DNA from: Mesostigma viride
Lineage: Eukaryota; Streptophyta; Mesostigmatophyceae; Mesostigmatales; Mesostigmataceae
Assembly (NCBI GenBank): GCA_009746045.1
Contig: RPFO01000059.1
Location: 124,001 to 188,000, forward strand
Length of the DNA stretch: 64,000 nt
Direction: 5' to 3'
Positions 1 through 64,000 of the stretch are shown here, piece after piece; position 1 is the first letter of the stretch; every line of letters begins with the position of its first letter. Made by a program: the position numbers and the translations under genes. The notes below the pieces were generated by a model. The model saw only the letters and a list, made by a program, of their open reading frames with translations, did not search any database and had not been told where the DNA came from.

Positions 1-3000
1 CCACGCTGGACAAGCGCTTGGTGAGCGCCGCGATCAGCCGCACGCCCGCCTGGGGGCTGGCCTGGCAGATCCTCTCAAAGGACGCCCTGCAAAGAGATTT
101 TCAAGAGATGTATATTGAGAACGGTAAGACAAGTGTAAGTCGCGCAGGAGGCATGCGTGGGGTCAAGGAATGCGGCAACAAGCCAACCTTGCATAAATGA
201 ACGGAGGCTGTCAGCTAGTGGATATCACCATCTATAATTTTGATAGGAAGCTGCTGCAGATTCACAAAACTTTCAATACTTGCATGATATTGAATACCAG
301 AAAAGCAAAGCTGATCTATTCATCTAGAGGTGAAGAACCAGACGGTAGAGGACGAGATGACGTTAGCTGATGTTTTTATTTGCTCATGCAACGCAAGTGA
401 AACACAGTATGACCCCACCGGGACGTGCCGTTGACACTTCTGGCAGTAAACCAGGACATGGGCAGCTGACCGGGACACATCCTGTGATGCAGGGCTGTGC
501 ATAAACCACTAGCCTTGCTGACCGTAACACTCAATTGAATAAATGATGGAACGCTTACCAAGAGAGGTTCGGCAAGAAAACCCCTCTACCACCACTTACC
601 GCGACATCCGCACAACTTATAATCCTGCTCAAAGCGGCATGCGCATGCGCATATTGCTCAACCATATACGTATGGGTGTGGTCTCCGACCGCTCACCACG
701 ACATGCGCACAATGCCTACCACCACTCGCGTGAGCTGGTCTCCGACCGCTCACCACGACATGCTCACAACGCCTACCACCACACGAGTGAGCATGGTCTT
801 GAGCCACTCACCGCGACATGCGCACAACATCTACCACCGCACGCGTGAGCATGGTCTTGAGCCACTCACCGCGACATTCGCACGAGCTCCGCGTCGCGCA
901 CGCACAGTGCCGTGTGGTCATGCGCTCCCTCCGTCAACAAGCTGGCCTCGCCCACCGGCTCGCCCCGCCCCACGCTGAACCGGCCCCCGCTCGCGTCCTC
1001 TGACAAATACGCCGCCCCCACCTCCTCGCCGTCGCCCGCGTCCTCCTCCTCCAAGTCGTCCTCCTCCTCGTCCTCGTCCCTTACTTCTTCCACGTCAACA
1101 TCCATGAGGCTCAGGCTGCCGCTGCGCTTGGGCCCCGCGCGCCACGTGCCGCGCCGCTGCTGCTTAGAGTGGGTGTCGCCGTCGTAGAGTCGCGTGCTGC
1201 TGCCGGGCCCCTGCTTGAACCCCCCGCGGCGCACCAGGGACATCTTGCCCGAGATGAGGACGAAGAGGGAGGACGCGCGCTCGCCTTGGAGGAAGAGCGT
1301 GTCGCCCGTGCGCAGCCACACTGGGGGGGGGGGGGGGACATGTGAGTTGGGGGGCGGGGGGGGGGGGGCGGACATGTGCGTTGGGGAGGTGGGGGCGGAC
1401 ATGTTTTTTTGGGGGGGAGGTGGACATGAGTTGGGTGGGTGGGTAGATCGGGACAGGTATGACATATGGTGGGCCATAATTGTTGGGTATGGGGTCAAAA
1501 GGGGGGAGATTGGTGTTGGTGCAGTGGCAGTATAATAAAAAATCATGACAAGGTTGACTGGTATTCTTGTTGGGTGGTGGTTTGCGCCGGTACATGATTG
1601 GCTTGTCAGTCAGCTGAGTGGCCCATTGAACACAGAAGACACCAAGGGAATGGCATCCTTCTTGTCGAACTACTTCCGCACAACGCCCACGCGCTGCCCC
1701 CATAAGATATGCATGCAGTGGTTGGTTGGGTGACGTCTGCAAGCCGCGCCGCACTCACCTCGGTTCAGCCCCAGCTTGATGAACTGCCGGATGGGCGGGT
1801 AGAGCGAGCGAGCGGCCACCAGGTAGAGCTGTGGGGGCACCGGAAAATACAAAAAGAAATGGAAAATAGAAACCCACAATACAGCACATGGCCGTTCAGC
1901 CCCTAATCACCCCAAAACTCACGCAAAAATAGGAAAACACAGCATTAGGAAGCTGACGCACAACCGTGTCTTTGTGCACACATACAACTGGCTATAAGCG
2001 CTCAGTTGTGCCAAGCCCTTTATACATTTCAGTGCCACCTCAAAGGTTACACCGTCAATCTGTCACCTCCTCCCAAAGTGGCCAACTTCTCAAAACTTCA
2101 GAGCAAATACCTGCAAACTGCCCCCCCTCCCGGTATGTTGATATGAATACCATCTTCGGTGCATGGCAAAACACAACAAAGCACCCTCAAAACATTGCCC
2201 CCCAGCTACTGGCAGATGCGCATGCATGTTGATGCACACGCCTGTGACCAAGCCCCACATTGATAGAGCCCTTTGCCCACAACGCACATCAACGTAAAAT
2301 ACGGACCATGCCCACACTCCACTCCGAACAGAAACCTCTCCCTGCGACTCGTTGAAGCACAGAAGGATCCACAGCCATTTGCCCACGCCCCATGCCAAGT
2401 GCAGACTCTTCATGCAGCAGAGATCGATCAAACACTAGACCATCCATGCAAACACAACTACCCTTATCGATGTACAATTGTATGCAAGCCCCTTTGCCCA
2501 CAAGCCACATCAAGGCAGATCCCTTCCTGCCCACCCCCAACATCTCACAAACTTGTCCCAGCGATCCGCCCCCGCCAACAAATGCACACCCTCTGCCCAC
2601 TCCATCCAGACATTACAACCCACATCAATGTACACGTCGAGCGAGGACGCGCCGAGCCGCTCCAAGTCCTCCACGCAGAAGCGGGCGACGGTGGACGCTT
2701 CCGCCGCCGTCACCTGCCGCCGGCATGAGCGCGCACGCAGGTCGCGTGCACAACCAGGGCGTGACCGCGCACACACAAGGGGCGTGGGCACAAATAAGCA
2801 TGGGTGAGACCAGTGCATGTGTGACGTGATTACGAGCTAGGAAATCTAAATGGTAGATACTTCATCTGCCGCGGCAAGACGTGGCGACGCTGCATTCCAG
2901 TACATGGAGCCGTCCTGTGCAAGTGCATGGCAGATAGGCCGCCTGAGCTTGCTAATGCACGGTCACACCCTAGTCCGCTGCCCTAGCATGCACGATCACA

Positions 3001-6000
3001 CCCTTGGCTGACATTTCTAGCGAGACGCGCGGGAATACATGCAAGATATACTCCAGTTGTATACATGCAAGTCATACACGAGATCTCCACTTTGTAGCGC
3101 ACAGCACACCACCCACCGTCGCGCCTCTCCCCGTCCCGGTGAAGAACGAGGCCGCCCCAACGATGGCGAGCGGCTTGACCACGTCCGCACCCCGCGGCCG
3201 ATGCGCTATCTCCCCTGGTGTCGACACAGGCGGGTGCCCGATGCCTCCACCTCCGGCCGCCCCTTGCCGCCGTGCCCCACCAGCAGCAGCACCAGCGCCC
3301 GGCTTCTGTTCCGGTGAGCTGCCGCTAGAGTCGGCCGCATGCCTCTCCGCCGCGGGGGCGTGGTCCACGTAGAGCTTCCCCGTGAGCAGGATGTAGAAGC
3401 AGAGCGCGTCCTCATCCTGGTGTTGCGTGTGCCAGGGACAGGCACGGACCAAGGAGGCGACGAGCCAGTAAACAAAGGATGAGGGTGCCCGCGGTGCAGG
3501 GGCAGATGCACAGCAGTGGCAGGTGGGGCTGACGTGCGGTCACGAGACATGGTGACTGTTGGTTGATATGAACATCAAGACACAGCTGCGCTTGTGCAGA
3601 CCACATGTCGGACCACAACGTCAACGCCGCGACTCCGAATGAAAAACGAGACCAATAAAACTCGCCAGCACCAATGGTGCCAGCTGTGACTGCCACACCT
3701 GCAGCAGATGGGACACGACCCACGGCGCAGCGAGCTTCAGATATGCATGCTCAGATCTCAGAAGGCAGCTGGAGCACGAAGAATGGTCTGACGCTGGACA
3801 TAAGGAGCACTATCTATCTAAGCATGACATCTCGTGCACGTGCATGGAAGGATTCAAAGGTGAACTGGCATTCATAAACACTAGAGCTGGCCGTCAAATA
3901 CAACCCACATACGCTGCTTGGCGCGTGACCCCCTATCAGCTAGCCGCACCATCCAAACACCTAGCGATCTGCTGACATGGAGACCTGGCCAGCAGCCCTG
4001 GTCGCAGGTGTTGGACCGGGCCAGAAGGCACAAAACAAGCAACGACCTGGTCTCACCTTTTCATACAAGACGGAGCCGCTGGGCAGGTCCAGCCGCACCA
4101 CCTGCAGGGGGTGCCAGCATCCCAAAACCAGTGGGCTCACAAAGATGAGATCGGAAACCATATGAGTACGAAAGGGAAACAGGAATGTGGGAGGGGACGT
4201 AGCAGGGAAACATGAGTGGGCGTCCCTAGCAAAAGGGGGGCACTTGTCCTATTAACTAGATCTGCGTAGTCCTATTGCAGGCATGAACCACCCTGGAAAC
4301 TGCTGCCCTGCCAGCTGCTGTCGCTGCTGCTGCCACCGCACTCACCGCTAGTTCCCACCGCACTGCGCTGCCACTGATTTGAAGTCGCCAGAAACACGCT
4401 TGCCCACCTCATCTACACTGGCCTGCGTAGCAATCCACACGCCCAAGCAATCCGCTGCTCTAGTCAAAATGCAACATAGAACTCCGATTACATGACTTGA
4501 TCGGATATGCGGCGGGATGATTCATCCTAGAGGGAGGCCCAGGAAGGGCGTGACTTAACCCCCATGGACACGGGCCTTAATTTTGAACGCCACAAATGGC
4601 AGGCAACGGAAGTGATTTCAGCTAGACGTGTCTACCCCACCAAAGAACATGAAACCTCCTCCAACCCCCACACCTCCTGGTTGGTGTGCAGGAAGCTGTG
4701 CCACCGCGCCAACCGCTCCGTACTCTCCCACTCGTCGTCGCTCCAAAGACCCGCCTCTGCGTCCCCCATGGGGGCCACCGCAGGGTGCGCCGAAGGGGTA
4801 ACCCCAAGACCCCGTGCACCATCCCGGAATGAAGGGGCCACCGATGGCTCCGCGTGGCCCGCTGTCTCCCCCGCCCCGCCCTCCAACGCTGACGAATAAG
4901 GCCGCGGGGGTATCGCTGGCCGCAGCCAGGGCGAGTGCACCACCTCGGCAGGCCCCTGCTCCCCCTTGACAGCAGGTTTGTCAACATCAGCGCGGTGAGA
5001 AGTCGCGGCACCACTCGCCCCACGGTCCACCCCACCCTTCTCCCTCGTCGATGCCGGGGCAACCTCGACCCTGACCACCTCCCCCTTGTGCCTGCGTGTC
5101 TCCTTCCGCCGGCGGGCCTGGGACCCTGGCTGCGCGCGGGGGGATGGGATCTTTGACGCAGACTTGGACAGCGGAGAGATTGGCGGGAGCGCCGCCTGAG
5201 CGGCGACCAGGGTGTCCGTGCCCGTGGGGCCGCCAGGTGGCAGCACGTCGAGCGCCAGACCGGAATCGGACATCCCCGCCACGCTGCTGGCCGAGGAGGA
5301 GGACCGGTGGTCCCGCGCCGTCTCGTATCCGGTGTCAGAGGTGGCATCGGACTCAGCCTCATGGGAGCTGTGGTGGGTGGATCCAGGGGACGAGGGCTCT
5401 GATTTGTCCGAACGCACGCCCAGCGCGAGCTCATGTGCCAGCGATGATGGCTGGGACTTGGCGGGCGGCGGGCGCGGCGGCAGCGATGGCACGTCGTTGG
5501 GGGAGGCGTTGATGTCGGGGCGGCGCGGGCGGATGCGGAGGACCTCGGGGAAGTCCACAAAGTCGCCGCAGTGGAGGAAGTCCTGCAGCACAAAGTGGGC
5601 AACGCGCCACAGCCGCGCGATGGCCTGCCGTGCACATTCGCACGAGAAGCAGAGAAAGCGGTGTAGAGGCAGCAAGTATTTCAGCACAGCCAGGACTATT
5701 ATGTCACGATTTTTGAGGTTGGAAGCTGGGGTCGTAGCTTGTACAAGACAAGGGTTGGCTACAAATGTCCACACACGCTCACCTGTGCACTGCCACCATA
5801 GTCCGGCTACACAGTATTCAATTAAACACTACATGGGGCCATGGACTGACACAAAAAAATGCCAAAGTAGGTGACCGTGCAGGCCAGATCCCAGGCACGC
5901 AGGGCAAGCGAAAATGGGCTGATTGGATTTCCCCAGACCACGCGGGTGCCATCCTCATCTCTCCACTGTGAAAGCAGGTCCACCGAGGACAGTTCTTTCC

Positions 6001-9000
6001 AGTACACAACCCCTACATACAAGGCTGCTTGCCCTCACCTGTCGCACATAGAGGTCCAACGTGTGGGGCTTGTTCTTGATGAAATTCTGCAAGGGCGAGG
6101 GGGGGGGGGAGGGGGGGGGGCATCAACAAACAGTGCGCGAGATGCGTTTTTATGGGCACGTCATACAATTGTCATGGGTGGCGAACCTCACAGGGTTTCA
6201 TTATGAGCTTTGTGCGTCAATAGATATAACTTGCTTCCTCCGCAGCTTGTAACACGTCGCAGTGGCAAAGGGAGCCTTCGAATCAGGTACCGTGCAACTT
6301 ATACATGTAAGGGAATGCGATGGACATACGACACTCAACTTCGCTGACGAGATGAAGCAGTGCCCTCTAGTCCTACATCACCAACAGAGCATGATGACAA
6401 GAGAAAGGTACCCCACACACACACAACAACATGGCACGATGACAAGAGTCAAGGTAACAATCCCCCCCAACATCACTGAGCTGTACAATGCTCTGGTCAA
6501 CCCTTCTGTGCCACGTTACCCGCCGACTGAGGCACGGTTACAATCAATAAATAACCACTATGGCCACCCTTCCCCCCACCAACACACACATACCAGGAAC
6601 AGCTCCCTCGACACGCACACGAGCACCGCGCCTTGCTCCTGCGCGATGCAGGTGACGCTGCGGCGTGCACGGTCCAAAACGTCCAAGTCCCCCACGCTCT
6701 CGCCCGTGTACAGCACGTTCATGAGTGCAAGGCGAGGCGAGCCGGAGCCCTGTTCGGGGGACAGGTGGCTGTTGGACGTGGCGGGACCCGAGCGCTGGTT
6801 GGTGCGCTCCCCCCCCTGTGGATGGTCAAGCAAGGATGGGCAACGGAAAGGGAGTCTCTTTTTAAAAGGAAATCGAAGAAGAAAGGCGTGTCGTGGATCT
6901 TAACTTGGATGCATACTACCATCAGTTCAAGTGCTCAGTATGACCCGATTATCCCGGCACCGCGTGAGCAACCCCTGGTAGGGGCAGGCGTTGCCCAGTC
7001 CAGAATCTTAACACCCATGTGGGGGGGACGCGTGCAGTAATCACCACACAAGCAGAGGAGCAACATGAAATACTGTGCTTAATTTGTGCTTCGGCAAACC
7101 AACTTTTGCACCCTTCGCCCTGCACTTCAACTGCTACTCGCAAAAGTAGAGAGCTGGAAAGCGGGATGGGGGAGGGCGCACTAAAAGGTTCATCAACAAC
7201 CCTCCAATAGTTCACCAGCAACCTGGAAGATTTGCACCCATGTTGCAACCAAAGAAGGGATGATTGTCAGCAACGGTCCCCTCCAAATGCTGTGTGGACA
7301 CTGTCTCAATCATTACATAGCTTGAAAAACCTTACCTTACCGTACCTGTCATGGCCCCCTTAGCACCGCTGCAACACCACACAAAACATGCAGCCAACCC
7401 GCAGTGTTCACCCACCTCATGGCAGTGCTGCGCGGAGGCTGGTGCCATGCGCACGGTCTCATCCAGGTACACGCCGAGGCTGCCGTTGGTCACCACGTAG
7501 ATGCCAGAATCCGACGGCTCACCAATGCGGAAAAGGACCTGCCGCGTTGCGTGCCGGCGCCATGAGCGCATAGAAAGAGTAGCATGGCCAAGCACAAGTT
7601 AACGCGCAGATGGTGGCACGCACAGGCACACAGCAAGCACGCAGATGGCGGCCAAGCATCCAGGCAGGCAAAGGAGCTGGTGAGCAGGCTGCTGCGTGAG
7701 ACTGCCGCGCCGCTAGGAAAGACAAAGCGCCTGCGATGCGAACACAGATTAGCTCACAATCTCTACCTGCACCCTGAAACAGGAATGGACTCCCGTTGGA
7801 GGCAAGTGGAAAGGCTTGTCCCACACCAAGGCGACGTTCGTGCACACAGATACACAAGCAAGCTACCACCTCCCGCCCTAACCTCGTACGGCTGCACACC
7901 CATACCAACAGTTGGTCATTTCCTGCAAGACACTATGGCTGCCGTCTACCTGCCGCATCACATCTGCCACCTGCCACATGCCGCCTGTGTCACACACCAA
8001 AGGAGCAAAAGCCTTTTTCCGTCAAGAACAGGAGGGAAACAAACGCTCGGCTGCACAGTGGGTCCCAGGTGAGCATCGGATGATGTCAACGCACTGTGGT
8101 TGCACTTCTCTACGTTCCTAATAAATTAATTAATTAATGGTTGCACTTCTCCCCCAGCAACAACCACACCCGCACGATTCCTTGACACCCTAGACAAGCA
8201 CGCCACCGCATACAGAAGCACCTCCCCCCGCCACAAGGACACCCGGCACCACGCAACCTATCGTATCGGTGGCGATGGCGCGCGAGCGATGGCGCGTGAG
8301 CGATGGCGCGTGAGCGATGACGACCCTTACACCAGACAAATGCAGCGCACAAACTAAATGATCTCGACCCACTAATCTCTCTCATCACAGACGCACCTCC
8401 CCCGGCGCGAGCGTGAGCCACTCGACCCGGTTGAACAGCTCCCGGCTCTCCTCCAGCTCCAGGCATGCAAAGAACTTGGTGGTCGAGAAAAAGTCGGGCG
8501 CGTGCGCGCCGTGGGGGGTCACGGCCTCCTCCCACTGGACCTGGGCTGAAGCCCCCTCCGAGGATCCCTTGCTCCCTGGTATGTGCAAGTGGCGGAAATG
8601 GCGCTTGAGGTGGTCCCCGCCATCGCCCGCGGTGGCAGCATCCGCGCCCTCCCCTGCTGTCTGCGCGGTGGCATGAGAGCCGGGGGCATCGCCCTCCAAG
8701 CTGGCACGGGGCGGCATGGTTGCGCGGGTAGAGTTACGAGGGAGCCGGTAGAGAGGGCAAGCAGGGCGACGCCAGTAGAAGATGGTTGTTAGGACGAAGC
8801 CAGTGGAAATTACCATTAGGAGGAGGCCAGTAGGCATGGTCATTACGTTGCGTGGAAGAGTAGGGTGGGGAGTGGCCAGGGCCAGGGCCAGGGCCAAGGC
8901 CAGGGGCAGGGGCCAGCCTAGGTGCATAAAAGTGTGCTTGGGGTATGCCGTGGACTGGGGAAACCTTGCAGCATCTCGCACAAATAAAAGTTTGTAGAGG

Positions 9001-9026
9001 TGGTGCCACATCCATTTAGGGGGCAT
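1..9026 (-). CDS. Neuropathy-target-esterase-like patatin phospholipase, N-terminal regulatory half (partial, multi-exon)
   Basis: NTE-family (PNPLA6/7, NTE1) proteins are ER-anchored lysophospholipases with an N-terminal membrane helix, three cyclic-nucleotide-binding-like domains and a C-terminal patatin domain. Exons in transcript order: 9026-8397, 7538-7416, 6815-6594, 6086-6039, 5624-4674, 4101-4057, 3416-3117, 2713-2624, 1828-1759, 1320-870, 86-1. All junctions are GT-AG and phases agree. Domain 1 (LAPGEVLFRIGEPSDSGIYV) spans the first exons and is followed by the IARLWRVAHFVLQDFL helix. A 317-codon Ser/Pro/Arg-rich linker (4674-5624) comes next. Domain 2 includes LPSGSVLYEK and DALCFYILLTGKLYVDHAP. 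Domain 3 includes TGDTLFLQGERASSLFVLIS, an acidic insert, and GRGEPVGEASLL followed by VRDAELVRMSR. The last exon (ERICQASPQAGVRLIAALTK) is the helix that follows domain 3. The patatin domain would lie left of position 1. The start could be the ATG at 9026 or at 8843, just before the hydrophobic segment GLLLMVISTGFVLTTIFYW. The acidic and Gly/Ala inserts inside domains 2 and 3 are unusual. Family call is firm; exon ends are my own reading. Confidence 0.
1321..1440. repeat. G-rich tract in an intron
   Basis: Runs of up to 12 G alternate with GGACATG-type words directly beside the splice acceptor of the exon ending at 1320. On the transcribed minus strand this is a C-rich polypyrimidine stretch, which suits a splice acceptor. 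A similar G-rich tract sits beside the 6086 acceptor (6100-6120). Confidence 0.6.
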
Positions 9027-9029
9027 CCA

Positions 9030-9886
9030 TTATGGCGAGCCAACAATTGCTAGAAGAAGTGTGGTTGAAAAGGCTGCAATGGCTGACAAGCCGCAAAATC
9101 CAGTAGCCTTTTTGCATCCCTTGGAAAAAGAGCAAATTTACTGCCACCTCTGGCATCCGCGATACTGCCTCATCATGAGCTAGATAGCATAATCTAATTG
9201 CCCCAGGTCAAGGGATGCCATTGGCATGCGTTTTCCCCTCACTATGCACTGGTAGAATAAACGATACCAGGCGGACAGACAGCCTGAGCACCCAGAGCAG
9301 GCTTGTAGTATTCGCTTGCCATTGTTTTGCGCGGGGCTACTCAATTGAGACACATTTGTTGGCCTGCATGTCTCATGTTCGAAATGCAGCTGCCATTTTT
9401 CTACCACCCAACTGATTGCCAGGTTAGCACTTGACGTTGCTTGTCATGAATTGTACCATCATGACTAACTACCCACGGGTCATCCTCACCATAAAAGACA
9501 AGGACAAAGCGCTTGCTAGCTGCAGGGGCTCAACTTACCGAAAGAATTGAATGCCAGCCAAATCCACGACCTAGAATAGGGTCGTCTATATTTATTCACC
9601 TCCTCTATGATACGCAGACAGCTTAGCCAGGCACGCAGATGAAGGCATAGATTAAGGTATAGACACCAGATAACGGAGCCGAAAAACCGCTCGTTAGCAT
9701 AGGGACATCGAGCTAAGGAAACGAACACCACGGATGCAAGTTGGGTTCGCACACTCAGTATCCCCTTCCCATAGGTAGCGTTGAGATTGATAAAATGCAA
9801 CAGCGGGCCAATTTCCACGGGGCACACATCAATACGTAGACACTCTGCACAAGAAAACTTATCTCTTCTTGTTGGATTGACGCCGA
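9030..9886. other. Intergenic stretch, no supported gene
   Basis: This is upstream of the NTE-like gene. Only short, unconnected frames without recognisable domains were seen. It presumably contains that gene's promoter, but I could not identify a defined element. Confidence 0.4.
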
Positions 9887-10159
9887 CTAGACGTACCCAA
9901 GCTCAGCATCCACGTCAGCGACAGTCGTCCCTAACGTCCCCGCTCTATGCTCAGGTGAAGAGATGGACTCCCCAACAGTGTACATGTCCGACTGGACAAT
10001 TACCGCGGGATTTAAGGAGGGGAAAAATTTGATCCATTGTCTCCTAACGCCACCACCCGTGTATGCGTCCGCAGCTGCCAAGCCCAGAGCAAAAGTGGCG
10101 CCAACAGCTGCTGCTCCGACAAGGAATTGGCGTTTTGTTCTCCGCGACATCCCTACCAT
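9887..10159 (-). CDS. Small hypothetical membrane protein
   Basis: This is an 87-90 codon ORF with alternative ATGs at 10159 and 10150. The product begins with a short Arg/Lys-rich segment (MSRRTKRQF), followed by about 20 small hydrophobic residues (LVGAAAVGATFALGLAAADA) and a polar C-terminal part of about 55 residues. That pattern fits a signal anchor or organelle-targeting peptide. A TTAATTAAT tract lies just upstream of the start at 10167-10175. I do not recognise the family. It could also be the first exon of a longer gene. Confidence is low because there is no homologue or spliced context. Confidence 0.35.
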   Translation of the reverse strand: MVGMSRRTKRQFLVGAAAVGATFALGLAAADAYTGGGVRRQWIKFFPSLNPAVIVQSDMYTVGESISSPEHRAGTLGTTVADVDAELGYV

Positions 10160-10175
10160 ATGCGCAATTAATTAA

Positions 10176-11022
10176 TGAGCATTTCCTTCCCAACTAAAAA
10201 CAAATAAACCTCCATAGGCTGACCCGAACGCCATCGATCAACTTCGGATAAAGTGATTTGAAGGATGCCGAGAATTCCGGACTTGCGATGGCGTGGAATT
10301 TCGTTTCCATCCAACCGTCTCGGCGTTCCATAGCCTGCGCTTGGTCAAAACTGACTGTGACGCATGGCGGATCCCGTTGCTCCGAGCGTTGCTCTCGTGA
10401 CGCATGGCGTACGGCAAGGATACGGCTATATCTGCCTGCCGAAATGGCAGCATTAAATGCGCAAGTTCTGAACTCGTACCGTACTTAGGCACTTCCCTTT
10501 AATTTTCCCGCCAAAAATGTGTTGCTCGCCAGGCGCCGCGCCCTTGGCTGGCGCCTCGTGCTTCCCTCCTCCCGGGTTTCGTGCCACCAAACTCCTAACC
10601 GTACCTTCACCAAACTCCTAACCGTGTACCTTCATGCACGCACGCATGACTGCACCTTACCTTCCACTCTTGTGTTCAGTATTCTATACATTCACTACAC
10701 GAAGCCTGCACATACACGAAGCCTGCATTGCGCTCGAGGTCCCTTTTCTGTTTTAAACCATGGCCTTGAGCTTTCCGCTCATCAAAACTGTCCAAGGGCC
10801 TCAGCAGGGTACAGTACAAGTTGTAAAGCCTTACAAATTACGCTGGGCAGGGCTGTCGCTAACATGATGTCGGAATGACAATTTATTTTACCGAGCGTGC
10901 CCTGCCAAGCGTCATTTGTAATGCTTTACAAGTGTGTACGTATGACAGTCCATGAAATAAAAGAAATCCTAGTCCTCAAACCCAGGCCCTACGGTGAATT
11001 TTTCGGCAGGCCAGGCTACACA
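10176..11022. other. Intergenic stretch, no supported gene
   Basis: The sequence contains a small direct repeat (ACCAAACTCCTAACCGT at about 10588-10625), scattered AT-rich stretches and short frames only. Nothing coding is supported. Confidence 0.35.
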
Positions 11023-11049
11023 TCATATGGCTAGCTGACAAACGCTCAC

Positions 11050-11509
11050 CTGATACGCCGCCAGGATGGTACCCCCTTCAACATAAACTTCAATCGTAGC
11101 CACGTTGCAATGAAGAGTAGCGTGTGGGCTGTTTTCCAACACGCACTTGGCAGCCATGGCTGGCGTTATGCGCATACAGAGCGTCATAATCGTGTCCGGC
11201 TTGGCGCCGCTGTCAATATCCTGCACGCATGAGGAGCGCCAACCGAAGCTGCAGATATCTTGCTCAATTGATTTTTTTTTTTTAACCAAGAGCGTGATAA
11301 GCAGATTTATGGCAGCGTTTTCCAAGTTGTAAACAATATCTAGACAACACCTAGAACGTAGAACAATACCTAGAACGTAAATTATCAAAGTATAACAAAA
11401 GGGGAAAACGTACCCATTCATCGCTTGTAATGTTCACATATGACAAGGCCCTGCATGCCGTTAACATGAGTCCTAAATAAATAACGGCTAGAATCACGGC
11501 CCTAGCCAT
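11050..11509 (-). CDS. Possible secreted protein, partial two-exon model
   Basis: The ATG at 11509 opens a typical signal peptide (MARAVILAVIYLGLMLTACRA), then SYVNITSDEW, and the frame reaches a GTACGT donor at 11413. Further along the same strand, about 11050-11266 encodes a cysteine-containing stretch (SFGWRSSCVQDIDSG, then LCMRITPAMAAKCV, ending GGTILAAYQ) that reaches a GTGAGC donor near 11049. The obvious acceptor (TGCAG near 11266) does not keep phase with the first exon, so either an intermediate exon exists or a weaker acceptor is used. More exons would lie to the left. The family is not recognised and the model is tentative. Confidence 0.3.
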
Positions 11510-11714
11510 GATGATAGTGCCTATGAAATGAAATCGCAAGCCGCGACGTTCTTCACGAGGATTGCAGTCGGCTAGTTGCGGCCATGATCACCAGAGGTCG
11601 CATCGGCGAATTTGACCCAAGTCCTGCTTGCTCAAAATTTGGCGCCTTTTGCAAGCCACACTTTTACGTCGGTTGGAGTTTTACGCCGCACCAGTGGGTA
11701 GCTGTCAAGTCGCG

Positions 11715-11812
11715 CCGCGCCCAGCCTTGCGCACTCCCAGCCTCGCGCACTCCCCAGCCTTGCGCACGCCAGCCTTGCGCACGCTGCGCCGCGCCCAGCC
11801 TTGTGCATCGTC
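11715..11812. repeat. Short GC-rich minisatellite (CCAGCCTTGCGCAC)
   Basis: About five imperfect copies of a 14-18 bp unit containing CCAGCCTTGCGCAC stand in the space between the minus-strand secreted-protein model and the plus-strand LRR gene. Confidence 0.6.
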
Positions 11813-12143
11813 TGAAGAAATCAGTGTCTGATGTTTACAAAAACTCGATTTTTTTCGTGAAAATTAATGGTGTTTGTGCAGTCCCGCACTTGGTCATACA
11901 CTAATGGTGTATCTTACCGGTAATGCTTTTGGAATTAGTAACTATACGGTGAAGGCGTCATCTTAGTCCGTGTTGCTAGCGTTTTACGTTTTCTGTATCG
12001 CGATAGCTTGTCTCTAGCCACAGGTGGTCGATATCGCCTGCCGCAGGCTGTTCTGTGAGGTCGGAATACAAGCCTTACATTCACTGGTTGCCGCCTCTCA
12101 CCAAGCCTAGCGGATCTGGAAGCCCCAAACCATCATTTAAGCC

Positions 12144-14249
12144 ATGTGGAGCCCGTCGCTGTCATCCGACAACATCACAGTAAACCAGGTGATGGCCACT
12201 CCTGGTGTTGGCGCGCACATAATGGGAGCAGTTCCCGTTATGGAGCGCCTGCGGCTACGTGCAACTTGCCGTGCTTTCCTTTATGCCGTGGATCAATCTC
12301 TGGAAAGCGTGTCCGAGTTATTCTGGGAAGACATTGCCGCTGCAGCCAGCAGCACGGCCGGCCTAGATTGGCTGCTTCGAATGTGTCCCAATCTGACGAC
12401 GCTGTCCGTCTGGCCACGGACGGACGGCGAGACAGATTACCGGCGTGAGCAGATGCGAAGAGTGTGGGCCTGCATGGTCCGCCCAGGGATGGCAACGCAG
12501 TCGCTGGTTGAAATTGCAACCTGCAACAAGCTGCGGTCGTTGAACCTGGCAGGCTCTGCGGATGTGGAGGATGGTTTGCTGGCGGTATTGGCAGCGTCAT
12601 GCCGCGACCTCGAGAGCTTGGACGTCAGCTACTGCCGCGTTACAGACCAAGGCATAACTGACGTGGCTACCAAATGTGCGGGCCTCAAGGAACTGATATC
12701 AAGCAGTACGTGGCAAGTTACAGACGCCAGTATCAAAAGGGTCGCGACTTGCTGCGGGCAACTGCAGCGGCTGGATGTCCCACGAACCGCAGTGACTGAT
12801 GCTGCCGTGTGCGCCATCGCCCAGCATTGCCCAAACCTGCGCCACCTGGCAGTGGGCAACTGCCGTGGGGTGACGGACGCCAGCATCATAGTACTGGCAG
12901 AGCAGTGCCCGCGCCTGCAGTACCTGGACGTGAGTGGCCTAATCCGGGTCACCAACGCCAGCATAAAAGAGATCGCAACCCATTGCCCGCTGCTGAGGGG
13001 CCTGGATCTCTCTTTTTGTCGCAACGTCACGGACGAGGGGGTTGTCGCGGTGGCCACTCATTGCAAACAGCTGGAGTGGCTGCACCTTTTCTGCACCGAG
13101 CATGACAAGGCGGCCGCCGGCGTGGTCGCGGCGGGTGTGCTGGAGGTGGCCAGGTTATGCTCGCGCCTGCAACACCTGGACGCACGAGCGATATCTGAGA
13201 TCGACGACGGCGCCGTCAGCGCGCTGGCGACAAGCTGCCCGCGGTTGCGCCATCTGGCGATATCCTGCTGTTACCAAGTGACCGATCGCTGCATTGTTAC
13301 GTTAGCAGAACACTGCGCGCGGTTGGAGCACCTCTCTGTGGAAGGCTGCGGGAAAGTGGCAGATACCGGCATAAGTGCCGTAGCCCGCACTTGCCCCCGG
13401 TTGGAGCACCTGAACGTCCTGGGTTGCCATAAGGTGACAGACGCCAGCATTACCTTGGTGGGTGAGCACTGCCGGCAACTGGGAGTGCTCAGAGTCTGCG
13501 CGCGGCGTGGCGGGGTGACGGCGGCCAGTTTGTCGGTCGTGGCTCAGAACTGCACCCGGCTTCAGTCGTTTGAAATCCGCGACGCCGGGGGGTTGATGCT
13601 GCGTGGGGGCCTCTCGGCACGTGACAGGGTTGCGGGGGAGACCGCTGCAGTGGCCCTGCTCGCGGTTGTCAACAGCTGCAGGCAACTGCGGCACTTGAGG
13701 GTCTCTGGATTTACTTTCCACTGGGATGGATGCGTGGAGGCGATCAGCCGCAACTGCACCCACCTGCAATCCTTTGACGCCCATGCGTGCGATAAGTTAG
13801 CGGACAGACACATCGCCACGTTGCTCGCTGGGCAGGCTGCGCCGCAGCTTTTGCACCTGGCCTTGGCGTCCATGGGCAAGATCACCAACACATCGCTCAT
13901 GGAGGTCGGGAGGCGTTGCCCAGAGCTGCGCACCTTGTCCGTGCCAGGTCTATCCAAAGTGTCGAGCGCCGGCATCAGGGCCATCGCGCACGGGTGCCGG
14001 CGGTTGGTCTGGTTGCGGGGCGCGAATGCCAACGTGTCGCAGCAGGCCCGGGCCATGTTTGACCCGAGCAAGTGCGCCGTGATCGCGGAAGGCGAGGAGG
14101 AGTATGAAGAAGATGAGGAGGGTGGGGATTTTGAGGAATATGCGGATTATGAGGATAACGAGGGATATGGGCTGTTTGAGGAACTTGCGGAGTTAGATGC
14201 CCGTCATTCTTTTTTTGATAATTTCATGTTCTTATTCGGAGGTCGGTGA
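12144..14249 (+). CDS. F-box-like leucine-rich-repeat protein (FBXL/AMN1/GRR1 type)
   Basis: This is an intact single-exon ORF of 701 codons. Residues about 20-60 (PGVGAHIMGAVPVMERLRLR, then ATCRAFLYAVDQSL) resemble a divergent F-box. From about residue 125 to 640 there are roughly 18 cysteine-type leucine-rich repeats with the consensus CPRLxxLDVSxCxxVTDxSIxxVAxxC, for example LESLDVSYCRVTDQGI and LEHLNVLGCHKVTDASI. The C-terminus is a strongly acidic tail (EEEYEEDEEGGDFEEYADYE) followed by an aromatic end. Proteins of this type are usually substrate-recognition subunits of SCF ubiquitin ligases. AMN1-like members without a functional F-box act in mitotic exit. The substrate here is unknown. 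The start is the first ATG of the frame, and the second (MATPG, about 16 codons later) is also possible. It is one of the few clearly intact host-type genes here. Confidence 0.88.
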   Translation: MWSPSLSSDNITVNQVMATPGVGAHIMGAVPVMERLRLRATCRAFLYAVDQSLESVSELFWEDIAAAASSTAGLDWLLRMCPNLTTLSVWPRTDGETDYRREQMRRVWACMVRPGMATQSLVEIATCNKLRSLNLAGSADVEDGLLAVLAASCRDLESLDVSYCRVTDQGITDVATKCAGLKELISSSTWQVTDASIKRVATCCGQLQRLDVPRTAVTDAAVCAIAQHCPNLRHLAVGNCRGVTDASIIVLAEQCPRLQYLDVSGLIRVTNASIKEIATHCPLLRGLDLSFCRNVTDEGVVAVATHCKQLEWLHLFCTEHDKAAAGVVAAGVLEVARLCSRLQHLDARAISEIDDGAVSALATSCPRLRHLAISCCYQVTDRCIVTLAEHCARLEHLSVEGCGKVADTGISAVARTCPRLEHLNVLGCHKVTDASITLVGEHCRQLGVLRVCARRGGVTAASLSVVAQNCTRLQSFEIRDAGGLMLRGGLSARDRVAGETAAVALLAVVNSCRQLRHLRVSGFTFHWDGCVEAISRNCTHLQSFDAHACDKLADRHIATLLAGQAAPQLLHLALASMGKITNTSLMEVGRRCPELRTLSVPGLSKVSSAGIRAIAHGCRRLVWLRGANANVSQQARAMFDPSKCAVIAEGEEEYEEDEEGGDFEEYADYEDNEGYGLFEELAELDARHSFFDNFMFLFGGR

Positions 14250-14811
14250 GCACTATCAGCTGTTGCAGGATGTTGTGGTCCTACAATCAACTGCCCTTTG
14301 CCGTACCCCCGCTGCCAAAACCAGGCCGCCTGGTCAAGAAGAGGCAGGTGGGGCCTTTTTGAATGCATACCAATTGGCCTCGTGCGGGACGCAGGCCCAC
14401 TATGTGGAAGACAACTCTTAGATTGTTACACTGACCGCCATGGCAACGTATGCATGGCCCCTGGCCATGTATTCTACACTTGCTGCCTGGTGTTGTGTCA
14501 TGGTACACAAATCCTCCATGGATGGAGTGGATGGTGGTGGGTATGCCATAAAGTTCTGACCGGCAAAGGAATACTTGCATGCACGCGCAAGGGCATACCA
14601 CGGAATATATAACCTGGTCAATAATAACCATTGGGGGAACACTGAATGCAGCTCGGCCTAGCTGGGGCCAGTGGATCACGCAAAGGCATGCACATATCCC
14701 AACGCCAACTGCATCCCAGAGCGTAGTTTTCAGCGAGGAAACATCGTGCGCATCGTATGTCAATATGTATTTTTTGTTTTTATACCATGCGTGTATGTGC
14801 CCAGGCTGCAT
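14250..14811. other. 3' flank of the LRR gene, no supported gene
   Basis: No coding frame with recognisable features was found. The stretch presumably holds the LRR gene's 3' UTR and then spacer up to the TTAA at 14812. Confidence 0.35.
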
Positions 14812-14815
14812 TTAA

Positions 14816-17325
14816 GGGGACATGACACCCGGGACTTTTTTGGCGCCAAAAAAGTCGGGACGGTACCGACGGACCGTGAAATTGTGGTGCACAGTGCGCG
14901 CACCGTGCGGAGGTGGCCATGGCGACGTGCGTTCCGTTAAAATATGGCTAATCCGGCGGGCGACAGGCCGAAAAATTAAGCCGATGGTTAAAAGTGATGT
15001 TCTATTATGATGTTTCATAGCCAGATCTGCACTAATTGCAAATTCGCTGCCTTTGTTGGTACAGATTTGCACGGGGGTCTCATCCAACAATTTGGCCGCG
15101 ATGAATAATCTAGCATGCGTGCCTGCGACGGTAGAACTCGATATTCGTGGGTTGTATTGATGCAGTAAGAGCCGTTTAGTAACGGACACCATGAAAATAA
15201 CCTAAGCGTCTTCGATCTGCGGCCATTTCCTGTCATTTCTAAAATGATTTCGTTCAGGCCTGCGCGATCCGCGGTTAATCCATCCATGGCTGGCTGGCTT
15301 TTCTTGCGCGCCTGGGTAGGAAATAATGCCGGCCGTGGTACGTTGATTTGCCGCATGTCACCGCCCAGTCTGTTTGCGCTCTTAGTGAACCTGGCATGAA
15401 ACTTTTGGCGCTGTTTCTGGGTTCTTCTTGCTATTTTGTTCTCCACTTGTTGCAGTTGTGCTATCAGATTTTCCGCAGCTTTCAATGGTTTTCCTTACGC
15501 TGCGTATGCCATGCTTCCTAAAGCTACCCAGAATCGATCGGGCAGTTATCTGGCTTTGCTACGCTTCCTGTATGGAGGTTTTCACACGGTAGACATTCTA
15601 TATTGCGTAGTCAAGGACCCTAGCTGCCTGGGAGCGGCATCACCGTTGCAAGGAGCTGGCGAGCTCATAAACGCCTGTCATTGCTCTTCAGCCTGCTGGA
15701 AAACAAGGTTCTTGTATGGAAGGTGAGAATATGTGAGTTACTTATCACATCCCCACCTGTTTAGCCTCCATTAATTAAACATGGCTTGTACTTCCTAGAT
15801 GACAGGGATCAGGTCGTTATGGCTATGAAGGATGCACCTTTTATCCATAAGCGTCATGACATGGTGTTGGCTATGAGTGATTCCCGCAAGCGGTCATACC
15901 TGCTCATAATGGTTAAAGAGTTGGTGGTTGTTTTCTTCAAGCATCTAGCATTTGTTTTTCGTGGTTCTGCCCCATTTGCAGGGGGCAAGCTTAGGAATGT
16001 GCTCATGGTATTGCCTCATGTCATGGTGCACCAAGCATGCAGGCTGGCAGCTATTAATTAATTAATAAGCACGTGACTGCGTCACGTGGGTGCCAATACA
16101 GAGTAAAGGAACCTTCAACCCTATATACACAGTGAGAAGGAGGGAGGGCGCCCTAGCTTCTCTCACTGCCGCAGGTGGGCAGGCCACAGAGCGCTCTCTC
16201 CACGGCATGGTGCCGGGGCGCAACACTGTGGGTGCAATACAACCAGTGCAATACCATAGGTAGGCTGACGCATAGCTTATGGCTGGCAGCTTATGGCTGG
16301 CAGCTATAACAAGATGTAATATGGGCAAACTAGGTCAGAATGACCTGTAATTTGGTGGCAAGCTTCGTGATACATTAATTTAATTAATTGCACTTGTTTT
16401 GGCCCAGTTTGTGGTGGGCAACCTTGGGTGCCCACATGCTCTGCCTTGGCCTGACAAAGAAAACCATGCCGGTGGGTGCCTGGTATTGCCCCAACTGCAT
16501 GGGGGACGGCGATTCCGACGAGGGCTAAAGCCTTCCTGTGTGTTATCAAGGTGGCAGGACAGTGCTTGTATTATTTGGCCATCATAAGACATGATGGGAC
16601 TTGCTTGGGTGGGTCATATGCATGTGTGCCCCCTCATGCCATGTTGTACCATGAACGCAGCGTGGCAGCTATAATATGATGTAACATGGCCATAATAGCT
16701 CAGAATGACCTGGGATTTCATAGCAAGCTTCCTAACATCATAAATAAACTAATGGCTGTTGTTTTGGCCCAGTTTGTGGTGGGCAAGGGTGTCTTTGTGG
16801 TGGTGTTTGAGCTCCAAACCACAAAAAGCGATCATTTTTTTTTGCACATGACCATATTTCAATGTGAGTAAACGTGGTCAGAATGAGCTGAAACTTTGGG
16901 GCTGTGTGATTGCAACCCTGGGCCAATTTTGATTATATGATTTGACCCCATTGCATGTGTCTATGATTTGATATATTTTTTTAGGCACCAAAAAATACGT
17001 GTTTTGGGGTAAACTATTTCAATGTGTCTAAACATGCTTATTCTGACCTGCAAACTAGCTGGAATTAATGGCAAGGGTTGCAATTAGATGGGAATATATG
17101 ATTTGGCCACTATGGGTTTGCCCATTGTCCTAGGGAAAATCGGCCAAAAATAGCGTCTTTTTCTATTTTTAGCACATAACGGTCACATGGTGGGGGGTAG
17201 TACACCCCCAAGTGGTTGGAAATTTTTTTTAAAATCATATTTATGGTCCCCCATCATAACTGGATTTTTATCACATGCCTAGGTATGGTTTCCAGAAAAG
17301 TGCCCTTTTGGGGTGTCATGTCCCC
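14816..17325. mobile_element. TTAA-flanked inverted-repeat DNA element (piggyBac-like target choice)
   Basis: The left end reads GGGGACATGACACCC directly after TTAA (14812-14815). The right end reads GGGTGTCATGTCCCC directly before TTAA (17326-17329). These form a perfect 15-bp terminal inverted repeat flanked by the 4-bp duplication TTAA, a hallmark of piggyBac-type insertion. The 2.5-kb interior has no long transposase frame. The longest is about 156 codons on the minus strand (15015-15485) without a recognised domain, so the copy is probably non-autonomous or decayed. TTAATTAA tracts at about 15769, 16058 and 16374 suggest LINE tails inserted within it. Confidence 0.75.
16295..17110. repeat. 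Diverged internal tandem repeats (about 370-bp period)
   Basis: Blocks such as CAGCTATAA..GATGTAA followed by TCAGAATGACCTG, the motif GGCAAGCTTC, and TTTTGGCCCAGTTTGTGGTG recur at about 16300-16420 and 16670-16790. Weaker relatives lie at about 16875 and 17040 (GGTCAGAATGAGCTG, TTATTCTGACCTGC). No coding function was seen. Confidence 0.55.
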
Positions 17326-17329
17326 TTAA

Positions 17330-17473
17330 TGAAGTTGCACATGACTGGGTCACGTGAGCATACATCCTCAATGAACTGGGATTCTCCCGATTTCTGGCCT
17401 GCGCTGGTTGTCTCCTTAAATACATCCTCAATGAAATGGGGAGATGCATGCATGGGTGCCGAAGGATGAATGT
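17330..17473. repeat. Fragment of a dispersed repeat
   Basis: The words ATTCTCCCGATTTCTGGCC and TGCGCTGGTTGTCTCCTT at 17381-17417 recur almost exactly at about 28262-28299. This marks both as copies of one dispersed element. The piece here lies between the TTAA element and the hAT-like element. Confidence 0.6.
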
Positions 17474-17481
17474 CTAGCTCG
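17474..17481. repeat. 8-bp target-site duplication, left copy (CTAGCTCG)
   Basis: CTAGCTCG precedes the left terminal CAGTG. The identical octamer follows the right terminal CACTG at 31415-31422. An 8-bp duplication is diagnostic of hAT-superfamily insertion. Confidence 0.85.
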
Positions 17482-17494
17482 CAGTGTTTCTAGT

Positions 17495-17620
17495 AACGTG
17501 ACGTTTTCGTCAAATGTTGACGCAAAACACAAATTTCGCCATGAAACGTCAACATTTTAGGGTAAAACGTCAACACTTTGACGCCAAAAAAATGCCGAAT
17601 CGTCAACATTTTGACGTTCG
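17495..17620. repeat. Left subterminal inverted-repeat cluster (GTCAACATTTTGACG)
   Basis: Five or so copies of CGTCAACATTTTGACG-like words appear in both orientations, including ACGTCAACATTTT, ACGTCAACACTTTGACG and TCGTCAACATTTTGACG. Matching copies occur at the right end. In hAT and related elements such subterminal motifs are transposase-binding sites. That role is inferred here. Confidence 0.7.
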
Positions 17621-18029
17621 CGAAGTGTTCGTGCGTCAAACGGGTTTCGAACACAAGGGGCTCGGCGTCAACTGACGAGCGCCATGAGGCGCGGCGTCAC
17701 TGGACCGGGGGGTAGGGGCGCAACGTCAACCACTAGTACTTGTGCAATATACTCCTTGTTACTGGACTATACTTGCTATCTGGAACATTCATGATACGGT
17801 GCGAAAATCTTGCCAGTTTGTTTGCCAGCAGGTCTTTCTGAGACACACATTGGGCACTTGGCACTGTTCTAGGCTTTGCCTGTCACGGTGTAGTGGAGGT
17901 AAAAGGACGCAGCAAGCCAGCAACAGATTACCGAGGGCAAATGCAGGCGAAGCGATACTTTAATGGTCGCAGCTCGCATTAGGTCGTTTCCAATGGATGC
18001 GTTTTACTTTTAAAATATTGCGGTAAAGA

Positions 18030-18392
18030 ATGGCTAACAAAAAAGGTGCTGTATCTTTCAAGTCAGAGTCCATCGCTAGTTTGTTTAAAAAGAAACTGGG
18101 TGGACCGGCTTCGGATGATGCGGAAAAGGATGTCGTGGATGTTGGCAGGATTTTGGCGGATGATAGGCAGGGTAAGCACCGTCATGCCAAGCGGGCGAGA
18201 GAAGAGCTTGACGAGGCGGTTGATGCGGGGGAGATTGGAAGCGGCACTGAGAAAGCGCCTGCGGATACAGCAACTGAAACTGCGGGACGAGGGTCGGCCG
18301 TCTCTGCCGGAGGGAAATCTGGGAAGAAAACTTCGAGCGCGGCAGGAGAAAGCAACCTGGCAACAACAAGCGGATCAGGCAGTTGGCTGTGA
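18030..18392 (+). CDS. Lys/Ser/Ala-rich hypothetical protein inside the hAT-like element
   Basis: This is a 120-codon ORF. The N-terminus has basic and hydrophobic character (MANKKGAVSFKSES, then LFKKKLGG). The middle is acidic (DDAEKDVVDVGRILADD), and the C-terminus is low-complexity Gly/Ser/Thr/Lys. The ORF ends 22 bp before the left boundary of the CACTA-like insertion at 18415, so the insertion did not cut it. No known domain was recognised. The composition suggests a disordered nucleic-acid-binding protein or an N-terminal exon. A role in the element is unproven. Confidence 0.4.
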   Translation: MANKKGAVSFKSESIASLFKKKLGGPASDDAEKDVVDVGRILADDRQGKHRHAKRAREELDEAVDAGEIGSGTEKAPADTATETAGRGSAVSAGGKSGKKTSSAAGESNLATTSGSGSWL

Positions 18393-18430
18393 TGGGCATA
18401 ATGTTTGCAGAGTCCACTAGGAGTTAATTT

Positions 18431-18945
18431 TACGGGGCGTAAACGCCCCGGTTGAGGTTACCGGGGCGGTTACTGGCCAGTAACCATGTACGTTTAAGGT
18501 TACCGGCCAGGTTACCGGCCGGTAACCCGGAATGCAACAGACTAAATACCGGCCGGTAATGGTTACCGGGCGGTAATAGTTACCGGAACGTTTACTGGGC
18601 GGTAACTTTTACCGGAGCCGTAACCATGCCCGTAACCTATCTGGGTTACGGTCATGGTTACGGCCCAAGTAGAAGTTACCGGGCGGTAAACTGGCATGGT
18701 TACGGGACCAGTTCTGAGAACCGGGATGGGTTACCGGCATGGTTACGGGACCAGTTCTGATAACCGGGCCTGGCTACTGGCCTGGTTACGGGTCCGTCAA
18801 CCGTCCCGTAACCTGCAGTAGTTACGGCCCAGTAGTTGACCCTGGCTACTGCGGTGGTTACGGGGCCGGTTATGCCCCAGTAATAATAGTAACCCATGCC
18901 TACAACGCAGCCTGTCCGGGTTATGGCCCCGAATTCTAAAATGCA
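18431..18945. repeat. Left subterminal repeat field (GTTACCGG and variants)
   Basis: About 25 copies of GTTACCGG, GGTAACC, GTTACGGG and related words occur in both orientations over about 500 bp. The mirrored field is at 30585-30883. Such fields are transposase-binding arrays in CACTA elements; the assignment here is by analogy. Confidence 0.72.
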
Positions 18946-19374
18946 TTGACCCCGGCTATGGTGAGTGGCTTGCATGATATGGTGCTTTTCAAGATGCATT
19001 TTTGAATTAGGCATTTCATTAAAATGTTTAAGAAGTCATTAATAATCAATTGCACGAATCACTTCCATCCGATGTTGTCAACGTGGGCTTCATGATGAAA
19101 TCGTGGAGATGACGCACATGAAGTTCACGGAACATCTTAGGTAATAAATTAAGCCGTTACGGCAGTAGAACCTTGGCCGATGAGGGTGGCGTCTTGAAGC
19201 TGTTGTCACCCTCAAGTCCGCTCGGCCAGGGGTAATCGCCCTTGTTGATTTGAAAGGTACCGCCGTCCATATGGCGGCTCCGCTTTTGGTGCGAGTTGAC
19301 CAACTTCCCGTCTTAATCATTCCGGATTGCCTGCAGTTCATTCCGCCTTTGTCCAAGTAAGACAGCAACTGTCA

Positions 19375-19665
19375 CGCACTCATAGAAAACGCGAAATGCC
19401 CCGAATGCAGTTACGGCCATACGGTAGCGAGGAATAGCAGTTGAAATTTCTAGTACACAGGCAACTAGTAAGAAAAGGGACGATGCGTGCACCACCACCA
19501 ATACGTACGTGCATCCCTCTCTTGAAAATGACAGCATCTTCCATGCCGTCCAAGAAAAACGCAACGTATTTAACATGAACCCGAATGCAGTTACGGTCGT
19601 AGACTAGTGAGGACTGGCAGCTGAAAGTTCTAGTTGATGGGCTGAGAATAAGGAAAAAAATGATG
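19375..19665. repeat. Two-copy direct repeat of about 175 bp
   Basis: CCGAATGCAGTTACGG, then a purine-rich segment and GCAGYTGAAAKTTCTAGT, appears at about 19400-19452 and again at about 19580-19634. Diverged flanking sequence is shared as well. Confidence 0.55.
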
Positions 19666-19669
19666 CGTG

Positions 19670-20935
19670 CACTCACCTACCCTATTACGTCCCTCCCATG
19701 GCAAGGAACCAGCAAAACCACCCACATACCCTGTTGTGTCCCTCCCTTGACAAGGAACAAGCACGTGCACATGCCCCACCCCACATGCATGCCTCCCTTG
19801 ACAAGAATCGAACGGGCACGTGCACCCACCTACCCTATGTGCACCCCTCCTTTGACAAGGAACAAGCACGTGCACATGCCTACCCCACATGCATGCCTCC
19901 CTTGACAAGAATCGAACGAGCACGTGCACCCACCCACCCTGTGTGCACCCCTCCTTTGACAAGGAACAAGCACATGAACTCACCTACACTACGCGCGTCC
20001 CTCCCTTGACAAGGAATAGGCACGTGCACATGCCTACCCCACATCCATGCCTCCCCTGACCAGTAACAAGCACGTGCACCCACCTACCCTACGTGCATCC
20101 CTCCTGTGACATGGAACAAGCATGTGCACATGCCTACCCCACATGCGTCCCTCCTTTGACATCGAACAAGCACGTGCACCCACCAACCCTATGTCCGCCC
20201 CTCCCTTGATAAGGTACAAGCATGCCCACCCACCTACCCTACCTGCATCCCTCCCTTGACATGGAACAACCATGTGCACATTCCTACTCCACATGCCCCC
20301 CTCCTTTGACAAGGAACAAGCATGTGCACTCATCTACCGTACGTGCATCCCTCCCTTGACAAGGAACAAGCAAGCCCACCCACCTACCCTACCTGCATCC
20401 CTCCCTTGACATGAAACAAGCACGTGCACATGCCTACCCCACATGCATGCCTCCCTTGACAAGGAACGAGCACGTGCACCCACCCACCCTATGTGCACCC
20501 CTCCTTTGACAAGGAACAAGCACATGAACTCACCTACACTACGTGCGTCCCTCCCTTGACAAGAATCGAACGAGCACGTGCACCCACCCACCCTGTGTGC
20601 ACCCCTCCTTTGACAAGGAACAAGCACATGAACTCACCTACACTACGTGCGTCCCTCCCTTGACAAGGAATAAGCACGTGCACATGCCTACCCCACATCC
20701 ATGCCTCCCCTGACCAGGAACAAGCACGTGCACTCACCTACCCTACGTATGTGCCTCTTGACAAGGACCAAGCTCGTGCACCCACCTACCATACGTGAAT
20801 CCCTCCCTTGACAAGGTACACGCATGCCCACCCACCTACCCTACGTGGGCCCCTCCCTTGATAAGGTACAAGCATGACCAGCCACCTACCCCGCGAGCCT
20901 CCCTACTTTGACAAGGAACAAGCACGTGGGCCCGC
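19670..20935. repeat. Minisatellite, about 57-bp unit, about 21 copies
   Basis: Units contain TCCCTTGACAAGGAACAAGC, then ACGTGCACMCACCTACCCTA and an ACRTGCAT segment. Most differ by a few substitutions. Frames across it produce artificial repeat peptides in every phase, so it is not read as coding. Confidence 0.85.
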
Positions 20936-21950
20936 TAGCATGGCAGCAAGGAAGACATTACACTAACATGGCATGGCCAAAGCAAAAGAGACAGAGAAGT
21001 CAATGGAGAGAGAGCTCCTAAGAACTCCTAGTAAAATTGGCAACCATGGAGGGCAAAAAACGTTCAACAACTTACGAAGGGCATCGGCACATACAGAGAA
21101 GCCCAGGTGTGCCAGGTGTAAAATAAGCGAGATTGAAGTGTCGCCTACCTCGTGGGAGACTTTTGGTATCTGGTAAACAATGAAAGCGAGTGGAAAGATG
21201 GACAACGTGAAAATAACATACAATCGACTGCAATGCATGCAAAGAGGACAGAATCAGTAATAAAGCGCGCTGCATTCAGGCAGCGCTGAGCAATTGAACG
21301 GTGAACAATTTAATCCGGAACGCATTGTCTACGCGACTCGATGCGACTAAACGTGGCATGCATACGCGGTCGCTGACTGAAGACATTGTGTACCTGGCTC
21401 AGCAAGGTGCGCTTGCAGCCGCTTTCTTAAATATGCCGCAGGCGCACGATGTAACGAATTGAAGTTTGCATGTAGTAACAAAGGCAAGAAAAGCGGTGTA
21501 GCTGGCTACCGACTACGCCATAGTAAGCTGTATCGGAGTTGGCGCTGCCGATGGCTGGAAACGGATGACCGAATCATGCTAAACTGGGGCTCCAAAAGGG
21601 CTTGTCATGCATCCTAGTGCGCCTTTTGCTTTTTTTTCTTCAAGCATCGTGAGCATGCGGGTTTAGGGGGGCGCTTATTCTTTCACCACTATCAGTCGGC
21701 TGGACTGCAATCGGCATAGCCAGCGCAAGGTGATGCAAGGGCAGGCAAACTTTACCAGCTCGTTCAAGGCTCGTTGATGAAATTCAAACATCTAGGCGGC
21801 GCGTCTGCAACGGCTCATCGCAATTCGAATTCGCAAGCAGAACCCTCGTTACACGTGGCGCATGCAGAGATCTGCTTCGGGCGGCTTGGCGTATCTCACT
21901 GCGTCGTGACTCGAGTACATAGTCAGCCTATGTACTCTGGGGGCCTCGAG
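20936..21950. other. Spacer inside the CACTA-like element, no supported gene
   Basis: Only short frames are present. One 67-codon plus-strand frame (20973-21176) has a CARC motif but no domain I recognise. No repeats of note were seen apart from short AT-rich stretches. Confidence 0.35.
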
Positions 21951-21953
21951 TTC

Positions 21954-22551
21954 GGCAGTCCCCTATTCGGAAATCCCGGATCATATGTACTCCACACTAT
22001 GTACTCTTGGAGTACATAGTGTGCCACCCTATGTACTCTTGGAGTACATAGTGTGGAGTACATAGTCACTCCTTCTTATGTAATACGGGCGTGTCTCACC
22101 GCGTCGGCAGTCCCCTATTCGGAAATCCCGGATCATATGTACTCCGGACTATGTACTCTTGGAGTACATAGTGTGCCACCCTATGTACTCTTGGAGTACA
22201 TAGTGTGGAGTACATAGTCACTCCTTCCTATGTAATACGGGCGTGTCTCACCGCGTCGGCAGTCCCCTATTCGGAAATCCCGGATCATATGTACTCCGGA
22301 CTATGTACTCTTGGAGTACATAGTGTGCCACCCTATGTACTCTTGGAGTACATAGTGTGGAGTACATAGTCACTCCTTCTTATGTAATACGGGCGTGTCT
22401 CACCGCGTCGGCAGTCCCCTATTCGGAAATCCCGGATCATATGTACTCCGGACTATGTACTCTTGGAGTACATAGTGTGCCACCCAATGTACTCTTGGAG
22501 TACATAGGGTGGAGTACATAGTCACACCTTCCTATGTAATACGGGGGTGTA
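21954..22551. repeat. Tandem repeat, exact 152-bp period, four copies with nested palindromes
   Basis: The word GGCAGTCCCCTATTCGG starts at 21954, 22106, 22258 and 22410, giving a constant 152-bp spacing. Each unit contains two copies of the palindromic word ATGTACTCTTGGAGTACAT plus further GAGTACATAG arms, which could fold into hairpins. The near-identity of copies implies recent amplification. The last copy is the most diverged. Confidence 0.9.
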
Positions 22552-22700
22552 ATCATATGTAATCATGTGTAATCATCGGTAAAAATCGGTCATTTGTCCT
22601 TTTTTGGTAATCATGTACGTGTAATCATGTGTAATCATGTGTAATCATCGGTAAAAATCGGTAATCATTTGTCCTTTTTTGGTAATCATTTCGGTCACGT
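22540..22700. repeat. TAATCATGTG / CGGTAAAAATCGG short tandem repeats
   Basis: Two copies of an approximately 70-bp block are present. Each is built from GTAATCATGTGTAATCATCG, GGTAAAAATCGGT and TTTGTCCTTTTTTGGTAATC. Confidence 0.7.
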
Positions 22701-22825
22701 GTGCTTGTCTGCATGATCGATCGTCCAGACAAGCTGCACTGCCCCCAAGACCCTAAGTTACACAAGATGATGTTGTTGGGTGTTGAAATGGAACAACGAA
22801 GGTCGAAAGCCTGCGCTTAATGTAA

Positions 22826-24090
22826 ATTATTAATTAATGCGCTTACCCGGGGTCTCGAATTGCTTAGTCTCCTGGACGATGGTGCTGTTCCACACCGCGC
22901 TCCTCGCCTTCAGTTGAGCCGGCGTGTAGTCCTCGTCGAGGCTGAAGTCGCCGGGCTGGAGCAGACGACGTGCTCCCAGCACGAGGCGTTTGTCGTGCAT
23001 GGAGGCCATGGTGACGACGACCAGGCCCGGAGGGCCTGGCAGCCGAATGGCTCGTTCAATGACAACACGGTTCTGGAGCTGCATCTTCCCCAGAAACGCT
23101 GGGCCGCGCAGCTCCTCGGCAAGTGAGTGTGCTGTCTCATGTGCTGCCGCGCCTGTCTGGAAGCCTTTGATTACCATATTGCGCTGGCGTTGCTGCACTG
23201 CGTTCTGGGTGACCGCAGCGGTAGCTGCAGACTTGGCCGCCTGTTGAACGATGGTGGTCAACTGCTTGCCGGTGACGTCGGCAAACGTGGTAGTTTTGGC
23301 GGGGGCTGCCATGGCTTTCTTCAGCTCCAGCAATTGTGCCGTCGCAGCTGCAGACGCCTCCGTCAGGACCTTAATGTCGCCCTGCACGGTCGTAAAAGAC
23401 TGTGCGACGTCCTGCAGCTGCACGTTAACATCGGTCGCGGGGGCTGGCCTGGCGATGGTCGTCGCCGGCAGCTCGACAAGTTCAGGGCAGCACGAAATAA
23501 GACAGGCAAGCCGACGCTGGCGCTCATCCCAATGAGGCCATTCATCCGAAGCAGCCTCCATAACCTGGCCGCTCTTAGGGTGGCGAATCGGGGCGTCGTT
23601 GTCGTTGCGGAGCTTCAGCACGCTTGTCACAGCGGCGTCATTGTAGGCGAGTAAGGTATCGATGTCTGCCAGGCTCAAACGCTGGCCTGGCATGTAGAAT
23701 GAGGAAGAAATGGCGTCCGGCAAGGAGGTTTCAGCAGCTATCGGAGTTGCTTCCGAAGTCTTGGATCGCTTGTTAGCGGCGTTCTTGGCGACGACAATGT
23801 CGTGGGCGATTTTGTTTGCAGCAATCTGGGCATCAATAGAATCGGCGGCAAGAGCTGAAGACGATGCGGGGACCTCCATAGCTACGTTTAATAGCACCTA
23901 GACGAGGGCAGGGGGCGCAGGCACACTGATCACGTGCGTGGTGCCGCCATAATGTGCAGAAAAATAGCGAGATCTGCTGGGCAGGCCGCTGGCGATAACT
24001 TGCGAAATCCTGGGCGATGGCTGCCAAAAATTAGATCGGCGTGTTCGTCATCAAAAGGCGAGTCTATTGCAATTTACCCGACCAAATTTC
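22826..24090 (-). mobile_element. LINE-like element carrying only ORF1 (element 1)
   Basis: It reads on the minus strand. The 5' leader (about 24090-23880) resembles the leaders at 31512 and 26800. ORF1 follows, and then the sequence goes straight into a TTAATTAATAA tail at 22826-22836. No reverse-transcriptase frame lies between ORF1 and the tail. The element therefore either lost its 3' part or belongs to an ORF1-only (half-LINE) class. Its 5' end abuts the GGAT/GGGA tract. Confidence 0.65.
22830..23879 (-). CDS. L1-ORF1-like nucleic-acid-binding protein
   Basis: This is an intact frame of about 349 codons from the ATG at 23879 (MEVPASSSALAADSIDAQ). The middle part (about residues 140-240) is Ala/Gln/Thr-rich and predicted helical, like the coiled-coil of L1 ORF1p. 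The C-terminal part resembles the RRM plus C-terminal domain: NMVIKGF, then RAIRLPGPPGLVVVTMAS, DKRLVLGARRLL, and FSLDEDYTPAQLKARSAVW. The pattern R-x-P-G/vvV-x-[MF]/K-x2-vL-x-a-[RK]-x-L/[IF]-s-x-[DE]-[ED]-x-[ST] is typical of L1 ORF1p, an RNA-binding chaperone of retrotransposition. The stop codon is supplied by the TTAATTAATAA tail, so the natural C-terminus may be missing. Confidence 0.7.
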   Translation of the reverse strand: MEVPASSSALAADSIDAQIAANKIAHDIVVAKNAANKRSKTSEATPIAAETSLPDAISSSFYMPGQRLSLADIDTLLAYNDAAVTSVLKLRNDNDAPIRHPKSGQVMEAASDEWPHWDERQRRLACLISCCPELVELPATTIARPAPATDVNVQLQDVAQSFTTVQGDIKVLTEASAAATAQLLELKKAMAAPAKTTTFADVTGKQLTTIVQQAAKSAATAAVTQNAVQQRQRNMVIKGFQTGAAAHETAHSLAEELRGPAFLGKMQLQNRVVIERAIRLPGPPGLVVVTMASMHDKRLVLGARRLLQPGDFSLDEDYTPAQLKARSAVWNSTIVQETKQFETPGKRIN

Positions 24091-24885
24091 ATCATGGATG
24101 GATGGATGGAGGGAGGGAGGGAGGGAGGGAGGGAGGGAGGGAGGGAGGGAGGGAGGGAGGGAGGGAGGGAGGGAGGGAGGGAGGGAGGGAGGGAGGGAGG
24201 GAGGGAGGAGGGAGGGAGGGAGGGAGGGAGGGAGGGAGGAGGGAGGGAGGGAGGGAGGGAGGGAGGGAGGGAGGGAGGGAGGGAGGGAGGGAGGGAGGGA
24301 GGGAGGGAGGGAGGGAGGGAGGGAGGGAGGGAGGGAGGGAGGGAGGGAGGGAGGGAGGGAGGGAGGGAGGGAGGAGGGAGGGAGGGAGGGAGGGAGGGAG
24401 GGAGGAGGGAGGGAGGGAGGGAGGGAGGGAGGGAGGGAGAGGGAGGGAGGGAGGGAGGGAGGGAGGGAGGAGGGAGGGAGGGAGGGAGGGAGGGAGGGAG
24501 GGAGGGAGGGAGGAGGGAGGGAGGGAGGGAGGGAGGGAGGGAGGGAGGGAGGAGGAGGGAGGGAGGGAGGGGAGGGAGGGAGGGAGGGAGGGAGGGAGGA
24601 GGGAGGGAGGGAGGGAGGGAGGGAGGGAGGAGGGAGGGAGGGAGGGAGGGAGGGAGGGAGGGAGGGAGGGAGGGAGGGAGGGAGGGAGGGAGGGAGGGAG
24701 GGAGGGAGGGAGGGAGGGAGGGAGGGAGGGAGGGAGGGAGGGAGGGAGGGAGGGAGGGAGGGAGGGAGGGAGGGAGGGAGGGAGGGAGGGATGGATGGAT
24801 GGATGGATGGATGGATGGATGGATGGATGGATGGATGGATGGATGGATGGATGGATGGATGGATTGAATTGAATTGAATTGAATT
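24091..24885. repeat. GGAT/GGGA microsatellite with a GAATT run
   Basis: (GGAT)3 leads into about 690 bp of (GGGA)n broken by phase slips (GGAGGA), then about 74 bp of (GGAT)n at 24789-24863, then (TTGAA)4. All the long Arg/Gly/Glu or Pro/Ser/Leu frames across it are artefacts. It separates the 5' end of LINE element 1 from the 3' end of LINE element 2. Part of it is probably the 3' tail of element 2. Confidence 0.9.
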
Positions 24886-26815
24886 GTAACATAACTCCGT
24901 TGGGAGTATATGTAGCACATAGCCCAGAGAAGGGGCATATGGCCTATCATACATTCTAAGCTACTTCCTGCAAGGGTGGGAATGTAAACAACACTTGCTC
25001 TAGGTGCACTAGGGCACCTGCACCACCCAGAGTTTCAGGCAGCACCCAGCGAAGGGGAGCCTGTCATAGGTGGGGAAGATCATCATGGCTATACAAGAGC
25101 TAGGACATGGCTTCTCTACAGAGAGCATCTCTCTGCATGGCATAGCATGGCGAAATTCTTAATGCAACATCCATGGGGGTGCCTTTATAGGCAGGGCTTG
25201 GCTAAATTCTGTAGACAACATCCATGGGGGCCGTTATGGGCGCACATGCGCGTGGGCCACATGCTAGGCTAAGCCTGACTAATCTACACTACTGGTATGA
25301 ATTCCCTAGTCTGGGGTGGCAGGAGGGGGCTGCCAGGGCTTGTGGTCAACGTGGATGACCGCCCCCCTCCAGTATACCGGCTTCCCCCCTGCGCTGTGCC
25401 GGAGCTGAAGGTAGGTCGGCCATAGCTCGCGTCGCCGCTGTTGCTGGGCCAGGGTCAAGTCGTCGTCCAGCGTGAAGCGAGTCCTTGAGAGCTTCTTGCG
25501 GCATTTAAGGAACGACAGCTTGTCCGCCATGTACTTAAAGGTGAGGAGCACGGGTGCCGGGCCAGCCTTCCCCCGCGCGCGGGGGAGGCGGACAGCCGAC
25601 ATGTCCAGCTCACCAGTGAGTAGCATGGGGGCAAGAATGTCGCGCTTAAATGCCTCAAGAAGGCTCGTGGAGGTCTCACCTGCCGGCTGGTCGAAGTGCT
25701 TGACGATGACATTGTGGCTGCGCCGGGCGATGTCGGTGTCCTCGCGAAGGTCGAGGGCTTGTTGCTTGAGTTGTGCCGAGATGGTGGAGGTGGTGGAGGT
25801 GGTGTGCTGCTTAAGCAAGTCCGCCCAGGTGGAGGAGCATCGCCGGCCGGGCCAGCAGGCGTCGGCTGGGCGGCGATGTCCTTCACCGCTTGGGCGGTGA
25901 GGCCGGCGGTGTCATGCAAGCTCTCAAGGGCGTTGGCGGTGGCTTGAAGGCGTTGGTCGAGGTCGAGGAGCTGGGCTTTGATGTCGGCAGTGGAGGCGGA
26001 AATGGCCGTGGAGGTGGAGGCGGCGGCGGTGGAAATGTGAGGAAGTTCAGCAGTCAGCGTGCCGCCGATTGCTGCTATGTCGGCAGCAAGGGGGGTCACG
26101 TGCTGCTGAAAGGCTTCCGTGAGGATGGAGCGGAGGGTGGGGACGGAAAGGGGTGGAGCCCAGATCTCGCCGTCAGAGCGCTGGAGAAGGGAGTTGAGGA
26201 TGGCGTGCTGGAGATGGGGGCGGACGCAGCCGGACAGCCCGTAGATGTTGTCCCAGCGGCGGCCGTCTGGGCGCAGAGGAGGCGATTGATGGAGTGGAAA
26301 TGGAGGCACAGGTCGTAAAGCGAAGCGTAATCCCCGAAGAAGATGCAGCGCATAGCATCGGTCGGAGAAATGGTGGCCCAGTCGTAATCTGCGACCTTGA
26401 AAGGCCGGGGCCGAAAGCTCGGTTCTGGGCGTGAAGACCCTCCTGTGTCGTCGGCTGGGCGGGTGCGCTTGGGGTCAGGCGATGCAGATGGCGAGGCGTT
26501 AAGCCCGGGGGTTGCTGGACGACCACCAGTGCACGACTAGTGTCATCGCCGCCTGCCGGACCTGAAGGCGAAGCTGCAGCCTGAGCTGCAGACGTATTTT
26601 CATTGCCGAGCGCAGCCGCCAGGCTGCGTTGCGTCGAGGCGCGTTTGTTCGCCATATATTGCGTTTTAGATTCGGAAAATTATATCAGCATGTGCGTCTT
26701 AGAAAGACGAAGCGATAGTGATATTCACGGCTAAATTCGGTGCTCAAACGTGAAAGTTATGAGCTCCGACAGCCATGGCTACCTCGTGGCCGGAATCCTT
26801 TGCGAGATAGTAGAG
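24866..26815 (-). mobile_element. LINE-like element 2 (5' leader, broken ORF1, 3' UTR, microsatellite tail)
   Basis: It reads on the minus strand. The 5' leader at about 26800-26660 shares GTAGCCATGGCTG, then GAGCTCATAACTT, GCTTCGTCTTTCTAAGA and ACGCAATAT with the element at 63490. A frameshifted ORF1 occupies 26655-25306. A 3' UTR of about 400 bp follows, with CTCCCAACGGAGT near its end, then (AATTC)n and (ATCC)n. (GGAT)3 also lies just upstream of its 5' end at 26821-26837, so the element apparently inserted into a GGAT tract. No ORF2 is present. Confidence 0.65.
25306..26655 (-). pseudogene. L1-ORF1-like protein, frameshifted
   Basis: The ATG at 26655 opens MANKRASTQRSLAAALGNEN. The frame must change at least three times to reach DPKRTRPADD, then VRPHLQHAILNSLLQ, then the C-terminal domain. 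That domain is the best preserved (25306-25818): NVIVKHF, VRLPRARGKAGPAPVLLTF, DKLSFLKCRKKL, FTLDDDLTLAQQQRRRELW and PVYWRGAVIHVDHKPW. It is the classical L1 ORF1p C-terminal pattern. It is homologous to the element starting at 63633 and related to the ORF at 22830-23879. Confidence 0.7.
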
Positions 26816-26838
26816 TAGACTGGATGGATGGATGGATG

Positions 26839-27390
26839 TTCTTAATTAATTAATTAATTAATGGTCAAATTAAAGGCAATCATGGTACATGAAGCGAGAC
26901 AAATCATGCCTGGACGCATGGCGATTAATTAATTAATTAATTAAACTCGTGCTCCCGTTGGGGAGTCACGGAGCACCGAAGTGCTTTTAATCCCTGTGTG
27001 TGCACTACAGGAGAAAGGGCAGAGACCCCCAGTCTCCTTCATGCCAAAGGCATGCCACAGCTGCAATCGGGCGCGGCTAGCTAAAAGGACAGGCTAACGA
27101 TCCGGCAAACTGTGGGTGCAATAAGACCCATGTGAGCATATCATAGCAAGGAGCGTGGGCAAGTAATCTGAACATAGCCAGGGCGTAGCATGGCTGTACT
27201 AGGACTAGGCTAAGGCTATGGCTGGTTGTGTACCGTGCGTTGGCGGCACGTGACTAGGTGTGTTGGCACAGCTAGGCAACATTCTAGGCATGGCTGCCTT
27301 AGCGGCAGTGACGCCAATGGTTACAAGCTAGGGCTATTGCTATTCTAGCCCGCTGGGGGCGTCCACATCTTGCATGGCGATGTAAGAGCC
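26839..27390 (-). mobile_element. 5'-truncated LINE 3' ends with TTAATTAA tails
   Basis: Two (TTAA)n tracts (26843-26863 and 26924-26944) precede CTCGTGCTCCCGTTGGGGAG at 26945. On the minus strand the element ends ...CTCCCCAACGGGAGCACGAG followed by (TTAAT)n. The body to about 27390 aligns by eye with 57714-58120, for example GGGGAGTCACGGAGCA, AACGATCCGGCA and CCCRTGTGAGCAT. Confidence 0.65.
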
Positions 27391-27800
27391 CCCCCTCCCC
27401 CATGCCAGGAGGAAGGGGTGCGTGACTGAGTAGAGTAGTTAGGATTTTGTATTAAGAGAGACAACTTTGTATATTATCAAGGAGACAACTTGGTATATAA
27501 GATTAGAGTGAGATCAGCTAGTCTTCGCAGCTCAGTTCTAATGCACCCACCCCCATCAGTCCATGGAATACGTGCTCCTGCTCCAGATCCTTAATTAAGG
27601 CCAAAATGAGTCCCTTCCAAACAACGTTTGCACTTAGATAGTTAGACGAATTATGCCCGACGAAGCTGGAACTTAACAGCCACAATGAATTACGGTTGTT
27701 CAGACCTTGTACAACGCCTCAGGGCATTTGGAGCCCTGAATGGTAACAAATGCTAACAAGGTAGTGTTGCTATCAATAATGATTTTAAAAATTAATATGA
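27391..27800. other. Repeat-derived spacer, no supported gene
   Basis: It contains ATCAAGGAGACAACTTGGTA, a sequence type also seen at 40357-40370, and an isolated CCTTAATTAAGG palindrome at 27589. No coding signal was seen. Confidence 0.35.
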
Positions 27801-27802
27801 TG

Positions 27803-27975
27803 TCATTAATTAATTAATTAGTTATCAACATCACTCCGTTGGGAGTAAATGTAGCACATATCCCTGAGAAGGGGCATATGGCTTTTAATACATTCTAGGC
27901 TACTTCATGCAAGGGTGGGAATGTAAGCTACCCCTGCTCTAGGTGCACCAGGGCACCTGCACCACCATGTCATAT
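27803..27975 (-). mobile_element. 5'-truncated LINE 3' end
   Basis: A (TTAA)n tail at 27805-27821 is followed by ATCACTCCGTTGGGAGTAAA, then GAGAAGGGGCATATGGC and GGTGCACCAGGGCACC. The same order occurs at 24890-25030 and 31921-32055, so all three are copies of one 3' UTR. Confidence 0.7.
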
Positions 27976-28499
27976 TACAACCAAAACTGGTCGTCATCAT
28001 GCAAGCATCTGAAGCATGGTCGCAAAACTTCGTGTGCAAAATCTCATGTCATAAGGAGCCCAACATTATGACAATTGCCAGGCTTTGTAAAGATTTTTGA
28101 TTTAACGATGACTACAGCACAAACAGTGAGCGAAACCCTGGTGCATGTGAATGCCTGAGTGGCGACTGTTCCTAACAGAATGCAAGATGTAAGGTAGACA
28201 TTGCGAGTATGCCACAAATGTGTGATGTGCAGTGCACATGCATGTGAGCTACCATGGTCCGGATTCTCCCGATTTCTGGCCTGCGCTGGTTGTCTCCTTG
28301 ATGTATACCCCATGACACCATACTTCTAAACTACTTAAGAACCTTGGCACATTGCAAAATGGGAAAGAAAGCTGAACAATACATGCAACATCACTCACTA
28401 ACACAGCCATGTGATTGCTACCAACACGTACCATGTACGTCCTGTGTGAAATTATTGGCAACGACACGCCAAGCAAACGCCAAGGTATAGTATAACTGC

Positions 28500-29390
28500 G
28501 ACAGGCTGGCACATGTCACCTGGCATCCACGTATGCTCACCCCAAGGCATTGGCATATCCCCATGTCTATATCCGTTGCCCTTTGTGCGTACCGAGTCAC
28601 CCATGCAGTCACCCACCCATGCATCCACCTGGCCCACCCACACAAGTACTCATACACTTGCGCACCTGAGTACCCAGCCACCCACTGGTCCACCCACCCG
28701 GTGACCCAGCCAGCCAGCCACGCACCTACTAAACCAACCTATCTAACCACTCGTGCACCCAGGCACCCAGCCACATACCCACCCACTGGGACATCCACCC
28801 ACCCAGCTAGCCACATATGCAATCTACCCACCTAGGCAATAAGGAGGCATTCACCCATCCTTTTATCCAGGCACCCATTACTAAAACCACGCAGCCACCT
28901 AACCACCCAGCCAGCTGGCCCCATGTGTGCCCACCGGGCCGCCCACCCCTGACCCACCCACGCCCCTTCCCACTCGACCACTCTTTCCCCCCATACCCTT
29001 ATACCCACCGACCTGCACCCACTCACCCTCACACATCCACATCCTCTCAGCCAGTCACCCACCCATCTCACCCCTAACATGCACAGCCCTCCACCCGCGA
29101 TAGGTGAGTCGATCCCAACTACAAAACCACCCACCCACCCATATCCGTGCACCCACCCACCCATCTACCTTCCCCATCGCTCACCCCACCCACTTCTAAT
29201 CACAGCTACACATCCACCCGCCACAAACCAACGGTGCAAATCCTCCAGCCCATGAAACAGTTTCACTCAGGCATCCAACAATGCACCCACCTAGGAGTTC
29301 CCAAACCCCGTCGATCCCCCAGCCACCTGGCGATTCACTTATAAGCAACCACCCTTGCACCCATCCACCCACCATAACCACCCACCCACC
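28500..29390. repeat. CCCA/CACC-rich degenerate minisatellite
   Basis: About 800 bp is dominated by CACCCACCCA, CCAGCCAGCC and ACCCACCTA words with little other content. It looks like a decayed simple repeat. Frames across it are Pro/Thr/His-rich and not credible as proteins. Confidence 0.65.
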
Positions 29391-29522
29391 CTCCCTCCCT
29401 CCCTCCCTCCCTCCCCCTCCTCCCCCTCCCTCCCTCCCTCCCTCCCTCCCTCCCTCCCTCCTCCCTCCCTCCCTCCCTCCCTCCCTCCCTCCCTCCCTCC
29501 CTCCCTCCCTCCCTCCCTCCCA
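29391..29522. repeat. (CCCT)n microsatellite
   Basis: Tandem CCCT with slips (CCCCCTCCTCCCC) over about 130 bp. It is the complement-type counterpart of the GGGA tract at 24.1-24.8 kb. Confidence 0.9.
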
Positions 29523-29540
29523 CCACCCCACCCACCCACC

Positions 29541-30235
29541 CTCTCCAACTGCATGTGGACTGCCTCTCCCAGCGACTCGGCCAGCCGTTTGAGTGTGTTT
29601 GGGACCATATGCTGATGCCCATGGATATTACGCGCGCCATCAACCAGGCAACACCAGTGACACTTGAGCTCCTTGTTATCCTTCTCATCGGATGTACTGA
29701 CGACACCCTGCACAATTACAGCTCACAAGGCAACTAACATGCTGGAGGAACGCATCCGCCGCAGTGGACGTCAGTAACGGATGTTGCAATGTTGCTGGAG
29801 GGAGGTCAATCGACCGCACCCGTACATACAAGGGGCAATTATTGATGCGTCATACCCAAAACAGGAAGAAAATGTGGCACAACTAACCTTGCCATCAACA
29901 TGGATGGACGGAGTTGGAGACCAACTGCAGCGCGGCATTCGCAAGGGCACAGGCTGTGTTGTTCAGCAGGTCCACCGCTGGACTGCCCGATGCCGAGTCC
30001 AGGTTCTTCCTTACACAAACTCTCCACAAGCGTGATTGTCGCGTCCTTGGCTGCCAACTGCGGAAAGGAGGCCAGTGCTCGCTTCAGCAGGAACTCGGCA
30101 ATTGCAATCACGGTGGGCCCTGGCACGATTTGCAGGCCTACACATGCTTGCCCCGCATGTGCCTCCCCCACGTGTGCATCCACCGCAGTTGACGTGCTTG
30201 CTCGCAGCTCCCACTACCGCTGGCTTCGTTGCCAT
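29541..30235 (-). CDS. Possible two-exon gene fragment of unknown family
   Basis: On the minus strand, about 29713-29540 encodes STSDEKDNKELKCHWCCLVD, then GARNIHGHQHMVPNTLKRL and AESLGEAVHMQLER up to a GTGGGT donor. About 30183-29890 encodes a smooth, non-repetitive stretch (GPTVIAIAEFLLKRALASF, then LAAKDATITLVESLCKEE) reaching a possible donor near 29890. Amino-acid usage looks like real protein, unlike the surroundings. It could be a captured host exon pair or remains of the element's own protein. The CHWC motif might bind metal. Joining and start are not established. Confidence 0.3.
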
Positions 30236-30584
30236 GTTCCTCCACCCGTTGCCTCTTGCATCTTAGCTGTTCCTCGCGCTTCTCCGCAGCCTCTCTTTCC
30301 CTCTCTTCCTCTCTCTTTTCTGCTGCCGTTCATGCCTTGCTCCAGATATAGATGTGGCTGCTTAGGCGTTCAATCTGCATCACAGAATTGGACGATATGC
30401 ACGTCAAAGGAAAGCCAACCAAGCAGCAACATTACCAACAATGTAGCGGGAGGGTCAGTGCAGAGGCCAGCAACATAACTGCCTTAGTCTTGTACTCACT
30501 CTTCGTCAATTAACGCGTCTTCTACGTCTTCCACAGTGTGCATGCGTAGCTAGCCAGCTATGTCGCGGTTTACGATCCAGTTAA

Positions 30585-30883
30585 CGATAACGGCTCCGTA
30601 ACCACCCCAGTACCTAATATTGGGGCAGCTATGGCGCCGTAACCACTACCTGACCCGTCCCGTATACCCCAACGTAACCTGAACCGAAGCCGTTCACGCC
30701 CCCGTAAACATAACCGGCTCAGTTACTGGGCCGTACCGAATCTCGGGGCCAATATTCCGAATGGTACCGTAACCGGTCCGGTAACCCAAACCGCCAACGA
30801 ATACGGACCCGTAACCTGGCCCGTCGAAGTTACCGGGCAGGTTACGGGGGCGTCGAAGTTACCGGACAGGTTACGGGGGCTTC
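30585..30883. repeat. Right subterminal repeat field of the CACTA-like element
   Basis: GTAACC, CCGTAAC, GTTACCGG and GTTACGGG words are dense in both orientations. They mirror 18431-18945 and lie directly inside the right terminal AAATTAACTCCTAGTG. Confidence 0.7.
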
Positions 30884-31284
30884 AAATTAACTCCTAGTGT
30901 CTATAGGGTGCGGTCAGCCCTGCACTTTTGACACGTGTGACTTGTTTGTTAATTTTATCCTTGTACGGCTTATGCCCTAGAGGCACACTGGCAGAGTCGC
31001 ACGGGCAATGCCTGTGATCCGGATTATATCATCATTATCATGTCTTATTTCCACGCGACTGCTGGGTTTTGATACGGTGGCTTTTCAAAAGGCTCAGAAA
31101 GTAATGCACTAATGCTATAATTTAATCATTTTAATAGACGCACGTTGTTGTGGTACCAACACCACATGAGTCATGACGCCCCTTTCCCCTTCTGGTATCA
31201 ATGAGATAACGTCAATATTTGCAAGCTATTCCCCAAACTAGCAGGCCTAGGCCAGCCCCCCCCAAAAAAAGCAATCATCATGTT

Positions 31285-31400
31285 TGACGCTACGCCGGGG
31301 CAAAAAGTCAAACGTTGACGCTACGCCGGGGCAAAAAGTCAACATTTTGACGGAAGGGTCAGGGGCAAAAGTCAACATTTTGACGTTTCCTAAAAACCTC
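31285..31400. repeat. Right subterminal cluster of the hAT-like element
   Basis: It has two copies of GACGCTACGCCGGGGCAAAA, then AGTCAACATTTTGACG twice. These are the same words as at the left end (17495-17620). Confidence 0.7.
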
Positions 31401-31414
31401 TACTAGAAACACTG

Positions 31415-31422
31415 CTAGCTCG
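31415..31422. repeat. 8-bp target-site duplication, right copy (CTAGCTCG)
   Basis: It is identical to 17474-17481 and bounds the hAT-like element. Confidence 0.85.
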
Positions 31423-31664
31423 TGATTAAAACGGCCCTGACAAACTAGGGCATGCATCCAGGCTCGGAATGCAATATACTCGGGAGAATGCTCATAATTT
31501 TTTACTCCGGCCATGAAATTTCATCGGGCTGGTTACATTAGACTCGTCTTTTGAAGACGAACACGCTGATATAATTTTCGGCAGCCATGCATCGCCCAAG
31601 ACTTCGCACGCCATCATAAAACGCAGCACAGGCAGGGTTCATATTTTCCGGATACAAGCTATGC

Positions 31665-32509
31665 ATGGCGGAATCCCAGCCAGCCGCCTCCCCTTCTCTC
31701 GCCGATGGGGAGTATTCAGCGCCTAACACCATTTCGCAGCTAATCGCAGCTGCGGAAACCATAGCGACGCAGCCACAGGCCGACGCGGAGGCCGATAACG
31801 CCTCCTCGATCCAAGCGGATTTGCACCAGCCCAGCCGACGAGATGGAGAGCCAGGTCGGCCTCTGCCATTGGCTTTACTTCCCAGCGGGGAAATCCGCGA
31901 GGACGCCCCCATTAATTAAGGAACATCACTCCGTTGGGAGTAAATGTAGCTCATATCCCTGAGAAGGGGCATATGGCTTTTAATACATCCTAGACTACTT
32001 TATGCAAGGGTGGGAATGTAAGCTACCCTTGCTCTAGGTGCACCAGGGCACCCGCACCCTCATGGTCTATCACGCTATGCCCAGCTAAGGGGGAGCATGC
32101 CATGTGGGGGAAGATCATCATGGCTATACAAGGGCGAGGGCATGGCTTCTCAACAGAGAGCATCTCTCTGCATAGGCATAGCATGGCTAAACACGCCCCC
32201 ATTGATGATGCCATATCGACGACGCTGCATTTGACCCAGCTGATTACATGCCCGGGCTGGTTGTACCCGAGCAAGCGTTCTTCTCGTTGACAGCCGAGCA
32301 GGCGCAGGCCATATCCTGCGCTACCTGGCCGACCACGAAATTGCGATCTATTTTCCTGGCACGCCAGGAGACACCATTTCAGTGGAAGACATTGCCGAGC
32401 TGCCGGGTTGGTCAGTACGCCGTACGGAGCCGCAAAAATACGGGAAAACGTACACTGAAGGCCTCCGCCGTATATACGCGTACTTTACTTCAGAATACGC
32501 GGTTTGGAC
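31665..32509 (+). pseudogene. ORF1-like protein interrupted by a LINE insertion and frameshifts
   Basis: The ATG at 31665 opens MAESQPAASPSLADGEYSAP and runs to DAPI, where a 279-bp LINE fragment is inserted. After the insertion, another frame gives DYMPGLVVPEQAFFSLTAEQ (compare FYMPGQRLSLADIDTLL in the ORF at 22830-23879). A further frame then gives RYLADHEIAIYFPGTPGDTI and YGKTYTEGLRRIYAYF, ending at 32509. At least two frame changes show decay. Confidence 0.55.
31914..32192 (-). mobile_element. 5'-truncated LINE insertion with 11-bp target duplication
   Basis: The inserted 279 bp carry TAATTAAGG, ATCACTCCGTTGGGAGTAAA and the rest of the element-2-type 3' UTR. ACGCCCCCATT occurs immediately left (31903-31913) and right (32193-32203). 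A 5'-truncated copy with a simple-repeat tail and a target duplication of about 10-15 bp is the standard product of target-primed reverse transcription. Confidence 0.82.
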
Positions 32510-33046
32510 TTAGAATTTTTCGGGGGTACCAGCGGGCAGCGGGCACTGGCGCAGTGCCCAGGTTCTGGGCGCGGCGCGTTCACTGCACATTTGAGATTTT
32601 TACTACTACAAGTAGATGCGTACAGTTCCTTCCATAAAGTGCAAGCCTTGCAAAATCTTTGGCCGGTAGGAGACAGCTAGGACTAGGTACATAACGCATA
32701 ATGCCAGCAAATGCCAGCTGTGCTACTGACGGTGTAATGCAATATAGCGACGACGAGGCCAGTGCGACTGTGCGATAGTGTGCAGCCATTTTCGATTTGC
32801 AGCCATGCCGAAGAAAGGGCCTGAATGGGATTTCGTTGTCGAGAAGAAAGAAGCAGTCACAGATGCTGTTAGTAACACAACGCAGTATGTGTCGAGGATG
32901 TTCTGCTCATTTTGCAACAAGAACTTCTCCTACTACAAGGCGGGGCCAATCAGCGTATTCCGAGTCGATCCGTGCACACTTTGCCGGAATCGCAGGGGAA
33001 GGGATGTTACCCTGCGACAAAATTCCACCGAATATCCGGAGCAGGT

Positions 33047-34471
33047 TGTCGCGTCCGTGATCTATCACGTCCGCAATTCAGATTTTAGCGTAATTCTGAC
33101 GTCCGCAGCCTTGTGCGGGTTGCTATACCGCGGCCCGGTACTGACGCCGCGGATCTCAATTGTACTCACGCGCCAAGTCCGCTGAATTTGCTGACGGAAC
33201 TTTTGGGCGGACCTGAATTTCACTGACATTCGTCACAAGGGCAGTTTGCCGAATGCTGGTACGCAGCAAGCCGGCGAGGCACTGAGCAGATGTGCAATTT
33301 CAGGATTTCAACGTGGGACACCAGACACAAATGCAAGGAAGCCCCAGGCGGTGCCTGGCATAGCCGACAGATTTGCCCTTGTATATTTGTGTTCGCTTGA
33401 CAGATAAAGCTTGAAGTTTAGCTTGTCGGAAATTAGACAATGTTATGATTGGCTGATGTCTAAAGTGGCGCTAGTGGCGCCAGCCGCCAGGTTTGAGCTT
33501 TGAGCAGTATAGAAGGATGAGCAACGAACCATGGTGGTCGTTGTTCGTCCGTTTCTCTCCCTCACAACTGGTTTGTTGTCTTCATGGGGTGAAATAGTTC
33601 GAGCAGCCCGGAGCAGCCCCCGTGAGTGGTTGCATGCAGTCAGTTGCCATGAGGATGGACTGACGGATATGACAATGTATTGGTTTTGTTAAGAATGTGT
33701 GTAAGACTGAGAACGAGACAAGGGACAGGGCCTTCGGGCACCCTGGTCGTCGTTGGCAAGAATGCCAGTAGGAACTAGGTCGGGAACACACGCGCACTGC
33801 CGCCACAAGGGGCCTGCAGTGGCGTCAACCAAGGGACCTCACAGCTGCTCTTATAACTACAACATTACAACTCGACACTCTTTGTAATTCGTCATGTATC
33901 TCATTGGAATTGAAATGTCTTTTGGTTGCTTTAATGATAAAGCATGGTCTCAAGAATCGGCTGGTTGGGCCGGATTGCCTGTCATGAAGGTGGCGGTGCC
34001 ATAAAGGACCGCACCTTTCATTCTCATTTTAAACGGACGAACAACCCATGATGGGTTCAGTCCGGCCAGCCTGGATGTTCCTCCTGCTTCACCCAGGGAA
34101 GCACAAGGAAGAGGTTATTGCTTAGCCTTCAAAAGCATCTGAAGAGGTTAGGCTTTTCCCGGTAAAAAGCCATGAAGGGGTTATTGCTAAGCCTTTAAAA
34201 GCATGCATGTTAAGGTTGTTGCTGATCCTGGAAAAGCATCTTGAGCAGCTGGATTTTTTTTTTCCTTTTTGCTGCTGCCTGGAATGACGCCCTCTTTGGG
34301 CTTCCTTCTTTAGTGTGAGATGCCTTTCTTTCACTTTTTGCTCTCACGTTGTTGTGAGCTAAATAGTGGGGGGGGAGGTGGCATATCTCACACATGATTA
34401 CTGCTGATAGTGGATGCATTCCAAGAAGCGGTAATGACCAGTCTAGGATGATATGGCACGCAAACGCGACA
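33047..34471. mobile_element. LTR-like unit A (TGTCGCG...CGCGACA, 1425 bp)
   Basis: The unit begins TGTCGCGTCCGTGATC and ends AAACGCGACA, so its ends form a 7-bp inverted repeat of the TG...CA type seen in LTRs. It contains a possible promoter and leader (AGTATAGAAGGATGAGCAAC). Unit B is nearly identical except for 336-337 bp present only here (about 34031-34367). No primer-binding site or gag/pol was seen. Confidence 0.65.
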
Positions 34472-34473
34472 GC

Positions 34474-35562
34474 TGTCGCGTCCGTGATCTATCACGTCCG
34501 CAATTCAGATTTTAGCGTAATTCTGACGTCCGCAGCCTTGTGCGGGTTGCTATACCGCGGCCCGGTACTGACGCCGCGGATCTCAATTGTACTCACGCGC
34601 CAAGTCCGCTGAATTTGCTGACGGAACTTTTGGGCGGACCTGAATTTCACTGACATTCGTCACAAGGGCAGTTTGCCGAATGCTGGTACGCAGCAAGCCG
34701 GCGAGGCACTGAGCAGATGTGCAATTTCAGGATTTCAACGTGGGACACCAGACACAAATGCAAGGAAGCCCCAGGCGGTGCCTGGCATAGCCGACAGATT
34801 TGCCCTTGTATATTTGTGTTCGCTTGACAGATAAAGCTTGAAGTTTAGCTTGTCGGAAATTAGACAATGTTATGATTGGCTGATGTCTAAAGTGGCGCTA
34901 GTGGCGCCAGCCGCCAGGTTTGAGCTTTGAGCAGTATAGAAGGATGAGCAACGAACCATGGTGGTCGTTGTTCGTCCGTTTCTCTCCCTCACAACTGGTT
35001 TGTTGTCTTCATGGGGTGAAATAGTTCGAGCAGCCCGGAGCAGCCCCCGTGAGTGGTTGCATGCAGTCAGTTGCCATGAGGATGGACTGACGGATATGAC
35101 AATGTATTGGTTTTGTTAAGAATGTGTGTAAGACTGAGAACGAGACAAGGGACAGGGCCTTCGGGCACCCTGGTCGTCGTTGGCAAGAATGCCAGTAGGA
35201 ACTAGGTCGGGAACACACGCGCACTGCCGCCACAAGGGGCCTGCAGTGGCGTCAACCAAGGGACCTCACAGCTGCTCTTATAACTACAACATTACAACTC
35301 GACACTCTTTGTAATTCGTCATGTATCTCATTGGAATTGAAATGTCTTTTGGTTGCTTGAATGATAAAGCATGGTCTCAAGAATCGGCTGGTTGGGCCGG
35401 ATTGCCTGTCATGAAGGTGGCGGTGCCATAAAGGACCGCACCTTTCATTCTCATTTTGGGGGGGGGAGGTGGCATATCTCACACATGATTACTGCTGATA
35501 GTGGATGCATTCCAAGAAGCGGTAATGACCAGTCTAGGATGATATGGCACGCAAACGCGACA
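34474..35562. mobile_element. LTR-like unit B (1089 bp), tandem to unit A
   Basis: It has the same ends and body as unit A, separated from it by only 2 bp (GC, 34472-34473). The pair together is flanked by AGGT (33043-33046 and 35563-35566), a 4-bp target duplication. Sequence near-identity of A and B implies recent duplication or recombination. Confidence 0.65.
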
Positions 35563-36064
35563 AGGTTTCTCAGGATTGCTAACAACAAGTTGCAGAAGTC
35601 AGACGCCAAGAAGCATCACAATTTGAACAGGGCAATGGCGGAGATGGGAGGGGCTGCGCCGGCTGACTTGTCGTCGGTTCCCAGCAAAGGCCAGCTGAGC
35701 ATCACCAAATGGCTGGTTCCCGTCGACGAACAAGGTGTCCAGCTGCTGGCTGCCGAATTTTTTTATCGAGAACGGCATTGCCTTCAATGCGGCTGAGAGC
35801 GCCTCGATCTTTCAAGCAGATGGTGGCCGGCATGATCCAGTACAAAGGCGCGCCACCCCTCCTTCTCGGAAGTTGTTGGGTGGCGAGCTTCTCGTGAAGA
35901 AGAAGGAGAGCAAGGTCCTTGTGTCTTATATCCTCTGCTGTTGTGCATTTTGTCAATAACGAATGTGTGTGTATGTGTATGGAGCTTGTTGTGGGATCCT
36001 TGAGAGCATGGTCCTTAGTCGTGTCTTATGTCCTCTCATGCATTATAAAGTGGATGGCTTTCCT

Positions 36065-36470
36065 TACAATTAATTAATTAATTGATTAATCCTTACAATG
36101 CCCGTTGCAGCCTGCTCCCCCCTGCATCTAACAAATCATAATCAGATAGGATTGCCGGGCATAATAAATGGAAGATGTTAATAAATAAGCATATACACAA
36201 AATTTCAGTTGCAATAACTGCATGACCATCATCAAGGAGCGTGCTAATTGGGTGACTGACAATTGGACCACAAAAACTGTCGCGTATTTTACCGCCGCGT
36301 ATTATACACCCCCCACGTATAATACGCGTATTTTAGGTCCGCGTATTATACCCCGTACCCGTATTTGCCAACCCGGCCGAGCTGGATATGAGCCACAGCT
36401 TCTCCAATCTCCTTTCTGTTTTCTTGAGCTAGCCACGCGCAGGCCCCTTGCCTCCGGCCGGGCACTCATT
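36065..36470. other. TTAATTAA tail and CGTATTATAC repeats
   Basis: (TTAA)n at 36068-36082 looks like a LINE tail. At 36285-36365 there are four or five copies of CGCGTATTATAC-like words. No coding region is supported. Confidence 0.4.
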
Positions 36471-36479
36471 GCCGCTTTT

Positions 36480-38870
36480 GGACAAGACGCCGAGCACGGC
36501 ACCGCCAACACTCCTATTGCTTCCCCACAAGCAGACCTGCAACAGCTCAACCAGAAAGTCGAGGACATGGCAGCCCAGCTACTGAGGCGCCCTGTCAACT
36601 GCTCTGCGCCAGGACACCGCCGAGCTACGCACCAGCATGGCTGAGGTGAAGGCAGCCCTGGCCACCTCGCCCCAGCAAGCCCGGCCCCCGCACCTCCCAG
36701 CTATGCTACCATGGTGAAGCAGGCGGACATTGCTAACATGATGGCGGACGCTGCACGCAGGCCGGGGCAGCGGACCACAAGACCGCAGTTGAAGACGACG
36801 AGCGATCACGCAGTATTGTGGTACGATACTTGCCGGTCGCAGGTCCCCAGGAAACGGACGTCATGCTTGCACAACGCCTGCACCCGAATACCTCATCGTG
36901 GGCCTGCTTCGTTTGGGCAATGACCGCATCCGCATTGAGTCGGCAGCATGGATGGCAGGCCAGGCAGGCCCCGTCCGCGGACGCGGGTGACCTTCACGAA
37001 CTGATGTGGCTAGCAAGGTGAAAGTCCTGCAGACCCGCAAGCTCGATCCTATAGCTGGGCGGGTGCAGGGCAAGCCCAGCATCGACGATCTACTCTCCCC
37101 AGCCCAGCTCGTCATCAAGAACGGCTTGCTGGGCAGCGAGGCAGAGCTCCAGGCCAGGCACATTGACGGCATTCGCACCTACGTCCGCCTTGTCAACGAC
37201 CCCCCCGTTCTTTTCATCGATATGGGAAGTGCACGGATGTGCAATTAAGCTCCTAACAAGCGGCCCAAGCAACGCTCCAAGCCAGCCCCAGCTGCATCGT
37301 CGTCGTCAACGCACGTTCCCGGTATGGAGGGCGCCCGGTAAGGGCACACCCTCGCGGCCCTCGCCGGCGGTACAATAGGCTTTGGGCACAGCCTTTATTT
37401 AATAAACAAGCCCCTTTCCATCCTCATGTCGCACCGTGCGAGCATGACCAGGATGCAATTAAGGTCGCCAGGCACGCCACGGTCAACCCTCCCGCCAATT
37501 TACCAGCCTCACACGCCTCCTGGCCCACCTTGAGCGGGATGAGGCTCTGTCGACACGCCAGCGACCCCAGACAGGACGGAGACGACACATCCGCCCTGAA
37601 AGAAAGACTCCATGCGTTGACAAGCATTAACCCCAATCGCCACCCTGAGTCCTCCCCCCCCACCCACTCCACCCCCACCCCCACCTCCATGCCCTTTACA
37701 GAAGGGTGTGTACGTGGCAGGGCTGCGTGCTGACTCGCCCTATACCTGTTCATTAATAATTGTGGTAGAATACGTGATGATGATTGAGGCGCGCAAGCGC
37801 TTTGCCCGCATCGTGGGTAGTAGGGAACCAGGGGTGCAGGTTGACAACCGTTTCTGGCATGGCGGGGCGGAAACGGAGATTCGGCTGCATGGCGGACATC
37901 ATCTATGCATGCAGACGACACCACCCTCTTCGAGGACACTGGGCACGTGCAGAATTTGGCGTGGCCGGCTTGACTGCCTGGCTATCGAGGCCCGCGCAGT
38001 GACTGCTTGAGGTCAGCAAGAAGACAGAGGCTCTGGCGATTGGGCTCACTCACCCTCCGTGGCTCTCTAGTACTAACGGCACACCAAGAGCCCGACCTCT
38101 TTCTCCTTGACGGCTCTCGAGTCCTGTATCGGGACCGTGTCAAGCTAGCTGCTGGGCAGCCTCTTCCCCAGCTGCGAGGCTGATGTGGACCACCGCATCT
38201 CCCTCGCTTGGCACGCTTTACGCCAATATCGGGCCCTGTGGCGCAAGCCCCTGGGCAAGATCGAGAAACATGCAGGTCCTCGTCCTTCCTGTTCTTACGT
38301 ATGGCGAGACGTGGACCCTCACCGCCGACCTGGCCCGAAAGCTGGACGGCGCGCGGTCACCAACATGCTGCGATCCATTTTCAGAGTAGTATATGCTGCT
38401 CATGTCCGCAATGAGGACCTGTACCTCAGCATGCCATATATCACCATGCAGCACCATTAAGCAGCGGCGCCTGCAGCTAGTAGGGCACTTAGCTCGCACC
38501 AACCAATAAGACACCTCACGTGGCCCCCCCGCAGGACTGCGCCCAGCTCAGCCTGGCTGGCACCTCTTTACGTGGGCCGGGCCCCGTGACGCTACCGCAA
38601 GGCCCGCACCTTCAAAGAACAGCTAGTAGAGGACATGGGGGGCCTAGGCCTCTCCGTGAATTGGAAAAAGATGATGGACAACTGAGGCCAAGTGGGCCCA
38701 GGTCTTGGAGGACAACGAGCCCCTCCCCGTGGGGAAGCGCCCGCATGTGCAAACATACGGGAAGAACGCCAGACAGGTCCCCTACTAGAGTCGAGTTGAT
38801 GTTGATAGATTTTTTGTGGTTAGATGTTGTAGATAGATAGATTAGACCGGTAGGACTGTTTGCGCACCGG
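36480..38870 (+). pseudogene. Decayed autonomous LINE: ORF1 and reverse-transcriptase remnants
   Basis: The ORF1-like part (36500-37248) contains QLNQKVEDMAAQLLRRP, VVRYLPVAGPQETDVMLAQR and KVLQTRKLDPIAGRVQGKPS, ending SIDDLLSPAQLVIKNGLL. The reverse-transcriptase remnants begin at about 37715 with GLRADSPYTCSLIIVVEYVM, matching the G-x-RQGDPLSP..EYVM block. ADIIYA..DDTTLFEDT follows at 37893-37933; it is the YADD catalytic box split by an extra ATGC. Then come DHRISLAWHALRQYRALWRK, VLPVLTYGETWTLTADLARK, RNEDLY and RRLQLVGHLART (to about 38510), the usual C-terminal tract of non-LTR polymerases. Many stops and frame changes are present. No endonuclease domain was recognised. Confidence 0.68.
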
Positions 38871-38871
38871 C

Positions 38872-39628
38872 CCATCCATCCATCCATCCATCCATCCATC
38901 CATCCATCCATCCATCCATCCATCCATCCATCCATCCATCCATCCATCCATCCATCCATCCATCCATCCATCCATCCATCCATCCATCCATCCATCCATC
39001 CATCCATCCATCCATCCATCCATCCATCCATCCATCCATCCATCCATCCATCCATCCATCCATCCATCCATCCATCCATCCATCCATCCATCCATCCATC
39101 CATCCATCCATCCATCCATCCATCCATCCATCCATCCATCCATCCATCCATCCATCCATCCATCCATCCATCCATCCATCCATCCATCCATCCATCCATC
39201 CATCCATCCATCCATCCATCCATCCATCCATCCATCCATCCATCCATCCATCCATCCATCCATCCATCCATCCATCCATCCATCCATCCATCCATCCATC
39301 CATCCATCCATCCATCCATCCATCCATCCATCCATCCATCCATCCATCCATCCATCCATCCATCCATCCATCCATCCATCCATCCATCCATCCATCCATC
39401 CATCCATCCATCCATCCATCCATCCATCCATCCATCCATCCATCCATCCATCCATCCATCCATCCATCCATCCATCCATCCATCCATCCATCCATCCATC
39501 CATCCATCCATCCATCCATCCATCCATCCATCCATCCATCCATCCATCCATCCATCCATCCATCCATCCATCCATCCATCCATCCATCCATCCATCCATC
39601 CATCCATCCATCCATCCATCCATCCATC
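38872..39628. repeat. (CATC)n microsatellite, about 757 bp
   Basis: This is an uninterrupted perfect tetranucleotide array between a LINE polymerase remnant and a LINE 3'-end sequence. The long Pro-Ser-Ile-His and Met-Asp-Gly-Trp frames are artefacts. The perfection suggests a young or actively slipping array. Confidence 0.95.
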
Positions 39629-39700
39629 GGGGTTAATGCTCCGTACGACTCCCCAACGGGAGCACGAGTCTAATTAATTAATTATTCATTTAATTAATAC
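39629..39700 (+). mobile_element. LINE 3' terminus with TTAATTAA tail
   Basis: ACTCCCCAACGGGAGCACGAG is followed by TCTAATTAATTAATTATTC. It is the plus-strand form of the tail seen on the minus strand at 26924-26965 and 57714. Confidence 0.65.
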
Positions 39701-40205
39701 AGGCTCGCTCTCAGTAATCGATATTGTCTCCTTGATATCAATAATTTATGAATACGTACTGGTATGATTTTTAAATATGGTAAAAATACGCATGAGCTCT
39801 AGTCCTGCTCGACACGACATTGGAATTGATCGAAGGCCACGCGCCAAGGAATAGTACATTGGATCGCACTTGATATATGCATAACACGTACGTGACGCAG
39901 TCTAGCTACATGTTTATATATAAAGCTAGACTGCGTATATACACACGTACGCGCGCCGGCCAGTGTATGTAAATTTTCCGCTTGCATGCATGATCGGGCA
40001 TCGATGACTTCAGAAGTTGATCATGCCTAGCTAGAGATGTATGTGATAGTATGGTCACTTCGGTAGCATCAACGAATAATGGGTGGCGACACACATGAGA
40101 TACAATTGGTTGCTAGCCGAACTGATAGAGTTACGGCAAGGGAATATGTGCTACATGACCCCCCAACGGAGTCATGTTATAAACTTAATTTAACTTAATT
40201 TTAAT
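39701..40205. mobile_element. LINE-related 3'-end fragment and AT-rich spacer
   Basis: At 40151-40205, ACATGACCCCCCAACGGAGT and CATGTTATAAACTTAATTTA resemble the plus-oriented form of the CTCCCAACGGAGT 3' end. The remainder is AT-rich with palindromic ACGTACGTGACGC-type words and no coding signal. Confidence 0.45.
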
Positions 40206-40589
40206 AGAGCTACGGTTTGGCAGCCCCCCAATATGCCGTCTCACTATGACGACCATCCCTCTTGAAAACGAGACAGCACGTGGGGCTTGTTGCCGGCATA
40301 ATCTTCTCTTATCATTCTAGCATGCGAGTTGATTTTTCCTCGGGTGACAGGTATGTATCAAGGAGACAACCATGTATGGTTTTGACACGAATAACACTGT
40401 GGGCTATAGGCTTGTAGTACACCGGTCGCACCCTACACTCAACCTGGTGAGCGCAGAATGTTCAAGCAGCGCGTTTCCTACACCCAGGATGGGAGGCCTC
40501 ACAGGTGACCTGTGAATGTGTCTGGTGAGCCAACCTGTGTAGTTCGTGAATGGTGGCCAGAGCCAGGCCCAGGGGACAACAGAAATTCT

Positions 40590-43500
40590 TTACAGTCTCC
40601 TAGACACTGCGATGACCATTCGAGCGAGCCTCTGGAAAGCCTCAGCTGTGTGGCGAAGCTCCGCCATGATGCCAGGTGGCACATTCCCACTGTACCACCT
40701 GGACACCATGTCATGCGTCAGGGCAATGGCAGGATGGCCAATCGCTTGGGCTGCCGCAACCAATACCGTAACCTGCTTTAGGAATGGGACGACCATCCGG
40801 TCATCACTATCGCGCAGGAAGAGGGCTCGCACATCCCTGCGGATCTCCATCCCATCATCTTGCACCAGTCGTTCGACCAGGTTGTAGAACACGGCGTGGT
40901 CCCTGACCATCTGCTGATTCCCTACAGGGCCCGCGACCTTGATGTTGGTCATCAAGAAAGGAAGCAGCTTAGTAGGCTTGTCGAAGAAAGTGTACGGTGC
41001 GTACTCGTTGGATAGCCTGGCGGCTAGCTCGCGGTTGTGCACAGTGGCCTTGTGGTCTATGAGCCTGCGGGTGTGCGATGTATGACAAGGACCAAAGTTT
41101 TGACAGACATCTGTGTAAGCTCGTGCATGCACATGACAAGTCAAATGCATTATAGTGCTCCACAATCCACAGCATCCTGCGATTTACCAATAGGAGCGCT
41201 GCTCCGAGCAAGAGCATAGGGAACGATGTTATGCTGAGTGTAGACACGCATGCATCTACGATATAGGGATTACAGACAGACACTCCTTTGAGCTCTCTCT
41301 CTCTACACACACACGTGTGCAAACTTGTCTTCTCCGCCACACCCCTGCCTCAATTCTTATTCCCAACTTTCACAAACAGTATTGACAGTTGCGAGGCATG
41401 GATAACATGATTTGGCAATCATCTTTCTGCCCGGAATAGCAAAGGCATCACCAGACGAAACGCTGACTCAACCGGCAAAGATGACGTGTGATATTTTCTG
41501 ATGTGAATTTTCACACAGTTACGAGGAACAAGATACTGGACAAAAGGGCTCACCCTGGCATGACTGTCTCCAGCAGACCGGCCACTGATGATGCCGAGAA
41601 GAAGTCCGGCATGAAGGGGGGGATGATCATGTCCAGGCTGGCCAGCAGGACCTCGTTCGCGACGCCTTTGCTCGGCCCAAAGTCGCAGACCATGTACTTG
41701 ATCCCGTGTTCCTTTGCAATCTCGGTCAGGGCCTTCCGGAAGCCCCCCAGGACCATGAAGGCGTCCTCTTGGCCAATATTATGAACGGCGGCACGCGCGT
41801 TTATGAATCTGGTTTCCAGGGAGGAGCCCAGGTCCTGGTGGCCTGGGATCAGGAAGAGCCCGTCCGGCAGGTCAGGGTACATGGGCTCATCGTTGCCATC
41901 TCTCCTGGCCGCGAATTCCAGGATGCCAGGGGTGCCACGCGCTGATCTTCCAAGAAAGGATGACAGCAGGATCTCCTTGATGGTGCACTCGTATGCGTTT
42001 CCATTCCGGTCAAAGGAACCCTTCCTGCACACGTCCACGTTCAGGTCCGCCAAGAACCCATCGGGCACATGGTACGACCCCAGCTTTGGCCTCCTGCTCG
42101 CCCGCGATAAATTCAACGGAGGTGTGTCGTCATCCGCATAATCCGTTTGCGGGTTGGTTGAGGCCTTCACCTCCCTGGCTTCAGCTTCTGTGTTAAAGTA
42201 CTTGGTCAAATTGCACTGGGAGTCGCAGTCGACGTAGCAGGTGCGGTGGCCAGCATTCCGGAGCGCAACTCCCACGTTGATCGCGATAGTGGTCTTGCCC
42301 ACCCCCCTGCCCAAGAAAAAAAAATGGAAGACTCGCAGGTAAAACCTTAATCAGATACGGCATGCAAAACGAGGCACCCCGGGATGACATCTTGGCTCAA
42401 ACCTGGTTGAAAAGCCCAGATAAATGCACATCTTGTTAACAAGGTACATCATACGTGGAGCACATCTTAGAGTGTGCAAAATGCAAGCAGAAGCCATTCC
42501 TATCACACGATTACTACCCTGCCTGGACACCACTAGGCAAGGCATTCCTCACAGGAAGTGCCATAGACGATAGTGCCACATGTCAGCTGCTGCGCAGGGG
42601 CTAGAAGGGAGCCTAGCTCCTGCAACGCAATGGCTTTCCCTGAAAACTTTCCCTGCATCCGTTTGCAGGCTACATGAAAATCAGCCTCGGCTCAGGAGAA
42701 TGTAGGCCGAAAATGAGAGTACCTCAAGTTTTGCGCACATTTCATCAAATTTGGTACAGCTTGCCCAGGCAGTCACTGCATATAATTTTAGAAAAAAAAA
42801 ATTGCCTCGGATTCCCTACTTGCAGACAGCAAAATGGTAAAGGATGAACCTGGATGCCACGGCCCAGCATACTATGGTGAACTGCTGAGGTCATGACATG
42901 AGCTACCCGCATAATGCCAGGTGCCACCTTGTTTGATTGGTACAATCTTGCGCCGGGTGGAAAACGAGCGAAGGTAAGGAGAAGAATACACATTGTCAAC
43001 TGCAGAGTGCAGTGTGAGGCTGTCAAAAGCCCAAGGTAAAACTAGCAAAATGGCCACCACCAGCTGTTCCAAGACCAGTTGTATGCAGTACACCGACCGA
43101 CTCACTGCCGAAGCCGCAGCAGCTGCCGCTGCCACCGCTGGTGCTGCAGTGGGTAGTGCTGCTGCAGAAAGCAAAACGGATTATTGCAAACCCATTGCCT
43201 CATCGAGATGCTGCCGATACAACAAATAGCCCAATGGCGAAGAAATCATGCACTTGATTTCGGTTTTGCTTGCGATGAATAGGCCATATTAGCATATGAC
43301 CCAACAACAACACCAGCTGTCGTAGAAAGCAGCCAGCAAGGCTTTACACCCCCCAAAAGACCTTTGTTGTTCTTTTATACAGGACCTGCCATGAAACCAT
43401 ACAGCAGCTTTGTTGGCAAACCTGCAATTTTTTCTTACCATTCCAGCCAATGCTCTCCGAGGTTTAAGCCACTGAGATGTTGCTGTCAAAGGGGCCTGGC

Positions 43501-46500
43501 GTTTTATTTGCTAGCAGGGAAAAGCAGCATCACCAAATGGCATGCAGGCGTGATACAGAACATTCCCAGGACTCCTTGATGCTGAGCAGCTCGCAAGTCA
43601 GGCAGCGTTTTGAACACATCCCACACTGCTATGGCTGCTTAGTGATTGTATTACATCCTGTTTACATCCCGAGATTGCCTGGCAAAATGGGTTTACCTTG
43701 CGGCTAGTATGTCGCATGCTACAAGGACCTGACACAATAAAAAACGGGGTCAGTAATATGGCAAGCCATGCTGATGACCTGGTCATACAATGAGGGCACA
43801 CCGCCGCAGCGCAGCAATCATCACAACCATGATGACCTGCTCTGCAAGAGACCATCGATGCAAACAAGCTTACCCCTTGAAGTTGTAGCAGCCAAGCAGG
43901 ATTGGGTACGGCTCTTGGGCTTCCTGAAGAGGCTCCTTGTGCAAGTATGCATTTTCAGCGTTCTTCTTTGCCTGCGCTTTCCCAACGGCTGGTTGGCTAC
44001 CAGCACCCATCGCCTTGGAAACGGTATCCTGGGCGCTGGCCCCTTCCTTCTTCGGCTCCTTTGCAGCTGCTTTGCCCTTGCTAGCGGGCTCTCCCGGCGC
44101 CTCTTGGTCGGCTTTCCTCTTGGCCACCTTGCTTTCGCTTGGCTGGGCAATCTACGTGCATATGGACAAGGGGAAAACATGCAGGCAGAATCCACACAAG
44201 GGAACCTTGGCATTAGCAGGGAACACGTAGGCGTTATGCAGACAATGTGCAGCACAAAACACGGTGGATGTCCCATAATAGAGGGAGGAACCGTCATGTC
44301 AGTATGCCACACCCTCCTGGACTGTATGGACACTGTGGCATTTGCCAGCCAGCCACAGTAGCTGTGACGGTATCACGTCAGCCACACCTTCCAGGGGCTT
44401 GCACAAACATGGCAGACGTCCTAGGCTCTAAACATACTTAATGACCCTCAGCAAAATGGCTGCAGCTTAAGCATTCTAGGGCATGATGAGTATTTCCTAA
44501 GTTGGTGTGTAAGGTTCTTGAAGCCAAGCAGTTAGCCTCAGATAGCAGGTTTTAGGGGTCACTACATCACTCCAAGTGCTGGTAAAGGCATGGATAGAAT
44601 CCCACTTTAGCTGTCCTGAGGATGTGAATGGGTTGTCACGAGCTCGTCAAGCACCAAATTCGCGATGCAAGTAGGTCTTCGGTGAATGCAGGAGAGCACC
44701 GCCAGGCATACCTGTATCTGGTCCATGCTTGCACGGCAGTACTAGTGGGACCAGCTCGCAAGCCCCCTAGCCGGGATGGTAGAGCACTAACCTACGCAAG
44801 TAGAGGAACACAGAACCAGGTTGCCTGGCATGCCGACTGACTCATCAGTGGCCAAACACGCCGCTTGCACAGGCTGAAATGTACGATACCTCGGCGCTGA
44901 TCCATGCCCTCATTTTGCCCATTGCCCTCACCTTTGCCAGGTAGATTTTGCGCCCCTTAATGAGACAGCGGAGCACCTTTCGCTCGATGCGGTCTTCTAT
45001 CTGGCTGCCGTCTGCACTGTACTCGTTCCGCACCTCCCTGTACTCGTTCCGCACCTCCCTTAGCCTGAAAAGGTTCTCCGACGCGTATATCTGGTACTTG
45101 CGCATCGCTTTGGCGATGTCGGCATTGTTGCCCTGCAGTCATCATTGGGTGGGGGGTGGGGAATGGGAGGCACAGGGAGGAGGGGTGCCCCACTCAGTGT
45201 AAGGTACCCTGGGTCCTACGGCACTTCCCGGGGACTGCCGACGACGAATAAAAAGCAATCGCCTAGCAAATTCCGGAGCTCCCTCCGCACCATTTTGGGG
45301 GACGGAGACTGTAAATCAGGACTGGGCACCACAACACAGCCCAATATGCTCCAATATGGCTCGCGCTCGACCCGCCGGCCTGGCGCGTAGGTTCAGCAGG
45401 CTCCAGCCGGCTCTTCATGCTCATCGCATGCAATAATGAACAATGGTCAGCGGCGGGAGTTTTGCGAAGTGCACCACAAAATACCACAAGCTGCCACAAC
45501 TCCACAAGACTACCACAAGACTAGTACCACAAGATGTGGTTGCTCCCCCCGTCCATACTGGACGACGACCGACATCAGTCCAGTAAAACCCGGAAGTCCT
45601 TCCGGCCAGCCACTTGGACGACGACTGTAACTTGGAACTCCATCCTTTCCTCCAACTGGACTACGGAACCCATTTGGGGCTAACCAACAGGCTCCTTCCC
45701 ATCCAAAAGCGGGATGACGGGGACGACACCGGAACGAGCACAATGGCTGATGGGGACCCCTCCTCAGGGAGAGCAAGGAGGTGAGCCACAGAAACTTATT
45801 TCTTGCGGACTTTCTGGCCAAATGTATGAATACCAGGCCAACTGCCATCAGAAGTAATATATTCTGCAGTCCTTGACTAATGACAACGTGACACATGTGA
45901 AACTAGGCACACACGCTACTCTGGCACTGGAAACGTACAACTTTCGTTGATTGCCTGGAAGAGCATTAAACAAAACCTGCTGAACATTAAACTGGGCATC
46001 TTCCCTCCAATTGTTGCATAAACCTGAAAAAAACTAACAGCTGCATAATTTTCTTCAGTCCAGAAGCGAGAAACCTGAAAAAAGGCCCAAAGGGCAATAA
46101 TTATAGTCGATAATTGAACCCCGGCCTAGCCTGTCAGGTTGAGAATCAAACGTGCAAGCTAAGTGCAATTGGTGAAAGGATGGGTGGGCAACTGGGTGGG
46201 GTTCAATAACGCTAATAATAGCAAGTGAGGGGCTGGAGTTGCCATGAGCGCTACGGGTTTGATATGGCAGGTACACAAATGCCAGGTTTACTGAGGTAAT
46301 AATGACTGGCATGCAAGCTGGGTGTGCGGTGCAGGTGCACCAATGATGCATCAGCGGATGGCAACCTAGACAGGCAGAGGTGCAGGAAAATCACCGTTCA
46401 AATAACAAACTGCACAGGAGGTCATGCCAACCCAACTAGAACTCTGGGTGTTATGGAGTTGAGGAGGTGACACACCACAAGAAGAGACCGGCAGCTGACG

Positions 46501-49500
46501 CTGAGGGATGTCGGCAGCTGGCTTGTGCATGACGCTAGCATACCTCGAACCCCTCCTCCAGCGCCATCAGCTGGCAGAAGACAAGGAACTGTTCCAACCG
46601 GTCACGCAGGGGCTTGTCCTCCTTGGCGAGCCGTACTAGCACGAACCGGACCATCTCCAGATCTCCATCCCCTTCGCCGAGGGTCAGCTGCATCCAGCAA
46701 ACCAGCACTGGCTCAAACTCCTTGTTGGCTGCATAGTGCGGCGCCAGGCAGGGCAAGGCGAGCAGATCTGCCAGCCCATAGAACTTCACCACGTGGGACT
46801 TGGAGGCGTGCATGTCGCCCGTGGCACGTCTCTGGTCGGTGTCAAGCGCGGCTTGCAGGAGGGACAGCACCTCACAAGCAATCTCCTCCTTCGTTGCATC
46901 AGATGCGACCTCTGTACAGATTTGAGAAGGCAAACGAAAACGCCGCAGGGGGGGGGGGGGGCAGATCACCAAATTTGGGAACAAGGAATAGGCAGGGTCA
47001 GTAAAACATGCTGGCACTGCACAGGTCATGGCCGGTGCATGCATCATGCTGAGGATGCATGTAGCTAGCTGCCTCCGCTATACATAAAAGGCTCTCCCTG
47101 CTAACAGAGAGAGTCCCAGGGCACACAGGGATAGCCCAGCACATGCTGCATGCTGGGCAAGATGCCTGCTAGTCAACCCATCAGGCAGAACTAACCAACA
47201 TTGGCTGAGACTAGACATCAAAGCAAAAAGCATTCTGCACAGGCGGAACATGACAAACAACTCAAAGGTCTAAAGGCCATAGTTTAAAGACGAAAACAAG
47301 GCTGCGGAGACTGCATTGTGGCATTTACCTACGGGGGTAATTGCACTAGCAGCTGAATCCGGTACAAGATGCCACGTAGTAACAAAGCAGCATACCATGA
47401 CCATGGGTAAGCAACGATCATTCGAGGGTCCCTTCAACGGGGTCGATGTGGAAAAGTGCCTCTTGGCGTTGTCACCCACCTTGCGAACTATGACTGCAAT
47501 TCTGCACCGATTCCCATATGGGCGAATAAAACACAGTTTTTCAAAGCCCCACAACCGGCTCACCCTTCTTAACACCTGCACCCATTGCACCATGTCAAAC
47601 ACAGTGCCTCACTTGCATATGCTAAATAAAGTAGCTTAAAGGCATGGTACCTGGCTTCTCGGCATGTCCATTCGTATAGCTTATTGCCCAATACCTGGCC
47701 TCCTGGCCTTGAACTCCTGCAGCAGGCTCAGCTTCCTGAAGCTCTCTGTCTCCAGATCCACCAGCCGCTTCATCAGCTTAGCCTCACTCCCCTTCCCGTT
47801 CAGGCCATGCCAAGTGCAGTACTCAGAGAGCTTCTCCCTGGAGCGGCAGCTTGGTGGCAGCGCCTCCCACACCCCCTGGATCTTCACCGCATCTTTCAGC
47901 AGGAGAATCTGGGCCACTTCGGGTTTTCTTTTCCTAGACAGTCCTCGAATCCCCTTTGCTTCCGCCAGTGTAGTCAGTTGATCCGCGGTCAGGCACAGCA
48001 GCGCGGTCAGTGCGAGGGGCACGTCCATGGAGGCCAGTTTATGCTCAGGAACCGCTGCGAGCCAGGCTGGTAAGGATGCAGCAGCGGTTGTGCCAGTTCC
48101 TGTCCCTGTGGCAGCGGCAAACAGGGCCTCACCCCTGGCGTCGACCATTGATTGCTGGCAGTAAAAGCATAGCGTCGTAAACAACCCACAAAAACAAAGG
48201 CCATGTAAGTATCGATTACACCTGTGAGGGATACCGTCTCGCAGTGGGTGGGATCGGATGGAATGGCCATTCGGCAGATGAAGCCCTCGCAATGCTAATA
48301 ATAGTTGTTTGGTGTAGAGCACTTGCATAGCTGCTAAACATGTCTTTGGTGTATCATGGTCTCATGCATTCACCTGTGGAATTGTTCGATAAATACTACA
48401 CTTTGTTGTACAATTTTTTAATAAAAGCTTTTCCTTGTTGTTAAGTGCTTGCTAAGGCCCATAGCACCAAAATGAAAACACGGCAATACACACTACACAA
48501 GGACAGGCATTCATTGACGTTTTGTGCAGGTGGTCACATTCGGTTGGCGGAAGGAGAACTCAACTGCTGTGCTGTCAAGTTAAGGTGTCAGGACCGTGCT
48601 AGCTGGCTACGACAAAGCACCTCCACTTAAACCATTTTAGCACGTCAGAAAAATCACATGTGTAAAAGCTCACTTTCTTCCAGTACGTACAGTTGCCACA
48701 TGGTGAAACCTCGCAATCAGGAATACATACATATTTGAGTGAGAATACGTCCACCCGTGGGCGGGGATGACAGAGGGGCTCACCTGGGAAGGGGGCTGCG
48801 CCTGCTTCTGCTGTGGCGCCTGCTGCGTTCTTGGGGGGCTTGCCCCAGAAACGCCTCCGCGCAGAGGTGTCCTAGGACTTCCTGCTGAGGAACCTCGCAC
48901 GGGTGGATAGGAAAAAACATTATGATAACACCGCGCGTTCATCTTTTGTCAAATTCTGCCATGTCACCCCGCTATTACTACAGCCATGAAGCACACTGCA
49001 GCGCAGAATGCAATTTGTGAATAGAAGGCGCCTGGGATGGGACAGTGTACGGAAGGATTTCCATGTCTGCATTAGCCAGCTGCACAGATATGGGTAGTCA
49101 AACCATCGATTTAAAAAAAAGTTGATGGTGTGATGGTAGGTGGCAGGCAGGCCACCAAGCAGGCCTACTAAATGTTAGAATTAGCCTGCTACTCGTGCAT
49201 AAGAACATGCTTGAGTATTAGTTGCGAGATTCCTTTGCTGTGCTTCATATGCATCACCACAAGACATAACGTTCGTTAGAAAAGTGATGTGCTAGTTTCA
49301 AAGATAAACGTCACTGACTAATCGACCGGCCTAACTTTGGAGATCTCGCTGAAGTACAGACCTGGCACTTCTCTGTCGTACCTTTAGACCCCCTTTCTTG
49401 ATTGCCAGGGTTGGTGGCCTAGGCGGCAAGGTAAGCAACAACCTCCACTTGTCAAGGAAGCCCATTCTTATGGCATCCACTTTGGGGGCCGATGCAGCCC

Positions 49501-52500
49501 ATCGACTGCAAACTTATGTTATTAATACTCATGACCACCACAAGGTACATGGCAACACACGCTTACCTGAGTGTGTAGTTCTGGACACTGCTAAAATGAA
49601 CAAATAATAAGAAAACAACAAGAAAAAAATATATAGTAGCATGAAAGTAATAATAAATTATTACATCGGCCGGTGTAGTTTCTTTGTATATCAATTATAG
49701 TAGTAAGCAAACGATAAGAATCATGCTATGCTCACAAGCATCCGAGAATAGAAATATTTCTAATATATATATATATGGACATATTCATATGTCAGTATTT
49801 GGTCCTGCGTACGTGCATGCAGTGCACACTACTGTACATAATTGGATGACGTGTTTTCTACTCATCTTACAGCACACATGCCTCCTCTGGGTACCCAAAA
49901 TAGGAAGCAAACAACGAAGTTAAAAACAATCCCCTTTGTGCTGTCAAACCGTCCATTTGTCCACGTAAGCGGTCATTGACATAATGATGAGGACGGGTAT
50001 AGTTGTATATGATAAGGACAAGGCGCTGGATGGATAAAATGATCAACAATTGTTTCTCAGTAGAATGGTAACTTGGTCACACCTGTGACCTTGCTTACGG
50101 AGTTGTGCACGGTACCAAGAGAAAATTAACAATATGAGGCACTGTATATGAGAGAACATGAACAATGGTGATCCATGGGTTACGTACATGCAGAAGTACA
50201 AATAATCCAAATTCCCAAGCCAAACATCATTTCAAAGTCAAGTTTATGGACTAGCTTCATGCACACGCAGATCTTCATGCTGCCCTTCAGTTCAGTTCAG
50301 GTTATTCCCACGCCGGTTGTCCAATAGAGTTATTAATAGTGGTTCATGCTGCCCTACCAGCTTGGCTGCCTCGGGACTGAACCAGCTTGTGCTCGATGAT
50401 TCGCAGGAACTTGCTGAGATCTGCTTCGCCGAAGTTGTCAGTGTCGGAGTCAGAGTCAGAGTCGGAGTAGTAAAATTTCTTTATATTTCCATGCAGCAGC
50501 CCGCCTTCACCGAGCTGGCTTTCTGCAGTCTTCTCAATGTTGCCCTTGACGCGTGCCAGGTCATCGAGCGGCAGTGACAGGATTAACTCCTTCATCTCCG
50601 CAAGGCCCTGCCGGGGGTCGCCACACGAAGCCATGAAGTGTTTTCAACCAAAAGAAGATGCCAGCTACGAGATGCTTACTTGGATGCCGGGATATTCCAC
50701 CTGCCTAAGTGCTACTTGCCGGGCCCCGCAGCTTCCATGCCTCCCCCTTAGATCAGCCACGCAGCAACGTGGCCTCCCGGTGCCTCTTTCCCTCCTTGAA
50801 ACTATGGAACATAAGCCCACGCTCGTGCCCTGTAGGAGCAAACATCCCATTTGACAATGCGCAAAGTCCTCTGTCCCTACTGTATGGTAGGGTCTTTATT
50901 TGCGGTATCTCACGCTTTCTCAACTTTGCACAGAAAATGCACAGTTAGCAACTGAACTGTGCACATCATCATGCTCTGCAAAGCTCCGCCAATTCTAGAG
51001 CACACACACACAACAGAGGCTACAATTGTACGCTATAAACTGCAGACCGAAAATTGAAAGGAATTATTTTAGAACTTCATTTTCACCCTGTAGTGCACTT
51101 GTTGCATTTGTCCAGAAAAAAGCATAGACACAAGTGCTACATATGCACGCCAACATTAAGGCTTTTTTCTCTTGGACCGAGGCTCGGACTATGACTTGGT
51201 CATGTGATAACGGGATAGATCCTTTGTGGGCGTTGACATTCTTGTCAGCATGCGCTGCCATGAGCACTTAACTAAAACAGTGTGTCCGATTACTGAGCAA
51301 TGCACCTCCCATTAAGATTTCTCGGTGTGATGGGCAGCAGATGGAAGAACGTAAGAATATGGCCTTGAATGGTGCCAAGATAACCACCAAGTCATCCCAG
51401 ATCCTTGCGGTTCAAAGGTAAAAGAAAGGTCTCTGACACTGGTCATGTCAAATGTGAGAAAAGCCTGTCAAGACGCAAACACAAGCATATGTGCATGTCA
51501 TTAACCTACGCTTGCTACCTAGTGGCGGTGAGCCAAACTCCCACACAACTGCACTAAAAAAATAAAAGGCAGCATATGTTACCAACTTCCCTGTTGTACT
51601 TACGTAGCTGCATGGCAACAAAGTTACCATGCATATTCCAAAGTCAGCTGAGGGTCAGCAAACGTTCAAACAGGCTGGTTATTAGCCTTGTCCCCCACAG
51701 GTCGTAATTGCATAACTGCTAGTAATAGCAACATACAAAGACTAGTAAGCATGAAGTCTTCATATCCACTGCAGTAATTTTCTCTTCGAGTGCCTGCTTC
51801 GTAGTACACACATCGACCAAAATCCTGCAACACCAATGACTTGTTGGACCAACATGGACCCCAGAAGGTGACTTGGGTAGAAACCTGTTTTTGACACTCT
51901 GCCCTAATATATATCTACCCATCCAATCGATTCCTCCAGATGGCCATAATGCCCAGCCCTGGTTAGCAAACCAAAACTCAAGGATGGTGGTTATCATCAT
52001 CATCGGGAGAATTAGGATCGTCCTTCCGTCTAGACCTCTCCCTGCTGATACTGTTCAAGAATATAAATGCAAGAGTTTTGCCTCATTTCCACCGGTTATC
52101 CTTCCCCGTCATTCCCCACGTCCACCACGACTCTAAAAGGAACGGGTCGGGGGGGGGCTAGCTGGAGATGGCAGCAACCACGTTCAAGGCAATAGTAGTA
52201 AAGTAAGCAGGCTACTTGCTGAAACTACTGCTAAGCTGAAAAATTAAGTCACTGGGCTTACTATATAGGACAGTGAAGCAAAATCGGGATGCAAAGCTGG
52301 TGCAGCATATTTGGCTCACACGACCACATACCTCGCCGAACCGCATCGAGCGAAGAAGGCAACATGCCAGCAGCCTGGGCACACATGGCAGCTGGTGGAC
52401 CTCCTCAAAGATGCGTGCTTGGATCGCCATTTCCAGGAGGGAGACACACACATCCTCTGTGGTTATGCGGTCAATGGGTTCCACACCCTCTGGGCTGATA

Positions 52501-53710
52501 CCCCCAACTGCTTCTGCGCCCACACTCCCCAGCCATGCACGGGCCACGTCAAGAAACGCATTCCTGTCCGCGACCAGATCATTTTCCAGCCCCCCAAAGC
52601 ACACCGCATCGGCCACGAAATCCTTGAACGCGTGCGGCGGCGCGGCGCTCATCCCTGGGACATTCCTGGCGTCGTTGTCTGCGGCCTGCTTCATGAGCTC
52701 CAAGATCTTTGCTGCGAACAGCCTCCTGCGCTTCTTGGGCATCTTCTTAGCTGCATAATCCAGCAGGCAGAAGAAGGTGCGCTCATGGGAAGGTTTGAAT
52801 TCGTCTGCCAGCACGCACCAGGGGGTTGCTTAAAATGAAAGATCTCTCCCAGACTGTGTGGACATGCTGGCACATGGAATTTTCCATGATAACATATAAC
52901 AAGGGGGGGGGGGGGAGTTCTTAACAAGCGACGACGATGAGATCAAGCAGATGGGGCTGGTAGCTTCCGCCCACAATGTCTGCAATACAATAGACAAGGC
53001 CTGGTAAGGGACCACCTTGCTCATGATTAACGGGAAAGACTCATGCAACCAATCAGCATGTCTTGGGCAGCGCGCAGCATGATTTTGGTGACGGGTACAA
53101 GGCTGGGGGTTGTTAACTTGTAACACGTGGCAGTAGGGTTGCTATGTGCCTGTGTTTTGGGGAAAAAGCCGTGAGCTCAAGTGTCCGACGGCATCCCAAC
53201 AAGCTATATATACGCATCATTGCATGCCTTACATGGATCATCTTCACCAGTATAATCCAGCCAGTCACCGTCACCAGTATCCAGCCACCGCAACTCGAGG
53301 ATCTCGACGACGTTGGCCAGGTAGGTCTTGTCATGGGCGCGTAACCTGCGCTGCAGGTCAGCCTCGCCACCTGTCGTTGGAAGACCCAGCCTCTTGCAGT
53401 AGCCCATCAGCTGTTCCACCCCCCAGCACTTAAGGTCGAGGAACACCGCGTCCCAGACGGCCTCCGCTTCTGTTGTCTGCCCCAGCAGTGCCTCGATCAA
53501 ATATGGCTTGTTATCGGATGGTCGGGCTCGAGTAGCAAACCGCACGTGAACATTACTGTACTCTTTGCATCGTTTATTTAGCTGTTTTGCCGTTAACAGT
53601 TCTAGAATAGACCATGCTGAGGGAATGACCAGGTGCTGCAGCTCTGTCTCCTTTCTCTTCAAGACGCTGGTCAAGCTCAGTGGCGCGGTGTCCTCCACGG
53701 TGGCTGCCAT
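40590..53710 (-). CDS. SAP-domain/ParA-type ATPase fusion protein (1274 codons, ten exons)
   Basis: Exons: 53710-53233, 52804-52332, 50607-50358, 48881-48784, 48154-47695, 46911-46544, 45132-44932, 44142-43874, 42306-41554, 41064-40590. All introns are GT-AG, every phase agrees, and the sum is 3825 nt with a TAA stop. Residues 1-159 hold two SAP-like helix pairs ([40 protein letters not shown]). Residues 160-317 and 318-400 are helical. Residues 401-433 form a Pro/Gln/Ser exon that the paralogue lacks. Residues 434-586 carry two more SAP-like motifs ([40 protein letters not shown]). Residues 587-776 are helical and 777-860 are a Lys/Ala linker. ParA/MinD motifs: KGGVGKTT (865-872), VDCDSQCNL (891-899) and CDFGPSKG (about 1073-1080). 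SAP domains usually bind AT-rich DNA and ParA ATPases move or position DNA or protein cargo. A role in DNA tethering or segregation is inference. Confidence 0.85.
41554..42306 (-). other. ParA/MinD ATPase exon of the SAP-ParA gene
   Basis: This 251-codon exon carries nearly the whole ATPase core. The previous exon supplies [12 protein letters not shown] and this one begins with GVGKTTIAINVGVAL, so the Walker A loop is split by an intron after the GG of a glycine codon. The deviant Walker A' (YVDCDSQCNLTKYF) keeps the Asp and Gln of the DxDxQ signature of ParA/Soj. Walker B is KYMVCDFGPSKG. The final IIPPFMPDFFSASSVAGLLE matches the vPxxPxxxsxxgl helix. A large insert of about 90 residues (TDYADDDTPPLN to YPDLPDGLFLIPGHQD) sits between the two halves. 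The signature lysine of MinD/ParA (KGG) is present, so ATPase activity is plausible. Confidence 0.85.
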
Positions 53711-54085
53711 ATAATTGTTGCGGATATTCACTTCCACGGCCAGCAGTTATGGCCTATGGGCGATCGACGAGCAGATCTAACATCTGTTACCCGTTATGGG
53801 AGGTAATGCCGGCTTTCCCCAGCGCTGATCATCCCGAACTGCCCACCGCAACCCGAAACACCATGCAGGAAAGGTCTATATAATAGCTAGCTAGCTTAAC
53901 CATTACCCATCACGAGTTTCACGACCATCATCGCCAACAGCGGCATCCTCCTGTCTCCGCCCACCATTCATTACATGTTCTGCAGCATGATTGTGACTAC
54001 CCAACAACGCAGTCGCAGCTCTAGCTAACCTGGAGTCGAAATTTGGCTTGTAACCAGGTTGTAACCTGGTTGTCACAGGAAAATT
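53711..54085. promoter_or_regulatory. Left part of the shared intergenic region of the divergent SAP-ParA pair
   Basis: The two paralogues start at 53710 (minus) and 56239 (plus), so this 2.5-kb interval must contain both promoters. I saw no clear TATA box or shared motif by eye. This section is non-repetitive apart from TAACCAGGTTGTAACCTGGT at 54051-54070. Confidence 0.35.
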
Positions 54086-54087
54086 TC

Positions 54088-54775
54088 CGGTCCACCAGGG
54101 GGGGTGGAAAAAAACAAGAAAATTTACATCATGCTGGATTCGAGTAGATCTCGCCAAAACAAGCATGTTTGCCACTGGTCGCAACCCCAGGGGGTCTCTA
54201 GGTTGGAAGTTACAGAGCCTCAAAAACCGTTAACTTAAAGGGTAGGTAGGTAGGGTGCCGGGCCGATATGGGTTTTTTACAACAAAACACTTGGATTTTC
54301 TGCTAGCTCCCTGTATGGTCGGAATTTTGAAACGGTTTCACGGACAAACTGATAGCACTTGGCGAGCTGAACCCAAATCTGCAGTCAAAATTTTGGCAGG
54401 TACCATAGAGGGGGGGGGGTTGCCCGCAAGATGGTGCTGCCCCTAGGCACGGAAGTATGCTGCCGTCTGCCACCACTACAAGCCTTCGGCTATCCAGCGG
54501 CGTGCCGTGCCAGTATCGCGTCGCGCCGGCCAACGACCCATTTAAGAAAACCGGAATTTTCCCATACACCAATATGCTCAAACGGTAGAGCTCGCGGAGC
54601 TGATCATTTTGCACCCTAGGTCGACCCCTAAAACCCTTGGGACCTCAGGGTTTTGCTAGGTATAGCGCCTAGGTGCTAGGTAGGTAGGGTCCAAGGGCCA
54701 ACTTTTGGAAAATTTCAGCATGGTGTCTGATATTTTTGTTTTTTCCACCCCCCCTGGGTCCACCTAGATAATTAT
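54088..54775. mobile_element. Possible foldback/MITE-like element with imperfect 48-bp inverted ends
   Basis: The left arm reads GTCCACCAGGGGGGGTGGAA, then AAAAACAAG and ACATCATGCTG (54090-54132). The right arm, read on the other strand, has GTGGACCCAGGGGGGGTGGA, then AAAAAACAAAA and ACACCATGCTG (54773-54715). GGTAGGTAGGG occurs near both arms at 54242 and 54679. No coding region or clean target duplication was seen. Confidence 0.5.
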
Positions 54776-54810
54776 GCATAATTTAATGGCCTCAGCGGCT
54801 CAGCCCTGCC

Positions 54811-55146
54811 TCAGCGGGAAATAAACGGGTTCAGCAATACTGTGTAGTGAAATTTTTTGGTACGCCGTACGATACATACATACTGGGTACACAGCTGACA
54901 CCGCCGCTGGGTAGCCCCAGCCCCCGGGCCGGCGGGAAGACCACTCATGAACATGGTTGGCGCCGCTCTCAAACAACTCTTGCGCGCGTCCTGGCTCTTG
55001 CGCCCGTCCTGGCTCTGGCGCGCGTCCTGGCTCTTGCGCGCGTCCTGGCTCTTGCGCGCGTCTTGGCTCTTACGACCGGCTTCGGCCTCCACCACGGCCA
55101 GACCATGCTCCATTAATTTATCGACCAGAGCGCGCTCCGTCGCCAA
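54811..55146 (-). CDS. Small ORF with RKSQDA repeats, hypothetical
   Basis: This is a 111-codon ORF from the ATG at 55146. It starts with a plausible helix (MATERALVDKLMEHGLAVVE), has six copies of (R/G)KSQDA, then a Cys-containing tail (RRCQLCTQYVCIVRR). The repeats are encoded by an 18-bp minisatellite, so the frame may be fortuitous. It lies between the two divergent SAP-ParA genes. It might be an exon of a third gene. No family was recognised. Confidence 0.28.
   Translation of the reverse strand: MATERALVDKLMEHGLAVVEAEAGRKSQDARKSQDARKSQDARQSQDGRKSQDARKSCLRAAPTMFMSGLPAGPGAGATQRRCQLCTQYVCIVRRTKKFHYTVLLNPFISR
54978..55078. repeat. 18-bp minisatellite (CTGGCTCTTGCGCGCGTC)
   Basis: There are about six copies with minor variants (CTCTGGCGCGCG, CTCTTACGACCG). 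The period is a multiple of three, so an open frame is kept through the array. Confidence 0.8.
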
Positions 55147-56238
55147 AATTCTGGCGTTGGATCCGGTTGCCAGTTTTACAACTAACTACATCACCACTGT
55201 AGACTCCCGAGTGATCAGTGACGGAGTCTGCTGTTTTCAGTGCGTAGTCTGGATGTCCCTCGTCCTGGTGTGATGACGATCCTCATCAACAATTGAGTCT
55301 CACGAATCGCCCTGGAGTCAGCAGTTTGCAGGTTTACCCTGCAAGGTCGTGGTCATCCCGGTGGTGGTCTGGTGCCTGGTGGACAAATGATTAATGAATA
55401 GATATCTGGGTAACCATTGAGCCAAATTTTAGCATGCTACGGCGTGATAATCAGAGATAATCAGCGGTACCCGCTGGCATGGCAGTGGGAAACTTTTTAT
55501 GTAGTCTGTGAACCAGGTGTGAACCAACAATGACTTCTAAAGGTAAACGCGCCGCTTTGGGCGTCATGGCAAGCATTGCCTCCAGCTAGACGCCGGCCGC
55601 CGCGATCTCGTTGTTGGCAGCCACGTGCAAGGAATTTGCATTCAGGGTTCATATGCATTAGGCGGTAAGCATATTGGTCGGTGGTGGTGCCGCCGTTGGT
55701 GGTTGTCGTTGTGATGGGTGGTTGTCGAGGCGCAGCTAGGCATACCTTGTGTATTAGGCTGCGGTGGGCTGGTCCAGGACGGCGGGAAAAGCAGCCCCGA
55801 CGTTCACCGCCATCACCGTCCCGCAGCAACAAAGCCGATCGACATGCAGGCCATTTATACCCTAGTGCACCTTATAAATATTGTACATGTACATATGCAT
55901 ACATATTCATGAATTTTTTTACGGCAGAAATACTCTGTTATCCAGCTCGATTCCTGGCAATAGCCTGTACTAACGCGTATATTATCAGCAAGCTGCCGTC
56001 ACGCAATATTGGATAATAACAGTACATCATTAACATTAAAGGAGACTAATTGCTTGTGCATGCATGCCCAGCTGCCCACTATAAGCTGCGTAGTTGGATA
56101 GTGATGTTTGAGCCGCTATTGATAAATTATCACGTGGTCCGCTGCCGGCAACGCGCATGCCTGCAATTCCACCTCTTGTATCCGTAATGTTACAGTTGGC
56201 ACGCTCATAAACAACTCCTTGTCCTGCAAGCTCGCGAA
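55147..56238. promoter_or_regulatory. Upstream region of the plus-strand SAP-ParA gene
   Basis: No supported gene. AT-rich stretches with ATTCATGAATTTTTT (55905-55919) and TACATGTACATATGCATACA (55883-55902) precede the start at 56239. It presumably includes the plus-strand promoter, but no element was identified with confidence. Confidence 0.3.
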
Positions 56239-59200
56239 ATGGCCGCCACCGCGGAGGACGCCGGGCCTTTGAACCTGAGCAGCTCTTTGAAAGCCAAGGA
56301 GAAGGAGCTGCAGCGCCTGGCCATTCCCTCGGCATGGTCCATCCTGGACGTGTTGACGATATTACAACTCAAGAAACGATGCAGGGACCTCCATGTTTAC
56401 GTCAAGTCCGCAGCCAACAAGCCAGAGCTCATCGAAGCCCTGCTGAGGCAGGCCACCGAGTTGGACACTGTATGGCGCACGGTGTTCTCTGGCGTCAAGT
56501 GCTGGGAAGCGAAGAATCTGGTGGGGTACTGTGAGCGGCTGGATCTTCCAACGACAGGCGGCGAGGCTGACCTGCAGCGCAGGCTACTGGAATATGACAA
56601 GACTTACATCAGTAACATGCTGGAGCTCAAGGCCTTGGGTTTGTCCGGCGGAGTCAACCACCCACGTATGTAATGCCATGATCCCATGCTATAATGAGCG
56701 CAAAAGAGTAGTGGATAAAACAGTGGGCCTTGCCTAGCTTGTGAAAGTCATTGATTTTCCTGCTGAGCTTCTACAATCGAGCGCTGGGTATGCAAGTGAA
56801 AAATCTCTGTGTATGCATCTTTCCCTTTCTCAGGTAGATTAAGGCAGAAAAGTTTTTTTTAATTAATTTTATCGACCTAACCGCTTTTGCCCACCATTAA
56901 GGATTTTTTTTGTGAACATGCTACGTCCTGTTGTTAAAACTGCCACTGATTGATCTTGTCCTCAAAGTTGTTAGCTAGATAATGCTGATGTGATGTGCTG
57001 CATCATAGTGCACCGTAGCCGCCTGTAGAAGAGTCTATGGTAATTTGCAGCGACACATTAATTTTGCTGCTGTCTGCCTGGCATGACCAACCCACTTGAC
57101 AACCAATGGTGACACAGGCAACATGGCGGTGGAGCGCAGGCGAATGGTGGCCGCAATGCTCCTGCTGCTCATGAAAAATGCCGCGGACAATGACGCCAGG
57201 GATGTGAAAAAGGCTCCCGGGATGAGCGCCGCTCCGCTGCACGCATTCAAGGAGGCGGTGGCCGGTGTGGTGGCCCATGCGCTGCAGTTCCACGAGCTGT
57301 GGGATGAGCTCATCAATGTGGAAGGGTCTCCCCTCCTGGACATCACCCGCGCGTGGCTGGATTGTGTGGGGTCTAGGCCCGCAGATGCTGCGCCGCCAGC
57401 CGCACGGGATGCAAGTCTTAAGCCGCTGGAACTGGTGGCCATCCCTCTCCTGTACTTGGCGATCGAGGCGCACACGTTTGACACATTCCGCCAGCTGCCA
57501 GGTGTGCCCAGGCTGCTCGCTTGGGGCCTCCTTCGCTTCCTGGCGTCCGGCGAGGTAAGTATTGGTACATGCAGGGGTTGTGCTTCCGTTCTGTGGTTTA
57601 GATGTGTCAATGTCTTCACTAGTCTAATCACTGTTAGGCGCAGGGTTTTGCAGCCTTTTACGCGTGTTAGTATATTAAGTGTTATGCGGCTGATATCAAT
57701 TGATTTCTTAAAAATGTGCTCCCGTTGGGGAGTCACGGAGCATTAGAGTGCTTGTAATCCCTGAGTGCGCACATTGGGCAGGGGGGCAGAGACCGCCCCC
57801 TTCCCTCATGCCACAGGCATGCCAGAGGGTGCACAATCGGACCCGTCGAAACGATCCGGCATCCCCTGTGGATACAATATGACCCGTGTGAGCATTGCAT
57901 TACTACTATATTGACGCGAGCAAACAGGCAGTGCTAGGCGGTACACATGGCTAGGCTGGCGGATATCTGTTGGCTACTGGTTAGGCCATAGGCATGGCTA
58001 CAATCTACCCTGCATTGGCGTTGCACATGGTATGGCTAGGAGTGTCCAGGTTGCATCACCCAAACACGGGTGTGACTGCATTATTATGGCTAGTCTAGCC
58101 CGTGGGGGCCTTCCACAGCTGGTTGTCGACTATCAAGTCCCCGCCCCTCCAGAACACCTATTCTGGGCTTCTTGGGGTCTTGCTTGTGGCGGAGGTGCCG
58201 CTGATATGGTGTTTGCTCTCGATAGTCTATCGTTCGCACGGCATTGGGGAGGGCATTGGGTATGGGATTGGGTATGGGGTTGGGTACGGCATTGGGTAGG
58301 GCACTGTGTATGGCATTGGGTAGGGCATTGGATAGGGCATTGGGTAGGGCACTGGGTAGGGCACTGGGTAGGGCATTGGGGAGGGCATTGGGGAGGGCAT
58401 TGGGGAGGGCATTAGGGCGGGCATTGGGTGCAGAATTGGGCAGAGCGTAGGGTAAAGCATTGGGTACGACTACGGCAGGATAATGGGCAGGATAATGGGC
58501 AGGTTTATGAAAGGATGCTGTGTGCCATTTGCTGCCCATTCTCCATGGTTCAGAGCAGTAAGGCTTCCCTTGGCAGTCGCCACGTTCACTTACCGATGTC
58601 TCGTACCGGTATCTACATTTAGCAAGCATCTCTGACCGGGTGGTCCTTTGCCATCATTTCCTCAGCAAATGTGTTATATCCCATTATCTGTGGGCCCATC
58701 CCTGTGAGTGTGTATCAATCACGCTTTTGCAGGGGCATGAGGGCATAAAGAACCTGATCCTGTCGCTGCCCCGTGATGACCTGGCGCGCGTCAAGGACAG
58801 CCTGGAGAAGATCGCCCTGGGCGAAAGGACGGACAGAGGATTGCTGTTCAAAGACAGCCGGAATGCTGAGAAAGTGGAGAAATTGGAGGTGGCTCTCGCT
58901 GAGCTGGTGACATCCATGAACCAGGCGCTGATTCAGCCCGCAGGTGAGCTGGGGGATTAGGGAAACGCATGCAGACATGGTACATCAATCACCAGTCAGT
59001 AAGTGAGCGTACGATTAGCAAGACAGAAGCATGGCACAAAATTGAACGGCATGTTCTCACTTTTGCCTGGAGGCAGCCTTAACAGCGCTAAGACGTTTGG
59101 GGGAAGAATGCTCGAGTCAAATACTGCCCGCAATTTTACGCTTGTGCTACATGATTGCTTCCTGACTGGGTATCCCAGTTGGTTGAATTGGGGGAAAAGA

Positions 59201-62200
59201 GTTCGAGTCCACCAAAAGTAGGCAAGAAGGTAAGTAAGGAAATTCCCCGTATGCAAAGGGTCACCTCATGCGCGTGAGCATGGCCTATTTCTTTGGTTTC
59301 TTGTGTTTACCGTCACGGTAGCTATTTGCATGTGCCAAATAGGTCACTGCAGTGTTAGCAATCGGCACTGGCACGTATGTTTTGGTTAAACTTGCCAGTC
59401 AGACACGTCTTAGATCCATCTATGTTGTTTGTTTGTTCTTATGCTGGCAGAGTCCTATATAATGTTGCATAAATCCACATTTCCAGATATGGTTGGTTTC
59501 TTTTACCCGCAATGCACCTGTCTTATACCGTGGGCAAATGCTAAATGTTCACACTGGAATGTGCAACAATTTGCTTTTTGTGGATGGTGGGGTGCTAACA
59601 GTAGCTCGGACATCTGTTGCCTTTCTACAAGAGCCCTGCAAACGACGACATTCAGGACATCATGGTCTCTATCTCGTTGTCTAAGGCTGGTATCGGCATT
59701 TCCCTATTCTTATCTCTACATCCTATTCCCGCTCTTCATGGTTTTTTATCTGCCTTTACCAATCAAATGGTTCATGAAGTCAGCTTTTATTGGGGCATTC
59801 GGTGCTGTCTTGGCAGCAGAGAGGAAGCAGTACATGCTGGCAATATATAGCAGCATACTGTATTCCCTATGTATGTACATGGACCATGACCATTCACTGA
59901 CTACCTGGCATGGCTTCTACGTTTATGTATGCTCTACCTTCTGCTGCACTGCTCATCCTCAGGGGAGGCGAGCAAAAGCACCGCCATGACCATCTCTTTG
60001 CCGGCCTGGTTTTCTACGATGCCCGAAAAGTTCTTCTCAACGGACGCTCCCCTGGCATGGACAGCCCTGCGCTACCTGACGCTGGACCAACTGAATATAC
60101 TGGCAGCGGCAAAGGGCATTCGAGGCCTGTCTAGGAGAAAGAAGCCCGAAGTGGCCCAGACTCTCCTGGTGAAAGAGGCGGTGAAGGTCCCGGAGGTGTG
60201 GGAGGCGCTACCACAGACCTTGCGTTCGCAGGAGAAGCTATCTGGGTACTGCACCTGGCACGGCCTGGATGGGAAGGGGAGCGAGGCCGAGCTGATGAAG
60301 CGGCTGGTGGATCTGGAGACGGAGAGCTTCAGGAAGCTGAGCCTGCTGCTGGAGTTCAAAACGAAGAGGCCAGGTAATGTGCATTTAAGCTTCATGGGCA
60401 CATTGCAAAGCCTGCCCATATGCAAATTATGGTTGAGATGCATGGGTTTGTGCAGCATGATTTGAGCAGGAGAGCTTAATCCTTTACGAGCAGAGGGCCA
60501 TGGCTGGGCAGGACGTTGAATATGCTCGCCTGGAATGGCAGGATGGAAGGCTGGAGGTACGCAATTCGGTTAAGGGGATGCCAGCTGCCATGCTAAAAGC
60601 CTGGTGTGCTGTCTTCTTGTGCTGCTGAGATGTGGGAACTATTTTGGAAAAGCGACCATCAGCAGGGTGGACTGTGCTGGTGCTGCGTGGCAATCAATAG
60701 CCTGTGCAGTTGTTTGCGAAATTGGTAAACTGCTTCTGTTTTGTATGAATGGAATGTCCTGGCTTACCGTCTGGCCTCCATGCCCTAGTTCATGGAGCTT
60801 GCCATACCCCTTGTAATCAAGCTGCTGTGCAAATGCTTATTCACAAACCAAGCAGCAGGCTCTGCTCAGCCTAAAATCTTGGGGACATGTGCCCTGTGGA
60901 TGCGAATGTTTGGGCAGGACAGCGACATACCCATGGCTCTAATCCCTACGCTCCCAGTGAGGATGGGTCCTGCCACGACCACGCAGGCACGCAAGACTCC
61001 CATCTGGCAGCACATGGATCTGTCCTTTTTGCTAGGCTCTGTTTGTTAGGCTATCACTTGACACCATTAGCGGATGAGAAGCCACTACGTATCCGTGGCC
61101 CCTTGGGTGGGTGACTTTTTCATTATATTTGTGCCTGCAGACCAGGCGCCCAAGAAGGAGGAGATCGCGCATCTGGTCCTGTCCCTCCTGCAAGCGGCAT
61201 TTGACACCGACCAGAAGTGTGCCACGGGTGACATGCACGCCTCCAAGTCCCACACGGTTAAATTCTATGGGCTGACAGATCTCCTCGCCTTGCCTGGCTT
61301 GGCGCAGCACTATGCGGCCGACAAGAAGTTTGAGCCAGTGCTGGTTTGCTGGATGCAGCTGACCCTGGGCGAAGGGGATGGAGATCTGGAGATGGTCCGG
61401 TTCCTGCTAGCACGGCTCGCCAAGGACGACAAGCCCCTGCGTGCCCGGCTGGAGCGGTTCCTTGTCTTCTGCCAGCTGATGGCGCTGGAGGAGGGGTTCG
61501 AGGTATGCTAGCATAATGCACAAGCCAGCTGCCGACATCCCTCAGTGCTACTTGACAGTTTATTGCGTTGTGTGACTCCCATGTTGCCATGGCAATCGAC
61601 ATCTATATTAAGTTGCCCTCAGCAACTGTGCCGCTTCACCCCCATCTCCTCCCCAACATATTCGACTACGGCTTCGCAAGGCAAGCCCTGGATTATGCTG
61701 TCAGCCAATCATGTTTAATGTGCCTGGGCTGCCGCTGCCAGCCTTCATCTGGTTGCCAGCAGCTGCCAGCCTGCAGACTAATCGCCAGCGCCTGACAAAA
61801 CCTGGGCGTTTGCTGCCCTTTGCCACATTATACCGGCGATGGTATTTAGGTCCCCATTGCTGGGCCATAAAAACGGACCAGCGTGCCCACCCGTTGACAC
61901 TTGCACCAAGGAATAAGTTGAACACCAAGGTTTAATAGCCTGCAAGTTGCATGCCGAGCCACTTCGCTCTCTTCATTAGCTTCGGTGGTCAAGTTGGATG
62001 TATGGGATGTATGGGAGCTTCTCGTTTGGCCCACTGGTTGCTTGTTAATTTTTGATACTTGAACAGGTTTCACATTATAGAGTACTTAACCAGGAAAGGG
62101 AAGTCATTTAATGCTCATGTTTACCGGTCTTGGTTCTCATGGCTCTTAGAAACAACCGAAGGGAGTGTGCTTTCAGTGCCAGCTTGATACCATGTGCGTG

Positions 62201-63191
62201 GTGTCTACAACGCCTCATGTTATGAAGGTCAAGAAGAATGGCTGAAATTGGCAACCTTAGCCATCATACTCTGGCTGCTATAACTCGCCAGACTTTTCTG
62301 CAAAGAACTCCTTTCTTGGGATCATCTCCTTGCACCTGCCCTGAGGCCATACGTTCCCAACCCCCCACCGCATGGTGATTGCATTGGGCATCACGGCTTG
62401 TCTTCATTCCTCGTAATTATGGAACTGTTCTCGCATGATGGCTGCAGGGCAACAATGCCGACATCCCCAAGGCGCTGGGCAAGTACCAGATGTACGCGTC
62501 CGAGGACGTTGCCATGCTAAAGGAGGTGCTGAGCGAGAGCACAGCCTCCACGGACATCAGCCAGGTTTTGGACCGCATCGAGCACAAGGTGCTGGACTGC
62601 CTCATCAAGGCACGCGAGTCTAAGGTGAGGATGATGTCCATGGATGGGCTCATGGGTTGCGGGACAGTGCACGGTTTGGGCCTGTGCAGGCAGGCATGGC
62701 TGCTAGTGACGTAACAGAGCCAATGTCCCGGGCAATTTGAGCCTGCGCATACCTCTATATACATGGGTCTTTCCAAGAGGGTGTGGCATACTGATGTGAC
62801 GGTTCCTCCCTGGATGGAAATCTACTTGCATAGTGCTGCACATTGTCTGCATAACACCTACAGTTTCTTGCTAATGCCAAAGATGCCAATTTGTGGGGTC
62901 TGCCTGCGTGTTGGCCCCCTTGTTCACATGCACGTAGAATGCCCAGACAGCGAAGAGGAAACCCGGACAAGAGCCCGAGAACACGGGAAAAGTTCCAGCA
63001 AAGAAAGTGCTGAAGAGGGAAGAGGCCAGCTCCCAGGATATTCAACCCAAGGTGAAGGCTGCTGCTGGCCAGCCAGCTGTAGGGAAAGCTCCGGCAAAGA
63101 AGAGCGCCGAAAACGCGTACCTGCACAAGGAGCCTCTTGTGGAAGTCCAAGAGCCGTACCCAATCCTGCTTGGCTGCTACAACTTCAAGGG
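56239..63191 (+). CDS. SAP-domain/ParA-type ATPase paralogue, N-terminal 757 codons (partial)
   Basis: Exons: 56239-56665, 57118-57554, 58733-58943, 59963-60373, 61141-61502, 62448-62624, 62947-63191. All introns are GT-AG and all phases match the minus-strand paralogue. Residues 1-142 have two SAP-like motifs ([40 protein letters not shown]). Residues 143-358 are helical. Residues 359-495 have two more SAP-like motifs ([40 protein letters not shown]). Residues 496-675 are helical, and 676-757 form the Lys-rich linker ending [13 protein letters not shown], the start of Walker A. The Pro/Gln exon of the paralogue is absent here: exon 3 joins exon 4 directly in phase. The remaining ATPase exons are not in the window. 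After 63191 the intron resembles that of the paralogue until about 63460, where LINE sequence begins. No stop or frameshift was seen, so the gene may be functional if it resumes beyond 64000. Confidence 0.82.
57714..58220 (-). mobile_element. 5'-truncated LINE fragment in an intron of the plus-strand SAP-ParA gene
   Basis: On the minus strand it reads from an ORF1 C-terminal remnant (AGAATAGGTGTTCTGGAGGG near 58156) through a 3' UTR to CTCCCCAACGGGAGCACA at 57714. It is closely similar to 26945-27390. It lies wholly inside the intron 57555-58732, in antisense orientation to the gene. Confidence 0.7.
58232..58480. repeat. GGGCATTGGGTA minisatellite in an intron
   Basis: About 20 copies of a 10-12 bp unit (GGGCATTGGGTA, GGGCACTGGGTA, GAGGGCATTGGG) lie next to the intronic LINE fragment. 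The open frames across it (Gly/Trp/His or Pro/Asn/Ala repeats) are artefacts. Confidence 0.8.
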
Positions 63192-63465
63192 GTGAGTGTG
63201 TTGGCATTGCTGCACCGCCTTGCACACCGGGTCACTGGGGTACTTGTAAGGACACCGGGTACTTGTAATGATAGCTGCACACCGGCGGTGTGCCCTCATT
63301 GTGCGTGCAGGTGCTGCCATCAGCATGGCCGGCCATATGACCCAAGCCCATCCGTTTATTTGTTGGCGTCAGGCCCTTGGAGCATGTATCGTCTTAGCCA
63401 CCAAGTAAGCCCATATTGCCATGCAATCTCAGGTCGCGAACAGGATCATGACCAAGCATAAAGTA
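63192..63465 (+). other. Intron of the plus-strand SAP-ParA gene, conserved with the paralogue
   Basis: Words such as GCGGTGTGCCCTCATTGT, ATCAGCATGGC and CAGGCCCTTGGAGCATG here have close counterparts in the minus-strand paralogue's intron below 43873 (GCGGTGTGCCCTCATTGT, ATCAGCATGGC, CAGGTCCTTGTAGCATG). This shows that duplication included intronic DNA. The similarity stops at about 63460. Confidence 0.6.
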
Positions 63466-63469
63466 GCCT

Positions 63470-64000
63470 ACTGTAGTTCATGACGAGCCACGAGCCACGA
63501 CGTAGCCATGGCTGACGCCGGAGCTCATAACTTCCATATTTGGGCTCCAAAGTCGGCCATGAATATCACAATCGCTTCGTCTTTCTAAGATGCACACGCT
63601 GATATATTTTCCCGAAGCTAAAACGCAATATCATGACAAGCAAACGCTCCTCTACGAACGCAGCCTGGCGGCTGCGCTATAAGCCCCGAAAATACGTCTG
63701 CAGCTCCGGCTGCAGCTTCGCCCTCAGGCTCGGAATGCAGCGTTGACACTAGTCGAGCAAGGTTGGTCGCCCAGATCCCTCCCGGGCTTGCCTTGCTCTC
63801 GGCATCGCCTGAGCCCAAGCGCAGTCGCCCTGGCGAACCTAGCTCGTCCGAGCGCAACATTCACGTCGACAGGTTATTTTCCACCTTTGACGTCGACTGG
63901 CGCGGCTATTTTCAACAGCACCCCATCAAGATACTGGAGCTCGTGTTTTATGGGTCGCACGCCTCGCTCCTTGCCCTGTGCCAGCAGCTGGAAGCCAACT
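63470..64000 (+). mobile_element. LINE-like element 4, 5' part, inserted in the SAP-ParA intron (runs off window)
   Basis: The leader CGTAGCCATGGCTGACGCCG, then GAGCTCATAACTTCC, GCTTCGTCTTTCTAAGATGC and GCTAAAACGCAATAT matches the leader of element 2. The ORF1 start at 63633 reads MTSKRSSTNAAWRLRYK. Compared with element 2 it has a 1-bp loss after the sixth codon and later stops. Downstream, the frame EPKRSRPGEPSSSERN, then FDVDWRGYFQQHPIKILELV and FYGSHASLLALCQQLEAN, still aligns with DPKRTRPADD, YDWATISPTDAMRCIFFGDY and ASLYDLCLHFHS of element 2. It is a decayed ORF1. Confidence 0.7.

What the first reader, a model, noticed from the sequence alone, without database searches (positions are those of the whole stretch)
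40590..53710. A four-SAP-motif protein fused to a complete ParA/MinD ATPase in an intron-containing nuclear gene
Ten exons splice in phase into 3825 nt with no stop. Sequence shows four SAP-like motifs, helical regions, a Lys/Ala linker, and KGGVGKTT, VDCDSQ and CDFGPS motifs. Established knowledge: ParA ATPases partition plasmids and chromosomes in bacteria, MinD-type ones position division sites, and SAP motifs bind DNA. I know of no named family with this architecture. Inference: a DNA-tethering ATPase, perhaps from a plasmid, virus or organelle system that gained DNA-binding domains, possibly aiding persistence of a selfish element.
Basis: partly seen in the sequence, partly recalled or inferred. 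Interest (0 to 1): 0.9.

Follow-up and report, generated by a model that had tools for sequence, protein, structure and literature searches.

The report
SAP-ParA fusion gene in an alga
A green alga, Mesostigma viride, carries in its nucleus a real intron-split gene joining DNA-binding-like SAP motifs to a bacterial-type ParA ATPase, and the ATPase looks closer to bacterial proteins paired with toxin-like genes than to the ones that sort plasmids.

Summary
Ten GT-AG exons on the minus strand (53710-40590) rebuild, letter for letter, a public Mesostigma viride protein (Mv14064, 1257 aa). A head-to-head paralogue (Mv14065, from 56239 +) shares six of six comparable donor phases. Mesostigma has at least 12 annotated loci with this ParA; four carry SAP-like motifs.

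The partition interpretation is only partly supported. In a 99-row tree the algal clade sits with bacterial ParAs whose next gene is a HEPN, SIR2, RelA/SpoT or cyclase-like protein, not with ParB-linked ParAs (100/99). The switch motif agrees: DxGPS in 18 of 18 algal-clade rows, Dx[GS]PS in 35 of 35 effector-linked, 0 of 16 ParB-linked. An AU test does not fix the exact branching (p 0.26).

Best reading: a nuclear, nucleic-acid-anchored ParA-type ATP switch, probably domesticated from a conflict-type ParA. Location and function are inferred, not shown.

The parts
53233..53710 (-). Exon 1 (start codon at 53710): SAP1 and SAP2, 159 aa
   Evidence: model block means of pLDDT 90-95 over residues 81-130
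53480..53599 (-). SAP1-like motif (weak; carries an insertion)
   Evidence: alignment to the other repeats; no Pfam match
53333..53425 (-). SAP2 motif (best supported)
52332..52750 (-). Exon 2: helical module 1 (public model starts at 52750; an acceptor at 52804 is also in phase)
50358..50607 (-). Exon 3: acidic/helical linker
48784..48884 (-). Exon 4: Pro/Gln-rich linker; an annotated isoform (Mv14064-RA.3, P0002) starts upstream of it (48942)
47695..48154 (-). Exon 5: SAP3 and SAP4
   Evidence: similar to exon 1
47900..47992 (-). SAP3-like motif
   Evidence: sub-threshold Rho_N 17.8 of 24.9 bits
47762..47842 (-). SAP4-like motif
   Evidence: alignment only; no SAP match
46544..46911 (-). Exon 6: helical module 2
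44932..45132 (-). Exon 7: holds an in-frame 21-base tandem duplication (45017-45060); absent from isoform RA.3
43874..44142 (-). Exon 8: Lys/Ala linker with a basic cluster (AKRKADQE) and start of the ParA domain (...YNFKG)
41554..42306 (-). Exon 9: ParA core (GVGKTT, VDCDSQCN, CDFGPS)
40590..41064 (-). Exon 10: ParA C-terminal part and stop codon
56239..63198 (+). Head-to-head paralogue Mv14065: SAP1-4, helical modules and linker exons; its remaining ParA exons are not found in the window and should lie beyond its end
   Evidence: tblastn of P0003; exon model with GT-AG junctions

Best explanation
It is a nuclear gene of Mesostigma viride, one of at least 12 annotated loci of a family of ParA-fold ATPases found as one clade in this alga; four members have N-termini with SAP-like motifs. 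Shown: gene structure, complete ParA fold with intact ATPase motifs, and a tree position and switch motif on the side of ParAs that in bacteria are encoded next to toxin-like effectors. Probable: a SAP fold in at least one motif. Inferred: SAP modules hold the protein on DNA, chromatin or RNA in the nucleus; ATP-driven dimerisation of the ParA domain acts as a switch; the family was domesticated from a conflict-type (ParA plus effector) ATPase rather than from a partition ParA, and now senses or regulates something at the nucleic acid, controlling a partner yet unidentified.
Against: The AU test does not reject a tree with the algal clade outside all effector-linked ParAs (p 0.262), and the quick tree, which had no ParB-linked rows, does place it outside the bacterial effector-linked rows. 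An effector next to the algal genes was not shown: the window's own genome could not be searched. SAP1, SAP3 and SAP4 are below threshold. Net charge of the SAP1-2 piece is -2, of SAP3-4 +6. The basic-cluster pattern was widened after a stricter one gave only 4 of 12, and in Mv14064 itself 81% of shuffles hold such a cluster. NCBIfam's ParA_partition model is far from met (37.7 of 180). For the algal proteins nothing shows ATP hydrolysis, nucleic-acid binding, location or a role in conflict.
Confidence: 0.42

Rival explanations
1. Ordinary chromatin-bound housekeeping ATPase: the ParA domain organises or positions host chromatin or a nuclear complex, with no link to conflict.
For: SAP-like motifs and basic clusters; purifying selection between the two window paralogues; ParA dimers binding DNA is established knowledge for Soj/ParA.
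Against: With SAP motifs it was found only in Mesostigma within the limits; the family is expanded and partly degenerate, unlike a conserved housekeeping gene; the nearest bacterial ParAs are mostly effector-linked.
Confidence: 0.27
2. Partition or tethering ATPase of a selfish element, virus or organelle nucleoid that gained SAP modules.
For: The fold is that of ParA/Soj partition ATPases; PHROGs names its family ParA-like partition protein; SAP could tether a replicon to chromatin; the AU test leaves a position next to ParB-linked ParAs open.
Against: 16 of 16 ParB-linked ParAs lie across a 100/99 branch and none has Dx[GS]PS; the 15 best plasmid matches cover only 12-17% of the query around the P-loop, and 0 of 149 records cover 80%; no eukaryotic-virus relative recognised.
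Confidence: 0.18
3. Gene-model artefact: SAP exons and ATPase exons belong to different genes, or bacterial contamination.
For: Large introns; the annotated isoform RA.3 starts at exon 4; read-level RNA evidence was not seen.
Against: The public proteins Mv14065 and Mv25623 also join SAP3-4, helical module and ParA in this order; donor phases of the two window genes agree; spliceosomal-type introns speak against bacterial DNA.
Confidence: 0.05
4. MinD-, MipZ-, Get3- or Fe-S-carrier-type ATPase rather than ParA.
Against: ParA/Soj chains are best by Foldseek and VIA-align, 3pg5 and Soj by phmmer; NCBIfam MinD, Get3 and ArsA models are far below cut-off.
Confidence: 0.04

Closest known systems
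ParA/Soj chromosome- and plasmid-partition ATPases (HpSoj 6iub, TtSoj 2bek)
   Different: DxGPS where the ParB-linked rows have P, M or H at the third place, a poorly modelled insert after DCDSQCN, no ParB partner known, about 420 aa instead of about 250, SAP modules, introns
3pg5-type bacterial ParA-like proteins (C. diphtheriae DIP2308)
   Same: Best sequence match in the PDB (E 6e-11) with the DxGPS switch in the alignment
   Different: No SAP part in the 361-aa chain; Corynebacterium relatives (L157, L173) group with SIR2-linked ParAs
HEPN (MAE_18760 family)-ParA/Soj dyads, postulated toxin-antitoxin (Anantharaman 2013, PMC3710099)
   Same: HEPN-linked ParAs are the sister clade of the algal one in the best tree (98/86); that mine are the same HEPN family as theirs is inferred
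   Different: Two-gene bacterial operon; Dx[S]PS motif in 14 of 14; no SAP; an effector beside the algal genes was neither found nor properly tested
SAP domain proteins (PF02037; Hcc-1, SF3B2, 3'hExo)
   Same: SAP2 sequence and helix-extended-helix shape
   Different: No joining to a ParA ATPase was seen in the results here outside Mesostigma; these motifs come in pairs with a helical module, and the set is duplicated

Membership tests
ParA/Soj ATPase superfamily (AAA_31/CbiA) | Deviant Walker A K-G-G-x-G-K-[ST], Walker A-prime D-x-D, switch D-x-x-P | tested here: met
   KGGVGKTT, VDCDSQ, CDFGPS; AAA_31 and CbiA above cut-off; alignments
ParA/Soj ATPase superfamily (AAA_31/CbiA) | ParA fold over the whole domain | tested here: met
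ParA/Soj ATPase superfamily (AAA_31/CbiA) | ATP hydrolysis and ATP-dependent DNA binding | not testable with these tools
   needs purified protein
ParABS partition system | NCBIfam equivalog ParA_partition score | tested here: not met
   37.7 of 180 bits; a bacterial effector-linked ParA also fails it, 60 of 180
ParABS partition system | ParB partner and parS sites | not tested
   the genome could not be searched; directly downstream of nearest bacterial kin ParB-like in 0 of 76 loci, 15 without a called gene
ParABS partition system | ATPase groups with ParB-linked ParAs | tested here: inconclusive
   100/99 split against it, but the AU test leaves p 0.262
MinD | Curated MinD model score | tested here: not met
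   24.8 of 212.9 bits
SAP domain (PF02037) | Profile score at curated cut-off | tested here: inconclusive
   SAP2 alone 23.9 = 23.9; whole protein 15.8 of 23.9; the other three motifs no
SAP domain (PF02037) | Helix-extended-helix fold | tested here: inconclusive
SAP domain (PF02037) | DNA or RNA binding | not testable with these tools
   needs a binding assay
ParA-effector (HEPN, SIR2, RelA, cyclase-like) modules | ATPase belongs to the effector-linked ParA branch | tested here: inconclusive
   tree 100/99 and motif 18 of 18 in favour; AU test and the quick tree not decisive
ParA-effector (HEPN, SIR2, RelA, cyclase-like) modules | Effector gene adjacent | not tested
   eight ORFs elsewhere in the window gave no such domain, far from a full test

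The most novel reading that the evidence does not exclude
Mesostigma keeps a nuclear branch of a ParA-based conflict system: the ParA ATPase, whose bacterial kin may hold HEPN, SIR2, RelA/SpoT or cyclase-like toxins in check, has been fused to SAP modules so that it watches DNA in the nucleus and releases or controls an effector when foreign nucleic acid or a virus appears.
Probability: 0.18. Interest if true: 0.88.

Novelty: new variant of a known kind. Interest (0 to 1): 0.6.

Why it matters
ParA-type partition or switch ATPases are mainly a bacterial theme. A eukaryote that multiplied one into at least 12 annotated loci and joined some to SAP-like modules gives a case in which a ParA switch works, or was reused, perhaps on eukaryotic chromatin. 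The tie to effector-linked ParAs gives a testable link between bacterial conflict modules and an algal gene family, in an early-diverging streptophyte. It also draws together, under one ParA branch, four kinds of effector-like partners in bacteria, of which I found the HEPN one in print (PMC3710099).

Tried and rejected
Viral origin: four scans of viral contigs gave 0, 197 (80 kept), 18 and 1 relatives. By eye the fetched loci look bacterial or phage (compact genes, ParB, HEPN and the like); I recognised no eukaryotic-virus relative. Patterns were short, so distant relatives may be missed.

Plasmid origin: P0007 against plasmids gave 149 records, none covering 80%; the 15 rows listed match only residues about 30-121. 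Phages: P0015 gave 36 records, one covering 80%.

Other eukaryotes with the fusion: none, but each scored only about 8000 candidates sharing most words, and lengths were limited, so absence is weak. The ParA clade itself reaches Picocystis, Prymnesium and nine environmental rows in the first tree.

Known name for the architecture: Pfam, PHROGs, NCBIfam, PADLOC gave none. Papers: one search matched 'para' as a word start and is uninformative; one search listed nothing to the point; (ParA, SAP domain, ATPase) listed two unrelated papers. PMC7027972, passages only: no SAP; its 'para' matches were not informative. For ParA with several effectors: 0 papers; listings; passages seen in PMC3710099, PMC12111858 (irrelevant), PMC7159879 (MinD/ParA-like domains predicted inactive in other conflict systems), PMC5512222. 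I make no claim that these operons are unpublished beyond these searches.

Helical modules: no separate structure prediction (both jobs used), so their fold is open. Whether they could be HEPN was only looked at by eye; I saw no conserved R-x4-6-H.

Rows dropped and biases: the tree took ParAs by random quota per label (73 of 161 loci) plus 26 proteins; of the algal clade it left out P0002 (isoform), P0011, P0012, P0019, P0021 and P0038, and it left out P0039. Seven of its 18 'EUK' rows (P0014-P0018, P0020, P0022) are environmental without a named organism. Genome loci were the best 80 of 378, fetched with a query from this clade, so the downstream counts are of near relatives, not of all ParAs. 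Some viral contigs were fetched twice under two locus ids. Labels rest on blastp to seeds that I picked; 'CYC' is my label by eye and its representatives have no Pfam match and no NCBIfam match. itself warns of long branches.

Full report
What is there. The gene lies on the minus strand. Ten exons (53710-53233, 52750-52332, 50607-50358, 48884-48784, 48154-47695, 46911-46544, 45132-44932, 44142-43874, 42306-41554, 41064-40590) with GT-AG junctions give exactly the public protein Mv14064-RA.4 of Mesostigma viride, 1257 aa (P0001). A genome paper, of which I saw passages, combined ab initio, homology and PASA evidence with full-length isoform sequencing and says more than 90% of genes had expression support (PMC6947507); that this paper is the source of the model is an inference from its gene numbers. 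I saw no reads. That 'Mesvir1' is Mesostigma viride is recalled from the JGI code; the tool gives the code only.

A second copy stands head to head: Mv14065 starts at 56239 on the plus strand, 2.5 kb from the other start codon, and its exons up to about 63198 are in the window; the rest of its ParA part does not match the window in that place. Donor phases in Mv14065 are 1, 0, 1, 1, 0, 0; in Mv14064 they are 1, 0, 1, 0, 1, 0, 0, 2, 2. Six of six comparable donors agree if the small linker exon 4 is absent from Mv14065. Over pieces of six exons (679 codons, cut by tblastn ranges) dS is 0.57, dN 0.24, ratio 0.43 (0.35-0.52); by piece the ratio runs from 0.30 (SAP3-4) to 0.66 (exon 7). So the SAP and helical parts look to be under purifying selection; the ParA exons could not be included.

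Architecture. The N-terminus is a repeated unit: two SAP-like motifs plus a helical module (exons 1-2 and 5-6; first unit of P0001 against second of P0003: 27.5% identity, E 7e-9). Then come exon 7, a Lys/Ala linker and ParA. Mv25623 (49%) keeps one unit plus ParA, and Mv07314 has one SAP-like motif plus ParA. Eight further Mesostigma proteins have the same ParA without a recognised SAP part (P0006-P0013); one, Mv12748, has a ruined P-loop (RGDAGST). In the first tree all 12 form one clade (100/99).

Where the ATPase comes from. Beyond Mesostigma, the same ParA clade holds Picocystis salinarum, a Prymnesium MAG and nine environmental rows (96/94, 23 rows). A genome scan with four environmental members found 378 stretches encoding relatives; the 80 best were fetched, all from bacterial records, 23-33% identical apart from one short piece at 47%. 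Of 76 with a ParA ORF, the gene called directly downstream is HEPN in 44, cyclase-like in 11, SIR2 in 3, RelA/SpoT in 1, other in 2, none in 15, ParB-like in 0. Some of the 15 end at the contig edge; upstream genes were not examined. 40 of 44 HEPN ORFs start within 20 bases of the ParA stop, and 43 of 44 carry R-x4-6-H. Pfam confirms representatives: HEPN_RiboL-PSP above cut-off (one representative, L125, just below, 28.3 of 28.4), SIR2_2, RelA_SpoT; the cyclase-like label has no profile support. In viral contigs, of 72 loci of the second scan with a ParA ORF the labels are other 22, none 17, ParB 17, HEPN 5, RelA/SpoT 5, cyclase-like 3, SIR2 3.

A tree of 99 ParAs splits, at 100/99, 27 rows that include all 16 ParB-linked ones from 72 rows that include all 35 effector-linked and the 18 algal-clade rows; the best tree puts the algal clade next to the HEPN-linked one (98/86). 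The switch motif agrees: third residue G in 18 of 18 algal-clade rows, G or S in 35 of 35 effector-linked, P, M or H in 16 of 16 ParB-linked. Against this, the AU test does not reject a tree with the algal clade outside all effector-linked rows (difference 10.0 log units, p 0.262); the earlier quick tree, with Soj-like but no ParB-linked rows, has the algal clade (95) beside, not inside, the 94 bacterial rows (92); and some branches are long. HEPN-ParA pairs were described in 2013 as postulated toxin-antitoxin systems with ParA as antitoxin (PMC3710099, passages).

How it most likely works. Basic clusters precede the ParA domain in 10 of 12 paralogues against 3.63 expected from shuffles; a stricter pattern tried first gave 4 of 12, and for Mv14064 alone shuffles reach the wider pattern in 81%. 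I therefore place the protein in the nucleus, by inference only. SAP modules would anchor it to nucleic acid; the ParA domain would dimerise on ATP (established for ParA) and switch a partner. Whether the partner is an effector is open. Net charge is -2 for the SAP1-2 piece and +6 for SAP3-4, which neither shows nor excludes DNA binding.

Verdict. A real gene with an architecture for which I found no name; new variant of a known kind.

Noticed in passing
L098-L177 and L001-L097 (bacterial genomes and viral contigs), ParA ORF and next gene, e.g. L101:4983-6642, L112:4845-6641: One branch of bacterial ParA-like ATPases (Dx[GS]PS) sits in two-gene operons with different effector-like genes: HEPN, SIR2, RelA/SpoT, and a cyclase-like protein without Pfam match; effector kind largely follows ParA subclade (22 changes for 9 groups against 69 in shuffles). 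Looks like a ParA-based conflict module with exchangeable effectors; I found only the HEPN pair in print (PMC3710099).
   Followed up: partly
P0039 (environmental, 638 aa): ParA fused to a RickCE/Ulp1-type protease domain (PF22179, PF02902), again an effector-like partner.
   Followed up: partly
window 53711-56238: The two paralogues are divergently transcribed from a 2.5 kb spacer: an inverted duplicate that could share a promoter.
   Followed up: partly
window 45017-45060: In-frame 21-base tandem duplication in exon 7 (about two copies of REVRNEY), not seen in the Mv14065 exon.
   Followed up: partly
P0012 (Mv12748): Paralogue with a destroyed Walker A (RGDAGSTT) but other ParA motifs kept: a likely pseudo-ATPase.
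   Followed up: no
window 12141-14249 +: 702-aa open frame of leucine-rich repeats (LRR_4 E 1.6e-17), F-box/AMN1-like by eye.
   Followed up: partly
window 869-1609 -: cNMP-binding domain piece (PF00027 E 2.3e-9), probably an exon of a cyclic-nucleotide-binding protein.
   Followed up: no
window 24096-24863, 29381-29543, 38872-39628: Long four-base arrays (GGAG about 195 copies, CCCT about 41, CCAT about 189); GC skew is strong there.
   Followed up: no
window 21952-22550: About four copies of a 152-base unit containing repeated palindrome-like GTACTCTTGGAGTAC stretches, possibly a transposon-derived array.
   Followed up: no
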